The position numbers and the translations under genes are program-made. The notes beneath the pieces are model-generated. The model had not been told where the DNA came from, did not search any database, and saw only the letters and a list, made by a program, of their open reading frames with translations. Source: Chloroflexota bacterium (lineage in GTDB: Bacteria; Chloroflexota; JAJPGV01). From it: a stretch of 64,000 nucleotides of DNA. The DNA is taken from NCBI GenBank assembly GCA_021325635.1, contig JAJPGV010000016.1, forward strand, positions 1 to 64,000, in the 5' to 3' direction. Shown in pieces: positions 1 through 64,000 of the stretch (position 1 is the first letter of the stretch; the number at the start of each line of letters is the position of its first letter).

Positions 1-2
1 AC

Positions 3-107
3 CACGTGACCCTGACGATGATCGCCTTCGCCTTCCTGGTGCTGGAGATGCGCCAAGGTCAAAAAAACTTCTGGACCGACTATGCGCCTGCCGGCGGTGC
101 GGCGTGA
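3..107 (+). CDS. C-terminal end of an insertion-sequence transposase (partial)
   Basis: An open frame enters from the left edge and stops at TGA 105-107, giving 34 residues. The sequence starts HVTLTMIAFAFLVLEM, which resembles the last helix of DDE transposases of the IS701/IS4 type, where an HH-x-ALVMLA-type segment near the C-terminus is common. Family assignment is from memory of that pattern only. The next frame, a methyltransferase without a proper N-terminus, begins inside the stop codon. This fits an IS that inserted into, or recombined with, that gene. No terminal inverted repeat can be defined because only one end is visible. Confidence 0.5.
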   Translation, partial: HVTLTMIAFAFLVLEMRQGQKNFWTDYAPAGGAA

Positions 108-652
108 ACTGCAGCGCATGCTCGCCCTGTGGACCGGCACCTGCATGTGGTGCGGCCAGCGGCGACTTCGACGTCATCTTCGAATTCGGAGGCGGATATG
201 GCGCCATGTGCTGCCTCGCCTACCGGCTCGGGTTCACCGGAAGCTACCTGATCCTCGACCTACCCGAATTCAGCGCCCTGCAGCGGTTCTATTTGAAGCG
301 GCTTGGGCTGCCGCTCAGCCAGAAGGCTGGAGCCGGCATTCGGCTGGTCTCGTCCGTCGACGGTGTAGTCGCCGAGTTGGAGGCGAGTGCAGGCCGAAGT
401 CTCTTCTTGGCCAGCTGGTCGATCAGCGAAGTGCCCGTTGACCAACGAGAGCCCGTTCTCGCGCTCGTAGAGCCGTTCGAGGCCTTTTTGATCGGCTACG
501 CCAACCGCTTTTGCGAGATAGATAACCAGGTGTATTTCCAGCGCTGGAGGGAGGGGCCCGGCCTAGCCTCCAAGCGCTGGTCGAACAACGCCCTGGCGCA
601 TCTCCCTGGCCAGCACTGTCTCATAGGGCTGGACCGCTCGGCGAAGCGGTGA
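104..652 (+). CDS. Putative sugar O-methyltransferase, N-terminally truncated at an IS junction
   Basis: The SAM-binding core is clear: FEFGGGYGAM at about residues 27-36, then a DLPEF motif, as in the putative sugar O-methyltransferase family found in surface-polysaccharide and natural-product clusters. The normal N-terminal region of roughly 100 residues is absent. The frame is open to the left edge, but the residues before the core (a Cys-rich run) look like read-through of unrelated DNA. The first usable start is GTG 104, overlapping the transposase stop. The gene is probably a remnant, possibly still expressed. It is followed 13 nt later by a phosphodiesterase-like gene and an FkbM methyltransferase, so the original locus was probably a glycan or secondary-metabolite cluster. 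Confidence 0.6.
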   Translation: MNCSACSPCGPAPACGAASGDFDVIFEFGGGYGAMCCLAYRLGFTGSYLILDLPEFSALQRFYLKRLGLPLSQKAGAGIRLVSSVDGVVAELEASAGRSLFLASWSISEVPVDQREPVLALVEPFEAFLIGYANRFCEIDNQVYFQRWREGPGLASKRWSNNALAHLPGQHCLIGLDRSAKR

Positions 653-665
653 AAGCAAAGTACAG

Positions 666-2060
666 ATGAGTCGCGTTCTCCTGCTGGGTCTCGATTGCCT
701 CGCACCGCAGCTTGTGTTCGACCGCTGGCCTGACCAGCTGCCCGCCCTGCGCTCGTTGATGACACAGGGAGGATACGGTCCGCTGCGCTCGTGCGTGCCG
801 CCCATCACCGTGCCGGCCTGGAGCTGCATGCTCTCGAGCAAGGATCCGGGCCAGCTGGGCATCTACGGCTTTCGCAATCGCAAGGACCACGGCTACGACG
901 GCATGGCCGTGGCCACTTCACGGCATGTCAAGCACGAACGCGTGTGGGATATCCTGGCGAGGGCCGGCAAGCACTCGATAGTGATCGGCGTGCCGGGCAC
1001 CTATCCGCCCCCTCGAGTTGAGCGCACGCTGTTCGTCGCCGACTTCCTCACGCCAGACAAGCAGGCCGAATATACCTGGCCGCCAGAGCTCCGCTCGATG
1101 GTCGACAGCGTCGCTCCCGAGTACCGCTTCGACGTCGAGGAATTCCGAACGGACGACAAGCGGAAGATCCTGGACCAGATCTTCTGCATGACGACGGACC
1201 GCTTCAGCGTGGCGCGTGCACTCGCCAAACAGCAGCCCTGGGACTTCCTCATGCTGCACGAGATCGGGCCGGACCGCATCCACCACGGATTCTGGGCCGC
1301 GATGGATCCGGAGCACGCCCGTTACCGGGCCGGCAACCCCTACGAGCACTGCATCCTCGACTACTACCGCCATCTCGACGCTGAGATCGACCTGCTTCTC
1401 CAGGACATGCCGGAAGACGTTCACGTGCTCGTAGCGTCAGATCACGGCGCCAAAGTCATGAAAGGCGGGGTGTGCATCAACGAATGGCTGCTGCGTGAAG
1501 GCTACCTGACGCTGAAGTCGCAACCGGAACATGGCATGCCGCTGAGCCAAGCCGGCGTCGATTGGGAGCGCACGCGAGCCTGGGGCGAGGGCGGCTACTA
1601 CGCCCGGGTGTTCTTCAATCTGGCCGGGCGAGAGCCGCTCGGCGCGCTGAAGCCCCAGGCCTATGACACCTTCGCCGAAGAGCTGCGCGGCAAGCTGTTA
1701 CAGCTGCCCGACCATCTCGGCCGGCCCATGGCCACGTGCGTGTACCGGCCCGACGAGATCTACCGGGAGCTTCAGGGCGTCGCGCCCGACCTGACAGTGT
1801 TGTTCGATGACCTGAGCTGGCGATCAGTGGGCACGGTCGGATCCGGCCAAGTCTACACCTTCGACAACGACACGGGTCCGGATGATGCCAATCATGCCAT
1901 GGACGGGCTGATCATCCTGCGGACGACCGACGGTGGAACCACCAAGTCACTCACTGGGGCGAGTCTGTATGACGTCGCGCCGACGGTCCTCGAGCTGCTT
2001 GGAATCAAGCCACCGGCCGACATGATCGGTAGGAGCCTGGTCGATGTCACCTGTTGTTGA
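666..2060 (+). CDS. Alkaline-phosphatase-superfamily phosphodiesterase/nucleotide pyrophosphatase-like protein
   Basis: This 464-residue protein has the AP-superfamily metal and nucleophile pattern. An early Asp lies in LLLGLDCL (D10). The nucleophile region VPAWSCML carries Ser (S53) where relatives often have Thr. GPDRIHHGFW near residue 203, VLVASDHGAKV near residue 257 and a late NHAMDG His complete the two-metal site. There is no signal peptide, so it is cytosolic. Members hydrolyse phosphodiesters or pyrophosphates, or transfer phospho-groups; the substrate cannot be told. The downstream FkbM methyltransferase overlaps it by 17 nt, so the two are translationally coupled. Together with the truncated methyltransferase upstream, they suggest modification of a glycan or a small molecule. 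Confidence 0.75.
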   Translation: MSRVLLLGLDCLAPQLVFDRWPDQLPALRSLMTQGGYGPLRSCVPPITVPAWSCMLSSKDPGQLGIYGFRNRKDHGYDGMAVATSRHVKHERVWDILARAGKHSIVIGVPGTYPPPRVERTLFVADFLTPDKQAEYTWPPELRSMVDSVAPEYRFDVEEFRTDDKRKILDQIFCMTTDRFSVARALAKQQPWDFLMLHEIGPDRIHHGFWAAMDPEHARYRAGNPYEHCILDYYRHLDAEIDLLLQDMPEDVHVLVASDHGAKVMKGGVCINEWLLREGYLTLKSQPEHGMPLSQAGVDWERTRAWGEGGYYARVFFNLAGREPLGALKPQAYDTFAEELRGKLLQLPDHLGRPMATCVYRPDEIYRELQGVAPDLTVLFDDLSWRSVGTVGSGQVYTFDNDTGPDDANHAMDGLIILRTTDGGTTKSLTGASLYDVAPTVLELLGIKPPADMIGRSLVDVTCC

Positions 2061-2964
2061 CAGCCTGCACGCACGGCCCTTCGATTTGCCCAACGGACTG
2101 CGCATTCAAGCCGTCAGCCCGCTAGAAACGAAGTGCCTGTACCACGAGATCTTCCGAGAGAATGTCTACGGCCAACACGGCGTGACCATTTCGGACGGCG
2201 ACTGTGTAATGGACGTTGGCGCCAACATCGGCCTGTTTGCCATCCGCGCACTCAGCCAGCGGCAGCGGCTGCAGTTGTTTGCCTTCGAGCCCATCCCCGC
2301 CGTGTTCGATGTGCTGCAGCAGAACGTGCGGGCGCATCAGGGCGACTCGCAAGTTACGCTCGCGAACTTCGGCCTCGCCGACTGTGAGAAAGAGGCCATC
2401 TTCGACTTCAATCCCTTCATGACGGTCTGGACAAGCAGCCGTCGGGACGACGTCATGGGAGCGGTGCAGCCAAACACTCCTGCCCTCACACTCTTTGCCG
2501 CCCTCGTATCGGATGTCGGTGGAGCAGGGGCAATCCCGCGCTGGGCTACTCGGCTACTGCTTGCCAGCCTGAAGATAGCGGTTCTGCGTCAGGCAGAGCT
2601 GGCGCTTGCTGCCGTCTGGTGGCTCGCAGTCCGCGCTCGCCGAAACAGAGCGCTGCAGAAGCATCGTTGCCAGTTGCGGACGATATCGAGCGTCATGCGC
2701 GAGCATGACATCCAGCACGTCGACCTCTTGAAAGTGGATGTCGAAGGCGCCGAGCTCGACGTGCTGCGCGGCGTCGATGATGCGGACTGGAAGAAGATTC
2801 GCCAGGTTGTTCTGGAAGTGCACGACGTGGACGGTCGGGTGGAAGTTGTCAACGGTTTGCTTGGCGGTCAGGGCTTTGACGTCGAGATCGATGCAAACCG
2901 ATCCGCAATGGCCCGCGTAGGTGGGATCCACATGGTATATGCCACCCGCCATCCAGACGGCTAA
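2044..2964 (+). CDS. FkbM-family SAM-dependent methyltransferase
   Basis: The 306-residue protein has the FkbM fold: SAM motif I MDVGANIGLFAIRAL (about 57-71), an acidic FAFEPIP motif II, and the family signature DLLKVDVEGAELDVLRG near residues 227-243. FkbM enzymes are O-methyltransferases for polyketides and sugars. Between the SAM half and the signature lies an insert of about 80 residues with a hydrophobic stretch (WATRLLLASLKIAVL, AELALAAVWWLAV), which could be a membrane-associating hairpin and is not usual for the family. The start overlaps the preceding phosphodiesterase-like gene by 17 nt. Substrate unknown. Confidence 0.8.
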   Translation: MSPVVDSLHARPFDLPNGLRIQAVSPLETKCLYHEIFRENVYGQHGVTISDGDCVMDVGANIGLFAIRALSQRQRLQLFAFEPIPAVFDVLQQNVRAHQGDSQVTLANFGLADCEKEAIFDFNPFMTVWTSSRRDDVMGAVQPNTPALTLFAALVSDVGGAGAIPRWATRLLLASLKIAVLRQAELALAAVWWLAVRARRNRALQKHRCQLRTISSVMREHDIQHVDLLKVDVEGAELDVLRGVDDADWKKIRQVVLEVHDVDGRVEVVNGLLGGQGFDVEIDANRSAMARVGGIHMVYATRHPDG

Positions 2965-3333
2965 AATCGCCGCGCACCGCAGCACTGGGGAGCAGGCTCT
3001 TCTTGGCTCAGGGCCTTTCTGAGCTCGGACACCGGGCCCTGGGCGGTTGCCGCAGGATTGCCACCCCGCCAGCGCCAATCGCAGCCCTGGTTGTCGCTGC
3101 TAAGAGGTCGTAATCTGGGCCACCGGCAAGCACGTGTGCAGAGTAGGGTCGGGTATCCCGCCCGTGGGGATCCTCCGCATGCGGGCGCGCGCTGCAGGCG
3201 GCGGTTGCCTGAGCTCTGGAATTGGGGCTCGTTTGCCGCGAACGGATTTGGCCGTACGCTTGGCCGGTATGCTGCGAGGGAGCTGCCCGCGTGGTCCGCG
3301 GGCCCGGCCAGCGCGCCCGCTCGGCTCCGGCCG
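2965..3333. other. Convergent intergenic region, no gene seen
   Basis: This 369-bp gap lies between the converging FkbM and histidine-kinase genes. Frames that cross it are GC-rich antisense extensions with no recognisable protein. It contains a 10-bp palindrome CCGCATGCGG at 3175-3184 and GC-rich short hairpins. None is followed by a T-run, so I do not call a terminator. Confidence 0.6.
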
Positions 3334-5016
3334 TCAGTCAATCGGCACCTCCACGCGCACGGTCGTCCCGCGGCCGACTTCGCTGTCGATGTCCAGCTGC
3401 GCGTCCAGGCGCTCCACTCGCCGCTGAATACCACGCAGGCCGAGATGCGTCGGCGGCCGATCCTCCAGGGCAAAGCCGCGGCCGTTGTCGGCCACGGTCA
3501 GCTGCACGCTGGAGCCTGACCACCTCAGCTCTACGTCGACTGAAGAGGCCGCCGCGTGCTTCAGCACGTTGCTCAGCAGCTCTTGCAGGATGCGCACGAT
3601 CTGGCCGTTGGGGCGCAGGGGCGATTCTCGCTTGACCCCCACAACCAAAAACCGTACGTCGCCTTCGAAGCGCCCGCGAAAGCGCTCGACGACCGGCTGG
3701 CACAACGCCGCGAGATCGAGCGATTCATAGGTCTGGGTCAGTCCAATAGCGAGCTCACGCGTCTCGCGAGACGCGGTCGCAATCATGGACGTCGTTTGAT
3801 CGAGGATGGTGCGGGCGGCGGGGTCCTCGCGGCTCATCCGCTGCTCCAGCCGTCCAAGCTGCAGGTGGATGTAGGACAGATCCTGCAGCACCGAATCGTG
3901 CAGGTCGATGCCCAGGTTCTCCCGCTCCTCTCTCACGCCGAATGAGTAGCCGTCCTGGTAGGCGCTCGCCAAGTGCAAGAGCGAGGCGGCTTCCGCTCGC
4001 ACCATGCGCAAACAGGTGAGGGCCTGCAGCGCCTGCGCTGTCCTAGCGCTGATTCGCTGCGGCCTGGCCAGGTCGTCCCCAATGGTCAATGGCCGGGCGG
4101 TGAAGGTCGGCTTACCCATTTCAGTGCCCACCGCCAAGCCCAACAGCCCGCTGACGTAGCCCGGGCTGTCGATGGGCTCGAAATAGAAGCTGCAGCCCTC
4201 CGCGGCCTCCACCTGCCGAGCCAACGCTCGCGCCGCGCTCCCGGCCAGACGAATGGCGCGTCCCTGGCGTCTCTCGGCGCCCAGCGCGTCGTCGACTTCA
4301 TCCCCGGCGGGTGCAGTGGCCAACTCTCCCTGGGCACCTATCCAGGCTGTAAGGTAGCGACCGCTTTCGCGGCTGAGAAACACCGACTGAGGTCCATCGG
4401 CGGCGGCCGTCGCCGCCCGGAGCAGGACGCCCAGCATCTTCTTGCCGGAACGGCGCATCGCGGCCAACGCCTCGCCCCCACCATTCAACTCATGTCGAAT
4501 GGCCACGCGCATCCCGTCGAAACCGAACACGTTGGCGGTTATCCTGCCCAGACCTGGCGCGATGGCGGGCAGAATGATCGCGAGGTTCCACCTGCCCGGC
4601 TCATGAAACAGTATCCAGGTCGAGTCCAGGGCGCCGTCGTGCAGCATCACCGAGCTGACCGCGTCGGCCACCCGCACCTCACCGACGCGTTCCGGCAGGT
4701 CGGCAGGCAGCAGCATGGGAGGCCCAATCAGTTGCGTCGCCGTCCGCCTGCCCTCGTAGTCCTGCCTGACCAGGCAGATCCGCTCGGCCCCTGTGAGCTG
4801 CTGCAGATTCGCGCCCAATACCGCGCAGAACTCGCTCCAGGAGCGTCGCTGCTGCAGGACGGCGAAGAGGCGCATCCAAGGTTCCCATTCCCAGGTGTTG
4901 ACAGGTTCTTGGCGAGCTGATGGGTTGCTGGAAAGAATGTTCGCCACCGGCTTCGAACTAGCGCGACATGCTCGACTACTCTCTGAAGCAGTTTCCCGTT
5001 CGGCTAGGCTTGCCAT
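3334..5016 (-). CDS. Soluble NarL/DegS-type sensor histidine kinase with GAF-like N-terminus
   Basis: This 560-residue kinase has no transmembrane segment. The dimerisation/phosphoacceptor (HisKA_3) motif is GIDLHDSVLQDL with phosphoacceptor His373. The ATPase domain shows the N-box ELLSNVLKHA (Asn483), DNGRGF at 510-515 and a C-terminal GLRGIQRRVERL segment. Residues 45-340 look like one or two GAF-like sensing domains, with no clear cofactor motif. A cytosolic signal is therefore likely. It is divergent from a single-domain receiver at 5300. HisKA_3 kinases normally partner with HTH-containing NarL regulators, so the receiver next door is an unusual partner. Start ATG 5016 precedes a low-complexity N-terminus; later starts are possible. 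Confidence 0.85.
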   Translation of the reverse strand: MASLAERETASESSRACRASSKPVANILSSNPSARQEPVNTWEWEPWMRLFAVLQQRRSWSEFCAVLGANLQQLTGAERICLVRQDYEGRRTATQLIGPPMLLPADLPERVGEVRVADAVSSVMLHDGALDSTWILFHEPGRWNLAIILPAIAPGLGRITANVFGFDGMRVAIRHELNGGGEALAAMRRSGKKMLGVLLRAATAAADGPQSVFLSRESGRYLTAWIGAQGELATAPAGDEVDDALGAERRQGRAIRLAGSAARALARQVEAAEGCSFYFEPIDSPGYVSGLLGLAVGTEMGKPTFTARPLTIGDDLARPQRISARTAQALQALTCLRMVRAEAASLLHLASAYQDGYSFGVREERENLGIDLHDSVLQDLSYIHLQLGRLEQRMSREDPAARTILDQTTSMIATASRETRELAIGLTQTYESLDLAALCQPVVERFRGRFEGDVRFLVVGVKRESPLRPNGQIVRILQELLSNVLKHAAASSVDVELRWSGSSVQLTVADNGRGFALEDRPPTHLGLRGIQRRVERLDAQLDIDSEVGRGTTVRVEVPID

Positions 5017-5201
5017 GCGCCCATGTGCGCCTCTTCGAATGCATCAGCTCCCCACGCTGCCGTGCAGGCACTCCTATTCCAAAAAGCGTTCGACGTAGCC
5101 TCCTCAGGGATCCTGCCTGCAGCCTACTACGGGTACGCACTCGCGGCTAGCGTAGGAATCACTACTCCGCTAGGCCACAATAGACGTTTGGTTGCTTAGA
5201 A

Positions 5202-5235
5202 CACCTAGGCCGCACCGCGGGTAAAGTCCTAGGTG
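5202..5235. promoter_or_regulatory. Inverted repeat CACCTAGG-N18-CCTAGGTG in a divergent promoter
   Basis: A perfect 8-bp inverted repeat (arms 5202-5209 and 5228-5235) lies in the 283-bp region between the divergent kinase and receiver genes. Each arm contains CCTAGG, a rare word in GC-rich DNA because it includes CTAG. A second pair of CCTAGG words lies upstream of the coiled-coil gene at 7115-7140. The arrangement suggests a dimeric regulator site; the regulator is unknown. Confidence 0.4.
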
Positions 5236-5299
5236 CGTTGGGCTACGCCAGGCTCGAATGTGAGAAAACGAGCGGGCTAACGTTAGTGTCAAAGCGAAG

Positions 5300-5689
5300 G
5301 TGGCTACGACAACTGCCCGCATAGCCTTGGTGGACGACGACCTCCGGCTGCTGGATTTGATCAGGGAGGTGCTGGTGGAGGACGGCTACGAGGTGATGAC
5401 ATCCGACCATCCCGGCGCCGCCTACGCCTTCGTCAAAGCCTGCCAGCCGCGGCTCCTCATCCTCGACTTGGTCGAGAACGGCAAGATGGTCGGCGCTGAG
5501 GCGCTGCGGCGCATCAAAGCCGATCCGACCATGCAAGGCGTACCCGTGATTGTGTCCTCCGCGCTTGGTTTGACCGGCGACCTGGCGTCTCTACCGGCCG
5601 TGCACGACCTGGCGAAGCCGTTCGACGTGAAGAGCTTGCTGCAGGCGGTGCGTAGCGCCATTCGCGAGCCGGCTAGACCGACCGGCTGA
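5300..5689 (+). CDS. Single-domain response regulator (receiver only)
   Basis: The 129-residue protein is one CheY-like receiver: acidic pair LVDDD near residues 10-14, phosphoacceptor Asp in LLILDLVENG (about 54), Ser in IVSSA (about 82) and Lys in LAKPF (about 100). There is no output domain, so it must act by protein contact or as a phosphate relay. Start is GTG 5300. The divergent neighbour is the soluble histidine kinase at 3334, its likely partner. Its 3' end overlaps the converging J-domain gene by 17 nt. The loop between the phospho-Asp and the next helix carries NGKMVGAEAL, atypical of DNA-binding regulators but common in stand-alone receivers. Confidence 0.85.
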   Translation: MATTTARIALVDDDLRLLDLIREVLVEDGYEVMTSDHPGAAYAFVKACQPRLLILDLVENGKMVGAEALRRIKADPTMQGVPVIVSSALGLTGDLASLPAVHDLAKPFDVKSLLQAVRSAIREPARPTG

Positions 5690-6341
5690 GGCGCTCGTGA
5701 GCAGCGTTAACCGCCGCCATTCGCTTCGCCGCTCGTGAGCGCATCTCCGCCGAATCTGCAAAGCGGTCGGGGTGCCACAGCTTGGCCAGGGTGCGATAGG
5801 CGCTGCTGATGGCCTCCGGCGAAGCCCCTTCGCGCAGGCCCAGGAGCTGGTAGTCACGGGCAGAAGGTCGCTCAGCGCCCCCCTCCCAAACCCGCGCCGG
5901 CGACACCCGCGCCCCCATTTCGCGCCCTGAGGATCCGCTTTCCGGGGAAAAGGCGAAGCGCTGCAGGAGCCCCCCGGTCAATCGCAGCCCTCCGCACAGC
6001 ACCACACCCCAGATCGTCAGCTCTGGCCCGTGGTCCGGCCATGCGCCGCTTACCTGGTGCGTCGCCACTATGGCCAGCCCACCGACCAAAAGCCAGCTGA
6101 ACCCGCTCAGGGCCGTGCGGGCCGCGCGCGCCCGCAGCATCCCGGCCGCTTCCCGGCGCGCATGCTCGATCACGTAGGCCGCCAGCTTGGGCGGCAGCCC
6201 CCGCTTCTCCAGGTCGGCGAAGAGCGATCGAGGCGGTTGCCCCTTGATCAGCCTTGCGCGGGCATCGTCGAGCAGCAGCCGGGCGGCTGCCTGGCCCTCC
6301 GCGACGTCAGCCGTCGACGTCAAGATCGATGCGCTGGACAA
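5673..6341 (-). CDS. Membrane-anchored protein with a C-terminal J domain
   Basis: The last 60 residues (about 163-222) form a J domain: DYQLLGL, helix II, then the HPD tripeptide at 190-192 and helix III ending AAHERLSR. J domains recruit and stimulate Hsp70 (DnaK). The N-terminal half (about 15-70) resembles RecX-like or helical packing, including LEKRGLPPKLAAYVIEHARREAA. It is followed by two hydrophobic segments at about 78-95 and 108-127, which would anchor it in the membrane with the J domain in the cytosol. A J domain at the C-terminus behind membrane helices is less common than the DnaJ layout. The start overlaps the upstream coiled-coil gene by 35 nt, so the two are co-transcribed. 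Confidence 0.75.
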   Translation of the reverse strand: MSSASILTSTADVAEGQAAARLLLDDARARLIKGQPPRSLFADLEKRGLPPKLAAYVIEHARREAAGMLRARAARTALSGFSWLLVGGLAIVATHQVSGAWPDHGPELTIWGVVLCGGLRLTGGLLQRFAFSPESGSSGREMGARVSPARVWEGGAERPSARDYQLLGLREGASPEAISSAYRTLAKLWHPDRFADSAEMRSRAAKRMAAVNAAHERLSRSV

Positions 6342-7077
6342 TCTCCTTGACCGATTCCACGCGGGTGAGCACGTCCCGCACCACGATGCGCTCGGTCGTC
6401 CAATCGACGTCAGGGCGTGCCAAGGGGATCGGCTCGGCCTGGCGCAGCAGGTTTTCGAGCTCCCCCAGCAGGCCGGCCTGCTCCTCGGAGCGGCGCTTGC
6501 CGCGCGTCATGACAAGCCAGGCAAGCCGCTCCGCCGCTCGGCAGTGTTCCACGATGGCCTCGACCTGCGTCCGATCCTCATCTCGCCATTGCCGCACGGT
6601 TTCACGCGCACGCTCGGCCCAGGCGGACACACGCGGCTGGAAGCGCCCCTCCAATGCCGCCTGGATGACCTTGCGGCGCTCCTCCAACTGCTCCAGCCTG
6701 GCGCACTCCGCCTCGCGTCCTTCCCAGGCAACGTCGAGCGCCAGCTTGTCTCGCCGCGCCAGGGCCTCGCGCTCTCCGGATTCCAGCCCTGCCAGATGGG
6801 CCAGACTGTCCGCGATCTCCTGCTCTGTCACCCGCAGCTCGGTCTTGAGGCTCTCCAGGCTCAGCGTTTCGGCGGCCGACTGCAGATCGACCGGCGCAGC
6901 GCGCTTCGATCGAAGAAGCCCGCGCAACAGTCCACGAAGGCCTTTGGGTCGCCGCTCATCAAGACCTGACCCCGCACGCTCTTCGACCGGAGCGACCTCG
7001 CGCGTGCCGGCGACGACCAGGTCGCCCGCGAGTGACGTCATTCGGGCCATCGTAACGGCGCCGGCCGCGGCTGACAA
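6307..7077 (-). CDS. Coiled-coil protein of unknown function
   Basis: I do not recognise a family. The 256-residue product is rich in Glu, Arg, Leu and Ala, with heptad-like spacing from about residue 68 to 130 (SLESLKTELRVTEQEIADSL and onward) and a second helical block to about 215. A basic patch RPKGLRGLLRGLLRSKR lies near residue 43. No membrane segment or signal is visible. Internal starts (Met10, Met13) are possible and would remove a weak N-terminus. It overlaps the membrane J-domain gene, which suggests that the pair forms a chaperone-linked complex; that is inference. Two CCTAGG words lie just upstream. Confidence 0.55.
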   Translation of the reverse strand: MSAAAGAVTMARMTSLAGDLVVAGTREVAPVEERAGSGLDERRPKGLRGLLRGLLRSKRAAPVDLQSAAETLSLESLKTELRVTEQEIADSLAHLAGLESGEREALARRDKLALDVAWEGREAECARLEQLEERRKVIQAALEGRFQPRVSAWAERARETVRQWRDEDRTQVEAIVEHCRAAERLAWLVMTRGKRRSEEQAGLLGELENLLRQAEPIPLARPDVDWTTERIVVRDVLTRVESVKEIVQRIDLDVDG

Positions 7078-7114
7078 TCGGGGGATCTACTCAAAAGCAA
7101 TCGTTCAGAGACTG

Positions 7115-7140
7115 CCTAGGACGGTGCCGATCCCCCTAGG
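7115..7140. promoter_or_regulatory. Paired CCTAGG sites upstream of the coiled-coil/J-domain operon
   Basis: CCTAGG occurs at 7115-7120 and again at 7135-7140, two helical turns apart, in the 87-bp gap before the coiled-coil gene (minus strand). The same word forms the inverted repeat at 5202-5235 between the kinase and receiver. Two pairs in neighbouring promoter regions suggest a shared operator. Confidence 0.35.
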
Positions 7141-7164
7141 ATCACGACACTATGACCGATCCGC

Positions 7165-8373
7165 TCAGGCGGCGTCCCGGACCGATGTGTATGCCGGCCC
7201 GGCGCGCGGACGAGCGACGGGCACACCCTTGCCCCATGGAGAATGGCCGCGGATAGCGTCCTGCGCGACGACGAGCCCCTGGATGGCCAGCCACAACATG
7301 GCGACGCCGGTCAGCTGCAGGACGGTGTTTTGCCAGATGCCCCGGCCGGCCTCACCAAATACAGCGTTAGCCAGACCGGTCAAGCCGGCCACGACCAGCA
7401 GGTGCAGGGCGTAGGCGCTGAGCGCATGCTGGCCGAGTGGGATGAGCAGCCAGCCCGCCCAAGCAGCGATCCGCCGCCAGGCCAACGTGAGCAGGCTGAA
7501 GAGGAATGCCAGCCCGAAGGCCAGCACCACCAAACGTCCCGGCGCGAGATCGGCCTTGGAAAACAGATACGCGGCCAGCACTTGTGGATCGGCGCTGGGC
7601 GCCACCCATTGCAGCACCTCGAGCTCCCGCCAAAAGAGCGCCACGGAGGCAGCCAGGCCCAGGCCGCCACATACCAGGTAGGCCCGCGGGGGGAAACGGC
7701 GCAGCTGCCGGGCAGCCCAATGGCGATGGGCGCCCAAAGCCAGTCCGGTGAAAAACAGGACCTGCCAGGCGGTGAGACTGAAGGTCCCCATGCCATTGAC
7801 GAACCATGGCCACTGCACGTATTGAGGCCACAGCTGCCAGGCCAGCCAGGCGCCCCACGACAGCCCCAGCAACAGGGCGGTGCGGCGCTCCACGATCAAC
7901 GCCAGCGCCAGCCCGCCGAAGCCGAACAGGAAGACGTACATGAGCAGGACGTCGGTGAGGTGGTAGGTGCTGTGCAGTGTCAGCACGCTCACCGCGTCGC
8001 TGACCTCGGACGTGCCAGCCAGGGGGTCGTCCCAGCCGAGGCCCAGCTTGGAGGCGATGAGCGGCAGCGCGAGGGTCAGCGCGACGGTCCAAACGTAGAG
8101 GACCAGCGCCCTGCGCAAGAACTTCATGAGGGCCGCTCCCAGGCCCATGCGTGCGGCCAGGCCGGTGTAGACCAACCCGGCTACGAAGCCGGATAACGAT
8201 ACGAAGACCTCAGCCGCGGATACGTAGAAACGATCGCCGCCCGTGAGCGCATAGAGCCAGGACCGGTCGCCGCCAATATGGTCGATGACCATGGCCACGA
8301 TGGCCGCGCCACGCAGGACGTCGAGACGCAAGTCACGCTTGCCGGCTTGATAAGACGGAAGAACGCGTGCCAT
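7165..8373 (-). CDS. OpgC-like integral membrane acyltransferase
   Basis: Starting at ATG 8373 gives 402 residues. The N-terminus KRDLRLDVLRGAAIVAMVID is the signature start of OpgC and related acyltransferase-3-like proteins, followed by about ten hydrophobic segments. OpgC transfers succinyl groups to periplasmic glucans in proteobacteria. In other phyla the acceptor is unknown and may be a cell-surface glycan. The frame is open for 55 more codons upstream, but that part is Arg-rich and unlike the family, so the internal Met is preferred. A TACAGT box ends 9 nt before this ATG, so the transcript may be leaderless. It stands alone, 87 bp upstream of the coiled-coil gene. Confidence 0.8.
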   Translation of the reverse strand: MARVLPSYQAGKRDLRLDVLRGAAIVAMVIDHIGGDRSWLYALTGGDRFYVSAAEVFVSLSGFVAGLVYTGLAARMGLGAALMKFLRRALVLYVWTVALTLALPLIASKLGLGWDDPLAGTSEVSDAVSVLTLHSTYHLTDVLLMYVFLFGFGGLALALIVERRTALLLGLSWGAWLAWQLWPQYVQWPWFVNGMGTFSLTAWQVLFFTGLALGAHRHWAARQLRRFPPRAYLVCGGLGLAASVALFWRELEVLQWVAPSADPQVLAAYLFSKADLAPGRLVVLAFGLAFLFSLLTLAWRRIAAWAGWLLIPLGQHALSAYALHLLVVAGLTGLANAVFGEAGRGIWQNTVLQLTGVAMLWLAIQGLVVAQDAIRGHSPWGKGVPVARPRAGPAYTSVRDAA

Positions 8374-8882
8374 CTTCAATCCACTGTAAACGGGCGCGCG
8401 GGCCCGGACCACGGCCAAATTGCCACAGCGGGCCGCCCGTCCATTGGGCACTCTGCCTAGCCGTATGCGCCGGCCGCGGCGCGCGATCCGCTGACGCACA
8501 CTTCCCCTCCCCATCCGCCGGCGCATCCTTCGCGCCACACGTAGGGTGCCTGCAGGGCGGTATCTTCCGTAGGAGATTCCGGCAACCGTGAGTCCGTGAG
8601 CCCACCGGAGAGCATGTCAGCAACTCGTGCGGCACAAACTGTGCCAGCCGCTGCCCGCTCGGCGCGAGCTGTCGGCCGCGGTGACGCCGAGATCGGCACG
8701 AACTGCCCCGCTCTGTAAGAGCCGTCGGCGGCGACAACCCTGGCGCCGGCATCGCCGGCCAGGTCGGCAACCACGTTCAGACCTGCAGCAGCCCGTCACA
8801 TTGGCGGCACGGTCTCTCGAGTGCAGCTGTTCAACTACACTCCGCTCAATATCAAGTACGCAATCGGCATGGCGAAAGCACC
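8374..8882. other. Divergent intergenic region without a convincing gene
   Basis: The 509 bp separate the OpgC-like gene from the metal ABC operon. Short frames overlap in several phases here and give Arg/Ala/Gly-rich peptides typical of non-coding GC-rich DNA. A minus-strand TACAGT at 8383-8388 serves the OpgC-like gene. A plus-strand TACACT at 8835-8840 is a possible -10 for the ABC operon, with no good -35. I found no Zur-like or Fur-like palindrome. Confidence 0.5.
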
Positions 8883-9797
8883 TTGAACGCCAGCTTTCGA
8901 ACGGCCGCTGCTGCGGGAATCGGAAATCAAGCTGACCAGCATATCGATGGACCTACGCGCGCGGCGCGGCCGATGACAGGCGTCGTCGAGCCGCCGGAAG
9001 CCAGCCGCTTGGCTCACCCCGACGTGCCGGCGGCTCAGCTCGACCACGTGATGGTTGTGCTGGCTGGACGAGCGATTCTGAACGACATCTCGCTCGAGGT
9101 CATTCCCGGAGAGTTCGTCGCGGTCCTCGGCTCCAATGGTGCGGGCAAAAGCACGCTGCTGAAGGCGCTGCTGGGTCTGGTTCGTCCGGTCGCCGGGTCG
9201 ATTCGGGTGGCCGGCCGGTCCCCTGTCCAAGCCCGGTCCGACGTCGGCTACTGCCCGCAGGTTCGAACGCTGGACAGGGAGACTCCCCTCCGGGCGCGAG
9301 ACCTCGTGGGCATGGGACTGGACGGCCATCGCTGGGGGCTCGGCGGCATGTCCAGGCGAGAGCGAGACGCGGCGATTGAGCAGGTCCTCGCCCAGGTGGA
9401 TGCGCTGGCCTTCGCCGAGGCGCCGGCGGGACGGCTGTCGGGCGGCGAACAGCAGCGGCTGGCCATCGCCCAAGCCCTGCTGACGAGGCCGCGGCTGCTG
9501 CTCCTGGACGAGCCGCTGTCCAGTCTGGACGTGCGCAGCCAGAGGGAAGTGGTGGCGCTGGTTGACCGGCTGAGGCGCCAGCTGCACATGGCCGTGCTGT
9601 TCGTCACCCACGGCATCAATCCCCTCCTGGCGGTGATCGATCGGGTGTGCTACCTGGCCGGCGGACGGGCGGCAATTGGATCGGTGGATGAGGTCATCCA
9701 GAGCGACGTACTCAGCCGCCTGTATGGCTCACCAATCGAGGTCATTCGAGCGGCAGGCCGAATCTTCGTCGCCAGCGATGAAGAAACGCATGAATAA
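8883..9797 (+). CDS. Metal-type (Zn/Mn) ABC transporter ATP-binding protein
   Basis: The ATPase has Walker A GSNGAGKST at about 83-91, Q-loop CPQVRTLD, signature LSGGEQQR, Walker B LLLLDEP and the switch His in FVTHGIN. Its order and the ABC-3-type permease that follows place it with the ZnuC/MntB/TroB cluster of high-affinity metal importers. The first 30 residues look non-native, and Met31 (MTGVVEPPEA) may be the true start. The permease starts 23 nt after it. The usual third gene, a ZnuA-like binding protein, is not adjacent on either side and was not found in the window. Either the binding protein is encoded elsewhere or the system exports or handles another cargo. Confidence 0.85.
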   Translation: MNASFRTAAAAGIGNQADQHIDGPTRAARPMTGVVEPPEASRLAHPDVPAAQLDHVMVVLAGRAILNDISLEVIPGEFVAVLGSNGAGKSTLLKALLGLVRPVAGSIRVAGRSPVQARSDVGYCPQVRTLDRETPLRARDLVGMGLDGHRWGLGGMSRRERDAAIEQVLAQVDALAFAEAPAGRLSGGEQQRLAIAQALLTRPRLLLLDEPLSSLDVRSQREVVALVDRLRRQLHMAVLFVTHGINPLLAVIDRVCYLAGGRAAIGSVDEVIQSDVLSRLYGSPIEVIRAAGRIFVASDEETHE

Positions 9798-9820
9798 GGC
9801 ATCCCCTCAACGAGGCGATC

Positions 9821-10669
9821 ATGGTTCCTGAGCCACTCCGCTATGACTTCATGCAGAACGCCTACGCAGCCGGAACGATCATCGGCATCGTGGTGGCGAT
9901 CGTCGGGTTTTTCGTCGTCTTGCGCGGCCTCACCTTCGCCGGGGATGCTCTGGCCCACGTCGGCTTCACCGGTGCGGCGGGGGTGATTCTGCTCGGCCTT
10001 CCACCCCTGTGGGGCATGTTCGGCCTGTGCGCGCTGGGCGGCATCGTGATGGGACTGCTGGGTGAGCGAGTGCGCGGGCGCGACGTGGCCATAGGCATCG
10101 TCATGGCCTTCGCCATGGGGCTGGGAGCGCTGTTCCTGTCGCTGTACACGCGCTACGCGACAGAGGCGTTCAACATCCTGTTCGGCACAATCCTGGGAGT
10201 GAGCCGCCACGATCTGCTCGTCACCGGCATCGCCGGCGGCCTGACGTTGGCCGTGCTGGCCGTGATCGCACGGCCGCTGCTGTTCGCGTCTGTCGATCCC
10301 GAGGTCGCCGAAGCGCGCGGCGTCCCTGTGCGCTGGCTGTCGGCCCTGTTCTTCGTGCTGCTGGCCATCGCCGTGGCCCAGGCCGTCCAGGTCGTAGGCA
10401 TTCTGCTGCTGCTGACGATGCTGGTGGGACCCGCGGCCACCGCCGGCTACATCACCCACCGGCCAGGCAAGGTGATACTGCTGTCGGTCGCCATCGCGCT
10501 GGCCGAGACCTGGACCGGCATCACCCTGGCCTACTACAACAAGGCTCCGGTCAGCTTCTTCATCGCGGCCATCAGCTTCGCCCTCTATTTGCTGGCGCGG
10601 TTCGCCGGGCCGCAGCTGGCGAAGCGCGAACGTGCGACCGCCGGAGCGCTGGTTTCGATGCCACGCTAG
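9821..10669 (+). CDS. Metal ABC transporter permease, ABC-3 family
   Basis: The 282-residue protein has 8-9 hydrophobic segments and the family landmarks. An early LRGLTFAGDALAHVGFTGAA block (cytoplasmic loop near residues 30-50) is followed by a central GTILGVS motif and a late LLLLTMLVGPAATA segment. ABC-3 permeases work as homodimers with a ZnuC-type ATPase, here the gene 23 nt upstream. Start ATG 9821 is preceded by AACGAGGCGATC, a usable ribosome site. With the ATPase it forms a two-gene operon that lacks a binding protein. Confidence 0.85.
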   Translation: MVPEPLRYDFMQNAYAAGTIIGIVVAIVGFFVVLRGLTFAGDALAHVGFTGAAGVILLGLPPLWGMFGLCALGGIVMGLLGERVRGRDVAIGIVMAFAMGLGALFLSLYTRYATEAFNILFGTILGVSRHDLLVTGIAGGLTLAVLAVIARPLLFASVDPEVAEARGVPVRWLSALFFVLLAIAVAQAVQVVGILLLLTMLVGPAATAGYITHRPGKVILLSVAIALAETWTGITLAYYNKAPVSFFIAAISFALYLLARFAGPQLAKRERATAGALVSMPR

Positions 10670-10715
10670 CGGCGCGCAGGCGAAAGCCAGCGCGCGGCAC
10701 AACTGCCCCGGCCGC

Positions 10716-10723
10716 TATAGAAT
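10716..10723 (+). promoter_or_regulatory. -10 box TATAGAAT of an apparently leaderless gene
   Basis: TATAGAAT ends exactly 8 nt before the GTG start at 10732. Transcription would begin at or beside the start codon, and no Shine-Dalgarno sequence fits between. The same geometry is seen at 24605 on the minus strand. Confidence 0.55.
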
Positions 10724-10731
10724 AGGGACCC

Positions 10732-11436
10732 GTGGCCATAGCACGCGTGGTAGTCATCGACGACGAGCCCAACCTGATCAAGTTCGTATCCCAGAACCTG
10801 CGGGCCCGCGGCTACGACGTAACCGACGCCGCCAACGGCCTGGAGGGTGTGGAGCGCGTGCGCGAGTACTCCCCGGACCTCATCATCCTCGACATCAACA
10901 TGCCCGGCATGGACGGCTTCGAGGTCTGCAGCTATGTGCGCCAGTTCTCAGACGCCGCCATCATCATGCTCACCGCGAGCGGGCACGAGGGCGACAAGAT
11001 CCGCGCCCTCGACCTCGGCGCCGACGACTATCTCACCAAGCCCTTCGGCATCGGGGAGCTGATGGCCCGGGTTCGCGCGGTTATGCGCCGGGCCAGCGCG
11101 GCGCAAACCCGCAACGCACGCCAACCCGAAGTGCGCAGCGGCGACCTGGTGGTCGACTTCGAGCACCGCCGCGTCATGCTGAAGGACGCACCGATCAAGC
11201 TGACGCCCACCGAATACACGCTCTTGGAGCAGCTGGTTACCCGCCCCGACACCGTGCTGAGCCACCGCGAGCTGCTGAGCAGCGTGTGGGGCGCGGAGTA
11301 TCGTGACGAGACGGAGTACCTGCGGGTCTACGTAGGCCGGCTGCGCCGCAAGATCGAGGACGATCCCGCGAACCCGCGCTATATCCTCACGGAGCCGGGT
11401 GTGGGGTATAGGTTTGATCCAGGGGCGAGGGTCTAG
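10732..11436 (+). CDS. OmpR/PhoB-family response regulator (orphan)
   Basis: The 234-residue protein has a receiver (acidic residues Asp10-Asp11, phosphoacceptor Asp54 in IILDINMPGMDG, Thr81, Lys103 in LTKPF). A C-terminal winged helix follows from about residue 135 (LTPTEYTLLEQLV, then SSVWGAEY and YVGRLRRKIEDDP). It binds DNA as a dimer after phosphorylation. No histidine kinase is next to it; the only kinase in the window, at 3334, is of the HisKA_3 type that normally pairs with NarL regulators. Start GTG 10732 lies 8 nt after a TATAGAAT -10 box, so the mRNA is probably leaderless. A short tandem-repeat tract follows its stop. Confidence 0.9.
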   Translation: MAIARVVVIDDEPNLIKFVSQNLRARGYDVTDAANGLEGVERVREYSPDLIILDINMPGMDGFEVCSYVRQFSDAAIIMLTASGHEGDKIRALDLGADDYLTKPFGIGELMARVRAVMRRASAAQTRNARQPEVRSGDLVVDFEHRRVMLKDAPIKLTPTEYTLLEQLVTRPDTVLSHRELLSSVWGAEYRDETEYLRVYVGRLRRKIEDDPANPRYILTEPGVGYRFDPGARV

Positions 11437-11577
11437 GGGCGAGGGTTCAGGGTTGAGGGTTGTCACCTTGCGCCTATCGCCTTGCGACCTTACGATATCG
11501 CCTTGCGCCTTGCGCCTTGCGCCCAGCGACTTGCGCCTCGCGCCTAGCGACTTGCGTCTACCGCCTTGCGCCTCACG
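11404..11577. repeat. Degenerate 7-bp tandem-repeat tract (CTTGCGC-type)
   Basis: The tract starts with GGGGCGAGGGT-type units at the end of the response-regulator gene. It continues as many copies of CTTGCGC or close variants (CTTGCGA, CTAGCGA, CTCGCGC, CTATCGC), including three perfect copies in a row near 11505-11525. It fills the whole convergent gap and enters the 3' end of the MarR gene, where the encoded C-terminus becomes irregular. It looks like a minisatellite; no open frame or CRISPR-type spacer structure is present. Confidence 0.65.
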
Positions 11578-11978
11578 GCCAGGCCGGGGGGACGGAGGTC
11601 CTCGCGCATCCGCTTCAGCTCGGCCCGGTGGATCTCCACCAGCTGGCGCAGGACGTCTTCACCTTCGGCTGTGAGGAACACATTCACCCGTCGCCGGTCC
11701 TCGATGCTCTGCTCGCGCCGGATGAGGCCGCGCTCCTCGGCCCGATCCACAAGGCCAACGGTGCTGTGATGGTCCAACTGCATTCGCTCGGCCAGCTCTG
11801 AGATGTTGGCGTGCTCGCGGCCGGGATAGCCTTTGATGGCCAGCATGATCTGATACTGCTGCGGCGTGACGCCGAACTTGCGGACGGCTTCCTCGCTGAA
11901 GCGCAGATAGCGACGAATGGCGTAGCGGTATTCGGCTAACGCCTCATAGTCCCGCTTCTTGAGATCTCCCTTATTCAC
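11544..11978 (-). CDS. MarR-family transcriptional regulator
   Basis: The 144-residue product has the MarR winged helix: GVTPQQYQIMLAI helix, recognition helix region ISELAERMQLDHHSTVGLVD (about 75-94), then the wing with RREQSIEDRRRVNVFLT and a dimerising C-terminal helix. MarR proteins are small-ligand-responsive repressors, often of efflux pumps or aromatic catabolism genes. A 20-bp palindrome at 11991-12010 lies 13 nt upstream of its start and is a good autoregulatory operator. The divergent FIST gene shares the intergenic region. The last 15 or so residues (after RPPGLAV) are encoded inside the CTTGCGC repeat tract, so the C-terminus was probably altered by repeat expansion. Confidence 0.88.
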   Translation of the reverse strand: MNKGDLKKRDYEALAEYRYAIRRYLRFSEEAVRKFGVTPQQYQIMLAIKGYPGREHANISELAERMQLDHHSTVGLVDRAEERGLIRREQSIEDRRRVNVFLTAEGEDVLRQLVEIHRAELKRMREDLRPPGLAVRRKAVDASR

Positions 11979-11990
11979 GATTCACGCGTA

Positions 11991-12010
11991 GCAGGCATGT
12001 TAACGCCTGC
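11991..12010. promoter_or_regulatory. Candidate MarR operator (palindrome GCAGGC-AT-GTTAAC-GCCTGC)
   Basis: Arms GCAGGC (11991-11996) and GCCTGC (12005-12010) surround a self-complementary GTTAAC. Length, symmetry and position just upstream of the MarR start fit MarR-family operators. Confidence 0.5.
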
Positions 12011-12012
12011 CG

Positions 12013-12044
12013 AACGGGCGAGCCAAACGGGTGAGTAAAACGGG
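12013..12044. repeat. Three direct repeats of AACGGG with a 13-bp period
   Basis: AACGGG recurs at 12013, 12026 and 12039, exactly 13 bp apart; the first two units match further (AACGGGCGAGCCA and AACGGGTGAGTAA). The block lies beside the MarR palindrome and upstream of the FIST gene, so it may be a regulator-binding array. Confidence 0.4.
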
Positions 12045-12112
12045 CTGGTTCCTGACTGTCAGCGCTGCCACGGCTCCGCTAAGCTTCAACAAACGGCCTT
12101 GGAGGGGGACGG

Positions 12113-13297
12113 GTGACAACAGCGGCCATTGCACGCGGACTGGACTGGGAGCAAGCCGTCGAAAGCGCGATTCGCGAAGCCGGAGCCGAACAACCGGCGA
12201 CCACGCCGGACCTGGCGCTGTTCTTTGCCAGCTCAGACTACGAGCCCCATCTCGAAACCATGCTGCGACGGGTACAAAGCGCGACGGGCGCAGGCCTCGT
12301 GGCCGGCTGCAGCGGACAGGGGATCATCGGGCCGGAGCGTGAGATCGAGGGCGAGCCGGCCGTCTCGCTCCTGACGCTCAGTTTACCCGGGGCCAGTCTG
12401 AACGCCCATCACCTCAGCCAGAACGACCTGGCCAGCGGTGACGGCCCCGAGTACTGGCAGCGCCGGACGGGCGAGGAGCCCAGCGGCATCAACGCCTGGA
12501 TCCTGCTGGCCGATCCGTTCCACCTCGACGTCGAAGGGCTCCTTAACGAGCTCACCGCGGCCTATCCCGGCACACCCATCGTCGGAGGTCTCGCCTCGGG
12601 AGCCTCGAACCCTCACCAGACCTACGTCTTCCTGAACGGCGAAGTCCACGCACAGGGAGCGGTGGCTATTGCCCTGGGCGGAGACTACACGGTCAAGACC
12701 GTCGTGTCGCAGGGGTGCGACCCCATCGGCGAGCCGTGGATTATCACCGGCGTGAGCGGATCCATTATCGAGACCATCTCCCAGCGGCCGGCGTACGAAG
12801 TCCTGGTCGAGACCATTCGCGGCCTGTCACCCGAGATGCAGGAGCGCGCCTCGCGCAACCTCTTGGTCGGGCTGGCCATCGACGAGTACAAGGATGCGTT
12901 CGGTCGGGGCGATTTCCTGATTCGCGGGCTCACCGGAGCCGACCCAAGCAGCGGAGCGCTGGCCATCGGCGCCTATCCCAGACTGGGACAGACCATCCAG
13001 TTCCAGATCAGGGACGCGGCGGCCGCCGACGAAGACCTGCGCCAGCTGCTGAATCGAGCGCACGACGAGCTGGGCGACGTCCGCCCCGCGGGAGCTATCC
13101 TGTGCTCCTGCAACGGCCGCGGCGAAGGGCTCTTCGGGTTCCCCGACCACGACGCCCGCACGGTAGCGCAGCATCTGGGTCCGGTGCCGTTGGCCGGCTT
13201 CTTCTGCAACGGCGAGATCGGCCCGGTCGGCAAGGGCATCTTCCTACACGGCTTCACTGCCAGCCTGGGGCTGTTCGTGCCCGTCGGAACCCCCTGA
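12113..13297 (+). CDS. FIST-domain signal-transduction protein
   Basis: The 394-residue protein matches the FIST N and C domains. Near residue 62 is GAGLVAGCSGQGIIG, the typical FIST_N glycine-rich strand. In the middle is GGLASGAS, and the C-terminal half has AGAILCSCNGRGEGLFG and PLAGFFCNGEIGPVG (Cys-rich FIST_C motifs). FIST domains are predicted small-ligand sensors, often proposed to bind amino acids. Stand-alone proteins such as this one are of unknown output. There is no signal peptide or membrane segment. Start GTG 12113 follows GGAGGGGGACGG, a strong ribosome site. It is divergent from the MarR gene. Confidence 0.85.
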   Translation: MTTAAIARGLDWEQAVESAIREAGAEQPATTPDLALFFASSDYEPHLETMLRRVQSATGAGLVAGCSGQGIIGPEREIEGEPAVSLLTLSLPGASLNAHHLSQNDLASGDGPEYWQRRTGEEPSGINAWILLADPFHLDVEGLLNELTAAYPGTPIVGGLASGASNPHQTYVFLNGEVHAQGAVAIALGGDYTVKTVVSQGCDPIGEPWIITGVSGSIIETISQRPAYEVLVETIRGLSPEMQERASRNLLVGLAIDEYKDAFGRGDFLIRGLTGADPSSGALAIGAYPRLGQTIQFQIRDAAAADEDLRQLLNRAHDELGDVRPAGAILCSCNGRGEGLFGFPDHDARTVAQHLGPVPLAGFFCNGEIGPVGKGIFLHGFTASLGLFVPVGTP

Positions 13298-13577
13298 TCG
13301 AGCCCCATGCAGCCCATCCCGCCCGCTGGCGGGACGGACTCATAGGGCAATGCCGACCAATTCCCGTGTGGCGTGGGCCGCAAAGGCCTGCTCCGGTCCG
13401 CCCTGCACGCGGACGCACCACTCGGCAACCGGCCTTTGGCAGCGGGATGACGGGCGGGCCGCAAGGCCCTCGCGCTCTACGAATTCCGCCGGCTGGCTGT
13501 GCGCAGATCCCCGTCCAGACCGGCCAGACCGCTCGCGTCACGGCCCCAAATGGCCGGTAGCGTACTCTAAGGAACGC

Positions 13578-14849
13578 ATGGCAGCCGCTCCGGTCACACC
13601 TCGCCGCGCCCGAGGGAAAACCTTCGCCTCGCTCGCCAACTACAACTTCCGGATGTTCTGGATAGGACAGCTCATCTCCCAGGCCGGCAGCTGGATGCAG
13701 CGCATGGCCCAGGCCTGGCTGGTGTTGGACATCTCCCACTCCCCGGCGGCGCTGGGCATCGTCACCGCGCTGCAGTTCCTGCCCATCCTGTGCCTCACCG
13801 TGTTCGCCGGCGTGTTCGTCGACCGGCTGCCCAAGTACCGCCTGTTGATCGTCACCCAGAGCCTGGCGCTGGGCCAATCGCTGATCCTCGCGCTCCTGTG
13901 CGCGGGCGGCCACATCACACTGTGGCAGATCTACATTCTGGCGGCCTTCCTGGGCCTGATCACGGCGCTCGACAACCCCGCCCGGCAAGCCATGGTCGTT
14001 GAAGTCGTGGGCCGCGAGCAGCTCACCAACGCCGTCGGACTGAATTCCGCTCAATTCAACGCCTCGCGCCTCATCGGACCAGCCGTCGGCGGCCTGGCCA
14101 TCGCGGCGTGGGGGGTGACCATCTGCTTCTTCCTGAACGCCGCGAGCTTCCTAGCCGTCCTCGTCGGCCTGCTGCTGATGAAACCGGAGCTGTTCCATCA
14201 CCTTCCCCAGCGCCAAACCAGGCAATCGGTGCTGAATCAGATGGGCGAAGGCCTTGGATTCGTTTTTGGCACGCCGAGCATGGCAGTCATCATCATTCCG
14301 CTCGCCTTCCTGGCCTGCTTCGGCTACAACTTCCAAATCATCACGCCCATCCTCGCGCGTGACGTGCTCAACGTTGGCGCCCAGGGCTTTGGCGCGCTGA
14401 CGGCAGCGGCAGGCATCGGCGCCTTGCTTTCGTCGCTGGCCGTGGCCCGGCGCGAGCGGTCGACGCTGCGTTTGCTGCTGCTGGCAGCCGGCATCTTCGG
14501 CATCGCCGACTTCGGCATCGCCATCTCCTCGCGGGTGGTGCTCACGTTCCTGATGCTGGTCGTCACCGGCTACACGGGACAGACCGTGAACGCCTCCGCC
14601 AACACCATGCTGCAGCTCGGGTCGCCGGACGACCTTCGGGGCCGAGTCATGGGCGTGTACACCATGTTCTTTGCCGGCATGTCGCCTATCGGCTCGCTGT
14701 TCACAGGGTTGGTGGCCAGCACGGCCGGGGTGCGCTTCACCATTGCGGTGGAAGCGGCCATCTGCGCGTCGTCGGTCGTCATGGCCCTGCTGTTCCGCCG
14801 CATGAAAGCCGGCCCAATCCTGGCGCCGGCGCGGATCGCCCGGAGTTAG
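13578..14849 (+). CDS. Major facilitator superfamily exporter (MFS_3/EntS-like)
   Basis: Starting at ATG 13578 (preceded by AAGGAACGC) gives 423 residues with 11-12 hydrophobic segments. The N-terminus NYNFRMFWIGQLISQAGSWM is typical of the EntS/DHA3 group of MFS drug and siderophore exporters. The cytoplasmic loop VDRLPKYRLLIVTQ is the motif-A position, and TALDNPARQAMVVEVVGREQ follows TM4. A longer frame back to 13350 exists, but its extra 76 residues are basic and unlike the family. It may export a toxic aromatic compound under control of the nearby MarR protein, but it is not in the same transcript. Confidence 0.85.
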   Translation: MAAAPVTPRRARGKTFASLANYNFRMFWIGQLISQAGSWMQRMAQAWLVLDISHSPAALGIVTALQFLPILCLTVFAGVFVDRLPKYRLLIVTQSLALGQSLILALLCAGGHITLWQIYILAAFLGLITALDNPARQAMVVEVVGREQLTNAVGLNSAQFNASRLIGPAVGGLAIAAWGVTICFFLNAASFLAVLVGLLLMKPELFHHLPQRQTRQSVLNQMGEGLGFVFGTPSMAVIIIPLAFLACFGYNFQIITPILARDVLNVGAQGFGALTAAAGIGALLSSLAVARRERSTLRLLLLAAGIFGIADFGIAISSRVVLTFLMLVVTGYTGQTVNASANTMLQLGSPDDLRGRVMGVYTMFFAGMSPIGSLFTGLVASTAGVRFTIAVEAAICASSVVMALLFRRMKAGPILAPARIARS

Positions 14850-14882
14850 TGCGCGTGCTCCCGGGGATCTTTGCGGCGCTCC

Positions 14883-16106
14883 TCAGGAGCCTCGATCTGG
14901 CAGCTCCTGCAACAGCTCTTCCGTCGTCTTGAAACGGGCGTGGGCGCTGAGCACCTCCAGCTTCGGCGAGTCGGGCTCGTACACCGCGTCTATGGCCACG
15001 TCGAAGCCGTAGGACAGGCCCGCGCCTTCACGGATAGTGTCCTCCACACAGCCGTGGATGCCACCGCCCGTCACGACGCAGCGCCGCACGCCGAGGTTGC
15101 GCAGGAGGCGGTGCAGGCCCGTCGTCCCGAACGCGCTTCGACCCTTCTTGCCGACCATGAAGTCCCCCTCACGGACCTCCAACCCGTCGACGATCTGCGC
15201 CCCCCACGAGCCGGCGAGCAGATAGTCAACGCCGGACGCGACGGTCGCTTCTGTGGCGCCCACAACGGGCGAGGCGCTGTCCAGCATGTCCCGGCGGTAG
15301 GACGTGGTGACGAAAACGATCGGCATGCCTGCCTCCCGAGCGCCGGCCAGCAGGCGGCAGCTGTTGCCGACGATCGTCCGGCGCTGAGCGTCGGTCAGCG
15401 GAACGTTCTGTCCCAGGCGGTGCTGCGCACCCTCCGGGTGCACGAAGTCGTTCTGCAGGTCGATTAGCAGCAACGCTGCGCGCGCTGGCCGAGGGATGGC
15501 CGGCTCGACTCGGTCCAAGGCTTCCACAACCTCCACCGTCGAGGTCAAGCGCGCTCTATTTTCCAGGTTCCTGAGGTGCATCGAATCCGGCGGATAACCT
15601 GTAGCGTCGGCCGGGATGATTACCTCGTACTTCAGGGCTCCCGCCTGCCGCACCGAGTCAGCCAGTCCGTCGAAACGGCCGCCGCTGACGATCACACAGC
15701 AATCGACTGCGAGATTCGACAGCAGGCGATCCAGTGGCGTGAACTGAAACGCGCTGGGGCCCTTCTTGATGATGACCAGATCGTCCTCGCTGGGCTGCAC
15801 GCCGTCCACCACCTGCGCGCCCCAGGAACCCTCGACGAGGAAGTCCTGTTCGGGGCCGAGCCCCGCTTCACGGCTCAGCAGGGGCAGGGCGCTGTCGAGG
15901 TGATCCTTGCGCAGCACGGTATTCACCCAGATAACCGGCCGTCCCGCAGCCCTCATCTTGGCCAGCAGCAGCGACGCGTTCCGTAACGTGGCCGACCGCG
16001 CCTCCTCGCTCAACAGCCCTCGGCCGCCGCGGTGGATGAGGCCTTCGGCCGCGAAGAACTCGTTTTGGAAGTCGATCAGGATGAGCGCTGCGGAGCTGAG
16101 GTTCAT
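14883..16106 (-). CDS. Tandem isochorismatase-fold (cysteine hydrolase) protein with a degenerate first domain
   Basis: The protein is two cysteine-hydrolase domains in a row (about 1-195 and 205-407). Each has the Asp (LILIDFQNEF, LLLIDLQNDF) and the Lys (IKKGPSAF, GKKGRSAF). The catalytic Cys is present only in the second domain (GGGIHGCVEDTIR). The matching place in the first reads GGRFDGLADSVR, with Leu for Cys. Members hydrolyse amides or vinyl ethers (nicotinamidase, isochorismatase, N-carbamoyl hydrolases). Start ATG 16106 is preferred over 16124 because GGGAGAAAGC lies just before it. It is divergent from the Rieske operon and could act on an amide made in that pathway. Confidence 0.8.
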   Translation of the reverse strand: MNLSSAALILIDFQNEFFAAEGLIHRGGRGLLSEEARSATLRNASLLLAKMRAAGRPVIWVNTVLRKDHLDSALPLLSREAGLGPEQDFLVEGSWGAQVVDGVQPSEDDLVIIKKGPSAFQFTPLDRLLSNLAVDCCVIVSGGRFDGLADSVRQAGALKYEVIIPADATGYPPDSMHLRNLENRARLTSTVEVVEALDRVEPAIPRPARAALLLIDLQNDFVHPEGAQHRLGQNVPLTDAQRRTIVGNSCRLLAGAREAGMPIVFVTTSYRRDMLDSASPVVGATEATVASGVDYLLAGSWGAQIVDGLEVREGDFMVGKKGRSAFGTTGLHRLLRNLGVRRCVVTGGGIHGCVEDTIREGAGLSYGFDVAIDAVYEPDSPKLEVLSAHARFKTTEELLQELPDRGS

Positions 16107-16139
16107 GCTTTCTCCCGCCTTCATTTCCCGCGCATAGCG

Positions 16140-16145
16140 TACAAT
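16140..16145 (+). promoter_or_regulatory. -10 box TACAAT for the Rieske-MmgE-UbiD operon
   Basis: GCGTACAATCG lies 68 nt upstream of the oxygenase start. The same 11-bp word occurs on the minus strand upstream of the UbiD gene at 48267, and TACAAT recurs at several other catabolic promoters here. No canonical -35 is visible. Confidence 0.4.
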
Positions 16146-16212
16146 CGGGCCGGTTTGCCGCCTATGTCAACGTTCTCGGAGCGCCGCCACATGCCGCGGC
16201 GGCAGGGCTGAC

Positions 16213-17448
16213 ATGGCGGCCGCCTACGCGCAGCTGATCCGCGAAGCGCCCGACGACTTCCGCATCCACACCAGTCTGTTCACGGACCCGGCCATCTTCG
16301 AGGAGGAGATGCGCAGGATCTTCGAAAAGACGTGGGTCTACGTGGCGCACGAGAGCGAGATCCCCACCGCGGGCGACTATCGCACCACCTACATTGGCAA
16401 ACAGCCGGTCATCGTCAGCCGCGATGACGAAGGCAACATCCACGTATTGCTCAACATCTGCCGTCATCGCGGCAACCTCGTGTGCCGCGATGAGCGCGGC
16501 AGCGCCGGCACTTTTCGCTGCAACTACCACGGTTGGGTCTACAAGAACAGCGGGGAGCTGGCGGGCATCTCCCATCCGCAGGGCTACCCTGAGAGCGTAG
16601 GCCGCGACCTTTCGGGTCTGCTCCCAGCCGCGCGCGTGGCAACCTACCGCGGCCTGATCTTCGCCAGCCTGTCCGATCAGGTGCCGAGCCTCGAAGAGCA
16701 TCTCGGCGCGGTTCGGCCATACGTAGACTTGTGGGCCGATCTTTCGCCGGTAGGCGAGGTCCGGGCCCACCGGCCGCACTCCTTCGCCTATGAAGGCAAC
16801 TGGAAGTTCCAGATGGAGAACGGGGCAGACGGCTATCACCCGCGCTTCGTGCATGAGTGCGCCTTCCAGACAATGGCGCATTTCCTCAGCCGCCCGGTTC
16901 GCGACAGCTCAGGCATGCAGGACATCGGCGCGATCAGGGGCTTTCCCGGCGGGCACAGCATCCTCGAGCGCCCCGGCATGGTGGGCATCGACCCCTCCCT
17001 CTTCCGTGAGTACACCGACCTCCTCGCCGAGCAGCATGGAATCGAACGGACTCAGCGCATCATCGCCGGCTACAACATCCTGATCTTTCCCAATGTCTAC
17101 CTGATGGACTCCAACATTCGCGTGATCCAGCCCATCAGATTGGACGAGACCGTGGTCCACTCGCACTACACCGAGCTGTGCGGCATCCCCGATTATGTCA
17201 ACGTCGCGCGACTCAAGGACGTGCAGTGGCGCCTGGGCACGACCGGGCTCATCGGCACTGACGATATGGAGATCTTCGCCGCGGCGCAAAGCGCCATGCA
17301 AGCCAGCGCAATGCCCTGGCTGCGATTGAGTCGGGCCATGGACAGTGAAGTGATCGAGCCGAGCGGAGAACGCCGCGCCGACATCAACGCCGAATCCTCC
17401 CAGCGCGCCATGTACCGCGAGTGGCTGCGCCTGATGTCTGCCAGCTAG
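16213..17448 (+). CDS. Aromatic-ring-hydroxylating dioxygenase, large (alpha) Rieske subunit
   Basis: The 411-residue protein has a Rieske [2Fe-2S] motif CRHRGNLVC ... CNYHGWVY (about 86-110) and the mononuclear-iron region NGADGYHPRFVH (about 202-213), followed by a late DDMEIF acid. This layout is that of the benzoate/anthranilate/toluate-dioxygenase group of alpha subunits, which add O2 across an aromatic ring to make a cis-diol. The small subunit follows 9 nt later, confirming a hetero-oligomeric enzyme. No reductase or ferredoxin gene is present in the window, so electrons must come from elsewhere. MmgE/PrpD and UbiD genes complete the operon, which suggests an aromatic carboxylate substrate. 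Confidence 0.88.
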   Translation: MAAAYAQLIREAPDDFRIHTSLFTDPAIFEEEMRRIFEKTWVYVAHESEIPTAGDYRTTYIGKQPVIVSRDDEGNIHVLLNICRHRGNLVCRDERGSAGTFRCNYHGWVYKNSGELAGISHPQGYPESVGRDLSGLLPAARVATYRGLIFASLSDQVPSLEEHLGAVRPYVDLWADLSPVGEVRAHRPHSFAYEGNWKFQMENGADGYHPRFVHECAFQTMAHFLSRPVRDSSGMQDIGAIRGFPGGHSILERPGMVGIDPSLFREYTDLLAEQHGIERTQRIIAGYNILIFPNVYLMDSNIRVIQPIRLDETVVHSHYTELCGIPDYVNVARLKDVQWRLGTTGLIGTDDMEIFAAAQSAMQASAMPWLRLSRAMDSEVIEPSGERRADINAESSQRAMYREWLRLMSAS

Positions 17449-17457
17449 GCGCGCCCG

Positions 17458-17952
17458 TTGCTCCTCACCCACGCCGAAGCCGAGAGCCTGCTCTACCAGG
17501 AGGCCCGATTGCTCGACGAACGCCGCCTGGAAGATTGGCTGGGCCTCTTTACCGAAGATGGGCTGTATTGGCTGCCGATGGCGGAAGGGACGGATCCTCT
17601 GCGTGAGCCGTCGCTAGCGTATGACGACGCCGGCGGCCGCGCCCAGCGGGTCTACGCCCTGCTGCACACCCGACACCACTCCCAGATTCCGCCCTCGCGC
17701 ACGCTGCACTGCATATCGAACCTGGAAATGGAGCCCGGCGCGACGGACACGGAAGCGCTGGTGCGCTGCAACCTGGTCGTGTACGAGCTGCGACCGGGCC
17801 ATCGCCAGCAATACGGCATGGGCAAGATGCGCGCGCTGGCCGGGCGAGGAGAATACCGGCTGCGCTTCCAGGACGGCTGGAAGATCGCCCTCAAGAAGAT
17901 CCTGCTGCTGGACAGCGATCAGCCCATGACCAACTTGACCTTCATCGTCTGA
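17458..17952 (+). CDS. Aromatic-ring-hydroxylating dioxygenase, small (beta) subunit
   Basis: This 164-residue protein has the NTF2/SnoaL-like fold of dioxygenase beta subunits. An N-terminal helix EAESLLYQEARLLDERRLEDWLGLF is followed by the usual DGLYWLP strand, HTRHHSQIPPSRTLHCISN, and a C-terminal GWKIALKKILLLD. It has no catalytic residues of its own and holds the alpha3beta3 hexamer together. The start appears to be TTG 17458, 9 nt after the alpha-subunit stop, with only a weak ribosome site. Translation is probably coupled. Confidence 0.85.
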   Translation: MLLTHAEAESLLYQEARLLDERRLEDWLGLFTEDGLYWLPMAEGTDPLREPSLAYDDAGGRAQRVYALLHTRHHSQIPPSRTLHCISNLEMEPGATDTEALVRCNLVVYELRPGHRQQYGMGKMRALAGRGEYRLRFQDGWKIALKKILLLDSDQPMTNLTFIV

Positions 17953-17972
17953 TCGTCGAAGGAGAGCCAGGC

Positions 17973-19376
17973 ATGTCCGAACGGCAGCCCGACATCGCAG
18001 CCACATTCGCCGCGTATGCCGCGAACCTGACGTACGAGCAGCTTCCAGCAGCAGTAGTTTCGACGCTCAAGCGCGTCGTGCTGGACACACTGGGCACGAC
18101 GCTGGCCGCCAATCACCTGGCCGACGGCGTGCAGCCGCTCATCGACCTCATACAGCAGACGGGTGGGGCACCCGAGAGCACGCTGTTAGGTTTCGGCCGG
18201 AAGGTGCCGGCACTCATGGCCGCCCTCGGCAACGGCGGCATGGCGCAGGCGCTGAACTACGCCGATACAGCCAAGGACGCGGGACACCTGGGGCCCAGCT
18301 CGGTGCCTGCTGCCCTGGCCGCGGCCGAGCAGACCGGCGGCGTGAGCGGCCGCGAGTTCCTGGCCAGCCTCGCCGCCGGAACCGAGCTGATGGCCCGGCT
18401 GTCGACCGCTTTTCGCCACGCCTGGGGCGATTGGCCGGTGAAACCATTGCGCACCCAGACGTGGGGCTATTTCAACGCCGCCCTGTGCTCCGGCCGTGTC
18501 CTGAAGCTGAACGCCAGCCAGATGCACGATGCTCTGGGACTGGCGCTGATGCAGGCATCCGGCTCGATGCAGATCGTCCGCGGGGGGGACCCACCCGCCA
18601 AAAACATCTACGCCGCCTTTCCCAACTACGGCGGCCTGCTGAGCGCGATGCTGGCGCGCAATGGCCTCCGAGCCGCCTGCGACGGGATATTCGAAGGTGA
18701 AGCCGGACTGTTCCAGCTGTTCCATGACGGGCGCTTCTGGCGATCACCGCTCGAGAACGGGCTGGGCGAGACGTTCTATCTGCTAGGCGTCCGCTTCAAG
18801 CCGTGGCCCACCAGCGGGGTGACACACTCGCTCATCGAAGCCGCGCTGCAGCTGGTTGCCCGCGAGCGCCTCGACGCCGCCGACATCGAGCAGGTGCAGC
18901 TGATCGGCGGCCCAGACATCAGCCACTGCAGCGAGCCGGTGGAGGTGCGCAAGAAGCCCAGCACGACGGCCGCCGCTGGCAACAGCGTCTTCTTCCCGGT
19001 AGCCAAAGTGCTGGCCAACGGCGGCATCAGCCTGGCGGACTTTACGCCCGAGGGACTGCGCCAGCCACAGGTCCTGGCGCTGGCGCAGCGCATGACTTAC
19101 ACCATCGACGCCGAGCTGGGCTCGTCCGGAATCGTGCTGCTTAGCACCGCGGACGGGCGACGGCTGGAAAGCCGGGCGGATACCCCGCTAGGCGATCTCG
19201 CGAACCCTATGAGCTACGAGCAGATCGTCGCCAAGTTCCTGGACTGCGCGCGCTACGCGGCGCAACCGATACCCGCCGAGAATCTGCAGCGGATAGTTGA
19301 GCTGATCGACCATCTGGAGCAGGTGCCGGACGTAGCTGCGCTGCCGGCGCTGCTGAGCAATCTCGAAACCCGTTGA
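17973..19376 (+). CDS. MmgE/PrpD-family protein
   Basis: The 467-residue product aligns with the MmgE/PrpD fold: VVLDTLGTTLAA near residue 33, ANALGNGG-type GNGGMAQALNYADTAKD near 88, then HVGPSSVPAALA-like HLGPSSVPAALAAAEQ. The family includes 2-methylcitrate dehydratase and cis-aconitate decarboxylase. Many members in catabolic islands have no known reaction but probably act on di- or tricarboxylates. It sits between the dioxygenase beta subunit (20 nt gap, ribosome site AAGGAGAG) and a UbiD decarboxylase (8 nt gap). A dehydration or decarboxylation step after ring oxidation is therefore plausible. Confidence 0.82.
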   Translation: MSERQPDIAATFAAYAANLTYEQLPAAVVSTLKRVVLDTLGTTLAANHLADGVQPLIDLIQQTGGAPESTLLGFGRKVPALMAALGNGGMAQALNYADTAKDAGHLGPSSVPAALAAAEQTGGVSGREFLASLAAGTELMARLSTAFRHAWGDWPVKPLRTQTWGYFNAALCSGRVLKLNASQMHDALGLALMQASGSMQIVRGGDPPAKNIYAAFPNYGGLLSAMLARNGLRAACDGIFEGEAGLFQLFHDGRFWRSPLENGLGETFYLLGVRFKPWPTSGVTHSLIEAALQLVARERLDAADIEQVQLIGGPDISHCSEPVEVRKKPSTTAAAGNSVFFPVAKVLANGGISLADFTPEGLRQPQVLALAQRMTYTIDAELGSSGIVLLSTADGRRLESRADTPLGDLANPMSYEQIVAKFLDCARYAAQPIPAENLQRIVELIDHLEQVPDVAALPALLSNLETR

Positions 19377-19384
19377 GGTGAGCT

Positions 19385-20809
19385 ATGGCCTTCAATGACC
19401 TGCGGGACTATATCGCCCGAGTGGAGGCGCTGGGCGAGCTGAAGTGTGTCGAGGGAGCGGACTGGGACCTGGAAATCGGGGCCATCTCCTCTATCACCTC
19501 CCTGATGGACAAGCCGCCGGCGCTGCTGTTCGACGGCATCAAGGGCTACCCGCCGGGCTGGAGGGTGTTCTGCGACGTGTTCAACGGTCCCAAGCGCCTG
19601 GCGGAGGTCCTGCAGCTCGATCCCAGCCGGCCGGTGATGGACTGGATCCGCACCATCAAGGAGCGGCTCCAGGCGTTCAAAGGACTCCCACCGGTGCTGG
19701 TTGACCGAGCCCCGTGCCAGCAGAACGTGTTTCGCGGCCCCGAAGTGGATCTGTTCAAGTTCCCGGTCCCGCGCTGGTTCGAAGGCGACGGGGGACGCTT
19801 TATCGGCACCAACGACCTGGTGATCACCCGCGATCCGGACAGCGGCGCGGTGAACGTGGGCACCTATCGGGTGCAGGCTCATGACCGCAATACCGCCGGC
19901 ATCTTTGCCGACAAGGGCAAGGACGGCCGGATCATGATGGAGCGCTACTGGGCGCGTGGGGAGAGCTGTCCAATCGCCGTTTGCTGCGGCCAGGACCCAA
20001 CGTTGTGGATCGCCGCGACGCAGTCGCTGCCCTTCGGCAGCTCAGAGTTCGAGTACGCGGGCTGGATCAAGGGCGCGCCATTGGAGATTATCCGGGGTCC
20101 GGTGACCGGCCTGCCACTGCCGGCCAGCGCCGAGATCGTCCTCGAAGGCGCTGTGCCGCCGCCCGAGACAGAGTCGCACATGGAGGGCCCGTTCGGCGAA
20201 TGGGAGGGCTACTACGCCTCCCGCGCCAGCCTGCAGCCGGTCATCAGAGTCGAGTCGATCATGCACCGCAACGACCCCATCCTGTGCGGGCTGCACAGGG
20301 TGCGTCCGCACGGCGGGTACTACTTCAACAACCTGTTCAGCTGCGCCCTGCTGTGGCAGCAGATCGAGACCTGCGGCGTCTCGGACGTCACCGGCGTATG
20401 GCAGATGGACGGCGGGGGCCGCATGATCTTCGTGATTGCCATCAAGCAGCGCTACGTCGGGCATGCCAAACGGGCGGCCTATGTGGCCATGGGCGGAGCC
20501 GGAGCCTACGGCGGACGGTTCATCGTCCTGGTCGACGATGACATCGACCCATCCAACACCAAGGACGTGCTGTGGGCCATCGCTACGCGCTGCGACCCGG
20601 AGTTCGACATCGAGATCCAGAAGGGCTGCTGGGGCGCAAATGTGGACCCGGTGGGCATCCTCCGCGGCGACGTGAGCACCTCACGAGCTATCGTCGACGC
20701 CTGCCGGCCCTACAGCCAGATGGCGACCTACCCACCGCTGGTGGCCGTGAGCCCCGAGCTGGAATCGCGGGTACGAGATCGCTGGGGCGACGTCTTCGAG
20801 CCTTTCTGA
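19385..20809 (+). CDS. UbiD-family prenyl-FMN-dependent decarboxylase (paralogue 1; metal-ligand His replaced)
   Basis: The 474-residue protein has the UbiD pattern: NVGTYR (N-x4-R, equivalent to the Asn/Arg that bind the metal and act in catalysis), the AEIVLEG Glu, and EGPFGEWEGYY, where the two Glu five residues apart are catalytic. UbiD enzymes (de)carboxylate aromatic or alpha,beta-unsaturated acids using prenyl-FMN made by UbiX. No UbiX is encoded in this window. The metal-binding His expected about 17 residues after the Arg reads ADKGKDGRI, with Lys instead. Activity with prenyl-FMN is therefore uncertain. It is the last gene of the Rieske operon; GAGGTGAGCT precedes the ATG. Confidence 0.88.
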   Translation: MAFNDLRDYIARVEALGELKCVEGADWDLEIGAISSITSLMDKPPALLFDGIKGYPPGWRVFCDVFNGPKRLAEVLQLDPSRPVMDWIRTIKERLQAFKGLPPVLVDRAPCQQNVFRGPEVDLFKFPVPRWFEGDGGRFIGTNDLVITRDPDSGAVNVGTYRVQAHDRNTAGIFADKGKDGRIMMERYWARGESCPIAVCCGQDPTLWIAATQSLPFGSSEFEYAGWIKGAPLEIIRGPVTGLPLPASAEIVLEGAVPPPETESHMEGPFGEWEGYYASRASLQPVIRVESIMHRNDPILCGLHRVRPHGGYYFNNLFSCALLWQQIETCGVSDVTGVWQMDGGGRMIFVIAIKQRYVGHAKRAAYVAMGGAGAYGGRFIVLVDDDIDPSNTKDVLWAIATRCDPEFDIEIQKGCWGANVDPVGILRGDVSTSRAIVDACRPYSQMATYPPLVAVSPELESRVRDRWGDVFEPF

Positions 20810-20829
20810 CCGGGCGCCCGCTCGGACCC

Positions 20830-20861
20830 GCGCTGCACACGCCACATGGCCTATGCAGCGC
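20830..20861. terminator. Hairpin between convergent genes
   Basis: GCGCTGCA (20830-20837) and TGCAGCGC (20854-20861) form a perfect 8-bp stem around a 16-nt loop, in the 63-bp gap where the Rieske operon meets the solute-binding-protein gene. There is no U-run, so a bidirectional hairpin role is inferred from position. Confidence 0.45.
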
Positions 20862-20872
20862 CTGCCGTCGCC

Positions 20873-22099
20873 TTACTTGAGGACTTCCTTGGAGATGGCG
20901 ATGGCCTTGAGGAACACGCCGTAGTTGTCCTCGGTATCGGAGGGGGCTCGGTTCTCCGGGGGCACGCCTTTGGCCGGGTCGACCGCGCCCTGCGGATCGA
21001 CCACTGGCACGTCGGTTCGGCGGCTGTTGTAGCCCGTCTTCTGCGACCACATCGTCTGGCCCTCCTTGCTCAGCAGCCAGTTGATGAGCACCTTGGCGGC
21101 GTTAGGATGCGGGGCTCGATTGAAGAGCGCCACCGATCCGGAGCTGCCGCTCGCCGACCAGGCTGCTGGGTCCTCAGGCGCCAGCGGCTTGATGTTCTTG
21201 ATGTCCAGGCCCCGGCTGGCGAAGTCTGACAGCACCGAGGGCACCACACCGAGGCCGATGGGATACTCGCCGCGAAGGGTCCACTCGCCGAGCTGGCGCC
21301 GGTCCTGGGTCAGCGCGATCTGCTGGCTCTGGAAGAGGCTGCGCAGCTTGTCCTCACCCTTGTGCACGAGGAACGAGCTGGCAACTAGGGCACCGGCCGA
21401 TGGCACGCGTGAGTCGTGCAGGGCCATCTTGCCCTTCCACTTGGAGTCCCACAGCTGATCGATGCTGTTCAGCTGAGACTCCGGAATGACGGTCCGGTTG
21501 ACGTAGGTCATCCACAGCACCTGGCTGACGAACATGTAGCCCAACGCGTGCCCGCTATCCACCCAGCCTGCATCGAAACCGCCAACCCACGGGCCCTGCG
21601 TGACCTCGGGCAGCACCAATGCCGGCCGCAGCGGATCCAGCGCTCCCGCCGGCTTGAAGCCGTCGAAGATCGCACTCGGGCTGTGAACGGCGACGTCCCA
21701 CTGGTATTGGCCAGCCTGGCGCTCGTTGCTGACCTTGGGCACCAGGTCCGCCTGGCCGTTGCCGATGAGGGTTTCGACGGTAATGCCGTACTTCTTTTGG
21801 AACTCATCGAACACCTGCCGGTAGACGTCACCAGGCACAGTGATGACGTTCACCTTGCCCTCGCGTTTGGCGGCAGCGACGACGCCGTCCCAATCTGCCG
21901 GGGCAGCGGCGCTGGCTGATGCAGAGGACGCCGCGGAAGCGCCAGCCGAAGCCGCGGCCGACTGCGACGCGGGAGCGGGCTTCGACTGCGCCGGGGACGG
22001 AGCCGTGGAGGCGGCCTGGCTGCCTCCACAGCCAGCCAGCACGATGGCCAGCAGGGCCACGCTCAGGGATGAACGAACCGTTGACGGCATGCCTTTCAC
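20873..22099 (-). CDS. ABC transporter solute-binding lipoprotein (iron/spermidine-type fold), SBP 1
   Basis: A lipoprotein signal (VALLAIVLAGC, Cys24) is followed by a Ser/Ala/Pro-rich linker to about residue 65 and a bacterial extracellular solute-binding domain. It begins WDGVVAAAKREGKVNVITVPG, resembling Fe3+-binding FbpA-like and polyamine-binding proteins. C-terminal KVLINWLLSKEGQTMW is the usual family end motif. It would capture a small solute outside the membrane. It is 30 nt downstream of a UbiD gene in the same direction. GTG 22099 (AAGGAG 7 nt upstream) or ATG 22090 could be the start. It is not close to the four SBP paralogues of the TPGPS type. No ABC ATPase is nearby. Confidence 0.85.
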   Translation of the reverse strand: MKGMPSTVRSSLSVALLAIVLAGCGGSQAASTAPSPAQSKPAPASQSAAASAGASAASSASASAAAPADWDGVVAAAKREGKVNVITVPGDVYRQVFDEFQKKYGITVETLIGNGQADLVPKVSNERQAGQYQWDVAVHSPSAIFDGFKPAGALDPLRPALVLPEVTQGPWVGGFDAGWVDSGHALGYMFVSQVLWMTYVNRTVIPESQLNSIDQLWDSKWKGKMALHDSRVPSAGALVASSFLVHKGEDKLRSLFQSQQIALTQDRRQLGEWTLRGEYPIGLGVVPSVLSDFASRGLDIKNIKPLAPEDPAAWSASGSSGSVALFNRAPHPNAAKVLINWLLSKEGQTMWSQKTGYNSRRTDVPVVDPQGAVDPAKGVPPENRAPSDTEDNYGVFLKAIAISKEVLK

Positions 22100-22129
22100 C
22101 TCACTTCTCCTTAGCAGGTCGTGTGCACC

Positions 22130-23605
22130 CTATTGGAATAGACCCGACCACTTGTCGCGGAGCGCTGCCCGGAGCTCGGGGCTGGCCGAGCTGACTGCGG
22201 GAAACTCCTGCTTCCAGTGGAAGGGCCGCGTGGCGTCGATGATCAGGCGCGAATTGGTGAACTCGCGCCGAGCGCGCTTCTCGGGTGGGATACGGGGATC
22301 GAGCGGCGTGCTCCAGCAGCTGCGAATAAGGTCCAGGGACTCCTCCGGATCCGAGCGCGTCCACATGGCCCACAACACCTCATCGACGTTGTTGGGATCG
22401 ATGTCCTCATCCACCACCACGATGTAGCGGCCGAGGTAAGCCGCCTCCCGACACTGGCTTGCCACCAGCGCTGCCTGCCGGGCATGGCCGGCGTAGCGTG
22501 TGCAAATCGAGATCACTACCATGCCGCGGCCAGCCGAAGGGGCCATGGAAACCGCCCTCACGTCCGGCACGCCGGCAGCTTCCAGGGCGTCCCACAGAGC
22601 GGCGTTGATGATGGTTCGCGCTACCTCGTGCGTGGCACCCGGCGGACGCGTGGGGCAGTAGCCCAGGATGATCGGATCGTCCCGGTGGTAGAGCGCTTCG
22701 ACCTGCACGAAGGGCTCCTGACGAACGGCGCTGGCGTAGTAGCCGGTCCATTCACCGAACGGCCCTTCCTCCATCAGCCTCTCGGGATGGACGAAACCTT
22801 CGACAACGATCTCAGCGTGCGCCGGAATTGGCAAACCGGTCACCGGCCCGCGGATCACCTCGAGCGGCTCGCCCTTCACCGCGCCGGCCCATTCGTACTC
22901 GTTAGTGGAGGGTGGGAGTCCCGAGCTGCTGGCGGCAAAGAGCAGTGGGTGGGCGCCGAAAACCGCCGCGACCGGCATGGGCTCGCCGCGGGCGAAGTAC
23001 TTATCACGATGTATCCGGCCGTGATGGCCGGGCGAGATGTACAGACCGATCTTGTCGCGACCCTGGATCATCATGCGGTATGTGCCGACGTTGATCTGGC
23101 CTGTGTCCGGATCGCGGGTGATGACCTGGTCGCCGGTGCCGAGGTAGCGGCCTGTGTCGGCTTCGTGCCAGCGCGGCGTGGGAAAGCGAAACAGGTCGAT
23201 ATCGTCGCCGCGCACGACGTTCTCCAGCACCGCTCCTGTCGTGACCTCTTTGACCGGTGTGAGCTTCAGCTGGCGGCTCTTGGCGCGCCAGGCCTGCTCT
23301 ATCTCGGAGCGCGATTGGTCGTGTGGAAGGCCCAGCGCTATGGCCCCCAGCTCCTTGCTGGCAAAGACGTCGGTAACCACTCTCCAGCCGGCCTGGTAGC
23401 CCTTGATATTGTCGAACAGCAGGCAGCGATGGTGGCCGGGCTCGAGCGCCAGCAGCTCGCTCAAGCCACCAATCTCGAGGTCCCAATCCGCTCCGTCAAT
23501 CGTCTGCAGCTGACCCAGGTCCTGGGCTAGCCGAATCCAATCCCGCAGATCGCGGTGCTGAAGGGACTGCGCCAAGCGGGGCGCATCGGGAGCAAGGACA
23601 CTCAT
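22130..23605 (-). CDS. UbiD-family decarboxylase (paralogue 2)
   Basis: Starting at ATG 23605, with AGGAG before it, gives 491 residues; the frame runs further upstream but that part is not UbiD-like. All expected residues are present: INVGTYR, the His in SPGHHGRI, HAEIVVEG and EGPFGEWTGYY. The pair of catalytic Glu is intact. Substrate is probably an aromatic or acrylic acid. It lies between an HIBADH-like gene (100 nt upstream) and SBP 1 (30 nt downstream), all on the minus strand. The three could form one uptake-plus-catabolism unit, and its own promoter box lies in the upstream gap. Confidence 0.88.
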   Translation of the reverse strand: MSVLAPDAPRLAQSLQHRDLRDWIRLAQDLGQLQTIDGADWDLEIGGLSELLALEPGHHRCLLFDNIKGYQAGWRVVTDVFASKELGAIALGLPHDQSRSEIEQAWRAKSRQLKLTPVKEVTTGAVLENVVRGDDIDLFRFPTPRWHEADTGRYLGTGDQVITRDPDTGQINVGTYRMMIQGRDKIGLYISPGHHGRIHRDKYFARGEPMPVAAVFGAHPLLFAASSSGLPPSTNEYEWAGAVKGEPLEVIRGPVTGLPIPAHAEIVVEGFVHPERLMEEGPFGEWTGYYASAVRQEPFVQVEALYHRDDPIILGYCPTRPPGATHEVARTIINAALWDALEAAGVPDVRAVSMAPSAGRGMVVISICTRYAGHARQAALVASQCREAAYLGRYIVVVDEDIDPNNVDEVLWAMWTRSDPEESLDLIRSCWSTPLDPRIPPEKRARREFTNSRLIIDATRPFHWKQEFPAVSSASPELRAALRDKWSGLFQ

Positions 23606-23663
23606 GCTCGACTTCTCCTGGGCAAGCTGGGCGCCGCGATCCGGCCCCCCATAGTGGTCAGCA

Positions 23664-23671
23664 ATTGTATA
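23664..23671 (-). promoter_or_regulatory. -10 box TATACAAT upstream of UbiD 2
   Basis: TATACAAT (minus strand) lies 59-66 nt before the UbiD start, in the gap after the HIBADH-like gene. It is identical to the box at 24614-24621. Confidence 0.45.
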
Positions 23672-23705
23672 CGTACGGCGTGGCAGCGCCGGCGGCGTGG
23701 CACGC

Positions 23706-24605
23706 TCAGGCCAGTTTCCGGTCGCGCAACTCGCAGCCGGCGAGCTGCTCCATGGTGCGCACGTTCGCCAGGAAGCCAGCCTCGTCGCAGCCCAAGCCTC
23801 GGCCGCGCTCCAGAACACCCTGCACCTGGTCAAGCACCGGTGTTTCCAGCTCGATTTGCGTGGCTAGCTCGCGCACCAGGCCCAGGTCTTTGAGCACCCC
23901 CTCGAAGGTTGCCGGCGCGCTGAACTGCCCATCGAAGACCAGCCGCGGGAAGACGTCCATAGTGCCGCTGCTAGCGGAGCTGGACTGCAGCACTGCCAGC
24001 AGCCTGCGGGGATCGAGGCCTGCCTTGACCCCAAGGAGCATGCCCTCAGCGTCCGACAGCAGATGGGCATGCACCAGGTGCTGCACAACCAGCTTGGCCG
24101 TCATTCCCGCGGAGATGTCGCCGACGTGCACGAGGTTCGAGCCGAGGATTTCCAGAACCGGCCGCACGCGCTCCAGCGTCGCGGCCGAGCCACCGACCAT
24201 GACCGCGAGCGTGCCGGCCACCGCCCCCTGACGCCCACCGCTAACAGGGGCATCGAGCACCTCGATGCCCCGTTTCCGGCACTCCTCCGCCAGCCGCCGG
24301 AAGACCGCCGGTGAATTCGTGGTGGTATCGACGTAGCAGGCGCCCGGAGCAAGTCCGGCCAAAATGCCGGCCTGGGGATCCAGCAGAACAGACTCGACCT
24401 CGGCGGGGCCCGGAAGGCTCGTGAAGACGAGCTCACAGCCGGAGGCGGCAGCGCGCGGCGTGTCGGCCCAGCTGGCGCCGGACTCCAGCAGGCCGGACGC
24501 GGCTTCCTTCCTCAGATCGTGGACGGCGACGCTATGACGGGCCTGGAGGAGCCGCCGCACCATCGGCTCCCCCATGGTTCCAATGCCAACAAAACCAATC
24601 TGCAC
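23706..24605 (-). CDS. 3-hydroxyisobutyrate-dehydrogenase-family NAD(P)-dependent oxidoreductase
   Basis: From GTG 24605 the protein is 299 residues. The N-terminus QIGFVGIGTMGEPM is the Rossmann start. DAPVSGGRQGAVAGTL (about 118-133) is the substrate loop, and the catalytic Lys is in GMTAKLVVQHL (about 168). The Asn that usually follows the Lys four residues later is Gln. Members oxidise beta-hydroxy acids (3-hydroxyisobutyrate, tartronate semialdehyde, 2-(hydroxymethyl)glutarate). The start codon is 8 nt from a TATACAAT box, so the mRNA is probably leaderless, and the longer frame upstream is not coding. It is followed by UbiD 2. Confidence 0.87.
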   Translation of the reverse strand: MQIGFVGIGTMGEPMVRRLLQARHSVAVHDLRKEAASGLLESGASWADTPRAAASGCELVFTSLPGPAEVESVLLDPQAGILAGLAPGACYVDTTTNSPAVFRRLAEECRKRGIEVLDAPVSGGRQGAVAGTLAVMVGGSAATLERVRPVLEILGSNLVHVGDISAGMTAKLVVQHLVHAHLLSDAEGMLLGVKAGLDPRRLLAVLQSSSASSGTMDVFPRLVFDGQFSAPATFEGVLKDLGLVRELATQIELETPVLDQVQGVLERGRGLGCDEAGFLANVRTMEQLAGCELRDRKLA

Positions 24606-24613
24606 GGTGCCGC

Positions 24614-24621
24614 ATTGTATA
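24614..24621 (-). promoter_or_regulatory. -10 box TATACAAT of a leaderless gene
   Basis: The box ends 8 nt before the GTG at 24605 (GCGGCACC between them), leaving no room for a 5' leader. The geometry matches that of the OmpR-type regulator at 10732. Confidence 0.55.
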
Positions 24622-24763
24622 GGACCGCGACCGGCGGGCGCAGTCCTCGAGATTGATTCGCATTGCTTCTCACTGATTTTCATTGAGCAAGCCAGCAGAG
24701 CGCAACGAGCCTTGCGTGGTAACATCCGGCATCTCGATTGACCACCCGGGAGGTAGGCTGCGC

Positions 24764-25819
24764 GTGAGCTCGGTACAGGATCCCAACGAGGCCGTCGGCC
24801 TTGGCAACGTTACCTTCGCGCGCGAGGAGCTGGAGCGCCGGCGCAAGTCGCCGGTGCTGGTCTCGGGTGACATGGTGCGAGAGCGGATCGAAAAGCAGCA
24901 GGGCAAGGGCATCGTCCATCTGATCGATCCCAAGCTGGGCTTCAACCACCGCGCTATCCGGCTGTGGATCAACTATCCTGGCTCGGGCGAGGAAGCCTGG
25001 GAAGGCTGGAACCTGCTGGGCCACCGCCATCTCATCGACGCCGTGATCTACATCGTGCAGGGCCACGGCTACAGCATCATCGACGGCAACCGCTACGACT
25101 GGGGCCCTGGCGATTTCATGTGCGTGCCGACGTTCGCCTGGCACCGCCACGTCAACACCGAGGACGTGCCGGTGATCTACATCGCCAGTACCTCGACTCC
25201 CTACTCCATGTCGCTCGGCGTCTCCATACATGAAGACGAGCGCTATCCCGAGTACTGCGTCTTCGCCCAGAAGGGCGAGGACGCCCAGAAGACGTTGATC
25301 CCCGGCGGAACCGAGGCCCCTACCGTACCCGGCAGCCAATCGGTGGCTGCCTTCCGAGGCGACCTCAGCCTGGAAGGCCGGCTGTACGAGGAGCAGGTCG
25401 TATACGCCGTGGACGAGGAGCGCCGCCGGCGTCTGGGACGCGTCTTGGTCAAGGGCTCGGACGTGAAGTTCGGCCAAACGCGCATGGGCAAGATGGCCTA
25501 CATCGTGGACCAGCGCCTGGGCTTCAATGTAAGAGTTATGTCCACTGTACTAGCCGAGATCGAGCCGGGTCATCATTCGGGAGCGCACCGCCATCTGTAC
25601 GAAGAGGTGAACTACATTCTCTCGGGAGAGGGCTACAGCGTCATCGACGACCGGACCTATCACTGGAAGGCGGGCGATGCGCTCTCGATTCCGGTGTTCG
25701 CCTGGCACCAGTACTTCAACACCGGCAAAGAGCGCGTGCGCATCCTGTCGCACAGCAGCCGTGCCGCGATGGAAAACGTCGGTCTGCAGGTGACACAGCA
25801 GGGCGAAGAGGCCGACTAA
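24764..25819 (+). CDS. Double-cupin protein, ring-cleavage-dioxygenase-like (bicupin 1)
   Basis: The protein has two cupin barrels. The first has HRHLIDAVIYIVQGHGYSII with DWGPGDFMCVPTFAWHRH. The second has GAHRHLYEEVNYILSGEGYS with WKAGDALSIPVFAWHQY. Both His/Glu/His sets look able to bind metal. This layout is that of gentisate 1,2-dioxygenase-like and related ring-cleaving bicupins. The frame starts at TTG 24683, but GTG 24764 has GGGAGG 10 nt upstream and is preferred (351 residues). It is divergent from the HIBADH-like gene. Two more bicupins occur at 38969 and 43306, so substrates probably differ. Confidence 0.72.
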   Translation: MSSVQDPNEAVGLGNVTFAREELERRRKSPVLVSGDMVRERIEKQQGKGIVHLIDPKLGFNHRAIRLWINYPGSGEEAWEGWNLLGHRHLIDAVIYIVQGHGYSIIDGNRYDWGPGDFMCVPTFAWHRHVNTEDVPVIYIASTSTPYSMSLGVSIHEDERYPEYCVFAQKGEDAQKTLIPGGTEAPTVPGSQSVAAFRGDLSLEGRLYEEQVVYAVDEERRRRLGRVLVKGSDVKFGQTRMGKMAYIVDQRLGFNVRVMSTVLAEIEPGHHSGAHRHLYEEVNYILSGEGYSVIDDRTYHWKAGDALSIPVFAWHQYFNTGKERVRILSHSSRAAMENVGLQVTQQGEEAD

Positions 25820-25910
25820 GCCGAACGGGGCCACGAACCGAGACGTGCAGCGCTGGGCCTTCCCCGCTGGCGCTTGCCTGCTGCATCCGATTCAGGGCAA
25901 ACGGGTACGG

Positions 25911-25929
25911 GCGGGCCGCACCGGCCCGC
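25911..25929. terminator. Strong GC hairpin between convergent genes
   Basis: GCGGGCCG (25911-25918), loop CAC, CGGCCCGC (25922-25929): a perfect 8-bp stem with a 3-nt loop, placed between the bicupin and the solute-binding-protein gene that meet here. No U-run follows on either strand. Confidence 0.55.
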
Positions 25930-25940
25930 GCTACCGTCTC

Positions 25941-27083
25941 CTAGCCCTTCTGACGGAGGATGTTGACGAATTCCTCGCGCAGGCCATTCAGCTCGGGATG
26001 CTGACGGTCAAACTCGACGTCGACGCGAAGGAAGTTGACTGACTTGGAAAGGAGGGCGTTCACCTCCGGCGCGGCCTGCGACCCAGGCAGCTCGTGCAGG
26101 TCGGTGAAGTGCGTGGCGAACACCAGCCGCTGGCCTTCCTCGCTCAGCGCCAGGTTGATGAACAGCTTGCTCAGGTTCGGATGGGCCGCGGTCTTGGGAA
26201 CGCCCAGGTGCAGGAACGCCAGGGTGGCCGCATCCTCCGGGATGGCGTGGCCCAGCGGCGCCCCACCGGCCACGGCCTTGCGCACCTGGTGCCCGCCGCC
26301 ATCGAGCGCCAGCATGGCGTACTGGCCGTTGACGATCGGCGCGTTCTCACTAGCTCGCACCAGGCCACCCAGGTTTTGCGACAGCTTGCTCAAGTAGCTC
26401 TTCATCTTGTCGCCGCCCCATTCCGGCCGCATGGCAACGCGATCGAAAATTGCCGCATCGGTGGTGGATGCGATCTTGCCCTTCCACTTAGGGTCGAGGA
26501 GATCCTCGAGCTTACGCGGAACCTGATCCGCCGGCACGAGGTTGGTGTTGTAGGTGATCCCTGAGACGATCGTGGCAAACTCCACACCCTGGTTGCGGGG
26601 CGTGACGATGCTCTTCGTGATGCGCGACGACAGCTGCGTGTAGTCGTACTCTTCGAGAATCCCGCGGTCCAGGAGGCTGCCAAAGTGCTGCTCGGTGCCG
26701 GTAAACACGTCCGAGGAAGCCGGGTGGCCGGCCGTGACCTCCTGAGTGATCTTGCCAGCCATGTCGGTCATCGACGGACCCGGGGTGAAGTTGAACTTGA
26801 CGGTGGTCCCATAGAAGGAGTTGAACAGGGTTTCGAACTGCTTGGCACCCGTGGCTCCACCGAGGGAGGTCTCGCTCCACGACAGGTTGAGCTCAGTCTC
26901 GCCGCGCTGCTTGGCAGCGTCCAGCAAGTCACGCACAACCGGCGAGAAACTGCGGGCGGCAGCGCTGGAGGCGCCGGACTGGGCGGGCGTCGTGGTGGCC
27001 GTAGCTGATCCGCAGGCGCTGAGCAGCGCCAGCGCGATGACGGCAGCCGGCGCGATGACGGCAGCCGGTTGAAAAAGGCGCAT
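25941..27083 (-). CDS. Solute-binding lipoprotein, TPGPS paralogue (SBP 2)
   Basis: From ATG 27083 (GAGGGGACTG before it) the protein is 380 residues: lipobox LLSAC (Cys24), a Ser/Ala linker, then an extracellular solute-binding domain of the Fe3+ type. It belongs to a set of four close relatives in this window that share LSWSETSLGG-like, NFTPGPSMTDMAGK and EEYDYTQLS motifs (others at 27134, 48534, 63152). The signal peptide contains an 18-bp tandem duplication. It is the last gene of the long minus-strand operon, 50 nt after SBP 3. The ligand is unknown; by context, an aromatic acid or a metal chelate. Confidence 0.85.
   Translation of the reverse strand: MRLFQPAAVIAPAAVIALALLSACGSATATTTPAQSGASSAAARSFSPVVRDLLDAAKQRGETELNLSWSETSLGGATGAKQFETLFNSFYGTTVKFNFTPGPSMTDMAGKITQEVTAGHPASSDVFTGTEQHFGSLLDRGILEEYDYTQLSSRITKSIVTPRNQGVEFATIVSGITYNTNLVPADQVPRKLEDLLDPKWKGKIASTTDAAIFDRVAMRPEWGGDKMKSYLSKLSQNLGGLVRASENAPIVNGQYAMLALDGGGHQVRKAVAGGAPLGHAIPEDAATLAFLHLGVPKTAAHPNLSKLFINLALSEEGQRLVFATHFTDLHELPGSQAAPEVNALLSKSVNFLRVDVEFDRQHPELNGLREEFVNILRQKG
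27032..27067. repeat. Perfect 18-bp tandem duplication inside a signal-peptide coding region
   Basis: GCGCGATGACGGCAGCCG occurs twice in a row (27032-27049, 27050-27067). In frame it duplicates six residues (AAVIAP type) of the hydrophobic core of the SBP 2 lipoprotein signal. Confidence 0.85.
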
Positions 27084-27133
27084 CAGTCCCCTCGCTGCGT
27101 TGAGATGGGCGTAAGTATATGACCGCGTCAAGA

Positions 27134-28276
27134 TCACTTCTGCTTCAGGATCTGGCGCACGTCATCGATCAGCTTCGCCAGCTCGGGATGGGCCAGGTCG
27201 TACTGGACGTTCACTTCGGTGACGCTGCCGCCGCGGCTCTTCAAGGCCTGGAACTGCTCGCCCGTACGCGAACCTGGCAGCGCGTAATGGTCGGTCTTGT
27301 ACACGTCGTACAGAGCCTTTTGACCTTCGGCGCTGACCATCATGTTGACGAACAGCTTGGCCAGGTTGGGATGCGCCGACGTGCGCGGCACTCCCAGGTA
27401 GACGAAGCGCACCGAAGCGGCGTCGTCGGGGACGGTGTATTCCAACGGCTGGCCGGGCGCGCGGTCCTCGACGGCGTGCGTGTTGCCCAGGACCATCAAG
27501 TCGAACTCGCCGGTGGAGATGCGTGACTCCTCGCCGGCTCGGATGAGTCCACCGATGTTGGGCGAGAGCCGCGCCACGAACTCCTTCATCCGGTCAGCCC
27601 CCCACTCCGGCCGCGCGGCGACGACGTCGAAGTAAGCGCCGTCCACGTCGGTAGCGATCTTGCCCTTCCAGCGCGGATTGAGCACGTCCTCGAGCCTCTT
27701 GGGGATGTTCTGCTGACTTACCGCGTTGGGGTTGTAGAGGACCCCGGGCATAGTGCTGTAGATCTCGACCGCGATGTTGCCCGTCGCGACCATGGAGCCG
27801 CTGATGCGCGGCGACAGCTTGGTGTAGTCGTACTCCTCCATGGCGTTGCGGTTCAACAGCGAAGCGTAGATACCGTCCGAGCCGATCAACACGTCGGTCG
27901 AGGCCTTCTGGCCCGCCTGCGCCTCTTCGACGATCTTGCCCGCCATGTTGGGGAACGACGGGCCGGGGGTGAAGTTGATCTTGACGCTTGTGCCATACAT
28001 GGCGTTGAAGACGCTCTGGTATCTGGCAACACCCTCAGGACCGCCCATCGAGTTGGAGCTCCAAGAGAGCCCCAGCTCGGTCTCGCCCTTCTCTTTGGCA
28101 GCGGCGATCAGCCGCTGCGCTTCGGGCGAAAGCGCGGCCGCTGGCGAAGCCGCCAACCCGGACGAGCTGCCGTCTGCCTTGCTGGACGCCCCGGCGGACC
28201 CACCGCTCCCCGTGGGAGCGGACTGGCAGGCCGACAGCAGCACGAAGGACCCCATCACCGCCAGCAGACGTTTCAT
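27134..28276 (-). CDS. Solute-binding lipoprotein, TPGPS paralogue (SBP 3)
   Basis: From ATG 28276, preceded by AAGGAGGATCGCT, the protein is 380 residues with lipobox LLSAC (Cys17). Shared family motifs are GLSWSSNSMGGPEG, NFTPGPSFPNMAGK, STDVLIG and EEYDYTKLSPRI; the C-terminal half has YLGVPRTSAHPNLAKLFVNM. It is a near relative of SBP 2 (next gene), SBP 4 and SBP 6. Two adjacent copies suggest duplication with ligand divergence. It follows the Mo-hydroxylase small subunit by 57 nt, so it belongs to the long operon. No permease or ATPase of its own is adjacent. Confidence 0.86.
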   Translation of the reverse strand: MKRLLAVMGSFVLLSACQSAPTGSGGSAGASSKADGSSSGLAASPAAALSPEAQRLIAAAKEKGETELGLSWSSNSMGGPEGVARYQSVFNAMYGTSVKINFTPGPSFPNMAGKIVEEAQAGQKASTDVLIGSDGIYASLLNRNAMEEYDYTKLSPRISGSMVATGNIAVEIYSTMPGVLYNPNAVSQQNIPKRLEDVLNPRWKGKIATDVDGAYFDVVAARPEWGADRMKEFVARLSPNIGGLIRAGEESRISTGEFDLMVLGNTHAVEDRAPGQPLEYTVPDDAASVRFVYLGVPRTSAHPNLAKLFVNMMVSAEGQKALYDVYKTDHYALPGSRTGEQFQALKSRGGSVTEVNVQYDLAHPELAKLIDDVRQILKQK

Positions 28277-28333
28277 AGCGATCCTCCTTCGGCTCGGATG
28301 TTTCAGCACTCCCAAGTCAACGCGCGTGACGGA

Positions 28334-28822
28334 TCAGCTCGCGGACTGCGCTCGGGCAACCTCCAGGATCGACTCGGCGATGGACGGATAGCAGCCGCAG
28401 CGGCAGAGGTTGCCCGACAGCCACTCGCCGACCTCCTCATACGTCGGCGAGGGATTGGCCGCCAGCAGCGCTTTGGCCGCCAGAATCTGCCCCGGCGTGC
28501 AATAGCCGCACTGCGAAGCCACGTTGCGCATGAAGGCTTCCTGGAGAGGATCCAGCCGGCCCTCGCACGTCAACCCCTCGATAGTCGTGACCTGCTTGCC
28601 ATGGACTTCGAAGGCCAGGAAGCTGCAGGAGCTCATGGGCTGGCCGTCGACCAGCACCGTGCAGGCGCCGCAGACTTCGGACTCACACGAGCGCTTCGCG
28701 CCCGTGAGGCCGAGCCGGGCGCGCAGGAAGTCCAGGAGCACCTCCTCTACCGGCACTTCACCATGCCAGCGTTCGCCGTTTACGGTGCAGTCCAAGGTGA
28801 CGATTGCGCGTGGCTCAGCCAT
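28334..28822 (-). CDS. Molybdenum hydroxylase, [2Fe-2S] small subunit (set A)
   Basis: From ATG 28822 the protein is 162 residues, the normal length. The plant-type cluster is CESEVCGACTVLVDG ... C, and the second cluster is CGYCTPGQI ... GNLCRCGCYPSI. The last motif has CRCGCYP where CRCTGYP is usual. It passes electrons from the Mo centre to FAD in xanthine-dehydrogenase-family hydroxylases. The start overlaps the FAD-subunit gene by 8 nt, so the two are coupled. The large subunit lies two genes upstream, separated by an FAH-family gene. Confidence 0.9.
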   Translation of the reverse strand: MAEPRAIVTLDCTVNGERWHGEVPVEEVLLDFLRARLGLTGAKRSCESEVCGACTVLVDGQPMSSCSFLAFEVHGKQVTTIEGLTCEGRLDPLQEAFMRNVASQCGYCTPGQILAAKALLAANPSPTYEEVGEWLSGNLCRCGCYPSIAESILEVARAQSAS

Positions 28823-29690
28823 GGCCGTTCGCTCCTTCTGTCCCGGCAGCCTGGCCGATGGCCCTGGCCAGCAGCACGCCGGCGATATAGGACTTGTATT
28901 CGGCCGAGCCAAGCAAGTCGTCTACCGGATCGAGCTGCCGGCTAAGGTAGGCGCGGGCGTCCATCACTCGCCGGCCGGCTTCGGCCGGCGTGAGGCCCGC
29001 AAGCTCGGACTCCAGCTGCGGCAGCCGCATGGCGGTTGGGCCCACACAACCCACCGCTAACCGAGCGCCGGCGATCGCGCCGGCGCGCAGGTCGATGGCA
29101 ACGGCGGCGTTGGCCGTGGGACGGTAGAAGCGCTCGGTGCGAGCAAAGGCGGCGGTCCAACCGGAGGGCAGACGGGGAACTTCGATCTCCACAAGCAGCT
29201 CAGCCGGCTGCAGGGCCGTCTCGTATGTCCCCCGCAGGAACTCGGATAGAGGAAGCCAACTGGAACCACCGCTTCCCTCTATCGTGACACTGGCTTCGTA
29301 GACCAGCAGCGCCGTAGGTGGGTCGGCATGGGGGTCGGCAAAGCACAGGTTGCCCCCCAGCGTGCCTTGCGATCGGACGCGGATGTTGCCCACATGCGAT
29401 TCAGCCGCCGCCAGCAGCGGCCAGCCCTTACGCACGGCGGCGTCCAGCTCTAACGCGCGATGGGTAACGATAGAGCCCACCCGCAGGGCGTCCTCCCCGG
29501 CTACCAGACCGCCAAGGCCGGAGATAGTCTTCACGTTCACCAGGTAGGTGGCATCGACCAGGCCGTAGCGCATCAGCAGGATGAGCTCGGCGCCGCCGGC
29601 GTACACCCGCGCCTCGTCGCCATAGCGCTCCAGCAGGCCAGCCGCCTCCTGCACAGTGGTGGGCTCGAGCAGCTCGAACGAGCTCAGCAC
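28815..29690 (-). CDS. Molybdenum hydroxylase, FAD-binding medium subunit (set A)
   Basis: The 291-residue protein shows the CoxM-like FAD domain: YAGGAELILLMRYG near residue 30, ESHVGNIRVRSQGTLGGNLCFADPHADPPTALL near 92-124, where two FAD-pyrophosphate loops lie, and a C-terminal helical domain. It moves electrons from the iron-sulfur subunit to NAD+ or another acceptor. It follows the FAH gene by 25 nt and overlaps the small-subunit gene. The order large - FAH - medium - small is unusual, since the three subunits normally sit together. Confidence 0.9.
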   Translation of the reverse strand: MLSSFELLEPTTVQEAAGLLERYGDEARVYAGGAELILLMRYGLVDATYLVNVKTISGLGGLVAGEDALRVGSIVTHRALELDAAVRKGWPLLAAAESHVGNIRVRSQGTLGGNLCFADPHADPPTALLVYEASVTIEGSGGSSWLPLSEFLRGTYETALQPAELLVEIEVPRLPSGWTAAFARTERFYRPTANAAVAIDLRAGAIAGARLAVGCVGPTAMRLPQLESELAGLTPAEAGRRVMDARAYLSRQLDPVDDLLGSAEYKSYIAGVLLARAIGQAAGTEGANGHG

Positions 29691-29715
29691 GCTGTTTCGA
29701 CCACCGGATTGGGGC

Positions 29716-30645
29716 CTACTGCGCCCGCCGGATCGGGGTTTCCAGCCGGCAGATCCCCTCTACCTCACTGACTACCAGGTCGCCGTCCTTCAGGAAGATG
29801 CCGCGCGGCCGGCCCACGCCGGCCGGCGTGCCGGTCGAGATGCAGTCGCCCGGCTCCAGCAGGAACAGCTCGCTGAGGTACTCGATCAGCTCATTGATGG
29901 TGAACAGGAAGTTGCGTGTATTGCCGTTCTGCATCAGCTCTCCGTTCACGCTGCAGCGGACGGCGAGCTGGTTGGGATCCGGCACGAGCTCGCGTGGCGT
30001 GATGCTGGGACCCATGGGAGCGAAGCCCTGCCAGCATTTGCCGAGCATCCAATCGAAGGCGAACGGTCCTCGACCACCCCAATCGGTGCGATGCTGGAGA
30101 TCGCGCGACGAGATGTCGTTGAGCACGGTGTAGCCGGCCACGTAGTCCATGGCCTCCGACTGCCTGACGTTGCGGGCGGGACGCCCGATAACGGCCACCA
30201 ACTCCGCCTCCCAGTCGGCCTTCTGCACCCGCGGCGGCAGCGTCACCGGCTCGTGAGGGCTGATGATCGAGGTCGTCGGCGGCTTGAGGAACACATACGG
30301 TCGCATCGTCTCCTTGGGCGGCAGCTCGCCGCCCATCTCGGCCATGTGATCGGTGAAATTCGCGCCGGCCATGAGCAGCTTGCGCGGATAGCGGATCGGC
30401 GCGAGGAAGCTCGCGCCGGCCGCAGCTTGGGATGGCGCTCCTCGCTCCGCGATCTGGCGCAGAAGCGGCAGCCAGGCATCCCAGCGATCCAGCATGGCCA
30501 GCACGTCCAGCCGGCCATCGACCTCCGGCGGCGTCAGTCCATGCGCTCCTACCGCTTCTTGAACGTCGATCATGCGGTCTTCGATGAGCAGGACGGGTCG
30601 CGGGACGCCGTCACGCTCCACCGCCGCCAAACGAAACGTGGTCAC
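29716..30645 (-). CDS. Fumarylacetoacetate-hydrolase-family protein
   Basis: The 309-residue protein has the FAH catalytic C-terminal fold: ADWEAELVAVIGRPARN (metal-binding Glu pair), then GYTVLNDISSRDLQ, and the late ISTGTPAGVG. Family members hydrolyse or decarboxylate 2-oxo-acids formed after ring cleavage (fumarylpyruvate, acylpyruvates, oxopent-4-enedioate). Beside a ring-cleaving bicupin in the same operon, a fumarylpyruvate-type hydrolase role after gentisate-like cleavage is reasonable. GTG 30645 is the start. It interrupts the Mo-hydroxylase genes. A possible promoter (TTGGAG ... AATAAT) lies in the 96-bp gap upstream at about 30700-30725. Confidence 0.87.
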   Translation of the reverse strand: MTTFRLAAVERDGVPRPVLLIEDRMIDVQEAVGAHGLTPPEVDGRLDVLAMLDRWDAWLPLLRQIAERGAPSQAAAGASFLAPIRYPRKLLMAGANFTDHMAEMGGELPPKETMRPYVFLKPPTTSIISPHEPVTLPPRVQKADWEAELVAVIGRPARNVRQSEAMDYVAGYTVLNDISSRDLQHRTDWGGRGPFAFDWMLGKCWQGFAPMGPSITPRELVPDPNQLAVRCSVNGELMQNGNTRNFLFTINELIEYLSELFLLEPGDCISTGTPAGVGRPRGIFLKDGDLVVSEVEGICRLETPIRRAQ

Positions 30646-30741
30646 CTCTAGCTATCCCTCACTCGGACACAGTCCGCACCGGCCGGGGGTGCGGCGCGGC
30701 CATTATTGCACAGCAAAATGCCCCTCCAACCAGGGTGCGGA

Positions 30742-33159
30742 TCAGCCCGCCGAACGGGCGCCGGCCTGGTGGATGGCCGTCAGCACGGTCTCAGGCGAGA
30801 GGTGCGAATCCATGATTCGTCCGCCGAGGTGGGCGATGGCATCCTCGACCGCGTTGGCGATGCAGGCCGGCGGCGTGATGGCGCCCCCTTCGCCCATGCC
30901 CTTGGCGCCCAGCGGCGTGAAGGGCGTGGGGCATTCGATGTGGGCGATGCTCAGCGGGGGGATATCGGTGAAGCGCATCGGCAGGTAGTCCATGAACGTT
31001 CCTGTCATGAGCTGGCCGTCTTCGTTGTAGATGATGTCCTCCGTCAGGGCCCAGCCCAGGCCATGGATGACGCCACCCATGGTGATGCCGCGGACGATCA
31101 TGGGATTCATCAGCCGGCCGGCATCCTCCGTGGCCACGTACTTCAGGACGGTCACCTTGCCGGTCTCGGGATCTACTTCGACCATGGCGCCATGGCACAT
31201 GACGGCGTAGGTGTTGCCTCCAGGGCTGGGATCCGGCCAGGTCCAGCGAAAGGTCGCGCCCACAGGAACGTCCTGTCCCATGTTCAGCACGTCCGGAACG
31301 GTGTGCAGCGTGGCTGCCAGCTGCTTCAACGATATGGAGCGTTCGGGAACGCCGACCACGCAGGCATTGCCGTCCCGGAACTCGACGTCTTCCGGCGCCG
31401 CCTCGAGCAGGTGAGCCGCCGATTCGGCCAGCTGGTCGGCCAGCTTCTTGGCAGCGCCGTAGGCAGCCATTGCGCCGGTCGAGGCGAAACGCGAACCGTA
31501 CGTGCCGCCGACGGCCGAGTACGGCATGTGCCCGCTATCCAGGGTTACGACGACCCGGACGCTGTTCGGGTCGACGCCGAAGCGGTCGGCCACGATTTGG
31601 GCAATCGTCGTCTCGTGCCCCTGGCCTTGAGCCAGTGTGGGTGCCTGCACGATCAGCCGTCCGTCGGGCCCCACCTGCACCGTTGCCACGTCGACCGCCG
31701 AACGCGCCTTCTGATTGGTGAGCCCGAAGGCTGCGGCCAGACCGGGCGATTTGGGCCCGCCGGCTTCAGTGGCAGCAGCGAAGCCAATACCGATAAGCCG
31801 CCCCTGCCGCCGAGCTTCCGCCTGCTGGCGCCGAGCCTCAGCATAGTCCAGCAGCTCGAGCGTCTTGTTCATGAGCCCGGGAGCATCGCCACTGTCGTAC
31901 AGCGCGCCTGAGGGCGTGGGATAGGGATACGCGTCGGCCGGAATGAAGTTCTTCATCCGCAGCTCGGCCGCATCCATGCCGATGGCCTGCGCCGCGCGAT
32001 CGACGATGCGCTCCAGCAGGAAGAAGTGCTGCACCCGCCCATAGCCGCGGTTCGACGCCACCGGGCATTTGTTGGTGAGGACGCCCTTGAACTCGATGTG
32101 GATGTTCTGCAAGCGGTAGCAGCCGACCACGCCGTTGCCCAGGATCATCTGCGCCCCGAAGGGCTCGTTGATGCAGGTGTAGGCGCCCTGGTCGTCGATG
32201 ATGCGCATCTTCACGCCCAGGATCTCGCCGCTGCGCTTGACCGCCATGTCCACATAGCCGATGCGAGGTGTGCCGTGATGGCTCGCTGCCAGGTGCTCCA
32301 GCCGGTCCTCGATCCACTTCACCGGCCGTCCGACCTTGCGCGAGAGCAGCGACAGCAGCACGGCCCGGTGGTGGACCCAGGCCTTGATGCCGAAGCTGCC
32401 GCCCACGTCCGGCACGATGAGCCGGATGTCGCCATGGTCCATCTTCAGAGCGCGGGCGGCGGCGGTGTACCGGCCAAGGTTGCCCAGGTTGGCCCACACC
32501 GTGGTCTGCTTTGTATGCGGATTGAACTGGCTGATCACGGCCAGGCCTTCCAACGGCACTGAGGTATGGCGATGCATCACCAGCCGCTCGCTCACCACGA
32601 CGTCGGCCTGGGCGAAGGCGGTCTCCACGTCACCGAAGTCGAGCACCTTGAACAGCGCTTCATTGCCGCCCTCGGCCTCGGGGTGCAGGATAGGCTGATC
32701 GGGATCGGTCGCCCGCTCCGGGTCGAAGATCACCGGCTGCGGCTCGTACTCGACCTCGATGGCCGCGGCGGCATCCTCCGCCAGATAGCGATCCTCGGCC
32801 GCGACGATGGCCACGATCTCACCGGCGAAGCGAGCGCGGTCGATGGCCATGTAGTACCAGTGCCCGCCTCGCGGATACGATGAGCCCTTCTCCGGCTCCA
32901 TCTGATCGACGATCTCGTCCCCTGTGAGCACGCCGTACACGCCAGGCATCTCCAGCGCGCGGCTGCAGTCGATGTGCTTGATCAACGCGTGCGCGTAGGG
33001 GCTGCGCACCATGGCGGCGTGCAGCATGCCCGGGAGCACGATGTCATCGACGTACTGGCCCGTGCCGGTGAGAAAGCGCATGTCCTCCGTGCGAAGCACG
33101 GACTTGCCCAGCCAGCCTCCGGCGGATCGGTCGGGTCGGGCGGTCGAGCCGGCAGCCAT
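30742..33159 (-). CDS. Molybdenum hydroxylase, molybdopterin-binding large subunit (set A)
   Basis: The 805-residue protein has the xanthine-dehydrogenase/CoxL fold: GLGKSVLRTED-like GWLGKSVLRTEDMRFLTG start, a molybdopterin-loop GGSFGIKAWVHH, and the catalytic Glu in KGMGEGGAI (near residue 755). In place of the CO-dehydrogenase loop (AYxCSFR or AYRGAGR) it has NRGYGRVQ, so it is not a form I or II CO dehydrogenase. It probably hydroxylates a carbon of a (hetero)aromatic ring. The start codon shares a base with the SDR stop (TGATG), so translation is coupled. Its FAD and iron-sulfur partners follow after the FAH gene. Confidence 0.9.
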   Translation of the reverse strand: MAAGSTARPDRSAGGWLGKSVLRTEDMRFLTGTGQYVDDIVLPGMLHAAMVRSPYAHALIKHIDCSRALEMPGVYGVLTGDEIVDQMEPEKGSSYPRGGHWYYMAIDRARFAGEIVAIVAAEDRYLAEDAAAAIEVEYEPQPVIFDPERATDPDQPILHPEAEGGNEALFKVLDFGDVETAFAQADVVVSERLVMHRHTSVPLEGLAVISQFNPHTKQTTVWANLGNLGRYTAAARALKMDHGDIRLIVPDVGGSFGIKAWVHHRAVLLSLLSRKVGRPVKWIEDRLEHLAASHHGTPRIGYVDMAVKRSGEILGVKMRIIDDQGAYTCINEPFGAQMILGNGVVGCYRLQNIHIEFKGVLTNKCPVASNRGYGRVQHFFLLERIVDRAAQAIGMDAAELRMKNFIPADAYPYPTPSGALYDSGDAPGLMNKTLELLDYAEARRQQAEARRQGRLIGIGFAAATEAGGPKSPGLAAAFGLTNQKARSAVDVATVQVGPDGRLIVQAPTLAQGQGHETTIAQIVADRFGVDPNSVRVVVTLDSGHMPYSAVGGTYGSRFASTGAMAAYGAAKKLADQLAESAAHLLEAAPEDVEFRDGNACVVGVPERSISLKQLAATLHTVPDVLNMGQDVPVGATFRWTWPDPSPGGNTYAVMCHGAMVEVDPETGKVTVLKYVATEDAGRLMNPMIVRGITMGGVIHGLGWALTEDIIYNEDGQLMTGTFMDYLPMRFTDIPPLSIAHIECPTPFTPLGAKGMGEGGAITPPACIANAVEDAIAHLGGRIMDSHLSPETVLTAIHQAGARSAG

Positions 33160-33902
33160 CAGTAGTGCGGCAGCGACCTGCCGGCGTCCAACGGCAGCAG
33201 CGCTCCAGTCAGATTGCGGGCGTGATCCGACGCCAGGAAGACGATCAAATCGGCGATGTCCTGGGAGGTGTGCAGCCTGCCCAACGGCGCCTCCTCCTCG
33301 AGCGTGCGTACCATCTCAGGCCTCCTTTGCAGGTCGGCCGTCAGCGTCGGGCCGACCAGGATAGCGTTCACTCGTATGCTCTGCGATGCGTGGTCCAGCG
33401 CCATGGCCCGGCTCAGCGCGTTCAACGCGCCCTTGCTCACCGAGCGCAGCGCGCGTCCCTTCACTCCCCAGCCGGCGATCGACGAAATGTTGACGATCGA
33501 GCCTCCACCGGCGCCGGCCAGTGCCGGGACGGCGTGCCGCGAGAGACAGATCACGCCTTTGACGTCCGCGGCAAGCTCTTCGTCGAAGTCCTCGTCGGAC
33601 AGCTCGGCGATGGTGCCGACGATGCGTCGCATAGCTCCGTAATTGACCAGGACGTCGAGCCGGCCGAAGCACTCCAGCGTCTCCCGCACGATCCCCTGGG
33701 CATCCTCGTCGCGGCTGGGGATGCCGCGCACGGCCAGCACCGGACCGGCGTCCGGAGGCGCAGCGCCTTCGAGCCGGAATGGTTCGCGCTCGGTGCAGGC
33801 GGCGACGCTCGCGCCCGCGGCGGTTAGGGCCGTCACGATGGCTCGGCCCGTCTCGGACTCAGCGCCGGTGACGATGCCGACCTTGCCATCGAGCCTCATC
33901 AT
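33159..33902 (-). CDS. Short-chain dehydrogenase/reductase-like protein lacking the catalytic Tyr
   Basis: The 247-residue protein has the SDR Rossmann fold: GKVGIVTGAESETGRAIV at the N-terminus, the VNYGAM (NxAG-type) strand, NISSIAG with the Ser, and a C-terminal DAGRSLP end. At the YxxxK site the sequence is ALRSVSKGAL: Lys is present but Tyr is replaced by Arg (codon CGC). Classical SDRs use Ser-Tyr-Lys, so a normal alcohol/ketone reaction is doubtful. It lies between a Rieske oxygenase (4 nt) and the Mo large subunit (1-nt overlap), the position of a cis-diol dehydrogenase in many aromatic operons. ATG 33902 or 33899 may be used. Confidence 0.8.
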   Translation of the reverse strand: MMRLDGKVGIVTGAESETGRAIVTALTAAGASVAACTEREPFRLEGAAPPDAGPVLAVRGIPSRDEDAQGIVRETLECFGRLDVLVNYGAMRRIVGTIAELSDEDFDEELAADVKGVICLSRHAVPALAGAGGGSIVNISSIAGWGVKGRALRSVSKGALNALSRAMALDHASQSIRVNAILVGPTLTADLQRRPEMVRTLEEEAPLGRLHTSQDIADLIVFLASDHARNLTGALLPLDAGRSLPHY

Positions 33903-33906
33903 CGGC

Positions 33907-35109
33907 CTAGACGTGCTCGAGCGCTTCAGAGCCGCGAACGTAGACGATGGCGTTCTCGGCCGGGTCCCGGACGATGTGCTTGGGGTCTCGACCCTGCTGC
34001 ACGTCGTCGATGGCCTTCAGGTACATCTGGCGCATGGCCGTCAGCACGTGGTCCAGCGCGCCCAGCCGCTCCTTCTGGCGCTCGACGATCGGGCCCTGCG
34101 TCTCATTGACCATGTTGTCCTGGGTCAGAAAACCCTTGATGGCCGTGCCAGGCGCACGGGTGGGAATACCAGAGATGGTGTCCACGTGCTCGTAGTCGCG
34201 GAAGTAGTCGTTCTCCAGACCGGGCTGCGTGAAGCCTTCCTCGACCGGCCACTCGAACAGCTCACCGTGGGTGCCCAGCGGGGCAAAGGCGGCCTGAAAG
34301 CGGCGGGTATGGGTGTCGTCGATAGGCACGTACCAGGACTGGAACTTCTTGATGTCGGTTCCACCGCCGGAGCTGCCCTGAACGCGCATGAAACCGGCCG
34401 GCATGAAGAAGTACGTGTACACAAGCTCGACCATGCCGTCGGTCACGTTGGGCAGATGCGATTTCTGCCAGATGCCGAACTCGGTCTCCTCGAACTCGAT
34501 CTGCGGCTTGGGCAGCGTCGCCAGTTTGGCCTTGACCCGCGACCAGCTGTCCATGTGAAGGTACGAGAAATGGACGGTGTCCACGGCGCCTTCGACGTTC
34601 TGGAGATAGTTGCTGTTGATGTCGTAGTAGTCGGTTTTGCGACTGCCATCCTCGCGCACCAGCACCTCGTAGCGCGGCAAGAGCGGCATCTTGTCGGGCG
34701 GGCCCATGTAGGCGAAGACCAGGCCGCCCAGCTCCTGACAGGGATACGCGGGATGGCGGATCTTGTCCTTGAAGGTGCTGCCCTCCGGCTCCGCCGGCTG
34801 CTCCAGACAACGTCCCTCGCGGTCGTACAGCCAGCCGTGGAACGGACAGCGGATACCACCATCCTCGACGCGGCCATACGCCAACGACGTGCGGCGATGA
34901 GAGCAGTGCAGGCCAAGCACGGAGGGCTGGCCATCTTCTCCCCGAAACAGCACCAGCGGCTCGCCCATCACCTGGAGCTGCAGCGGCTTGCGTCCAGCTT
35001 CCACGTCTTTGGACAGGCCAACGGGCTGCCAGTAACGCCGCATGAACTCTCCGGCGGGCGTACCCGGATCGGTCTCGGTAACCAGCTTGTTCTGCTCTTC
35101 AGACAGCAT
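33907..35109 (-). CDS. Rieske non-heme iron oxygenase, phthalate-dioxygenase-like alpha subunit
   Basis: The 400-residue protein has a Rieske motif CSHRRTSLAYG ... CPFHGWLY (about 70-95) and the mononuclear site NVEGAVDTVHFSYLH (about 160-174), as in phthalate 4,5-dioxygenase and related homo-oligomeric oxygenases. No beta subunit accompanies it, which is normal for this group. It would hydroxylate or demethylate an aromatic substrate with electrons from an unlinked reductase. It sits between the set-B small subunit (61 nt) and the SDR-like gene (4 nt) in the 12-gene operon. It differs clearly from the benzoate-type alpha subunit at 16213. Confidence 0.88.
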   Translation of the reverse strand: MLSEEQNKLVTETDPGTPAGEFMRRYWQPVGLSKDVEAGRKPLQLQVMGEPLVLFRGEDGQPSVLGLHCSHRRTSLAYGRVEDGGIRCPFHGWLYDREGRCLEQPAEPEGSTFKDKIRHPAYPCQELGGLVFAYMGPPDKMPLLPRYEVLVREDGSRKTDYYDINSNYLQNVEGAVDTVHFSYLHMDSWSRVKAKLATLPKPQIEFEETEFGIWQKSHLPNVTDGMVELVYTYFFMPAGFMRVQGSSGGGTDIKKFQSWYVPIDDTHTRRFQAAFAPLGTHGELFEWPVEEGFTQPGLENDYFRDYEHVDTISGIPTRAPGTAIKGFLTQDNMVNETQGPIVERQKERLGALDHVLTAMRQMYLKAIDDVQQGRDPKHIVRDPAENAIVYVRGSEALEHV

Positions 35110-35170
35110 GGCGTCTCTCCCTGGTGGCGATTTCGAGCATCACGCGATGCTCCAACGTCTCATGCCCTTA

Positions 35171-35713
35171 TCAGCTCGCCTGACCGGTAGCGCCTGTCGC
35201 GGGCGGATCGACCGGCCCGAATTGGCCTGCGGCAGCCGCCTCGATGGCCTCCACGATGTTGTAGTAGCCCGTGCAGCGGCACAGGTTGCCATCCATGCCG
35301 AGCTTGATTTGATCCTCGCTGGGATTGGGATTGTCTCGCAGCAGGGTCAGCGCGGTCAGCAGCATCGCCGGGGTGCAAAAGCCGCACTGCAGCGCGTGAT
35401 GCTGGTGGAAGGCCTGCTGCAGCGGGTGGAGCTGGCCATTCTGCGCCAGGCCCTCAACCGTCAGCAGCTCGGCGCCATCGGCCTGGACGGCCAGCATCAG
35501 GCAGGACTTGATCGCTTCACCATTGACCAGGATGGTGCAGGCGCCACAAGCGCCGTGCTCGCAGCCGACGTGGACACCGGTTAGACCCAAGTCCTGGCGC
35601 ACGAAGTCGCACAGCAGCTTGCGAGGCTCGACCAGCGCCTCCTGGACGCGGCCATTCACTGTCAGCTGAACCGGAACTTTGCGCCTTCCCGCGGTTTGCG
35701 TCGATCCAGCCAT
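35171..35713 (-). CDS. Molybdenum hydroxylase, [2Fe-2S] small subunit (set B)
   Basis: The 180-residue protein has both iron-sulfur clusters in standard form: CEHGACGACTILVNGE ... C and CGFCTPAML ... GNLCRCTGYYNIV. Length and order match XdhC/CoxS-type subunits. It starts 3 nt after the medium-subunit stop. The set-B order is large - medium - small, without interruption, unlike set A. A C-terminal tail after the CRCTGY motif is rich in Ala/Gly and probably disordered. Confidence 0.9.
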   Translation of the reverse strand: MAGSTQTAGRRKVPVQLTVNGRVQEALVEPRKLLCDFVRQDLGLTGVHVGCEHGACGACTILVNGEAIKSCLMLAVQADGAELLTVEGLAQNGQLHPLQQAFHQHHALQCGFCTPAMLLTALTLLRDNPNPSEDQIKLGMDGNLCRCTGYYNIVEAIEAAAAGQFGPVDPPATGATGQAS

Positions 35714-35716
35714 GGT

Positions 35717-36613
35717 CTAGTGTCCCCCTGTCCGATCCGTCGCGGCGCCGCGAGCGTCTAGAATCGCCGCTTCGAGCGCGCGCCGGGCGAACACCGCCGA
35801 CATTGCTCGGCGGTACTCCTCACTGCCGTGCACGTCGCTTCCCGGGTCGGTGACGGCTGCTGCCAGGCGCGCCGCGTCGGCCAGCAGCGACGCCGACAGC
35901 GTTTCCCCGCGCAGGCGCTGCTCGGCTTCGGTGGCCCGAATCGGCGTGGGGCCAACTCCTCCCAGACAGACCCTCGCTTCGGCCACACGATCGCCATCGA
36001 GGAGCACGACCGCCGCCGCCGCTACGATGGCAAACGCGCCATGCTGCCGGGCAAGCTCGAGGAACGCGCAGCCGGCGTGTGGTGGCAGCTCCGGAAAGCG
36101 CACCTCGACCAGCAGCTCATTCGCTTCCAGCGAGGTGGTGAGGGATCCCAGGAAGAAGTCTCTCGCTGGCATGCTCCGCCGGCCGCTCGAGCTGGCCAGC
36201 ACCACTTCGGCATCCAACGCCACCGCCGCCAGGGGCAGCTCGGCCGCTGGATCGGCATGGGCCAGGCTGCCGCCAAGCGTTCCTCGAGAGCGTATCTGCC
36301 GGTCGCCAATCAGCGGCGCGCACTGGGCCAGCAGCTTGAGCCCGCGCGCGATCTCGGGTGACTGCTCCAGCTGCCTGTGACGGGTCAGACTTCCGACCGC
36401 CACGACCCGGTCTTGCCCATGGACGTACGCCAGCTCGGCCAGACCATTGATGTCGACGACATGGCTAGGCTGGACCAGCCTGATGTTCATCAACGGCATC
36501 AGGCTCTGGCCACCGGCGAGCACTTTGCAGTCCTCGCCGGCGAGCTCATCGAGCAGCTTCAATGCCGCCACCAAGCCGTCTGGCTTGTGGTACTCGAATA
36601 CCGCCGGCTTCAT
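35717..36613 (-). CDS. Molybdenum hydroxylase, FAD-binding medium subunit (set B)
   Basis: The 298-residue protein shows KVLAGGQSLMPLMNIRL near residue 33 and IRSRGTLGGSLAHADPAAELPL near 107-128, the two FAD loops of the family, with the usual C-terminal domain. A TATGAT box 14 nt before the ATG (minus strand, about 36628-36633) may be a promoter, and GGAG overlaps that spacer as a ribosome site. It follows the set-B large subunit by 64 nt. Confidence 0.9.
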   Translation of the reverse strand: MKPAVFEYHKPDGLVAALKLLDELAGEDCKVLAGGQSLMPLMNIRLVQPSHVVDINGLAELAYVHGQDRVVAVGSLTRHRQLEQSPEIARGLKLLAQCAPLIGDRQIRSRGTLGGSLAHADPAAELPLAAVALDAEVVLASSSGRRSMPARDFFLGSLTTSLEANELLVEVRFPELPPHAGCAFLELARQHGAFAIVAAAAVVLLDGDRVAEARVCLGGVGPTPIRATEAEQRLRGETLSASLLADAARLAAAVTDPGSDVHGSEEYRRAMSAVFARRALEAAILDARGAATDRTGGH

Positions 36614-36677
36614 TCGGGTCGCGCTCCATCATAACAACGGTCGAAACGAGGGTCGCCGAGAGCGAAGGTTGCCTTCG

Positions 36678-38975
36678 TCATTCGGCCGCCCCAGAGGCCA
36701 GGAGGCCCAACGCCCGCAGGACCTTCTCCGGCGTGAAGGGAGTCGAGGTCAAGCGGACGCCCAGTGCGTCGTACAGCGCGTTGCACACCGCCGGGGAGAC
36801 ACAGGAGATGGATACCTGGGCGATGGCCTTAGAGCCGAACGGGCCAGGGCCATCGCCGTTCTCGACCATCAGCACTCGCGTGTCCCGAGGCACTTCGCGC
36901 AGGAGTGGCAGGCGGTACTGGAAAGGATCGGCGTTCAGCAGCTGTCCGTCCTCGTACAGCAGCTCCTCACAGAGGGCAATGCCCATGCCCATGACCGCGC
37001 CACCTTCCAGCTGCCCCTTAGCCGAACGGTAATGCAGCACCTTCCCGGCATCGGCCAGGGTCATGTAGCGCAGCAGGCGAATCTCCCCCGTCTGCGTATC
37101 GACCTCGATTTCCACGGCGCCGACCCCGGGCGCCCAGTGATCGTGCCCACCGAAGGACTCGTGCCCGGTGCGCGTCCGCTGATAGGCCCCGGAGGCCGAC
37201 GTGCCCTGCCCACCCGGGCACAGCCGCGCCACATCCGACAGGCTCCAGCGCCGGCCTTCGCCCTCAAAGGACCCGGCGGCGAAGCGCAGCTCAGTCGCGG
37301 GGATGCCCGCAGCACCGGCCAGGACCTCGCTCAGCTTCTGCTTGAGGGCTTCGCACGCCGCAAGCACGGCATTGCCCATCTGCACGGTTGTGCGCTGGGA
37401 GTTCGTGCCCGAGAAGACCAGCTTCATGGCCGTATCCGGCTCAGCTACGCGAACCTGGTCGTGCGCAATGCCAAAGGCCGTGGCGGCCACCGTGCGGATC
37501 ATGGTGTGCGAGCCTTCGCCCACGTCCGGGGCGTTGTGCAGGATGGTGATCGCGCCCTGGCCGTCGACAGCGGCGGCGGCCTCCGCGACTCCCACGTGAG
37601 ATCCACGGCGCAACGAGACGCCCATGCCCCGCCCTCGCCGGACATGTGAGCCTTCCTTGGGGGCGGGGGCCGGCTTGCGCCAGCCCATGGCATCTACCGC
37701 CCGATCGATCAGGTCGGGCAGGTCGGTATCCACGGGAGTCAGCTCGGCCACGGCCTCGCGGCCACCCCGACGCCAGGTCTCGGGGGCCATCCGCTCCCCT
37801 TTGCGCAGCACGTTCCGACGCCGAAACTCGATGGGATCGATCCCCAGCTTGCGGGCCACGGAGTCCATGCAGCAATCGACCCCGAATGTCGTCTGAGTCT
37901 TGCCGGTATTCCGGAAGGTGGCCGCCGGGACCTTGTTGGTGTAGGCCGTGCGGGCCCGCACCCGGAAGTTCGGTATCCGATAGGCGCCCGACGACGAATT
38001 GAGGGCATTGTTGGTGACGATCGCGGCCCCGGTGAAGTAGGCGCCGGTATCGACGTCCAGCCGCACGTCCAGCGCCAGCAGCTTGCCCGTGGCGTCTACG
38101 CCGATACGCGCCTTGTAGTCGATAGCGTGCCGGGCCGTCATGCGGAAGCTTTCGCCGATGGTCGCGACCAGCTTCACCGGCCTGGCCAGCTTGCGCGCAA
38201 GCGCCGCGGCAACCAGCGTCAAGTCAACCGACTCGTCCTTGCCGCCAAAATTGCCGCCAACATAGGGCACGTGCACCCGAATCCGCTCGGGATCGACGCC
38301 CAGCGCCTTGGCGCCCTCCTCCACGATCGCCCAGGGGTGGTTGGTTGGCACCCACAGCTCGAAGCCTGAGTCGCCGAAGCTCACCACGAAGCTGGTCGCC
38401 GGCTCGATGGGGTCGTGGAAGATGTTGGGCGAGCTGAAGCATTCCTCGAACACCTGCGCCGCCGCGGCGAAGGCAGCGTCCGGGTTGCCCCACTCCAGCT
38501 CTTCAGTCATGGTGAGGTTTGTCCCCAGAGCCTCGTGGACCAGAGGGGCATCCGGCGCCAGAGCCTCGACTACCGAAAAGACAGGCGGCAGCGACTCGTA
38601 CTGCACGTCAATGAGCTGAGCGGCGCGTCGGGCAGTCTTCAGGTCCTGGGCAACCACCATCGCCACCAGGTCGCCGTCGAAGCGGACCTTATCGGTGGCT
38701 ACGAAGTTCTGGTGCTGGGTCTCCTCGTTGGGCTGGACACCGAAGTCCGCCAGGTTGTCGCGATGCAGCACCGCCACAAAGCCGGGCAGCTCCTCCGCCG
38801 CCGAGGTATCGATCGATAGGATGCGGGCATGAGACAGCGGGCTGCGCAGCGTGGCTGCGTACAGGGTCCCCGGCAGCTCCGGCAGATCCTCCACGTATAC
38901 GGCAGCGCCAGAGACCTTGGCCGAGGCGTCGACGCGCGGGGGCTGCTCCTGCGCCCGCTCCGGCGCGCTCAGCAT
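36678..38975 (-). CDS. Molybdenum hydroxylase, molybdopterin-binding large subunit (set B; catalytic Glu replaced)
   Basis: From ATG 38975 the protein is 765 residues; the frame runs 78 codons further but overlaps the bicupin gene out of phase. Landmarks: VSGAAVYVEDL start, GGNFGGKDESVDLT, FRNTGKTQTTFG in the active-site loop, and the C-terminal PFGSKAIAQVS. In the family this last segment holds the catalytic Glu (G-x-G-E); here it reads Gln (codon CAG). Hydroxylation as in xanthine dehydrogenase is therefore in doubt. The start overlaps the bicupin stop by 7 nt (ATGCTGA). Medium and small subunits follow directly. Confidence 0.87.
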   Translation of the reverse strand: MLSAPERAQEQPPRVDASAKVSGAAVYVEDLPELPGTLYAATLRSPLSHARILSIDTSAAEELPGFVAVLHRDNLADFGVQPNEETQHQNFVATDKVRFDGDLVAMVVAQDLKTARRAAQLIDVQYESLPPVFSVVEALAPDAPLVHEALGTNLTMTEELEWGNPDAAFAAAAQVFEECFSSPNIFHDPIEPATSFVVSFGDSGFELWVPTNHPWAIVEEGAKALGVDPERIRVHVPYVGGNFGGKDESVDLTLVAAALARKLARPVKLVATIGESFRMTARHAIDYKARIGVDATGKLLALDVRLDVDTGAYFTGAAIVTNNALNSSSGAYRIPNFRVRARTAYTNKVPAATFRNTGKTQTTFGVDCCMDSVARKLGIDPIEFRRRNVLRKGERMAPETWRRGGREAVAELTPVDTDLPDLIDRAVDAMGWRKPAPAPKEGSHVRRGRGMGVSLRRGSHVGVAEAAAAVDGQGAITILHNAPDVGEGSHTMIRTVAATAFGIAHDQVRVAEPDTAMKLVFSGTNSQRTTVQMGNAVLAACEALKQKLSEVLAGAAGIPATELRFAAGSFEGEGRRWSLSDVARLCPGGQGTSASGAYQRTRTGHESFGGHDHWAPGVGAVEIEVDTQTGEIRLLRYMTLADAGKVLHYRSAKGQLEGGAVMGMGIALCEELLYEDGQLLNADPFQYRLPLLREVPRDTRVLMVENGDGPGPFGSKAIAQVSISCVSPAVCNALYDALGVRLTSTPFTPEKVLRALGLLASGAAE

Positions 38976-40057
38976 CGGCCCGGGAAGAACCTGGCCATAT
39001 CGACGCTGGCGCCCCGCTTGGCGCACTCCTCGGAGAAGAGATCCAGAATGGCCGGGTCCTCGTCCTCGAACTCGATCTGGTCGCCGCCCTCCTTGACGCT
39101 CACGTCCTGGCCCTCTGTATTTCGGAACAGCGGGTTCTTGAAGCTGTTCCAACGAAGCGCCAGGTATCGAGCCGGAACCGGCCCAACGTTGAAATGCTGG
39201 TGCCACCACAGCTCCGGCGGGACGAACAGCGAGCCGGCCTGCCAGTCGATGCGCTGGCGCGGCTCGCCATCAGGCCAGAGCAGGGAGAAACCCTCCCCGG
39301 TGAGAACGATCACGTTGGCCCCTGGCCCATGGCGGTGCGCCTTCTTGTACTGGCCCACGGGAAACTCCGAGCTGTGGCAGGTGAGGGTGCTGTCGCACAG
39401 CTCGAAATGCATATTGCGCCCGCCACCGCGTCGCGGCTGCGCCTGCAGCTCGAACGCAGCCACGTTAGGAACGAAGTTCGTCTCCCAACGGCGCTCCCCA
39501 ATGAAGCGGCCTTCGGCGTCGAAGCGCGATTTCTCGCCGTCGTAACGGTCCGTAAACCGAAAGGTGTCGTTGAACACGAAGTCCAGGTTGTGGAACAGAT
39601 CCATCACCAGCGGCGCGTCGGTGATGGCATAGAAGCGGGCCGGCTCGGAGCCTGATCCGTTGAAGTGCTGGTGCCAGACGTTGATAGGCAGCGCGAACAC
39701 GCTGCCCGCCTGCCATTCGAACGTATGCTTACGTTCCTCGTCGTACCACAGTGTGGTGGCTCCCTGTCCGGAGACGACGTAGACCAACTCCTCGTAGAGA
39801 TGTTTCTGCGGCTTCAGCTCATGCCGGGGCGGAATTTCGCAGACGTATCCGTCGGTATGCGCGTCCTGCGAGCCATCCAGGTGCACGAACGCGCCCAGTC
39901 CACCCATGCGCTGCCAGGGCTCGACCGGGACGGCCTTGAGATCGGGGATATGAAAGCCGGTGATTACCGGGATACCCTGCTCCCGGACCCAGCGCTGGTA
40001 GGTCGTTTCACGGCGCGTCGATACGTCTTGCCTGCCACCGGCGTCAACTGTGGACAT
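38969..40057 (-). CDS. Double-cupin protein, ring-cleavage-dioxygenase-like (bicupin 2)
   Basis: The 362-residue protein has two cupin barrels, the first with HLYEELVYVVSGQGATT and INVWHQHFNGSG, the second with KAHRHGPGANVIVLTGEGFS and ELWWHQHFN. It is clearly related to bicupin 3 (43306), with the shared MDLFHNLDFVFN-like segment and ARFYAITDAP. It is less like bicupin 1. A gentisate- or homoprotocatechuate-like ring-opening role fits the FAH gene in the same operon, though the reaction is unproven. GGGAGAGG precedes ATG 40057. It is the first gene of the 12-gene minus-strand operon. Confidence 0.72.
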   Translation of the reverse strand: MSTVDAGGRQDVSTRRETTYQRWVREQGIPVITGFHIPDLKAVPVEPWQRMGGLGAFVHLDGSQDAHTDGYVCEIPPRHELKPQKHLYEELVYVVSGQGATTLWYDEERKHTFEWQAGSVFALPINVWHQHFNGSGSEPARFYAITDAPLVMDLFHNLDFVFNDTFRFTDRYDGEKSRFDAEGRFIGERRWETNFVPNVAAFELQAQPRRGGGRNMHFELCDSTLTCHSSEFPVGQYKKAHRHGPGANVIVLTGEGFSLLWPDGEPRQRIDWQAGSLFVPPELWWHQHFNVGPVPARYLALRWNSFKNPLFRNTEGQDVSVKEGGDQIEFEDEDPAILDLFSEECAKRGASVDMARFFPGRC

Positions 40058-40148
40058 CTGCCTCTCCCGCCTGGACTTGCACGTGCCCGCTGTCCAGCGG
40101 CACGAGCGGCCTCCCGGAGCTCACACGCGTTCACTCCGTCCGGCGGCT

Positions 40149-40159
40149 CCTATGATAGG
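40149..40159. promoter_or_regulatory. Palindrome CCTAT-G-ATAGG in a divergent promoter
   Basis: An 11-bp perfect palindrome lies midway between the divergent bicupin 2 and the TAXI-like gene. It could be an operator or contain a minus-strand TATCAT -10. A plus-strand TATACACT box at 40196-40203 is the likely -10 of the TAXI-like gene. Confidence 0.35.
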
Positions 40160-40252
40160 CCATCCGGCTGCGAATGCGCGGCAGCCAGTGCTCGATATAC
40201 ACTCATCGAGATTTTCGGGGCCGGCCCGCGCCGGCTGTGCGAGGAGACCTGG

Positions 40253-41203
40253 ATGGAGCAGCAGTGGGCCACGCCGGCCACCACCCGTTCACGGATCATG
40301 CTGGAGGTCGCCTCCGAGCTGGTTGGCCTCGACGCCTGGGAGCGCAAACAGGCGGACGTGTCGCTGCACGGCCGCGGACAAGCCTCGGCGATTCGATTCG
40401 CCGGCAGCGATACGCCCGCGGCGGTGGAGATGCTCACCCGCGGCGAGGCCGACGTTGCGCTCATCAATCCGGCGGCTCCGCTGGCCGTGGCCCTGCGCGG
40501 TAACGGCGCTTCGCGCATCCCAACCCCGGTGCGCGTCATCGCCGTGCTGCCCTCCTATGACCAGATCGCGCTGGCGATTGCCGGCCGCACCGGCTTGACC
40601 TCTCTCGCCGAGGTCAAGGACAGGCGCTATCCGCTGCGCCTGTCGCTTCGAGGCCAGCCGGACCATTCGATCCACTCATTCGTGGAGCACATCCTCGGCA
40701 GTGCCGGCTTCTCGCTCCAAGATCTGCGCGACTGGGGTGGGCAGGTGAGCTACGATCCAGGCTTCAATTTCGGTCGCCGCCTGGCAGCCGTGGCCCGTGG
40801 CGAGGTGGATGCGATCTTCGACGAAGCCGTCGAGGTCTGGGTGGAGGACGCGCTCACGCAGGGCATGCGCATGCTGCCGCTGGAAGAGCCGCAGCTGCAG
40901 CAGCTCGAGCAGCTGGGATACAGGAGAGCCATGCTGGCCGGGTCGACCCACCCGGCGCTCCCCGCCGACGTACCGACACTGGATTTCAGCGGTTGGCCGA
41001 TCTTCGCCCTGGAAAGCACGCCCGACGAGATCGTGTTGGCGTTCTGCGCGGGGCTGGAGGCTCGCAAGGACTGCATCCCCTGGGAAGGCGAAGGTCCGCT
41101 GCCACTGGATCGGATGTGCAGGGACACGCCCGAAGGCCCGCTGGTCGTACCCCTGCACCGGGCGGCGGAGCGCTACTGGCGCGAGCGGGGCTACCTGAGC
41201 TGA
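40253..41203 (+). CDS. TAXI-type periplasmic-binding-protein fold without a signal peptide (paralogue 1)
   Basis: From ATG 40253 (GAGGAGACCTGG before it) the protein is 316 residues. It has TAXI/NMT1-like features: a MLTRGEADVALINPAAPLAVAL strand-helix, GLTSLAEVKDRRYPLRLSLRG (domain 2 start), FNFGRRLAAVARGEVDAIFDE and a C-terminal LHRAAERYWRERGYL. TAXI proteins are normally exported partners of TRAP transporters. Here there is no signal sequence or TM helix, and no TRAP membrane gene. The near-copy at 51558 is also signal-less and is coupled to UbiD 5. A cytosolic ligand-binding or enzymatic role is more likely. A fused ABC permease gene follows after 262 bp. Confidence 0.75.
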   Translation: MEQQWATPATTRSRIMLEVASELVGLDAWERKQADVSLHGRGQASAIRFAGSDTPAAVEMLTRGEADVALINPAAPLAVALRGNGASRIPTPVRVIAVLPSYDQIALAIAGRTGLTSLAEVKDRRYPLRLSLRGQPDHSIHSFVEHILGSAGFSLQDLRDWGGQVSYDPGFNFGRRLAAVARGEVDAIFDEAVEVWVEDALTQGMRMLPLEEPQLQQLEQLGYRRAMLAGSTHPALPADVPTLDFSGWPIFALESTPDEIVLAFCAGLEARKDCIPWEGEGPLPLDRMCRDTPEGPLVVPLHRAAERYWRERGYLS

Positions 41204-41465
41204 CGGCGGACACGCCTGCCGTGCTGGGCGTGGATGCGCGCACCGCTGGCGCGGATGCGTCGCTCGACGGTCAGCATGACCGAATTCCGGGCAGCGGATC
41301 GCTTCGTCCCGCCGGCCGCGTTGACAAGGACCGGACGGGCAGGCTACTCTGGCCTGACTTCCAAGGGAAGCAAGCACTACCGCCTGAGGCAAGACGAGTG
41401 ATTGCGATCAAGCACTGCGCCGCGAGGGCGCCGCTATCGCGCCTCCCGCGAGGCGCGGCCGGCTG

Positions 41466-43244
41466 ATGGCCAGCTCCGGCATCGGTTCCGAGCCCATTCC
41501 CCTGGTCCAGGTGCCCACCTGGCAGCGACTCACGATCCATCGCGACTGGGGGCTGTGGGTGTTCACCGGCGTGATCGGCCTGCTGGTGCTCCTGCCCGTG
41601 CTGATGCTCGTGCTGGGCAGCCTGAGCGAAGCTTCGGTACCCAGCGACTTCGACTTCAGCAACCTCACCTTGGAGAACTTCGCCAAGGCCTACACCAGTC
41701 CGCTGACCTACCGGGTGGCCGGCAACACGGCCATCTACATGTCGTTGAGTCTGTTCTTCGGCATGGCCATCGCACTGCTGTTCGCCTGGCTGGTCGCCCG
41801 TACGAACATGCCCGCGAAGTGGCTCGCGTACGTCGGCCTGCCCATTGCGCTGGCCATGCCGGGCATGCTGGACAGCATGGCCTGGGTGCTCCTGTTCAGC
41901 CCGCGCATCGGTTTCGTGAACCGCTTCCTGATGGGCACGCTAGGTCTCTCTTCGGCTCCGATCGACGTCTACACGATGGCCGGCATGGTGTCACTGGAAT
42001 CGCTGCGGCTGGTCCCAACGTCGTTCCTGATGCTCCTGCCCCTGATGCTGCGCTTCGACCCCTCCCTGGAAGAGGCCGCGGTCATTTCCGGCGGACGAGC
42101 TTGGACCATCGCGCGCCGGGTGACGCTGCCGGTGCTCATGCCAGGCCTGCTGTCGGTGGCCATCTACCACGCCATGACCGTGCTGAGCACCTTCGAGGTG
42201 CCGGGAATCATCGGCCTGCCAGCCCACGTCTACGTGTTCAGCACGCTGATCTACACCTACTCGGCAGGTGCGACTGTGGGTGTCGGCAGCTCCTACGGAC
42301 TGGCCAACGCCCTGGCCATGGCCTACCTGGCGCTGAACGTCGCCGGCATCTGGCTGTACGGGCGCTTCGTCAAGAATGCCGATCGCTTCGCGATCGTACG
42401 CGGGCGTGGCTACCGGCCGCAGCAGATCGACCTGGGGCGCTGGCGCTGGCCGGCGGTGGGTGTCCTGTGCGCATTCCTCTTCGTATTGCTGGTCCTGCCC
42501 ACCCTGGTCCTGATCTGGACGTCACTCACGCCGCGCATCCTTCAGCCCAGCGGCGCGTCGCTGGCACAGGTTACCGGCAACAACTGGCGTCAGGTGTTCG
42601 CCAGCCCGGAGATCATCCGCGTGCTGTTGAACACCGGCGTGGCGACGCTGGCTACCGCCAGCCTGACGTGTGTGGTGTGCCTGATCGTGAGCTGGATCGT
42701 CATCCGCACCAATTTCAAGGGCAAGGCCCTGCTGGCACAGCTCAGCTTCGTGTCACACGGTATTCCCGGCATCATCATGGCGCTCGCGCTGATCTGGCTG
42801 TGGGTGCGAATCACCTTCATTCCGATCTACGGCACGCTGTGGATCATCGTGCTTGGCTTCACTGTCGGCTTCCTGGCCTTTGGAACCAGGACCCTATCAG
42901 CCGGCCTGCTGCAGATCCATTCGGAGCTGTCCGAGGCGGCCTATCTCAGCGGCGCATCGGCTCGAGCCACCATCAGGCGAGTGTTCGCGCCGCTGCTGCT
43001 GCCGGGCCTGGCCGGCCTGTGGATCTGGGCTGCCCTGCAGGCAACACGGCTGGTCTCGCTGCCGCTGATGCTGACCACGGGCCGGCAGAACACCATCCTC
43101 TCGGCTTATCTGTGGGACCAGTGGACCAACGGCAACCCCAACGTCGCCTCAGCGCTGGGGGTGTTCATGGTGACGCTGCTGCTGGTGCTCACGCTGGTAG
43201 CCAGCCGCTTCGGGTTGGGTTCGCGCCAGGCCTCGCTGGCCTGA
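41466..43244 (+). CDS. Fused double-domain ABC importer permease (FbpB-like), permease 1
   Basis: The 592-residue protein contains two binding-protein-dependent permease domains. Each has an EAA loop: EEAAVISGGRAWTIARR near residue 202 and SEAAYLSGASARATIRR near residue 487. About 12 hydrophobic segments are visible. This layout is typical of Fe3+ (FbpB/AfuB) and some thiamine/phosphonate importers. It needs an external lipoprotein and an ATPase; neither is next to it, and no matching ATPase is in the window. It ends at a terminator hairpin. A very similar permease (also 592 residues) lies at 49763. Confidence 0.9.
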   Translation: MASSGIGSEPIPLVQVPTWQRLTIHRDWGLWVFTGVIGLLVLLPVLMLVLGSLSEASVPSDFDFSNLTLENFAKAYTSPLTYRVAGNTAIYMSLSLFFGMAIALLFAWLVARTNMPAKWLAYVGLPIALAMPGMLDSMAWVLLFSPRIGFVNRFLMGTLGLSSAPIDVYTMAGMVSLESLRLVPTSFLMLLPLMLRFDPSLEEAAVISGGRAWTIARRVTLPVLMPGLLSVAIYHAMTVLSTFEVPGIIGLPAHVYVFSTLIYTYSAGATVGVGSSYGLANALAMAYLALNVAGIWLYGRFVKNADRFAIVRGRGYRPQQIDLGRWRWPAVGVLCAFLFVLLVLPTLVLIWTSLTPRILQPSGASLAQVTGNNWRQVFASPEIIRVLLNTGVATLATASLTCVVCLIVSWIVIRTNFKGKALLAQLSFVSHGIPGIIMALALIWLWVRITFIPIYGTLWIIVLGFTVGFLAFGTRTLSAGLLQIHSELSEAAYLSGASARATIRRVFAPLLLPGLAGLWIWAALQATRLVSLPLMLTTGRQNTILSAYLWDQWTNGNPNVASALGVFMVTLLLVLTLVASRFGLGSRQASLA

Positions 43245-43271
43245 AACGACGCCTTCCGTCACAAAGGGAGC

Positions 43272-43295
43272 GGGGTCGGCAACGAACCCGGCCCC
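43272..43295. terminator. Bidirectional hairpin terminator
   Basis: GGGGTCGG (43272-43279) pairs with CCGGCCCC (43288-43295), 8 bp with one G-T wobble and an 8-nt loop, in the 61-bp gap between the convergent permease and bicupin genes. A CTTCTC pyrimidine run follows on the plus strand. Confidence 0.6.
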
Positions 43296-43305
43296 TTCTC
43301 ACGAC

Positions 43306-44427
43306 TCAGGCGACGGCGAGCGCCGGCATGCGGTACTCGATGCCGAGCCGGGCGATCTCCTCTTGATAGAGCCGGCGGATCTCGGGATCCTCATCCTCCA
43401 GCTCGATGAGCGTCCCGCCAACGCGCGTGCTGATCGAGCAGCTGACCCGCGACTGCACGTCGTGGAACTGCACCCCATAGTTGTGGCTGCCGTAGCGTAG
43501 AGCCAGCTGGCGGGCCGGCTCGTGGCCAATGTTGAAGTGCTGGTGGAACCAGCCTGTTGGGGGACTGAAGACGCTGCCGACCTGCCAATCGACGCGCACT
43601 ACCTGGTCGCCGTAGCCGTTCTCGTACGGCCGCAGGCCGAGCTCACTGGGCCACATAATCGAGTAGCCCTTGGAGCGCACGACCATCAGGACCGCGCCCC
43701 CGCCGTGATAGTGGGCCTTGTGGTAGCGGCCGACAGGCCATTCGGTCATATGGCCGACCAGCACGTTGCCGGACATCTCGTAATGTGTCGAGAGGTTGCC
43801 GGGGCCCTTGGACTCTCCCTGGTCCAGCGCAGCACCCGGCACGTCGGGAATGAAGTTCGTCTCCCACACCATGCGCGGGTTGCGGCTATCGGCGTCGAAG
43901 CGTCGCTCGCCAACCTTGTAGTAGTCGGACTGGCCGTTGAAACGGTCGGCGAACGCGTAGTCGCAGTTGAACACGAAGTCGGGGCTATGGAACAGGTCCA
44001 TGACGATCGGCTCGGTAGTGACGGCGAGGAAGCGCGCCGGCTCCGTGCCGGAGCCGTTGAACAGCCGGTGCCAGGAGTTGGCCGGCGGAGCGAAGAGGCT
44101 GCCCGCCTTCCATTCGAAGGTCGTGCGGCCCTGGGCTTGGTCTTGGTTGCCAGGCCAAACCTCGGCCGCACCGCGTCCGGAGACGACGTAAATCAGCTCC
44201 TCAAACATGTGCTTCTCAGGCTTCAGCGTGCCACCGGGAGGTATCTCACCCACGTACATGCCGGTCAGCCCTTCGAGGCCCATCAGCTGCAGATAAGCTC
44301 CGCGGCCCCCGAGGCGCTCCCAGTCTCCCAGCTCGAGCGCCATGACGTCCGTGACGCCGTGGCCGGTAACGATGGGAATCCCTTCCTGGACCATCCACTC
44401 GCCGTACGTGGTCTGTTGCTTCGCCAC
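43306..44427 (-). CDS. Double-cupin protein, ring-cleavage-dioxygenase-like (bicupin 3)
   Basis: The 373-residue protein is the closest relative of bicupin 2, sharing HMFEELIYVVSGRGAAEVW, ANSWHRLFNGSGTEPARFLA, MDLFHSPDFVFN and, in the second barrel, KAHYHGGGAVLMVV and TGWFHQHFN. Metal-binding His residues are present in both barrels. Start GTG 44427 has AGGAG six bases upstream. A TACAAT -10 box lies about 65 nt upstream. It follows UbiD 3 on the same strand, but that promoter lets it be read alone. The substrate is unknown; a ring-cleaving dioxygenase is the best guess. Confidence 0.72.
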   Translation of the reverse strand: MAKQQTTYGEWMVQEGIPIVTGHGVTDVMALELGDWERLGGRGAYLQLMGLEGLTGMYVGEIPPGGTLKPEKHMFEELIYVVSGRGAAEVWPGNQDQAQGRTTFEWKAGSLFAPPANSWHRLFNGSGTEPARFLAVTTEPIVMDLFHSPDFVFNCDYAFADRFNGQSDYYKVGERRFDADSRNPRMVWETNFIPDVPGAALDQGESKGPGNLSTHYEMSGNVLVGHMTEWPVGRYHKAHYHGGGAVLMVVRSKGYSIMWPSELGLRPYENGYGDQVVRVDWQVGSVFSPPTGWFHQHFNIGHEPARQLALRYGSHNYGVQFHDVQSRVSCSISTRVGGTLIELEDEDPEIRRLYQEEIARLGIEYRMPALAVA

Positions 44428-44491
44428 CTACTCACTCCTGATCGGGAAGTTCGTGGGCAGGCCCGTAGGCCGCCCCCTTGTCGGTTCGGCT

Positions 44492-44499
44492 ATTGTATT
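44492..44499 (-). promoter_or_regulatory. -10 box AATACAAT upstream of bicupin 3
   Basis: AATACAAT on the minus strand lies 65-72 nt before GTG 44427, between the UbiD 3 stop and bicupin 3. It shares TACAAT with the boxes at 16140, 23664, 24614 and 48379. Confidence 0.45.
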
Positions 44500-44501
44500 C
44501 C

Positions 44502-45905
44502 CTATTCCTGAGGACCCAACCACTCGGCCAGGCGGATGTCATTCATGACCTCGGGGGGGATGAACGAGCGCTGCTCGAAGACCGCCGGCGGGGCCGGCTT
44601 GGTGCAGTCGATGCCCGACCTGGTCCCGAGCATGTGGCCGGTCGCGTTGGGATCCAGGCTGGACACGTGCAGCTCGGGAATGACGATGAGGTCTTTGGCC
44701 CAATCGGACCGCGTGCCGACGGCCCAGTGCACTTCCTGCTCGTCGAAGATGTCGATGTCCTCGTCGAAGACGAATACGTGCTTGATGCCCTCGGGTGCGC
44801 CCAACGCCGTGGAGATGATCGCCCGCGGCTGCCAGTCATGCGTCTTGCGCAGCTGGACGTACATGTAGTAGGGACACGTCGGCGGCCGGTAAATGTTCTT
44901 GACCTGCGGCACGATCCGCTTGAGCAGATCGAACAGGAAGCCCTCGCGACGCAGCGCGCCGATCATGTCGTCGGCATAGCCGGTGATGATGGAAGTCCAG
45001 TAGGCGTCTTCGCGATGGGTGACGCAGGTCACCTCCATGTACGGATTCAGGCGCTGGGCGCCGAAGTAGCGGGTGTACTCGCCAAACGGCCCCTCCGGCT
45101 TTACCTTTCCCCGCGGAACGATGCCCTCGATGACGAACTCCGCGTCGGCCGGAACGAGGAAATCGTCGCCCAGCGTCTCCGACGGAACCAGCCGCAGCGG
45201 CTCGCCCAGCAGACCACCCGCTGCGGCCCAGTGGCTTTCGGGATATCCCAGCTTGGACTCCGCACCCATGCAGACCGCCGGATGGTGGCCCACCCAGAAG
45301 GCAATGCGCGCGTCTTCGCCCTTCGCCTCCTGCTTGCGGATATTCCAGGCGTTGTGGCTCGACGGGTTCGGGAAGACCCGGATCTCGCCCTTCTCGGAGA
45401 TCCAGCCCCGCTGCAGCGCCGAGTTGTCGATGCCGGTCTCGGGATCGTAGGTCGTCAGAAACCCGGCCGACACGTACGGGCCCGGATCCCAGCCCGCATG
45501 CACTATGGCCGAAATCTCGCCCAGGTCCACGGCGGCGCCCTTCTTCACCATCTGCTTGACGCTGGCCTCAGCGCGGCTCACCACCACCGGCTGAACGCGC
45601 GAGTTACGGCGCTGATAGGCATCCTGGCTCACCATCTCGAAGGTGGAGTCCAGCGCGAAAGCCAACCTCCGGCGGGAAGCGAAGAGGTTGAGCACCAACG
45701 GGAACTGCGAATGCCGGCGATCGACAGTGCACAGGTTGTGGAAGATGAACACCGGCGCCTCCGGCAGCTCCTTCTGCGCTTTGAGGGCCACCGCCGAGGC
45801 CTGCCACTTGGCGCTGGCCTCGCGTTGGACGTGCACGGTCAGATTGGGATTCGCCTGCTCGTATTGCCGCAAGAAGCTGTGAAGGTCCTTTGTGGGGCTG
45901 GACAT
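44502..45905 (-). CDS. UbiD-family decarboxylase, divergent clade (paralogue 3)
   Basis: From ATG 45905 (GGAGG 9 nt upstream) the protein is 467 residues. The active-site frame is kept: NSALQR (N-x4-R), a His 18 residues on in NPSSHNAWNI, ADAEFVIEG, and EGPFGEYTRYF with both catalytic Glu. Elsewhere it differs strongly from the other five UbiDs: no NVGTYR, no HERDGG motif, and a different N-terminus (SPTKDLHSFLRQYEQAN). It may act on a different acid. It lies between an O-methyltransferase (80 nt upstream) and bicupin 3. Confidence 0.85.
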   Translation of the reverse strand: MSSPTKDLHSFLRQYEQANPNLTVHVQREASAKWQASAVALKAQKELPEAPVFIFHNLCTVDRRHSQFPLVLNLFASRRRLAFALDSTFEMVSQDAYQRRNSRVQPVVVSRAEASVKQMVKKGAAVDLGEISAIVHAGWDPGPYVSAGFLTTYDPETGIDNSALQRGWISEKGEIRVFPNPSSHNAWNIRKQEAKGEDARIAFWVGHHPAVCMGAESKLGYPESHWAAAGGLLGEPLRLVPSETLGDDFLVPADAEFVIEGIVPRGKVKPEGPFGEYTRYFGAQRLNPYMEVTCVTHREDAYWTSIITGYADDMIGALRREGFLFDLLKRIVPQVKNIYRPPTCPYYMYVQLRKTHDWQPRAIISTALGAPEGIKHVFVFDEDIDIFDEQEVHWAVGTRSDWAKDLIVIPELHVSSLDPNATGHMLGTRSGIDCTKPAPPAVFEQRSFIPPEVMNDIRLAEWLGPQE

Positions 45906-45985
45906 CCTTTTCACCCTCCGAAGTGTTTTGGCTGCACCCGGTCCCCGGCCCTCCGCCGAGCGCCAGGTTCGACCATCGCTTGCAC

Positions 45986-46630
45986 CTATCGGCGCCGGAT
46001 CAGCATGACGCCATCGCGCAGCGTCAGCAGCGCGTTGACGACTCGCGGATCTGCCTGGACGAGATCGTTGAAGGCCACCGTTGCGCGGGCGCTGGGGGAT
46101 TGTGGATCAAGCACCTCGCCCCGATGCAACACGTTATCCACGACGATGGCTCCGTTGCTTGCCAGCAGCGGCAGCGAGGCCTCGTAGTAGTCGACGTACT
46201 GCTCGTTCGCCGCGTCGATGAAGACGAGCTCGAATGGCCCCTGGAGATCGCGCAGCGTTTCCAGAGCCGGCCCTAGCCGAACCCGGACCTTCTTGCCATG
46301 GACGCTGCCGTCGAAAGCACGTTGAGCCATAGCGGCGGCATCGGGATTGATCTCGCAGGTCACCAGCTCGCCGTCGTCGGGCAGCACCGAGGCCATCATC
46401 AGCGCGCTGAAGCCGGTGAAGGTGCCGATCTCCAGGATACGGCGCGCGCCCACGGACAGGGCCAGGATCTGCAGGAACGTGCCCTCGACCTGGCCGGAGA
46501 CCATGCGAGCGTGCATCCCCATCGTGCGCTCCGTCTCCGCCTGCAAGGCGGCCAGCTCGGATGACAACGGCGTCGTGTGCCGAGCGGCGTACTCCTCTAT
46601 CTGCGGAGCAACCAGCCCGCGGTTCTCCAT
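45986..46630 (-). CDS. SAM-dependent O-methyltransferase, caffeoyl-CoA/catechol type
   Basis: From ATG 46630 the protein is 214 residues, the usual length for class III (CCoAOMT-like) bacterial O-methyltransferases. ILEIGTFTGFSALMMA is SAM motif I (about 64-79). The acidic partner is CEINPDAAAMA, and FIDAANEQYVDYYE with DNVLHRGEV gives the metal-binding acids. It methylates a catechol hydroxyl using Mg2+. In a catabolic setting it could instead run with a demethylation cycle or detoxify catechols. It starts 19 nt after a small zinc-ribbon gene that follows UbiD 4, so three genes share the strand. Confidence 0.86.
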   Translation of the reverse strand: MENRGLVAPQIEEYAARHTTPLSSELAALQAETERTMGMHARMVSGQVEGTFLQILALSVGARRILEIGTFTGFSALMMASVLPDDGELVTCEINPDAAAMAQRAFDGSVHGKKVRVRLGPALETLRDLQGPFELVFIDAANEQYVDYYEASLPLLASNGAIVVDNVLHRGEVLDPQSPSARATVAFNDLVQADPRVVNALLTLRDGVMLIRRR

Positions 46631-46649
46631 AGAAGCGAATGCCGCCCGC

Positions 46650-46808
46650 TCAGACCAGCGCCGGACGCGGATCGCCCTCACGCGCCTGGAACTGATGGCC
46701 GCAGAACGGACACTGGCAGGGCGCCTCCGGCTTACCCACGTAGTCCGACCGCTCGATGTAGTACTGCCCGCTGCAGCGCGGACACTTGACGTAGCTCACC
46801 TTTTCCAT
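46650..46808 (-). CDS. Small zinc-ribbon protein (52 residues)
   Basis: Reading the minus strand from ATG 46808 gives a 52-residue protein beginning MEKVSYVKCPRCSGQYYIER and ending at TGA 46650. It has Cys9-x2-Cys12 and Cys33-x2-Cys36 (CPFCGHQF), plus an extra Cys31: a classic two-knuckle zinc ribbon. GAGGTGATCGA precedes the start. It sits between UbiD 4 (40 nt upstream) and the O-methyltransferase (19 nt downstream). Small zinc ribbons beside UbiD genes may be accessory subunits of multi-subunit (de)carboxylases or rubredoxin-like carriers. That role is inference. Confidence 0.75.
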   Translation of the reverse strand: MEKVSYVKCPRCSGQYYIERSDYVGKPEAPCQCPFCGHQFQAREGDPRPALV

Positions 46809-46848
46809 TCGATCACCTCGCGCTGTATCTGTTCTGCTACCGGCCCCG

Positions 46849-48267
46849 CTAGAACAGCGACGCCCATCTCTCGAGCACCTTAGCCCGCAGATCCTGGCTC
46901 GCCGTGTTCGTCTTGGGGAAGTCGACCGACCATTCGTATGGCTTACAGGCGTCGATGATAGCCCGAGAGCTGGTCAGGTCGCCTGCCTTCTTGCGGTCCG
47001 GCGGAATGCGCGGATCGAGCGCGCTGGACGGGCAGTGGTTGAGGATCGTGAGCGTCGTCGCCGGATCACAGCGCGTGCCGATAGCCCACAGCACGTCATA
47101 GGGATCGCGCGGATTGATGTCCTCGTCGACCACCACCACGAACCTGCCCATGTACTCGCCGCTGGCGGCCAGGCCAACGCGCATGGCGTGGCCCGGATAG
47201 CGCTGCTTGATCTGCACCACTGTGATGCCCGGTACCGCCAGCCGGCAGACATCCAGCACGTCCTCGAGGCCGGCCCGCTGCAGCCGGTCCTGCTGGTTGC
47301 GCTCCTGAGTTGGCAGCGCGAAATGCGACGGGGTGCGAGCGTGGCGCACCGGCGGCATTCCCAGGATGATCGGATCGTTGCGGTGATACAGCGCCTCCAC
47401 GTGAATGACCGGCTCGGGCCGGGTGCCGGACGCGTAGTAGCCGGTCCATTCTCCGAACGGACCCTCGTCGCGCGCTTCCACAGCGGGCGAGGCAATCGTT
47501 CCGGCGACGACGATCTCGGCGGTCGCGGGTATGGGCAGCCCGGTTACTTCCTCGCGGATGACCTCGACCGGCTCACCGCGCACGTAGCCGACCAGGTCGT
47601 ACTTGCCCATGCCCAGCTTCTGGCCGAGGAATGGGGATGCGCCGGCGAACAGGATCGGCTCTTCCCCGAAGGCCACCGCCACCGGGCAGACCTCGCCCTT
47701 GGCCCAGTATTTCCGTTCGATGATGGCACCGGTGTGATTCGGCGTAATGTACAGCCCCAAGCTTGTCTCGTCCTGGATCATCACCCGGTAGGTGCCGAAA
47801 TTGACCTGACCGGTGTCCGGGTCGCGCATGATCACCACGCAGCCGGTACCGATGTATCTGCCACCGTCGAGCTCGTGCCACTTGGGCGTGGGGAACTTCC
47901 ATAGATTGATCTCCCGGCCACGGAAGACGTTTTCCAACACCGGGCCACGCGAAACCTCGACCGGCGGCGTGGGACGGTAGCCGTGCATTCGCTCCTGGTA
48001 CGCATCCAGGGCGGATTTCACGTCGAGATCGAGCGGCAGATCGAGCGCCAGCAGCGTGCGGCGCAGTGAATCCATAGCATTGGTGAGCACCCGGTAGCCG
48101 TGTGGATACCCTTCAATATCATCGAACACCAGCGCCGGTCCCTGGCGCTCGTACATCAGCTCAGAGATGGTGCCGATCTCCAGGTTCCAGTCGGCGCCGC
48201 CGACGGTTCGCAGCTCCCCGATGCGATCGACCGCCGAAAGGAACTCCCGTAAGTCACGGTAGGGCAA
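46849..48267 (-). CDS. UbiD-family decarboxylase (paralogue 4)
   Basis: The 472-residue protein keeps VNFGTYR, His in TPNHTGAI, ATAEIVVAG and EGPFGEWTGYYAS. Start is TTG 48267 with GAGG upstream; no Met lies near the expected N-terminus MPYRDLREFL (Met from TTG). It is close to UbiD 2 in its N-terminal half (GADWNLEIG motif). It heads a set of UbiD - zinc ribbon - O-methyltransferase - UbiD 3 on the minus strand. A TACAAT box at 48379-48384 lies 112 nt upstream. Confidence 0.87.
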   Translation of the reverse strand: MPYRDLREFLSAVDRIGELRTVGGADWNLEIGTISELMYERQGPALVFDDIEGYPHGYRVLTNAMDSLRRTLLALDLPLDLDVKSALDAYQERMHGYRPTPPVEVSRGPVLENVFRGREINLWKFPTPKWHELDGGRYIGTGCVVIMRDPDTGQVNFGTYRVMIQDETSLGLYITPNHTGAIIERKYWAKGEVCPVAVAFGEEPILFAGASPFLGQKLGMGKYDLVGYVRGEPVEVIREEVTGLPIPATAEIVVAGTIASPAVEARDEGPFGEWTGYYASGTRPEPVIHVEALYHRNDPIILGMPPVRHARTPSHFALPTQERNQQDRLQRAGLEDVLDVCRLAVPGITVVQIKQRYPGHAMRVGLAASGEYMGRFVVVVDEDINPRDPYDVLWAIGTRCDPATTLTILNHCPSSALDPRIPPDRKKAGDLTSSRAIIDACKPYEWSVDFPKTNTASQDLRAKVLERWASLF

Positions 48268-48378
48268 TTGAAACCTCGCAGTGCATCATGATGTCGGCCA
48301 TGTGCGTCACAGCTCTCGCTCCCTGGTCCGGCGGCTACGCGCGCAGACCACGGCGGCAGTCACGGCGACGTGCAGGCG

Positions 48379-48384
48379 ATTGTA
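48379..48384 (-). promoter_or_regulatory. -10 box TACAAT upstream of UbiD 4
   Basis: The minus-strand word GCGTACAATCG is identical over 11 bases to that at 16137-16147 upstream of the Rieske operon. It lies in the 254-bp (ORF start) to 266-bp divergent gap shared with SBP 4. Confidence 0.4.
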
Positions 48385-48533
48385 CGCTGCGGGGCGATAT
48401 GATGGCCGGTCAAAGAGACCCGAGCGGCAATCACCGCCTCCGAGCTGATAGGGGTCATCGATAGAAGCCCGCGTTTAGCCCTTCAGCTACCATTGCGACG
48501 AATTCCGCCAGACCAGTTTGTATGAGGGACATC

Positions 48534-49712
48534 ATGAGCAGTACCGTTGACCGGCGGAGTGGGCGCATTGGCCGCCGCAGCTTTCTTGAGCGTGGCACGC
48601 TGGGCATGCTGGCCACCGTTGCCGCCGTGCTGACCGCCGGCTGCGGAGGATCGTCCAGCCCCTCGAGCGCTCGGCCGTCTGCAGCTTCCTCAAGCAGCGG
48701 CGCATACGTAAGCGAGGAGGCGCGCAAGCTCGTCTCCGCTGCCGCCTCGAAGGGCGAAACGACACTCACACTGTCGTGGAGCGGCAACACGCTGGGCGGC
48801 GTGGAAGGCTATCGCAAGTTCGAAGCGGTCTTCAACAGCATGTACGGCACGAACATGAAGATCGACTTCACGCCCGGCCCCTCGATGACGGACATGATGG
48901 CCAAGGTATCGCAGGAAGTCGCCGCCGGACGAGCGACGTCGACCGACGTGCTCATCGGGACGGACTCGCACTACGTGCCGATCCTGGATCGCGGTGTGCT
49001 CGAGGGCTACGACTACGCCACGCTGTCACCCTGGATCCGCCCCGACATGGTGGCGCCGAACCAGATCGGCGTGGAGATCTACGGCACGACCGCCGGCGTG
49101 CTGTACAACCCCGGTCTGGTCCCAGAATCCGCTGTCCCTCACAAGCTGGCCGATACCCTCGATCCGCGCTGGAAGGGCAAGATCGCCTCCAGTCCGGACG
49201 CCGCCTACCTGGACATCGTGACGCTGCGTCCCGAATGGGGTCCGGAAAAGATGAAGGCTTTCGTGACGAGCCTTACGGATCAGGTAGCCGGACTGCTGCG
49301 GGTTGGGGAGGAGACGCGCATCGTGAGCGGCGAGTTCGCCATGCTGGTCATGGGCAATACGCACAGCGTTACCGATCTGAAAGGCGCGCAAATCAAGGTC
49401 GTCATCCCCACCGACGCGGGTGTGACCCGATTCGTCTACCTGGGCGTGCCGCGGACCGCCGCGCATCCGAACCTGGCCAAGCTGTTCATCAATATGATCC
49501 TCAGCGCAGACGGCCAGCGCATCCTCTACGACGTCTACTCGACCGATCACTATGAGCTGCCCGGCTCACGCTCGGCCGAGGACCTCAAGGCGCAGGGCAT
49601 CGACAAGAGCCAGATGCTGGCGGTGAACATCCAGCTCGTGGCCCAGCATCCCGAGTTGAAGCAGGTCAACCAGGATCTGTCGCGCATCTTGCGGGAGAAG
49701 GGCGGCAAGTAA
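48534..49712 (+). CDS. Solute-binding lipoprotein with Tat-type signal, TPGPS paralogue (SBP 4)
   Basis: From ATG 48534 (GAGGGAC before it; the frame also allows ATG 48522, which has no ribosome site) the protein is 392 residues. GRRSFLERG is a twin-arginine motif, followed by a hydrophobic stretch and lipobox LTAGC, so it is a probable Tat-exported lipoprotein. The domain carries LSWSGNTLGG, DFTPGPSMTDMMAK, STDVLIG and the late FVYLGVPRTAAHPNLAKLFIN, like SBPs 2, 3 and 6. The fused permease 2 gene follows 50 nt later, so these two form one import system that still lacks an ATPase. Confidence 0.88.
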   Translation: MSSTVDRRSGRIGRRSFLERGTLGMLATVAAVLTAGCGGSSSPSSARPSAASSSSGAYVSEEARKLVSAAASKGETTLTLSWSGNTLGGVEGYRKFEAVFNSMYGTNMKIDFTPGPSMTDMMAKVSQEVAAGRATSTDVLIGTDSHYVPILDRGVLEGYDYATLSPWIRPDMVAPNQIGVEIYGTTAGVLYNPGLVPESAVPHKLADTLDPRWKGKIASSPDAAYLDIVTLRPEWGPEKMKAFVTSLTDQVAGLLRVGEETRIVSGEFAMLVMGNTHSVTDLKGAQIKVVIPTDAGVTRFVYLGVPRTAAHPNLAKLFINMILSADGQRILYDVYSTDHYELPGSRSAEDLKAQGIDKSQMLAVNIQLVAQHPELKQVNQDLSRILREKGGK

Positions 49713-49762
49713 GTGCGCAGCCGCGCTCCGCGACCGGCGAACCTCCCCACTGGCCAAGGGTC

Positions 49763-51541
49763 ATGCAAGCCCGAGCGCTGACAGGCGCGGTCGCGGACAG
49801 CGGCCCCGCGGCAGGCATCCTGCAGTGGCGGCCCAAGATCCACCCGCTGTGGGCGCTGATCGTGCCCACGGTCGCGATCATCCTGGGCCTGCTGTACTCG
49901 GTCTTCTGGTTGAGCTTTCTGCAAGGCCTGCCCGGCACGGCCCAGGCACACTTCACGATCGACAACTACATCAGTATCTACGCCGACGCCTTCGCTCTGA
50001 CGGCGCTCAAGAACACGCTCGGCTTCTCGCTCAGCGCCGTGGCCGTGGCACTGCTGTTCGGCACCGTCACTGCCTGGCTGACCGAGCGGACGGACCTGCC
50101 CGGTAAGGCCGCCATCTACACGCTGATGACCCTGTCACTGCTGCTGCCGGGCTTTTTCACCGCCATGGGCTGGCTGTTTCTCCTCCACCCGCGGATAGGC
50201 ATCGTCAGCCAGTGGCTGATGCGACTGACCGGCTTGACCGAGGCTCCGCTGAGCATCACCACGGTGGCCGGTATGGGCTGGGTACAGGGCCTCAACCTGG
50301 CGTCACTGGCCTTCGTCCTCACTGCCGCCAGCTTCCGCTCCATGGATCCGACGCTCGAAGAAGCCGCGCGAGCCAACGGAGCTCGGCCATTCCACGTGGT
50401 CCGCCGCATCGTGCTGCCGCTGATGACGCCCGGCATAGTCGCGGCGGCGATGTACATCTTCACCATTGCCCTGGCATCCTTCGACGTGCCGGCCATCATC
50501 GGCTTGAGCAACCGCATCTACACCTTCAGCACCTACGTCTATTCCAAGAAGGTATCGGCCGACGGCCTGCCGCAGTACGGCGGCATCGCCGCCATGAGCA
50601 GCATGATGGTGCTCGTGGCCATCCTGATCAGCTACCTGTACGGTCGAGTCATCAAGCGCGCCGACCGCTACCAGGTGGTGACCGGCAAAGGCTACCGGCC
50701 CGACAGGACCAGGCTGGGCCGGCGGGCAATCCTGGCCTGGCTGTTCGTCGGCGCTTACGTGGCCATGGCCAAGGTCTTTCCGCTGCTGCTGCTCATCTGG
50801 GCGGCCGGGCTGCGCTTCTTCCAACCGCCGTCCGCGCAGGCTTTCAGCCAGCTCTCATGGCAGAACTTCCGCGGAATGCCGTTAGACCTGGTGCTCAAAG
50901 GCGCTACCAACACTGCCCAGCTGATGATCGCGGTGCCGACACTGGCGATCCTGGCCAGCTTCGGCTTCTCGTGGATGATCGTGCGATCGCGATCCCGCCT
51001 GCGGGTGCTGCTGGACTTCTTCGCCTTCCTGCCCCATGCCGTGCCCGGGCTCATCTTCGGCGTTGGGGCAATGTTCGTTGCGCTGTTCCTGCTCAAGGGC
51101 CTGCCGCTGTACGGCTCGGTAACGCTGATTGCCATTGTCTACGTGGTGCAGCATCTCAGCTTCGGCACGCGACTGTTGAACACCTCACTGCTGCAGATCC
51201 ATCGCGACCTGGAGGAGGCGGCCGTCATCTCAGGAGCCAGCGGCCTGCGAACGGCGCGCAAGATCCTGGCGCCTTTGGTTCGGCCGGCTATCCTGAACGG
51301 CTGGGTCTGGCTGGCGCTCATCTCCTATCGCGAGCTGACCGTGGCCACGCTGCTGTTCACGCCCCGCAACATCACGCTGCCAACAGTGGTATGGAACGTG
51401 TGGTCCAGTGGCAACTACGGTGTGGCGGCGGCGATCAGCCTGGTGCTGCTGTCCTGCCTGATGCCGCTGATCCTCATCTACTACATCGTCGGCCGGCGTA
51501 CCGCCGCTTCGAGCGCGGCGCGAGGCCCGGCACGGATCTGA
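49763..51541 (+). CDS. Fused double-domain ABC importer permease (FbpB-like), permease 2
   Basis: The 592-residue protein has two permease halves. EAA loops are EEAARANGARPFHVVRR near residue 195 and EEAAVISGASGLRTARK near residue 482. Topology and length match permease 1 (41466). It is 50 nt after SBP 4, which supplies the ligand. It converges with the TAXI-like gene at 51558 (16 nt gap). The missing ATPase must be encoded elsewhere, perhaps shared by both permeases. Confidence 0.9.
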   Translation: MQARALTGAVADSGPAAGILQWRPKIHPLWALIVPTVAIILGLLYSVFWLSFLQGLPGTAQAHFTIDNYISIYADAFALTALKNTLGFSLSAVAVALLFGTVTAWLTERTDLPGKAAIYTLMTLSLLLPGFFTAMGWLFLLHPRIGIVSQWLMRLTGLTEAPLSITTVAGMGWVQGLNLASLAFVLTAASFRSMDPTLEEAARANGARPFHVVRRIVLPLMTPGIVAAAMYIFTIALASFDVPAIIGLSNRIYTFSTYVYSKKVSADGLPQYGGIAAMSSMMVLVAILISYLYGRVIKRADRYQVVTGKGYRPDRTRLGRRAILAWLFVGAYVAMAKVFPLLLLIWAAGLRFFQPPSAQAFSQLSWQNFRGMPLDLVLKGATNTAQLMIAVPTLAILASFGFSWMIVRSRSRLRVLLDFFAFLPHAVPGLIFGVGAMFVALFLLKGLPLYGSVTLIAIVYVVQHLSFGTRLLNTSLLQIHRDLEEAAVISGASGLRTARKILAPLVRPAILNGWVWLALISYRELTVATLLFTPRNITLPTVVWNVWSSGNYGVAAAISLVLLSCLMPLILIYYIVGRRTAASSAARGPARI

Positions 51542-51557
51542 TGAGGGGCCTGGCGTC

Positions 51558-52511
51558 TTACAGGTAGCCGCGCTCGCGCGAGAAGCGCTCGGCCGCCGGA
51601 TGCAGAGGGATGTTGAGCGGGCCCTCGCGCGAGTCCCGGCACATCCGCTCCAGAGGTAGCGGACCCTCGCCCTGCCACGGCACCCGATCCTTGCGAGCTT
51701 CGAGCGCGGAGCAAAAGGCGGCGATCAGGTCGTCGGGCGCGCTGTCGAGCGTGAAGATCGTCCAGCCGCTGAAATCGAGCGTAGAGACGTCCCCGGGGAG
51801 CTTCGGATACTCAGCCTGGCGAAGCACCGACCGTCCGAAACCGCGCCGCTCCAGCTCGGCCAGGGTCGCCCCTTCGATCGGCAGCACTCGCATGCCAACG
51901 TCCAGCGCGCCGCCAACCCAGTTGTCCACGGCCTCGTCGAACATGGCATCGACCTCGCCGCGCTGCACGGCGGCCAGCCGGCGGGCGAAGTTGAAGCCCG
52001 GGTCGTAGCTGACGCTGCCACCCCAGGAAGTGAGGTCCTCCAGCGTGAAGCCCAGCACCGCGCAGATCTGGTCCACGTAGAAGCGCACGGAGTGGTCGGG
52101 CTGCCCCCGCAGTGACAGCCGTAACGGAAATTTCCGATCCTTGATCTGCTCCAGCGATGTCAAACCGGTGCTCTCCGAGACAGCCAGGGCCAGCTGGTCG
52201 TAGGACGGGATGACTCCAATCGCCCGCAGCGGAATTGGCTCGCGAAACGGATCGCTGCCGCGCAGGGCGACTGCCAGAGGCCCGGCCGGATTGATGATGG
52301 CGATGTGCGCCTGGCCCTTGGCAACCATGTCGATCGCGGCCGGCGTGTCACTGCCAATCAGGCTCCAGGTGGAACTGGCGTCACCCTGCACCCGCAGGTT
52401 GACGAAGGCCTGCTTGTGCGTCCAGGAGTCGAGTCCTGCCAGCTCCGACGCAACCTCCAGCACAACGCGCGAGCGCGTGGTGGAGGGCGTCGCCCACTTT
52501 CTTCGTTCCAT
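51558..52511 (-). CDS. TAXI-type periplasmic-binding-protein fold without a signal peptide (paralogue 2), coupled to UbiD 5
   Basis: From ATG 52511 the protein is 317 residues, a close relative of the TAXI-like protein at 40253 (shared WATPSTTRSRV, GSDTPAA, INPAGPLAVALRG, LRLSLRGQPDHS, VSYDPGFNF, DFSGW). Like that one it has no signal peptide. The start shares the A of the UbiD 5 stop (TGATG) and has AGGAGG five bases upstream, so production is tied to UbiD 5. This argues for a cytosolic partner, such as a substrate carrier or a second enzyme. The longer frame upstream to 52568 lies inside UbiD 5 and is not used. Confidence 0.77.
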   Translation of the reverse strand: MERRKWATPSTTRSRVVLEVASELAGLDSWTHKQAFVNLRVQGDASSTWSLIGSDTPAAIDMVAKGQAHIAIINPAGPLAVALRGSDPFREPIPLRAIGVIPSYDQLALAVSESTGLTSLEQIKDRKFPLRLSLRGQPDHSVRFYVDQICAVLGFTLEDLTSWGGSVSYDPGFNFARRLAAVQRGEVDAMFDEAVDNWVGGALDVGMRVLPIEGATLAELERRGFGRSVLRQAEYPKLPGDVSTLDFSGWTIFTLDSAPDDLIAAFCSALEARKDRVPWQGEGPLPLERMCRDSREGPLNIPLHPAAERFSRERGYL

Positions 52512-53983
52512 CAAGCCTCCTGAAGCCCAACTAGGCTGCCGGAATGTTCGCGAAACACTGCTCGCCACTTGTCATACACCCGTTGCCGCAGCTCGTCGCT
52601 GCCCCTGTTCACTGCCGGGAACTGGTCTTTCCACTCCCATGGGCGGCAGGCGATGATCAGCGCCCGGCTGGCAGTGAGCCCGCGAGTCTTCTTGCGGGCC
52701 GGCGGAATCACCGGATCCAGCGGCGAAGACGGACATTCGCTCTGCATCTCGAACGAGGTCGACGGATCGCTGCGCGTGGCGATGGCCCACAGGATCTCTT
52801 CGGGATCGGAAGGGTCGATGTCGTCGTCCACGACGATCATCAGGCGGCACATGCTGTGCATGAGGCCGGAGGCCACGCGGCCCACCTGGCGCGCGTGGCC
52901 CGCGTACTGCTGTTGGATGGCGACGGTTGTCACCAGGCCCCCGCCCGTGTTCAGGGCGAAAACGCCCTTGATGCCCGGCAGCCCGGCTTTCAGCAAGCCG
53001 TCCCACACGGTGGGAACGCTGCCGGCCGGCGGGCAGGCCCAGGTGTCGATGGGCGGCTTCAGCGGCGGCTCGCCGTGCAGGATGGGGTTCGTGCGGAAGT
53101 AGCAGGCTTTCACCCGTATCACCGCCCGCATGCCTTCGTCGCCGGCGTAATACCCGGTGTATTCTCCGAACGGTCCCTCCATGCGCTGCTCCTCGTCAGG
53201 CGGGGGCAGCTCACCCTCAATCACCAGCTCTGCCGATGCCGGAAGCGGCAGGCCGGTCTCCGGACCGCTCAGCACGTCGAGGGGCTCGCCCTTGAGGAAC
53301 CCGGCGTATTCGAGCTCGGTCGTGCCCCAGGGCACGCCATTGGTCGAGGCCGAGAACAGACACGGCTCGGGCGAGACGACGAGGGCCACCGGGCAGCTCT
53401 TGCCCTGGGCCCACCATTTGCGCATCTGCAGGTTGCCGTGATGATACGGCGCCACCTGGATCCCTAGGGTCCGCCGATCGTGAAGCTGGCAGCGGTAGGT
53501 CCCGACGTTGATCCAATCCTCGTCCGGATCGCGGGTGATCACCGCGCAGCCGGTGCCGAAATACGGACCGCCGTCCCGCTCATGCCACCTGGGTGTGGGG
53601 AAGTGGCAGAGGTCAACAGACGTGCCCTGCTGCACGTTCTCCATGAGCGGGGAGCCCTGCACCGCGCGAGGAGGAACAGGCCGGAACGAGCCCATCCGCT
53701 CGCGCCACACCCGGAACATGCCGAAGGGAGACTCATCTTCGGGCAAACCCAGCGCGATGGCCGTCCGCAGGGGCGTGGAGTAGGGCTTGGCGGCAATGCG
53801 GTAGCCCCGAGGAAAGCCATTGATGCTGTCGAACAGCAGCATCGGTCCCCGCCGCTCGCACATGAGCTCGGTGAGCGTGCCGATCTCCAGATCGCAGTCC
53901 GCACCCTCGATGAGCTTGATCTGCCCGCGGCGCTCCAGCCTGTCGAGAAAGTCGCGGAAATCGCGGCAGGGAGTCTCCGTCAT
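52511..53983 (-). CDS. UbiD-family decarboxylase (paralogue 5)
   Basis: The 490-residue protein has all expected residues: INVGTYR, His in APYHHGNL, ASAELVIEG and EGPFGEYTGYYAG. The N-terminus LIEGADCDLEIGTLTEL MCERRGPM is shared with UbiD 6 (61546), making these the closest pair of the six. AGGAG lies 7 nt before ATG 53983. It is 22 nt after a signal-less NMT1-like gene, and its stop overlaps the start of a signal-less TAXI-like gene: a three-gene block of UbiD with two cytosolic binding-protein folds. Confidence 0.88.
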   Translation of the reverse strand: MTETPCRDFRDFLDRLERRGQIKLIEGADCDLEIGTLTELMCERRGPMLLFDSINGFPRGYRIAAKPYSTPLRTAIALGLPEDESPFGMFRVWRERMGSFRPVPPRAVQGSPLMENVQQGTSVDLCHFPTPRWHERDGGPYFGTGCAVITRDPDEDWINVGTYRCQLHDRRTLGIQVAPYHHGNLQMRKWWAQGKSCPVALVVSPEPCLFSASTNGVPWGTTELEYAGFLKGEPLDVLSGPETGLPLPASAELVIEGELPPPDEEQRMEGPFGEYTGYYAGDEGMRAVIRVKACYFRTNPILHGEPPLKPPIDTWACPPAGSVPTVWDGLLKAGLPGIKGVFALNTGGGLVTTVAIQQQYAGHARQVGRVASGLMHSMCRLMIVVDDDIDPSDPEEILWAIATRSDPSTSFEMQSECPSSPLDPVIPPARKKTRGLTASRALIIACRPWEWKDQFPAVNRGSDELRQRVYDKWRAVFREHSGSLVGLQEA

Positions 53984-54005
53984 CTCTCGCTCCTAGCGTC
54001 CGGCG

Positions 54006-54983
54006 TCAGGCGACAACTTTGCCCGGACCGGGCACCTGGCCAGCGTACAGCTCTTCAATGAAGCCGCTCTCCTCGACCTCGCGCAGCAGGTGGATGTCCC
54101 ACAGACTGAATGGATTGAGCTTCTCGGCGATCTCCGGCTCCTCCATTACCGCGAGCTCGAAGGCGTTATGCACGGCGTCGGCCCGCGGGTAGAGCCTGGG
54201 CTCGAGGATCGCCTGATTGGTTCGGTGCAGGTGCTCCAGCACGTGGCGGTCCTTGATCTCCAGATCCGTAGCGACGTCGGTCTCCATTACCTGCCACATC
54301 TTGTCGGGCTGCGTCTTGATGAAATGAATGCCCATGAGCACGGCTTTGAGCACGCCGCGACACAGGTCGGGCCGGCTCTCGACCGTCGGCCACAGGGTCG
54401 TCATGGTGCTGGCGTTGACCATGGGCAGCGGGTCCAAGTGCAGCACCGACAGGCCGGCGGCCGCGGCCTCAGCGTCGTGCGGAGGCGACACGAACGTGGC
54501 GTCGCCCTCGCCGTCCAGCACTGCCTTGTAGAACGAGCGCTGCTTGGTATGGGTGAAGATCACCTGGTGCGGATCGAGACCGCCCCGGCGCATGTACAGC
54601 AGATGATTGCCGGCCGGGTGGCTGCCGTGATGGCTCTCGGCGTCGGCCTTCTCGGTCTCGATGAGCCTGCGCCCTTCCAGCTGGCGCAGATCCTTGATTG
54701 GCTCGCGGGACACCAGCGCGTCTTCGCTCCAATTGACCGTCTGGCCGAGGTACACGAAGGGCTGGCCGTGCAGCCGATGCAAATACGGGCTGATGTGGCT
54801 GCCGAAGATGAAGTCGCACTCGCCCTTCACCAGCATCGGGTCCGACGCCGCCGCGCCGGAAACGTAGGTCAAGCTTTCGAGCTCGATGCCTGCACGAGCC
54901 CAGCCGTCGCAGGCTTTGATAGCCGCCAGGAGCGGGTACTGGATGCGGCGAGAGCGATACACGAGACGCAGGGGTATTGGCAC
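54006..54983 (-). CDS. Signal-less NMT1/SsuA-type binding-protein fold; possible 4,5-dihydroxyphthalate-decarboxylase-like enzyme
   Basis: From GTG 54983, with GGAGG directly upstream, the protein is 325 residues and begins IPLRLVYRSRRIQYPL without a signal peptide. It has a type II periplasmic-binding fold: VKGECDFIFGSHIS, EPIKDLRQLEGRRLI, and LDGEGDATFVSPPHDAEA. From memory, 4,5-dihydroxyphthalate decarboxylase (Pht5-like) has this same fold, no signal and about 330 residues, so an enzyme is a serious alternative to a transport role. It starts 92 nt after SBP 5 and ends 22 nt before UbiD 5. Confidence 0.68.
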   Translation of the reverse strand: MPIPLRLVYRSRRIQYPLLAAIKACDGWARAGIELESLTYVSGAAASDPMLVKGECDFIFGSHISPYLHRLHGQPFVYLGQTVNWSEDALVSREPIKDLRQLEGRRLIETEKADAESHHGSHPAGNHLLYMRRGGLDPHQVIFTHTKQRSFYKAVLDGEGDATFVSPPHDAEAAAAGLSVLHLDPLPMVNASTMTTLWPTVESRPDLCRGVLKAVLMGIHFIKTQPDKMWQVMETDVATDLEIKDRHVLEHLHRTNQAILEPRLYPRADAVHNAFELAVMEEPEIAEKLNPFSLWDIHLLREVEESGFIEELYAGQVPGPGKVVA

Positions 54984-55075
54984 GTTTACCTCCGAAGACG
55001 CGAAGATTGGGGGACCCAGGGCATGATAGCCTACGCGACCAAGCGGCAAGGCTCAGTCAGAGCGTCCACCGTGCG

Positions 55076-56317
55076 TCAGGCTCCGAGCCACAGACCTTCC
55101 CAGACCTTCTTGACTGCCGGCAGGTACTGGCTTTCATCGTCCTGCTGCCGCACCGAAGCCTGCTTACCCACGAAGGCGTCGGCGAACATGCCCTGGTATT
55201 TCCGTTCGGAGCGCAGCAGTGGATGCGCCGGTATCACCGGCACCGCCTGCCAGAACGCGTCGCTGCCCTCGCGGCTGAGCATCCAGTTCATGAACACCTT
55301 GGCCGCGTTTTGATTCGGCCCCTTCACGATCTCGATGTCGCCGGGCGCCACGTTGAATGGCTCCATCACCGTCCAGCCAACGGGCACCTTCTGCTGCACA
55401 AGGCCCTCTACACGGTGGGTTTGGGCCGGGACGCAGAGGTCCATCTCGCCGGCCCCAACCAGGCTGATGATGGCGTCGAGTCCCTCGTTCCGCCTCTGCG
55501 GGTTGTTGGCAAACAGCTTCTTCAGGAAGTCGGTCGTGCGCTCCGCGCCCCACTCCTTCCACAGCGTCTGCGCCCACAGCTGGGGCCGGTTGGCCAAACC
55601 AATACGGCCCTTCCACTTCGGCAGGGTGAGATCGTCCCAGGTCTTCGGCACATCAGCCGGTTTGACGCTCGAGGTGTTGTAGGCGACGCCCCAGATGTTG
55701 ACCTGGTACGAAGCCCATTGATGGCTCTCGTCGACGAGCGGCTCGTCGTAATTGCTGTAGGCCGGCAGGTCGTTCAAGGCCAGCAATGCTCCGGCGGACT
55801 GGAATTGGGTAATCGCCCCGGCGATGCTGTCCACCACGTCGGCGGCGGCACGGCCAGCTTTGAACTCGGTCAAGGTGCGAACGGTGCGGACCTGCTCCTC
55901 GGCAGTCTGGTACTGAATGTCGATGCCCGGATAGCGTTTCTTGAAAGCATCGAAGAACTTCTGCAGCGCGGCGTTGTTGGTCCACGAGGCTATCAGCGCC
56001 AGCTTGCCCTCCTTGGTCGCCGCCTGCAGCACCGACTCGGGCAGGGCGAGCTCTTCCTCCAGCGTCGCCAGCTTGGGCTTCCCGGTGAACAGGGTCGTCG
56101 TGTCGGAGACCGGGCTGGAGCTGGATTTCGCCGCCGCGGCCGCGCGCTGGCTGGCCGAAGGGGCGCTTGCCTGGCCGCTGCCGGCCGGCGCCGAAGCCTG
56201 TGAGCCGCAGGCGGCGAGCAGCGTCGCGCCGGCGCTTCCGAGCAGCAGCTGGAGCATGCGGCGCCTGGACAAGCCCGGGTGGCTGGATGGCTCGTAGATA
56301 TCTCGCAGATCGGTCAT
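55076..56317 (-). CDS. Solute-binding lipoprotein with Tat-type signal (SBP 5)
   Basis: The 413-residue protein has SRRRMLQLLLG (twin-arginine motif), lipobox LLAAC (Cys37) and an iron-type solute-binding domain. It starts ATKEGKLALIASWTNN, with a late KVFMNWMLSREGSDAFWQ. It is nearer to SBP 1 than to the TPGPS family. GGAGG lies 12 nt before ATG 56317. It is first of a possible minus-strand unit SBP 5 - NMT1-like - UbiD 5 - TAXI-like. A typical ABC importer ATPase and permease do not follow. Confidence 0.85.
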   Translation of the reverse strand: MTDLRDIYEPSSHPGLSRRRMLQLLLGSAGATLLAACGSQASAPAGSGQASAPSASQRAAAAAKSSSSPVSDTTTLFTGKPKLATLEEELALPESVLQAATKEGKLALIASWTNNAALQKFFDAFKKRYPGIDIQYQTAEEQVRTVRTLTEFKAGRAAADVVDSIAGAITQFQSAGALLALNDLPAYSNYDEPLVDESHQWASYQVNIWGVAYNTSSVKPADVPKTWDDLTLPKWKGRIGLANRPQLWAQTLWKEWGAERTTDFLKKLFANNPQRRNEGLDAIISLVGAGEMDLCVPAQTHRVEGLVQQKVPVGWTVMEPFNVAPGDIEIVKGPNQNAAKVFMNWMLSREGSDAFWQAVPVIPAHPLLRSERKYQGMFADAFVGKQASVRQQDDESQYLPAVKKVWEGLWLGA

Positions 56318-56461
56318 GACACAACCTCCAAATAGAGCTGTGAATCGCCGCCGGCAACGGTAGCTGCGGCGTCAGTAGTGCCGCGGTATCGGATCGTTCC
56401 GGACGCGGCGACGTCATGGAACGGAGGCCCGCTGCCCGTCGGCTGGATGCGAATGCTCCTT

Positions 56462-56914
56462 CTAGCCCTGCGCCATCTCCTGGCGCACGTTTTCGGTGAA
56501 TTGCTCGATTACGCTCTTCACCTTGCGCTTGATGACGAACTGTCCAAGGGTCGCCACCCGCCCCAGGATCTCCACGTCCGCTACCACGTTCATACCGGTG
56601 ACGGCGGGCGAGGGTTCATCCAATCCCACCGTAAGCTCCAGCTTCTGGCTCACACCCATGCGAGCATCGCGCCCGCTCGCGGTCAACTTGACCCGCTCCG
56701 GCTCCACCGCCTCCACCACGGATATGGTCATGTCGAAGCGCACCTGGTACGGGCCGATGCGATCGGCGAAGACGGCCTTGTAGGACTGTCCTCGAACGAT
56801 TTCCTCGAGCTCTTCACAGCCCGGAATGCACGCCGCCAAGCGCTCGGTTTGCCACAAGAAGCTCCAGGCTGCCGATCGCGGCACCGGCACCTGCAGCCGC
56901 TCTTCGAAACGCAT
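56462..56914 (-). CDS. CoxG-like SRPBCC protein
   Basis: From ATG 56914 the protein is 150 residues, the standard CoxG length. It has FEERLQVPVPRSAAWSFL, IPGCEELEE (the conserved PG of the family), then VTASGRDARMG-like KLTASGRD and ILGRVATLGQFVIKRK. CoxG proteins belong to the START-like fold. They sit beside Mo-hydroxylase genes and help recruit the enzyme to the membrane or supply quinones. Here it is about 18 kb away from the two hydroxylase sets. The extended frame upstream is non-coding. Confidence 0.82.
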   Translation of the reverse strand: MRFEERLQVPVPRSAAWSFLWQTERLAACIPGCEELEEIVRGQSYKAVFADRIGPYQVRFDMTISVVEAVEPERVKLTASGRDARMGVSQKLELTVGLDEPSPAVTGMNVVADVEILGRVATLGQFVIKRKVKSVIEQFTENVRQEMAQG

Positions 56915-57359
56915 CAGCGGGCTACCGCCGGACGCGCTCGGCCCGGTACCTGAGGGCGAACGTCTCCATTTGGGCAGGCATTGTAGCCCAGCCACGCCCC
57001 GGACCGCATGACGCCGGCCCGGCGCTTCGTTCGTCTTCAGCAATGCGACGGCGGCATGAGCCGCGACGCGTCCACGTTGCCTGATCGTACAGCTCTTGGT
57101 ATGTATCCGCGGCGGCTCCTGGTATGCAACCGACTCAGCACAGCCGCCCGGAAGGCACCACGCGTTAAACGCGTTTGACAGAACCAAGCTACCGTTGGAA
57201 GCGGACAGAACCATGCGACAGCCACCCGCGGGCACTCGCGCATGACGCATACTCAGCTCGGGCTGGAGCGAGAGCCGCGGCGGGCAGGTTGGTACACTGG
57301 TGTGTCGGCTCGTCGACAAACGAGCCTCCATACGAATCTGGGAGGATGCAGCGGCAGCA
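56915..57359. other. Divergent intergenic region with repeats and an inverted repeat beside TTGACA
   Basis: The 445-bp gap between the CoxG-like and ParB-like genes has no supported gene. It contains an inverted repeat ACGCGTT-A-AACGCGT at 57160-57174, followed directly by a perfect -35 word TTGACA (57175-57180). No matching -10 lies 16-18 bp later. Two direct repeats are also present: CTCTTGGTATGTA/CTCCTGGTATGCA (57093, 57116) and GACAGAACCA (57177, 57204). A TACACT at 57293-57298 may be the -10 of the ParB-like gene. Confidence 0.5.
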
Positions 57360-58535
57360 ATGAGCTCACGCAAGGTCGAACGAGCGCTCGACCCTATCGT
57401 CACCACGGTCGACCTCTACCAGGAGGTCCCGGCCAGTATCGAAGAGCTCGAAGAAGATCCGGACAACATTCGCCTGGAGAACAACCCCGAGACAGTCGAC
57501 GGGCTGAGCCGGGCACTCGAGCAATTCGGCCGCTACGACGTAGCTCCCCGCGTGTGGCGCACCGAAGACGGCAAGCTGCGAGCCCTGGCCGGCAGCGGAC
57601 GAGTCCGGGCGGCCAAGCGCGCCCGCCAGCGCAATCTCAACCTGGAGCAGATACCGGTCATCGAGATGCCGGCGCCGAAGAGCCGCGCCGATAAGATCTA
57701 CCTGCAGTTCGCCGAGAATGCGCTGCGCGACGCGCTCGGCCCCATCGACTACGGCCGCGGCTTCAAGATGCTGTCCTCCGAGGGTCTTACCTACGACCAG
57801 ATCCTCGATCAGCTGCGAGCGCGCGGGATCCTCCCCAGAGACCGGACCAAGGCGTGGGTGAGCCAGATGATCCAGCTCACCGAGCTCCAGCCCGCCGTTC
57901 AGCGCATGGTCAATCGGGGCGAGGTGAGCATATGGCAAGGGCTGCAGCTTCGGCACTTGCCACCGGACGAGCAGTTGGCCACGGCCGAGAGGATACAGCG
58001 CGACAGTCTTTCCCGCTCCAGCCTGCGATCGCTGGTGACGAACGGCGCCGACTCCGGCTCCCCGACGTCCACCGAGGCACTGCTGCAGGAGACCCGCGAT
58101 CTCATCCAGCGCAAGGCAGGCGAGCTGCGAGCACCAGCTGCGCCACAGGCCCGTCAGGCGCCGGACCCCGAGCGAAGACACGGCCAGGTGACCTCGCATT
58201 GGACCCTGCCCACGTCGAGTCCCCGCTCCACCCCACCTCAGTCGAAGCTGGCCGCGCTGCAACGGCTCGGCTGGTATCAGGACAGCGCGACGGCCGAAGA
58301 GCGGGAGCTGGCCCTCGAGGCGGTAAACGGCGGGCACAGCGCAGCGGCAGCCGCCGACCTCGTGCGACGAGCCGTGCAGGAGGCCCCCGCGGCCTCGGCG
58401 CCCATGCGCGATCTGCTCGTTGCTCTGCGGCAGGTCCACGACCGCGCGACCGAGCTGGAGAAGGAGCGAACGAGTGCGCCGGCCGAGTTCGCTCGCCTGC
58501 GACTGAAAGCGCTCCTGCAGATCCTGGGAGGCTGA
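57360..58535 (+). CDS. ParB/RepB-like DNA-binding protein
   Basis: From ATG 57360 the protein is 391 residues. The N-terminal nuclease-like/CTP-binding domain has LEEDPDNIR, the GSGRVRAAKRAR motif (GERR-type) and AENALRDALGPIDYGRGF. A helix-turn-helix follows (YDQILDQLRAR ... KAWVSQMIQLTEL). The C-terminal half is basic and disordered-looking with two helical blocks. Chromosomal ParB works with ParA at parS; neither a ParA gene nor a canonical parS (TGTTTCAcGTGAAACA) was seen here. It may be a transcription regulator of ParB origin or a mobile-element remnant. GGGAGG lies 14 nt upstream of the ATG, further than usual. Confidence 0.72.
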   Translation: MSSRKVERALDPIVTTVDLYQEVPASIEELEEDPDNIRLENNPETVDGLSRALEQFGRYDVAPRVWRTEDGKLRALAGSGRVRAAKRARQRNLNLEQIPVIEMPAPKSRADKIYLQFAENALRDALGPIDYGRGFKMLSSEGLTYDQILDQLRARGILPRDRTKAWVSQMIQLTELQPAVQRMVNRGEVSIWQGLQLRHLPPDEQLATAERIQRDSLSRSSLRSLVTNGADSGSPTSTEALLQETRDLIQRKAGELRAPAAPQARQAPDPERRHGQVTSHWTLPTSSPRSTPPQSKLAALQRLGWYQDSATAEERELALEAVNGGHSAAAAADLVRRAVQEAPAASAPMRDLLVALRQVHDRATELEKERTSAPAEFARLRLKALLQILGG

Positions 58536-58678
58536 CGGCAACAGCTCACGACGCCGGGTAGGAGTGGGCAGCCTCCGCCAGTACTAACCGCGTTCACATA
58601 CACCTTACATACCAGGATGTCTGGTCCATCGCCTTGCCGTCCGTTGTCCGCCTGCATAGAATGGCCAGCAACTGACTC

Positions 58679-61549
58679 ATGGAAACCGCGTTTACAAACA
58701 ATCCTCGGCTGGTTGCCCGGCCGCGGCTGATCGATCAGCTCGCTCGAGCCGCACAAACGAGGGCTTGCCTGGTCCTGGCGCCCGCGGGCTACGGCAAGAG
58801 CACACTCCTGCGCCAGTTCGCGGGCACCGCCCAAGCCCGCGTTGTCTGGGCCGAGGCTCGGCCCGCTGTGCGCCAGCCCGACGCGTTCTGCCTGGCGCTG
58901 TCCAGTCAGCTGGCAGCCCTTGGTTCCCCTGTCCCGGCCGCGCCGGCCGAGCCGCGAGAGGCCGGCGCCTGGGTCCGGCTGTTGGTCGAGCAGGCCACTG
59001 CGATTCCCACTCCGGCAATCCTCGTAGTCGACGACTTCCACTTCCTCGATCGCGATCCCCTTGGGCTGGACGTCCTGTCACAGCTGCTGAACGCCGCTGA
59101 GGCCGAGCCTCTGCATTTCCTGCTAGCCGGTCGCTGGATGCCCCAGGTGCGGACCGCGCGACTGCGCGTGAAGGGCGAGATCGAGGTCCTGGGCAAGCGC
59201 GATCTGGCATTCACGGGCGACGAGGTGCAGGCCTATGTCGATCTGGCGCGCCGCGCCGGTGCCTCGCAGGAGGAGGCGAGGCAGAAGTGCGCCGAGCTGG
59301 GTGGCTGGATAGCGGGAATCGTGCTGACCGAGCCACCCCACGCTGCCGGCCACTCCAGCGGCAGGGCCAATCTGGCAGAGTACGTCGAGGACGAGATCCT
59401 GGCGGCCCTGCCCCTCGACCTGGCCACTTTTGCGCTCCAAGCATCCACGCTGCACGCGCTGTCAGTTCAGCTGTGCGATCACGCCCTCGAGCGCGACGAT
59501 TCCGCAGCGATGATCGAACAGCTGGAACGCCACGGCCTGCTGAACGACGACAGCCCCGGCGAAACCAGGCGCCTGGAGCCGTACCTGACAGAGTGCCTGC
59601 GCGGTCTGCTCGATCCGGCCAAGGCGCGGGACGTCCGGCTGCGAGCCGGCGCCTTCTGTGCCAGCCGGCAGGATTGGCTGACCGCGTCCGAGTACTTCCC
59701 CAACGCCGAGGCCTGGGAGGACATGCGAGCCGTCCTCGATACGGCGAGTGACCGCGCCTCACGCTTGACCGCGACGCTGGAGCGGGCCGAGGGCGAGCCG
59801 AAGCTGCCCAAATCTCTGGTGGTGGCGCAGACCAAGGCGTTGATTCGCCGCGGTCAGTTCGACCAGGCCCTGGGGCTGTTCTCCGAGCTGGGCGCCATCC
59901 GCAGCTGGCCCAAGGCGGACGTCGAGCTGCTGCGCTCGTGGCTAGCGCTGCAGGCGGGCTACCCGCAGGAAGCGCGCATGTTTGCCGAGGAAGCCCTGCG
60001 GGAAAGCAGGCTCTCAACGCCGCTGGTCGGGCAGCTCTACAACTGCCTGGGGGCTGCCTGCCAGTCCCTGGCTCAGCACGACGAAGCCGAGCAGTGGTAT
60101 CAGCGAGCCCTGGCCGAGTTCGAGCGCACCGGCGATAACGCCGGCATCGCCCACGAGAAGACCCACCTTGGCTTCCTGTATTTCCAGACGGGCGAGTGCG
60201 CTCAGGCCGAGAGCCTGCTCGACGACGCCGTGCGTCTGCTGCGCCAGGCGGGCCGGGATGATTACCTGGCTCGTGCGCTGACCAACCTGGCCGAGCTGCG
60301 CCTGCAGATGAACCGTCTCGAGGACGCGTTTGAGCTGATCGACGAAGCCTGCCAGGTCATACGGCAGTGCGGCGACGAATCGTACTTGGCTCAGGCGCTG
60401 CACGCGCGAGGGCTGGCGCTGCGCGTGTCAGGCGACATGGCCGGAGCGCAGGAAGCCTTCCGCCAAAGCGGCGAGGCGGCCGCGCGCACCAGCCAGCTGC
60501 CGGTGAGAAAGATGTCGTTGGCTGCCGCCGCGCTCCACGTGGCCGAGCAGGGCAGCTGGCAGGAGGCCATGCGCATGGTCTCGGACATCGGGCCCGAGCG
60601 CCAGGCGCCGGAAGCCGCGATCCTCGGCCTGTTCGTCAAGATCCGGGTGGCCTGGCTACGCCGCGACGACGCCACGGCGCTGGAGCTGTGTGAACGGACG
60701 GCCGGGATCGTCGAGGAATGCGGGCAGGTACGCTATCGCGGTCTCCTCAGCGTGCTGCAGACCGCCGTCCTTATCCGCGCTCGGGCCGAGCAGCAGTCGG
60801 TGCGGGCGGCCGTGGAGGCTCTGTTAGCCAGCCCTTACTTGCCGTTCTCCCTGCGCATGCTCCCCGACGCCAGCGCTGTGGTGATCCGTTGGGCCAGCGC
60901 CCAGTCCGACCCCGCCATCAACAGCCACCCGGCCTGGAACGTCGCCAAGCGCAGCTTTCGCGCCGGCCGCAAGGCCAGGCAGGGATACCCCGAGAAGATC
61001 GAGGTGCGGGTGCTCCGGGACGCTCTGTACGTGGAGATCGATGGCGTGCCGCACCATGGCGGCTGGAAACGGGCGCTGGACCTGTTCCTGTACCTGGTCG
61101 AGAACCCCGAGGGCGGCAAGGCCCTCGAGATCGCCGGCCGTTTGTGGGCCGAAGATGGCCGCAGCCGGCTGGCCATCCAGCAGCGCTTCCACAGCATGGT
61201 GGCGGCGCTTCGAGAAATCTTGGGCGCCGACGCCATCGTGCGGGACGATTCGGTGTGGCCTTCGGAGTACCGGCTCAACCCGAAGATCGCGCTGACCTAC
61301 GACCTCGCCCAGCTTCGCACGCTCGCTCGAAACGTCCTCGAGGGGACCAGCGGACCGGCGCCGGCGGCCGCCGGGGATACGGCTCATGAGATGTATGCCG
61401 CGCCGTATTGGCCTGCGCGGGCGCTGCGAAGTCCGTGGTTCAAGTCGGTGGAACAGGAGAGCCGCCTGCTGCTCCAGCTGGTCCTGACCCAGGAGCCTGC
61501 GCCGGCACGCGGCGGCCGGTCGGCGAGCCACCTCGCCCCAGCCGGTTAG
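58679..61549 (+). CDS. MalT-like STAND ATPase regulator with TPR repeats and a C-terminal winged helix
   Basis: The 956-residue protein begins with a P-loop (LAPAGYGKST, about 33-42) and Walker B (AILVVDDFHFL, about 118-128). Many TPR-like helical repeats follow (about 400-700), and the C-terminus is an OmpR/BTAD-like winged-helix domain near residues 770-880 (LDLFLYLVENPEGGKALEIAG, then SRLAIQQRFHSMVAALREILG). MalT-type regulators bind ATP and an inducer, then activate transcription. It is the only clear regulator inside or beside the catabolic island and may control it. Its stop codon interlocks with that of the converging UbiD 6 gene. Confidence 0.83.
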   Translation: METAFTNNPRLVARPRLIDQLARAAQTRACLVLAPAGYGKSTLLRQFAGTAQARVVWAEARPAVRQPDAFCLALSSQLAALGSPVPAAPAEPREAGAWVRLLVEQATAIPTPAILVVDDFHFLDRDPLGLDVLSQLLNAAEAEPLHFLLAGRWMPQVRTARLRVKGEIEVLGKRDLAFTGDEVQAYVDLARRAGASQEEARQKCAELGGWIAGIVLTEPPHAAGHSSGRANLAEYVEDEILAALPLDLATFALQASTLHALSVQLCDHALERDDSAAMIEQLERHGLLNDDSPGETRRLEPYLTECLRGLLDPAKARDVRLRAGAFCASRQDWLTASEYFPNAEAWEDMRAVLDTASDRASRLTATLERAEGEPKLPKSLVVAQTKALIRRGQFDQALGLFSELGAIRSWPKADVELLRSWLALQAGYPQEARMFAEEALRESRLSTPLVGQLYNCLGAACQSLAQHDEAEQWYQRALAEFERTGDNAGIAHEKTHLGFLYFQTGECAQAESLLDDAVRLLRQAGRDDYLARALTNLAELRLQMNRLEDAFELIDEACQVIRQCGDESYLAQALHARGLALRVSGDMAGAQEAFRQSGEAAARTSQLPVRKMSLAAAALHVAEQGSWQEAMRMVSDIGPERQAPEAAILGLFVKIRVAWLRRDDATALELCERTAGIVEECGQVRYRGLLSVLQTAVLIRARAEQQSVRAAVEALLASPYLPFSLRMLPDASAVVIRWASAQSDPAINSHPAWNVAKRSFRAGRKARQGYPEKIEVRVLRDALYVEIDGVPHHGGWKRALDLFLYLVENPEGGKALEIAGRLWAEDGRSRLAIQQRFHSMVAALREILGADAIVRDDSVWPSEYRLNPKIALTYDLAQLRTLARNVLEGTSGPAPAAAGDTAHEMYAAPYWPARALRSPWFKSVEQESRLLLQLVLTQEPAPARGGRSASHLAPAG

Positions 61550-62976
61550 ACCTCGAATACGCTGCGCCATTTGTCGTAGATCCGCCCGCGCAGCGCATCG
61601 CTCGCCCGGTTGACCGCCGGAAACTGATCCTTCCATTCCCATGGCCGGCAGGCGATGATCAAGGCCCGCCCGCTGGTCAGCGGCCCGCTCTTTTTACGCT
61701 CCGGGGAGATCATCGGATCCAGCGTTCCGGACGGGCTGTCGGGCTGGATCTCGAACGAGGTCACAGGATCGCTGCGAGTGGCGATTGCCCACAGCACCTC
61801 TTCGGCGTTCGACGGATCTATGTCGTCGTCGACCACGATGATCATGCGGCACATGCTGTGCATCAAGCCCGACGCAATCCGGCCGACCTGCCTGGCATGG
61901 CCGGCGTACTGCTGCTGGACCGATACGACCGTCGTGAATCCGCCGCCCGTGCTGAGCGAATAGACGCCCTTGATCCCAGCCATGCCGCACTTCTCCAGAC
62001 CTTCCCACACCCCGAGCACGCTGCCGGACGGCGTGGAAAGGCCAGTCGACATCGGCGGCTTGAGCGGCGGCGCACCATGCAGCAGCGGGTCAGTTCGGTA
62101 ATACACTGCCTGCACCCTGATGACCGGAGCCATCTTCTCCCCCCCGGCGTAGTAGCCGGTGTACTCACCGAACGGGCCTTCCATGCGCCGCTCGGAATCC
62201 GGCGGCGGGACTTCCCCCTCCAGCAGCAGCTCGGTATTGGCGGGCACCGGCAGCCCGGTCCGCGGGCCGCGCAGCACTTCGAGCGGCTCGCCTTTGAGGA
62301 AGCCGGCGAACTCGTACTCAGGAGTCCCCCAGGGCACGTTGTTGGTCGAGGCGGCGAACAGATACGGATCCGTCCCGATGGCCACGGCCACAGGGCAGCT
62401 CTTTCCCTCGGCCCACCACTTAGCCATGTGCAGGTGCCCATGGTGATAGGGCGCGATGTCCACTCCGGTCGTCTGCGCGTCATGCAGCATGCAGCGGTAC
62501 GTGCCCACGTTGACCCACGGCTCGCCCGGCTCCCCGGTGATGACGCTGCAGCCCGTCCCAAGGTAGGGGCCACCGTCCTTCTCATGCCAGATCGGCGTGG
62601 GGAACCTGGTCAGGTCCACGGACCCTCCCTCCATCACGTTCTCCAATACCGGGCCCGAGGAGACTTGGACCGGCGCCAGCGGCTGGTAGGAGCGCATCTT
62701 GTCGCGCCACAGCTTGACCATCTCGAACGCGGTGCTGCGCTCCGGAAAGCCCAGGGCGGCGGCCGTTCGCACGGTGGTGCCGTAGGGCGCGGCCGCGATG
62801 CGGAAGCCGCTGGGATAGCCGGCGATGGCGTCGAACAGCAGCATCGGGCCGCGGCGCTCGCACATCAGCTCCGTTAACGTGCCGATCTCCAGGTCGCAGT
62901 GCGCGCCCTCGATCAGCTTGACCGCGCCGCGCCGATCCATCTCAGCTACGAAACTTCGAAAGTCCTTCCAGATCAT
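61546..62976 (-). CDS. UbiD-family decarboxylase (paralogue 6)
   Basis: From ATG 62976 (GAGAGGGC before it) the protein is 476 residues. Motifs: VNVGTYR, His in APYHHGHL, NTELLLEG, EGPFGEYTGYYAG, all as in UbiD 5, to which it is most similar (same LIEGA(H/D)CDLEIG start). The frame continues upstream to 63045 but the added residues are Arg-rich and not family-like. It converges with the MalT-like gene, sharing a 4-nt overlap at the stops, and diverges from SBP 6 across a gap with an 8-bp inverted repeat. Confidence 0.88.
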   Translation of the reverse strand: MIWKDFRSFVAEMDRRGAVKLIEGAHCDLEIGTLTELMCERRGPMLLFDAIAGYPSGFRIAAAPYGTTVRTAAALGFPERSTAFEMVKLWRDKMRSYQPLAPVQVSSGPVLENVMEGGSVDLTRFPTPIWHEKDGGPYLGTGCSVITGEPGEPWVNVGTYRCMLHDAQTTGVDIAPYHHGHLHMAKWWAEGKSCPVAVAIGTDPYLFAASTNNVPWGTPEYEFAGFLKGEPLEVLRGPRTGLPVPANTELLLEGEVPPPDSERRMEGPFGEYTGYYAGGEKMAPVIRVQAVYYRTDPLLHGAPPLKPPMSTGLSTPSGSVLGVWEGLEKCGMAGIKGVYSLSTGGGFTTVVSVQQQYAGHARQVGRIASGLMHSMCRMIIVVDDDIDPSNAEEVLWAIATRSDPVTSFEIQPDSPSGTLDPMISPERKKSGPLTSGRALIIACRPWEWKDQFPAVNRASDALRGRIYDKWRSVFEV

Positions 62977-63049
62977 GCCCTCTCGCCTTACTCGACGCCG
63001 GCTGCCGGGCGGCCGGCGCCAGCGGTGTCCTGTGCTGGCCCGCATGATA

Positions 63050-63069
63050 CGGCAAAGTCTGCTTTGCCG
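63050..63069. promoter_or_regulatory. Inverted repeat CGGCAAAG-TCTG-CTTTGCCG between UbiD 6 and SBP 6
   Basis: A perfect 8-bp inverted repeat with a 4-nt spacer lies in the 175-bp divergent promoter region. It could be an operator that co-controls the UbiD and binding-protein genes. A plus-strand TATAGT -10 candidate lies at 63095-63100. Confidence 0.5.
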
Positions 63070-63151
63070 AGCGATGCCCTCATCCAGGGTGAGCTATAGT
63101 GGTCCATCACACCCGGCCTGCTCCAGGAACCGGGGCGGAAGGAAGTGCGGC

Positions 63152-64000
63152 ATGCGTTTACGACAGGCCATGAAGGCGCCTCCGGCGCGCGGCTCCTGGG
63201 CGCTGCTGGCCAGCCTGCTGCTGGCGAGCTGCGCCTCGGAAGCCCCGGCCGCCGCGCCCGGCGGATCGGCCACCGCGTCTTCACCTCAGCAGGCCAGCTC
63301 GGAGGTTCAACGGCTCTTAGCCGCCGCCACCGCCGCGCATGAGACCGAGCTCGACGTGTCCTGGGGCGCTACGTTCGGAGCGGCGGCCGGCATCAAGCAG
63401 TTCGAAGAGCTGTTCAACCGGATGTATGGCCTCAGCGTGAAGATCAACTACACGCCGGGACCGTCCATGACCGACATGGCCGGTAAGGTCACCCAGGAAG
63501 TGAACGCCGGACAGCACAGCTCCACCGACGTCCTGCTGGGCACCGAGTCCCACTATGCAGCGCTCGTCGATCGAAATGTCATGGAGGAGTACGACTACAC
63601 CAAGCTGTCCTCACGGATCACGCCCGAGATCGTGGCTCCGCGCAACATCGGGGTCGAGGTTGGCGGCATCGTGGGCGGCATCGCCTACAACACCAGCCTG
63701 GTCAAGGCAGCCGACGTCCCACGCAAGCTCGAGGACGTCCTGGAACCCAAGTGGAAGGGCAAGATTGCCTCGAATCCCGACGCCGCGCTATTCGATCGGG
63801 TCTCGGCCCGTTCGGAGTGGGGCACGGACAAGATGATGGACTTTGTCACCAAGCTGTCCGCCAACGTTGGCGGACTGGTTCGCTGCGACGATAACCAGAG
63901 CGTGTTCAGCGGGCAGTACTTGATGACCGTGCTCAACTGCGGCAGCTACCAGGTACGGCGCGACCAGGCTAAGGGCGCGCCAATCGCGCACACGATTCCG
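63152..64000 (+). CDS. Solute-binding lipoprotein, TPGPS paralogue (SBP 6), cut by the window end
   Basis: From ATG 63152, with GGAAGGAAG upstream, 283 codons are visible and the frame is open at the right edge. The lipobox LLASC places Cys27 as the lipidated residue. Motifs match SBP 2 most closely: DVSWGATFGAAAG, NYTPGPSMTDMAGK, EEYDYTKLSSRI, and APRNIGVEVGGIVGGIAYN. A permease like the one behind SBP 4 could follow beyond the window. It is divergent from UbiD 6. Confidence 0.85.
   Translation, partial: MRLRQAMKAPPARGSWALLASLLLASCASEAPAAAPGGSATASSPQQASSEVQRLLAAATAAHETELDVSWGATFGAAAGIKQFEELFNRMYGLSVKINYTPGPSMTDMAGKVTQEVNAGQHSSTDVLLGTESHYAALVDRNVMEEYDYTKLSSRITPEIVAPRNIGVEVGGIVGGIAYNTSLVKAADVPRKLEDVLEPKWKGKIASNPDAALFDRVSARSEWGTDKMMDFVTKLSANVGGLVRCDDNQSVFSGQYLMTVLNCGSYQVRRDQAKGAPIAHTIP

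Follow-up and report, generated by a model that had tools for sequence, protein, structure and literature searches.

Signal-less TAXI-like and NMT1/THI5-like proteins coupled to a UbiD decarboxylase in an aromatic-catabolic island of a Chloroflexota bacterium: candidate cytosolic enzymes

Introduction

The closest described systems are enzymes and binding proteins with periplasmic-binding-protein (PBP) folds, together with UbiD-based aromatic catabolism. Pht5 (4,5-dihydroxyphthalate decarboxylase) resembles the proteins described here in being signal-less, PBP-type and ~320-330 aa long, and in clustering with a phthalate-dioxygenase-type Rieske oxygenase and a Gfo/Idh protein; the unit described here differs in having UbiD and SDR genes, and a Gfo/Idh gene was not found in the window, which has a pht3-type Rieske gene. 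The window is the whole 64,000-nucleotide stretch of DNA that was analysed. MqnA and MqnD of the futalosine route and cyclohexadienyl dehydratase are likewise PBP-fold enzymes acting on cyclic or aromatic acids, and in the futalosine route the product of the PBP-fold enzyme passes to a UbiD-like decarboxylase. These enzymes are biosynthetic, whereas the window genes are catabolic, and their Pfam families presumably differ from those of the window proteins. The evolutionary ancestor of cyclohexadienyl dehydratase was a solute-binding protein (PMC7683729).

Among binding proteins proper, Tyr and Gln are key ligand residues of VcGluP and BP0403, which belong to the TAXI proteins of TRAP transporters (PMC12344293). 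The NMT1/THI5-like family (SsuA, ThiY, yeast Thi5) is defined by the PF09084 domain. UbiD enzymes of aromatic catabolism include phthaloyl-CoA decarboxylase, vanillate decarboxylase and phenylphosphate carboxylase, and LpdD is reported to be a UbiD activation chaperone (PMC10865409). A literature search combining Chloroflexi, UbiD, Rieske and paralogues returned only a SAR202 pangenome paper, from whose text UbiD is absent.

Results

Organization of the three-gene unit

A sequence-only reading of the window had placed a UbiD gene between two genes for signal-less PBP-fold proteins and had reported a further TAXI-like copy elsewhere in the window. Both were confirmed, and the features are as follows.

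51558-52511, minus strand: TAXI-like (NMT1_3, PF16868) protein, 317 aa, no signal peptide by hydropathy; start ATG, Shine-Dalgarno sequence AGGAGG
52511-53983, minus strand: UbiD-family decarboxylase (UbiD5; PF01977), 490 aa, UbiD_N and UbiD_C present
54006-54983, minus strand: NMT1/THI5-like protein (PF09084), 325 aa, no signal peptide; start GTG with GGAGG
55076-56317, minus strand: ABC-type solute-binding lipoprotein matching PF01547, PF13416 and PF13343; lipobox LLAACG
40253-41203, plus strand: second TAXI-like copy, 316 aa, no signal peptide, 63% identical to the first

The NMT1-like gene lies 22 nt upstream of UbiD5, and UbiD5 and the TAXI-like gene are joined by TGATG, in which the last base of the UbiD5 stop codon (TGA) is the first of the TAXI-like ATG. 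The lipoprotein gene (SBP_bac) ends 92 nt upstream of the NMT1-like gene, and the unit probably starts there, one gene earlier. There are 6 UbiD genes among the ~50 genes of the window and 35 in the whole genome, with one UbiX. With UbiD genes this dense, adjacency to one of them is in itself weak evidence, and it is the overlap and the spacing that are notable.

Family assignment and missing export signal

The TAXI-like proteins scored 33.7 bits (51558) and 28.3 bits (40253) against Pfam NMT1_3 (PF16868; cut-off 27), and the NMT1-like protein 32.4 bits against NMT1 (PF09084; cut-off 20.5). The N-terminal, middle and C-terminal Pfam domains of UbiD5 scored 42.1, 193.1 and 80.1 bits, all above their cut-offs, and the EGPFGE motif is found at residue 269, which places the protein among the UbiD decarboxylases. 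UbiD5 shares these domains and the motif with the UbiD enzymes of aromatic catabolism, but it did not reach the cut-offs of the equivalog models, and neither a CoA ligase nor an accessory subunit of a known kind was recognised next to it.

The absence of a signal peptide from both flanking proteins was borne out. Peak N-terminal hydropathy over 15 residues was 0.95, 0.95 and 1.15 for the TAXI-like and NMT1-like proteins of the window (1.7-2.7 for its lipoprotein SBPs). In-frame stops lie 21 (TAXI) and 24 (NMT1) codons upstream of the starts, the intervening extensions are polar, and no usable start was found upstream. A signal-like hydrophobic N-terminal segment was found neither in the window proteins nor in more than 40 homologues.

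Signal-less TAXI-like genes number 5 in the source genome (G000) and 14, 5 and 16 in G037, G055 and G184, its three closest TAXI-rich relatives. Adjacency to TRAP membrane genes in relatives, which the earlier reading had named as evidence against it, was not found, and the TRAP membrane subunit DctM (PF06808) is absent from all four genomes. The two window TAXI-like proteins scored 23.9 and 25.8 bits against TIGR02122, far under its cut-off of 84.35. The TAXI TRAP transporter reading was rejected on the missing signal, the missing DctM and the TIGR02122 scores. More generally, membership in PF16868 and PF09084, and the fused ABC permeases and lipoproteins nearby, would suit ordinary transporter binding proteins whose signal had been overlooked or which are exported by another route; the lack of any signal-like segment among the homologues, the four genomes without a TRAP membrane gene and the TIGR02122 scores make this very improbable, and we regard it as largely refuted.

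Comparison with known PBP-fold proteins

By blastp, neither the NMT1-like nor the TAXI-like proteins of the window matched Pht5. In profile-profile comparisons with Pht5, the NMT1-like protein gave probabilities of 96-98% over 252-288 columns, a distant match that may reflect no more than a common fold, and the TAXI-like protein gave a partial match at 89%.

The TAXI-like proteins are homologous to the solved TAXI structures over ~270 residues (profile E ~1e-14), and differ from VcGluP and BP0403 in having neither a signal peptide nor a TRAP membrane protein. Where the solved proteins carry a Gln in the first cleft loop, their clade has Asn-Pro, QPDHS replaces the GSGT loop, and the N-terminal Tyr region is unaligned. 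Residues absent from the solved TAXI proteins (a W163-G-G insert, an invariant E193, QPDHS and Asn-Pro) are conserved across paralogues with different partners. The invariant D105 of the clade was dropped as an argument because ordinary TAXI proteins carry Glu at that position.

The NMT1-like protein has the PF09084 domain in common with SsuA, ThiY and Thi5; SsuA has an export signal, whereas the window protein has none and has its own invariant set (H63, N84, N126, W295 and R301 in the family alignment). In a hand alignment, it has Gly at what we take to be the position of the Thi5 PLP lysine. AlphaFold2 models of the two proteins, built from shallow alignments, had mean pLDDT values of 37 and 49, and the TAXI model was discarded. 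Foldseek matched the low-confidence NMT1 model to SsuA and Thi5 at TM ~0.2, which is informative on the general fold only, and a PDB sequence search with the NMT1-like protein returned nothing useful.

Conservation of the UbiD pairing and of the surrounding island

The order NMT1-UbiD-TAXI was found in this window alone; elsewhere only pairs occur, with differing UbiD partners. A scan of genome contigs gave one partial relative, and a plasmid search with the NMT1-like protein gave no match. Among 37 TAXI-like loci, UbiD is directly adjacent at 3 (p ~0.02 under a uniform genome model, weakened further by local clustering). The conserved element is the surrounding aromatic-catabolic island, of which 13 reciprocal-best orthologues with 44-74% identity lie, in shuffled order, within 22 kb of another Chloroflexota contig (G055:C111). 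Its members in the window include the following.

29716-40057, minus strand: FAH, molybdenum hydroxylase CoxL/CoxS/CoxM, SDR and cupin genes (NCBIfam); 44-74% reciprocal best matches to G055:C111
33907-35109, minus strand: Rieske oxygenase of the phthalate 4,5-dioxygenase (pht3) type; 29% identical to pht3 (E=2e-42), 70% to the G055 orthologue
43306-44427, minus strand: cupin protein (Cupin_2), probably of ring-cleavage dioxygenase type; 50% reciprocal best match in the G055 island
44502-45914, minus strand: UbiD3; 61% reciprocal best match, whose G055 orthologue comes after the NMT1 orthologue (locus L142)
46849-48267, minus strand: UbiD4; 65% reciprocal best match, whose G055 orthologue is the UbiD 10 nt from a TAXI-like gene (locus L101)

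The UbiD partner thus varies between the two islands, being UbiD5 in the window and the orthologue of UbiD4 (with TAXI) or UbiD3 (with NMT1) in G055. At a second locus of the source genome (C61), the gene after UbiD encodes a homologue of Pht5 (27%, E=1e-28); a Rieske oxygenase of pht3-like type is also present, and the TAXI-like gene is divergent. The proposal of a dedicated three-gene UbiD system finds no support at these loci; as for the pairing itself, tight coupling recurs at C61 and G055:C111, but at few of the loci.

The TGATG overlap and the 22-nt spacing in the window, the mere 10 nt between a TAXI-like gene and a different UbiD in G055, and the divergent pair at C61 could mark the two proteins as dedicated UbiD subunits, either partners in prFMN loading or maturation comparable to LpdD or parts of a UbiD-specific delivery complex. 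This is distinctly unlikely: few of the 35 UbiD genes of the source genome adjoin a TAXI-like or NMT1-like gene (two cases were found, the window unit and C61), none of the ~30 TAXI copies in G037 and G184 adjoins a UbiD gene despite ~35 UbiD matches per genome, and the UbiD-linked TAXI proteins were not recovered as a single clade. Alternatively, the genes might lie together only because the catabolic island is dense in UbiD and often rearranged, with little bearing on joint function, as the density of UbiD genes in the window, the different gene order in G055 and the weak statistics of adjacency would allow. The genes overlap or lie 10-22 nt apart and have good ribosome-binding sites, which makes this unlikely too, as does the 13-gene set, which is kept in two lineages and so suggests a single pathway.

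Neighbours of TAXI-like and NMT1-like genes at other loci

Within 5 kb of the 37 TAXI-like loci, SBP_bac_5 was found at 22, Rieske at 14, cupin at 10 and UbiD at 6; UbiD is a rarer neighbour than ABC binding lipoproteins, phthalate-dioxygenase-like Rieske oxygenases, cupins or LLM enzymes. At one locus (L099, G037:C40), compared with the reference cluster pht3, ophA1, pht4 and pht5, a Rieske gene (34% to pht3) is followed after 4 nt by TAXI and, after 78 nt, by Gfo/Idh (32% to pht4). An NMT1 paralogue (65%) at C14 is grouped with a pht4-like Gfo/Idh (37%), a Rieske oxygenase, a LigB-type dioxygenase and a cupin. These neighbours and the content of the island uphold the proposed link to aromatic catabolism. 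The further suggestion of a decarboxylase like that of 4,5-dihydroxyphthalate is strengthened by the gene context, though not by any direct similarity in sequence.

The same neighbourhoods bear on a non-catalytic alternative, in which the two proteins would bind ligands in the cytosol and would buffer an imported aromatic acid, pass it to whichever enzyme begins the pathway or act as its regulatory sensors. The fold itself is a binding fold, the partner enzymes vary widely while no neighbour is as constant as the ABC solute-binding lipoprotein (22 of the 37 loci), and 14-16 paralogues per genome (G037, G184) would be expected with one binder per substrate. Against this, several polar positions do not vary among paralogues whose ligands ought to differ, no attached output domain or regulator was found, and we know of no cytosolic PBP for substrate delivery. 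We consider such a role quite possible, though less likely than an enzymatic one.

Proposed role

With a confidence somewhat short of even, we read the TAXI-like and NMT1-like proteins as cytosolic PBP folds that serve the aromatic-acid catabolic island as Pht5-type cofactor-free enzymes, with a UbiD partner only sometimes. This reading draws on the missing export signal, the lack of a TRAP membrane partner, the conserved content of the island and the recurrent close coupling to catabolic genes, and further on the pht-like contexts of L099, C61 and C14, the profile match between the NMT1-like protein and Pht5, the residues peculiar to the TAXI clade and the precedent of cyclohexadienyl dehydratase. 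The substrate would be imported via the neighbouring ABC-type lipoprotein, and the phthalate-dioxygenase-like Rieske oxygenase or the molybdenum hydroxylase would give an aromatic polycarboxylate that is hydroxylated on the ring or has been processed in part. From it, each of the two signal-less proteins may then remove one carboxyl in a Pht5-type cofactor-free reaction, or carry out a related lyase step, and UbiD, a prFMN enzyme, would take off another; the cupin and FAH proteins would open and cleave the ring. The two proteins would be pathway-mates whose partner enzyme differs by locus and would form no fixed complex with UbiD.

More tentatively, certain Chloroflexota may possess a large family of cytosolic enzymes with the TAXI fold, expanded into as many as 16 paralogues per genome, and with them NMT1-fold enzymes, for cofactor-free decarboxylation or lyase reactions on diverse aromatic polycarboxylates; these would work together with UbiD sets that are themselves expanded (24-35 per genome). 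Catalysis would then be a new use of the TAXI fold, a further binding-protein fold would have departed from transport, and the many paralogues would be material for studying the transition. Automatic annotation labels such genes as transporter components; should the products act in the cytosol as enzymes or carriers, the annotation of many TAXI and NMT1 genes in aromatic-degradation clusters is mistaken, and poorly known Chloroflexota have a greater catabolic capacity than they are credited with.

The lack of blastp similarity to Pht5 and the transport lipoprotein as the most frequent neighbour point away from such an enzyme. The variety of partners (UbiD, LLM, TPP enzyme, amidohydrolase, Rieske and cupin) would suit a general binding protein as well. 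Pht5 homologues proper are present in these genomes, at C61, L098 and L099.

Organization of the three-gene unit

The UbiD gene UbiD5 and the two genes that flank it were found in the positions and on the strand given by the sequence-only reading; a second TAXI-like copy is listed with them:

51558-52511, reverse strand, TAXI-like gene (Pfam NMT1_3)
52511-53983, reverse strand, UbiD gene UbiD5 (Pfam UbiD)
54006-54983, reverse strand, NMT1-like gene (Pfam NMT1)
40253-41203, second TAXI-like copy (63% identical to the TAXI-like protein of 51558-52511)

The TAXI-like and UbiD genes meet at a TGATG junction, 22 nt separate the UbiD and NMT1-like genes, and all three have a good Shine-Dalgarno sequence. 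The unit probably opens with a gene for a lipoprotein (55076-56317), which ends 92 nt before the NMT1-like gene. Both flanking proteins had been described as lacking a signal peptide, and this was confirmed: in-frame stops 21-24 codons upstream of the two starts leave no room for one.

The window is a portion of a 210-kb contig in a genome (G000) of 4.64 Mb and 63 contigs, which carries 35 UbiD-domain genes at 35 places, one UbiX gene, five TAXI-like genes and 18 NMT1-like matches. UbiD matches numbered 35 in each of G037 and G184 (some of them fragments) and 24 in each of G055 and G072. All but one of the five TAXI-like genes in G000 lie beside or close to a fused ABC permease; two such permeases (about 590 aa) lie at 41466-43244 and 49763-51541 on the forward strand, with no ABC ATPase gene recognised near them. 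Beside the island lie two forward-strand genes whose products look, by eye, like a ParB-like protein (57300-58535) and a large MalT/LuxR-like ATPase regulator (58679-61549); they could be signs of mobile or plasmid-derived DNA.

Cellular location

A transporter reading was rejected, since the TRAP membrane subunit DctM is absent from G000, G037, G055 and G184 despite 5, 14, 5 and 16 TAXI-like matches, respectively, and none of more than 40 homologues has an N-terminal hydrophobic segment like that of the neighbouring lipoproteins. Aromatic operons on the proteobacterial plasmids Phaeobacter pP11_c and Aminobacter pANY103b likewise encode TAXI-annotated proteins that have no obvious signal, and no TRAP membrane gene is listed within about 6-8 kb of them. 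From these observations we infer that the TAXI-like and NMT1-like proteins are cytosolic.

A Hymenobacter psoromatis plasmid (Bacteroidota) encodes a signal-less TAXI-like protein, 39% identical and annotated as hypothetical (L164:11911-12948); neither TRAP nor UbiD is annotated in the 25 kb displayed. A comparable arrangement in Betaproteobacteria is found on Caballeronia grimmiae plasmid p3 (L170), where a neighbouring pair of PBP-type proteins, both carrying ABC binding protein annotations, lies between an aldolase, a VOC protein and an amidohydrolase; the displayed stretch lists no permease.

Conservation of the island

Reciprocal-best orthologues were scored between the contig of the window and a Chloroflexota contig of G055 (G055:C111). 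Identities were 66% for FAH, 67% for CoxL, 57% for SDR, 70% for Rieske, 74% for CoxS, 59% for CoxM, 44 and 50% for two cupins, 56% for TAXI, 49% for NMT1, and 61, 65 and 70% for UbiD3, UbiD4 and UbiD5. All of these orthologues fall within 22.2-43.8 kb of G055:C111, in an order different from that of the window. There the TAXI orthologue lies 10 nt from the orthologue of UbiD4, and the NMT1 orthologue, its frame disrupted, precedes that of UbiD3; thus the island gene set is retained in two lineages and the UbiD partner is not. The disruption (L142:15150-16148) is an in-frame TGA or a frameshift, and points either to decay of the gene or to a fault in the assembly. In contig C61 of G000, a TAXI gene is divergent from a UbiD gene, 88 nt apart by automatic calling, and the UbiD gene is followed by a homologue of Pht5 (4,5-dihydroxyphthalate decarboxylase) and a pht3-like Rieske gene. 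With gene order shuffled in G055 and a varying UbiD partner, the dedicated three-gene UbiD system proposed earlier is unsupported.

Neighbours of TAXI-like genes

Neighbours were surveyed at 37 TAXI-like loci, many on short contigs, so that counts are lower bounds. Within 5 kb were SBP_bac_5 lipoproteins (at least 22), Rieske (at least 14), cupin (at least 10) and UbiD (at least 6) genes, among others. Tight same-strand neighbours included at least three LLM, three SBP5, two UbiD, two Rieske and two cupin genes, and at least one each of Gfo/Idh, TPP enzyme, amidohydrolase and CoxL. UbiD adjoins TAXI in 3 of the 37 loci (the window, C61 and L101 of G055; p ~0.02 by a uniform model, which takes no account of clustering), and a single clade of UbiD-linked TAXI genes was not recovered. 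SBP_bac_5 lipoproteins, about 580 aa long, are very numerous in catabolic clusters of G037 and G184 (L096-L132), where each cluster has one or two.

Close NMT1 relatives (E up to 1e-25) were found in 4 of 400 sampled genomes of the phylum, all among the nine with TAXI relatives; three of the four belong to one family, so the co-occurrence amounts to about two independent cases.

Possible relation to the pht pathway

The best clue to the function of both proteins is the pht pathway, whose reference cluster has the order pht3 (Rieske), ophA1, pht4 (Gfo/Idh) and pht5 (PBP-type decarboxylase). In G037:C40, a Rieske gene (34% to pht3) is followed after 4 nt by a TAXI gene and, 78 nt further, by a Gfo/Idh gene (32% to pht4). 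The closest NMT1 paralogue (65%, contig C14 of G000) lies alongside a pht4-like gene (37%), a Rieske gene, a LigB-type dioxygenase gene and a cupin gene. Because true Pht5 homologues are present in the same genomes, TAXI and NMT1 may be enzymes that act in addition to Pht5, not in its place. Profile comparison with Pht5 gave a probability of 96-98% for NMT1 and, over part of its length, 89% for TAXI, values for which a common fold alone could suffice. A second decarboxylation step, as suggested by the sequence-only reading, is the best available mechanism, although unproven.

Conserved residues

In an alignment of 43 sequences of the TAXI clade, P75, G85, D105, W163, E193 and G224 were identical throughout, and R13, N74, R135, H140 and D192 were nearly invariant in a closer set. 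D105 was dropped as a special residue of the clade, since ordinary TAXI proteins commonly have an acid (Glu) there. Relative to solved TAXI proteins, the W163-G-G segment and E193 are clade-specific, QPDHS takes the place of the GSGT loop, and Asn-Pro stands where those proteins have a Gln ahead of the first cleft loop. Across the 17 aligned sequences of the NMT1 family, H63, Y67, N84, N126, P187, T193, W295 and R301 were invariant.
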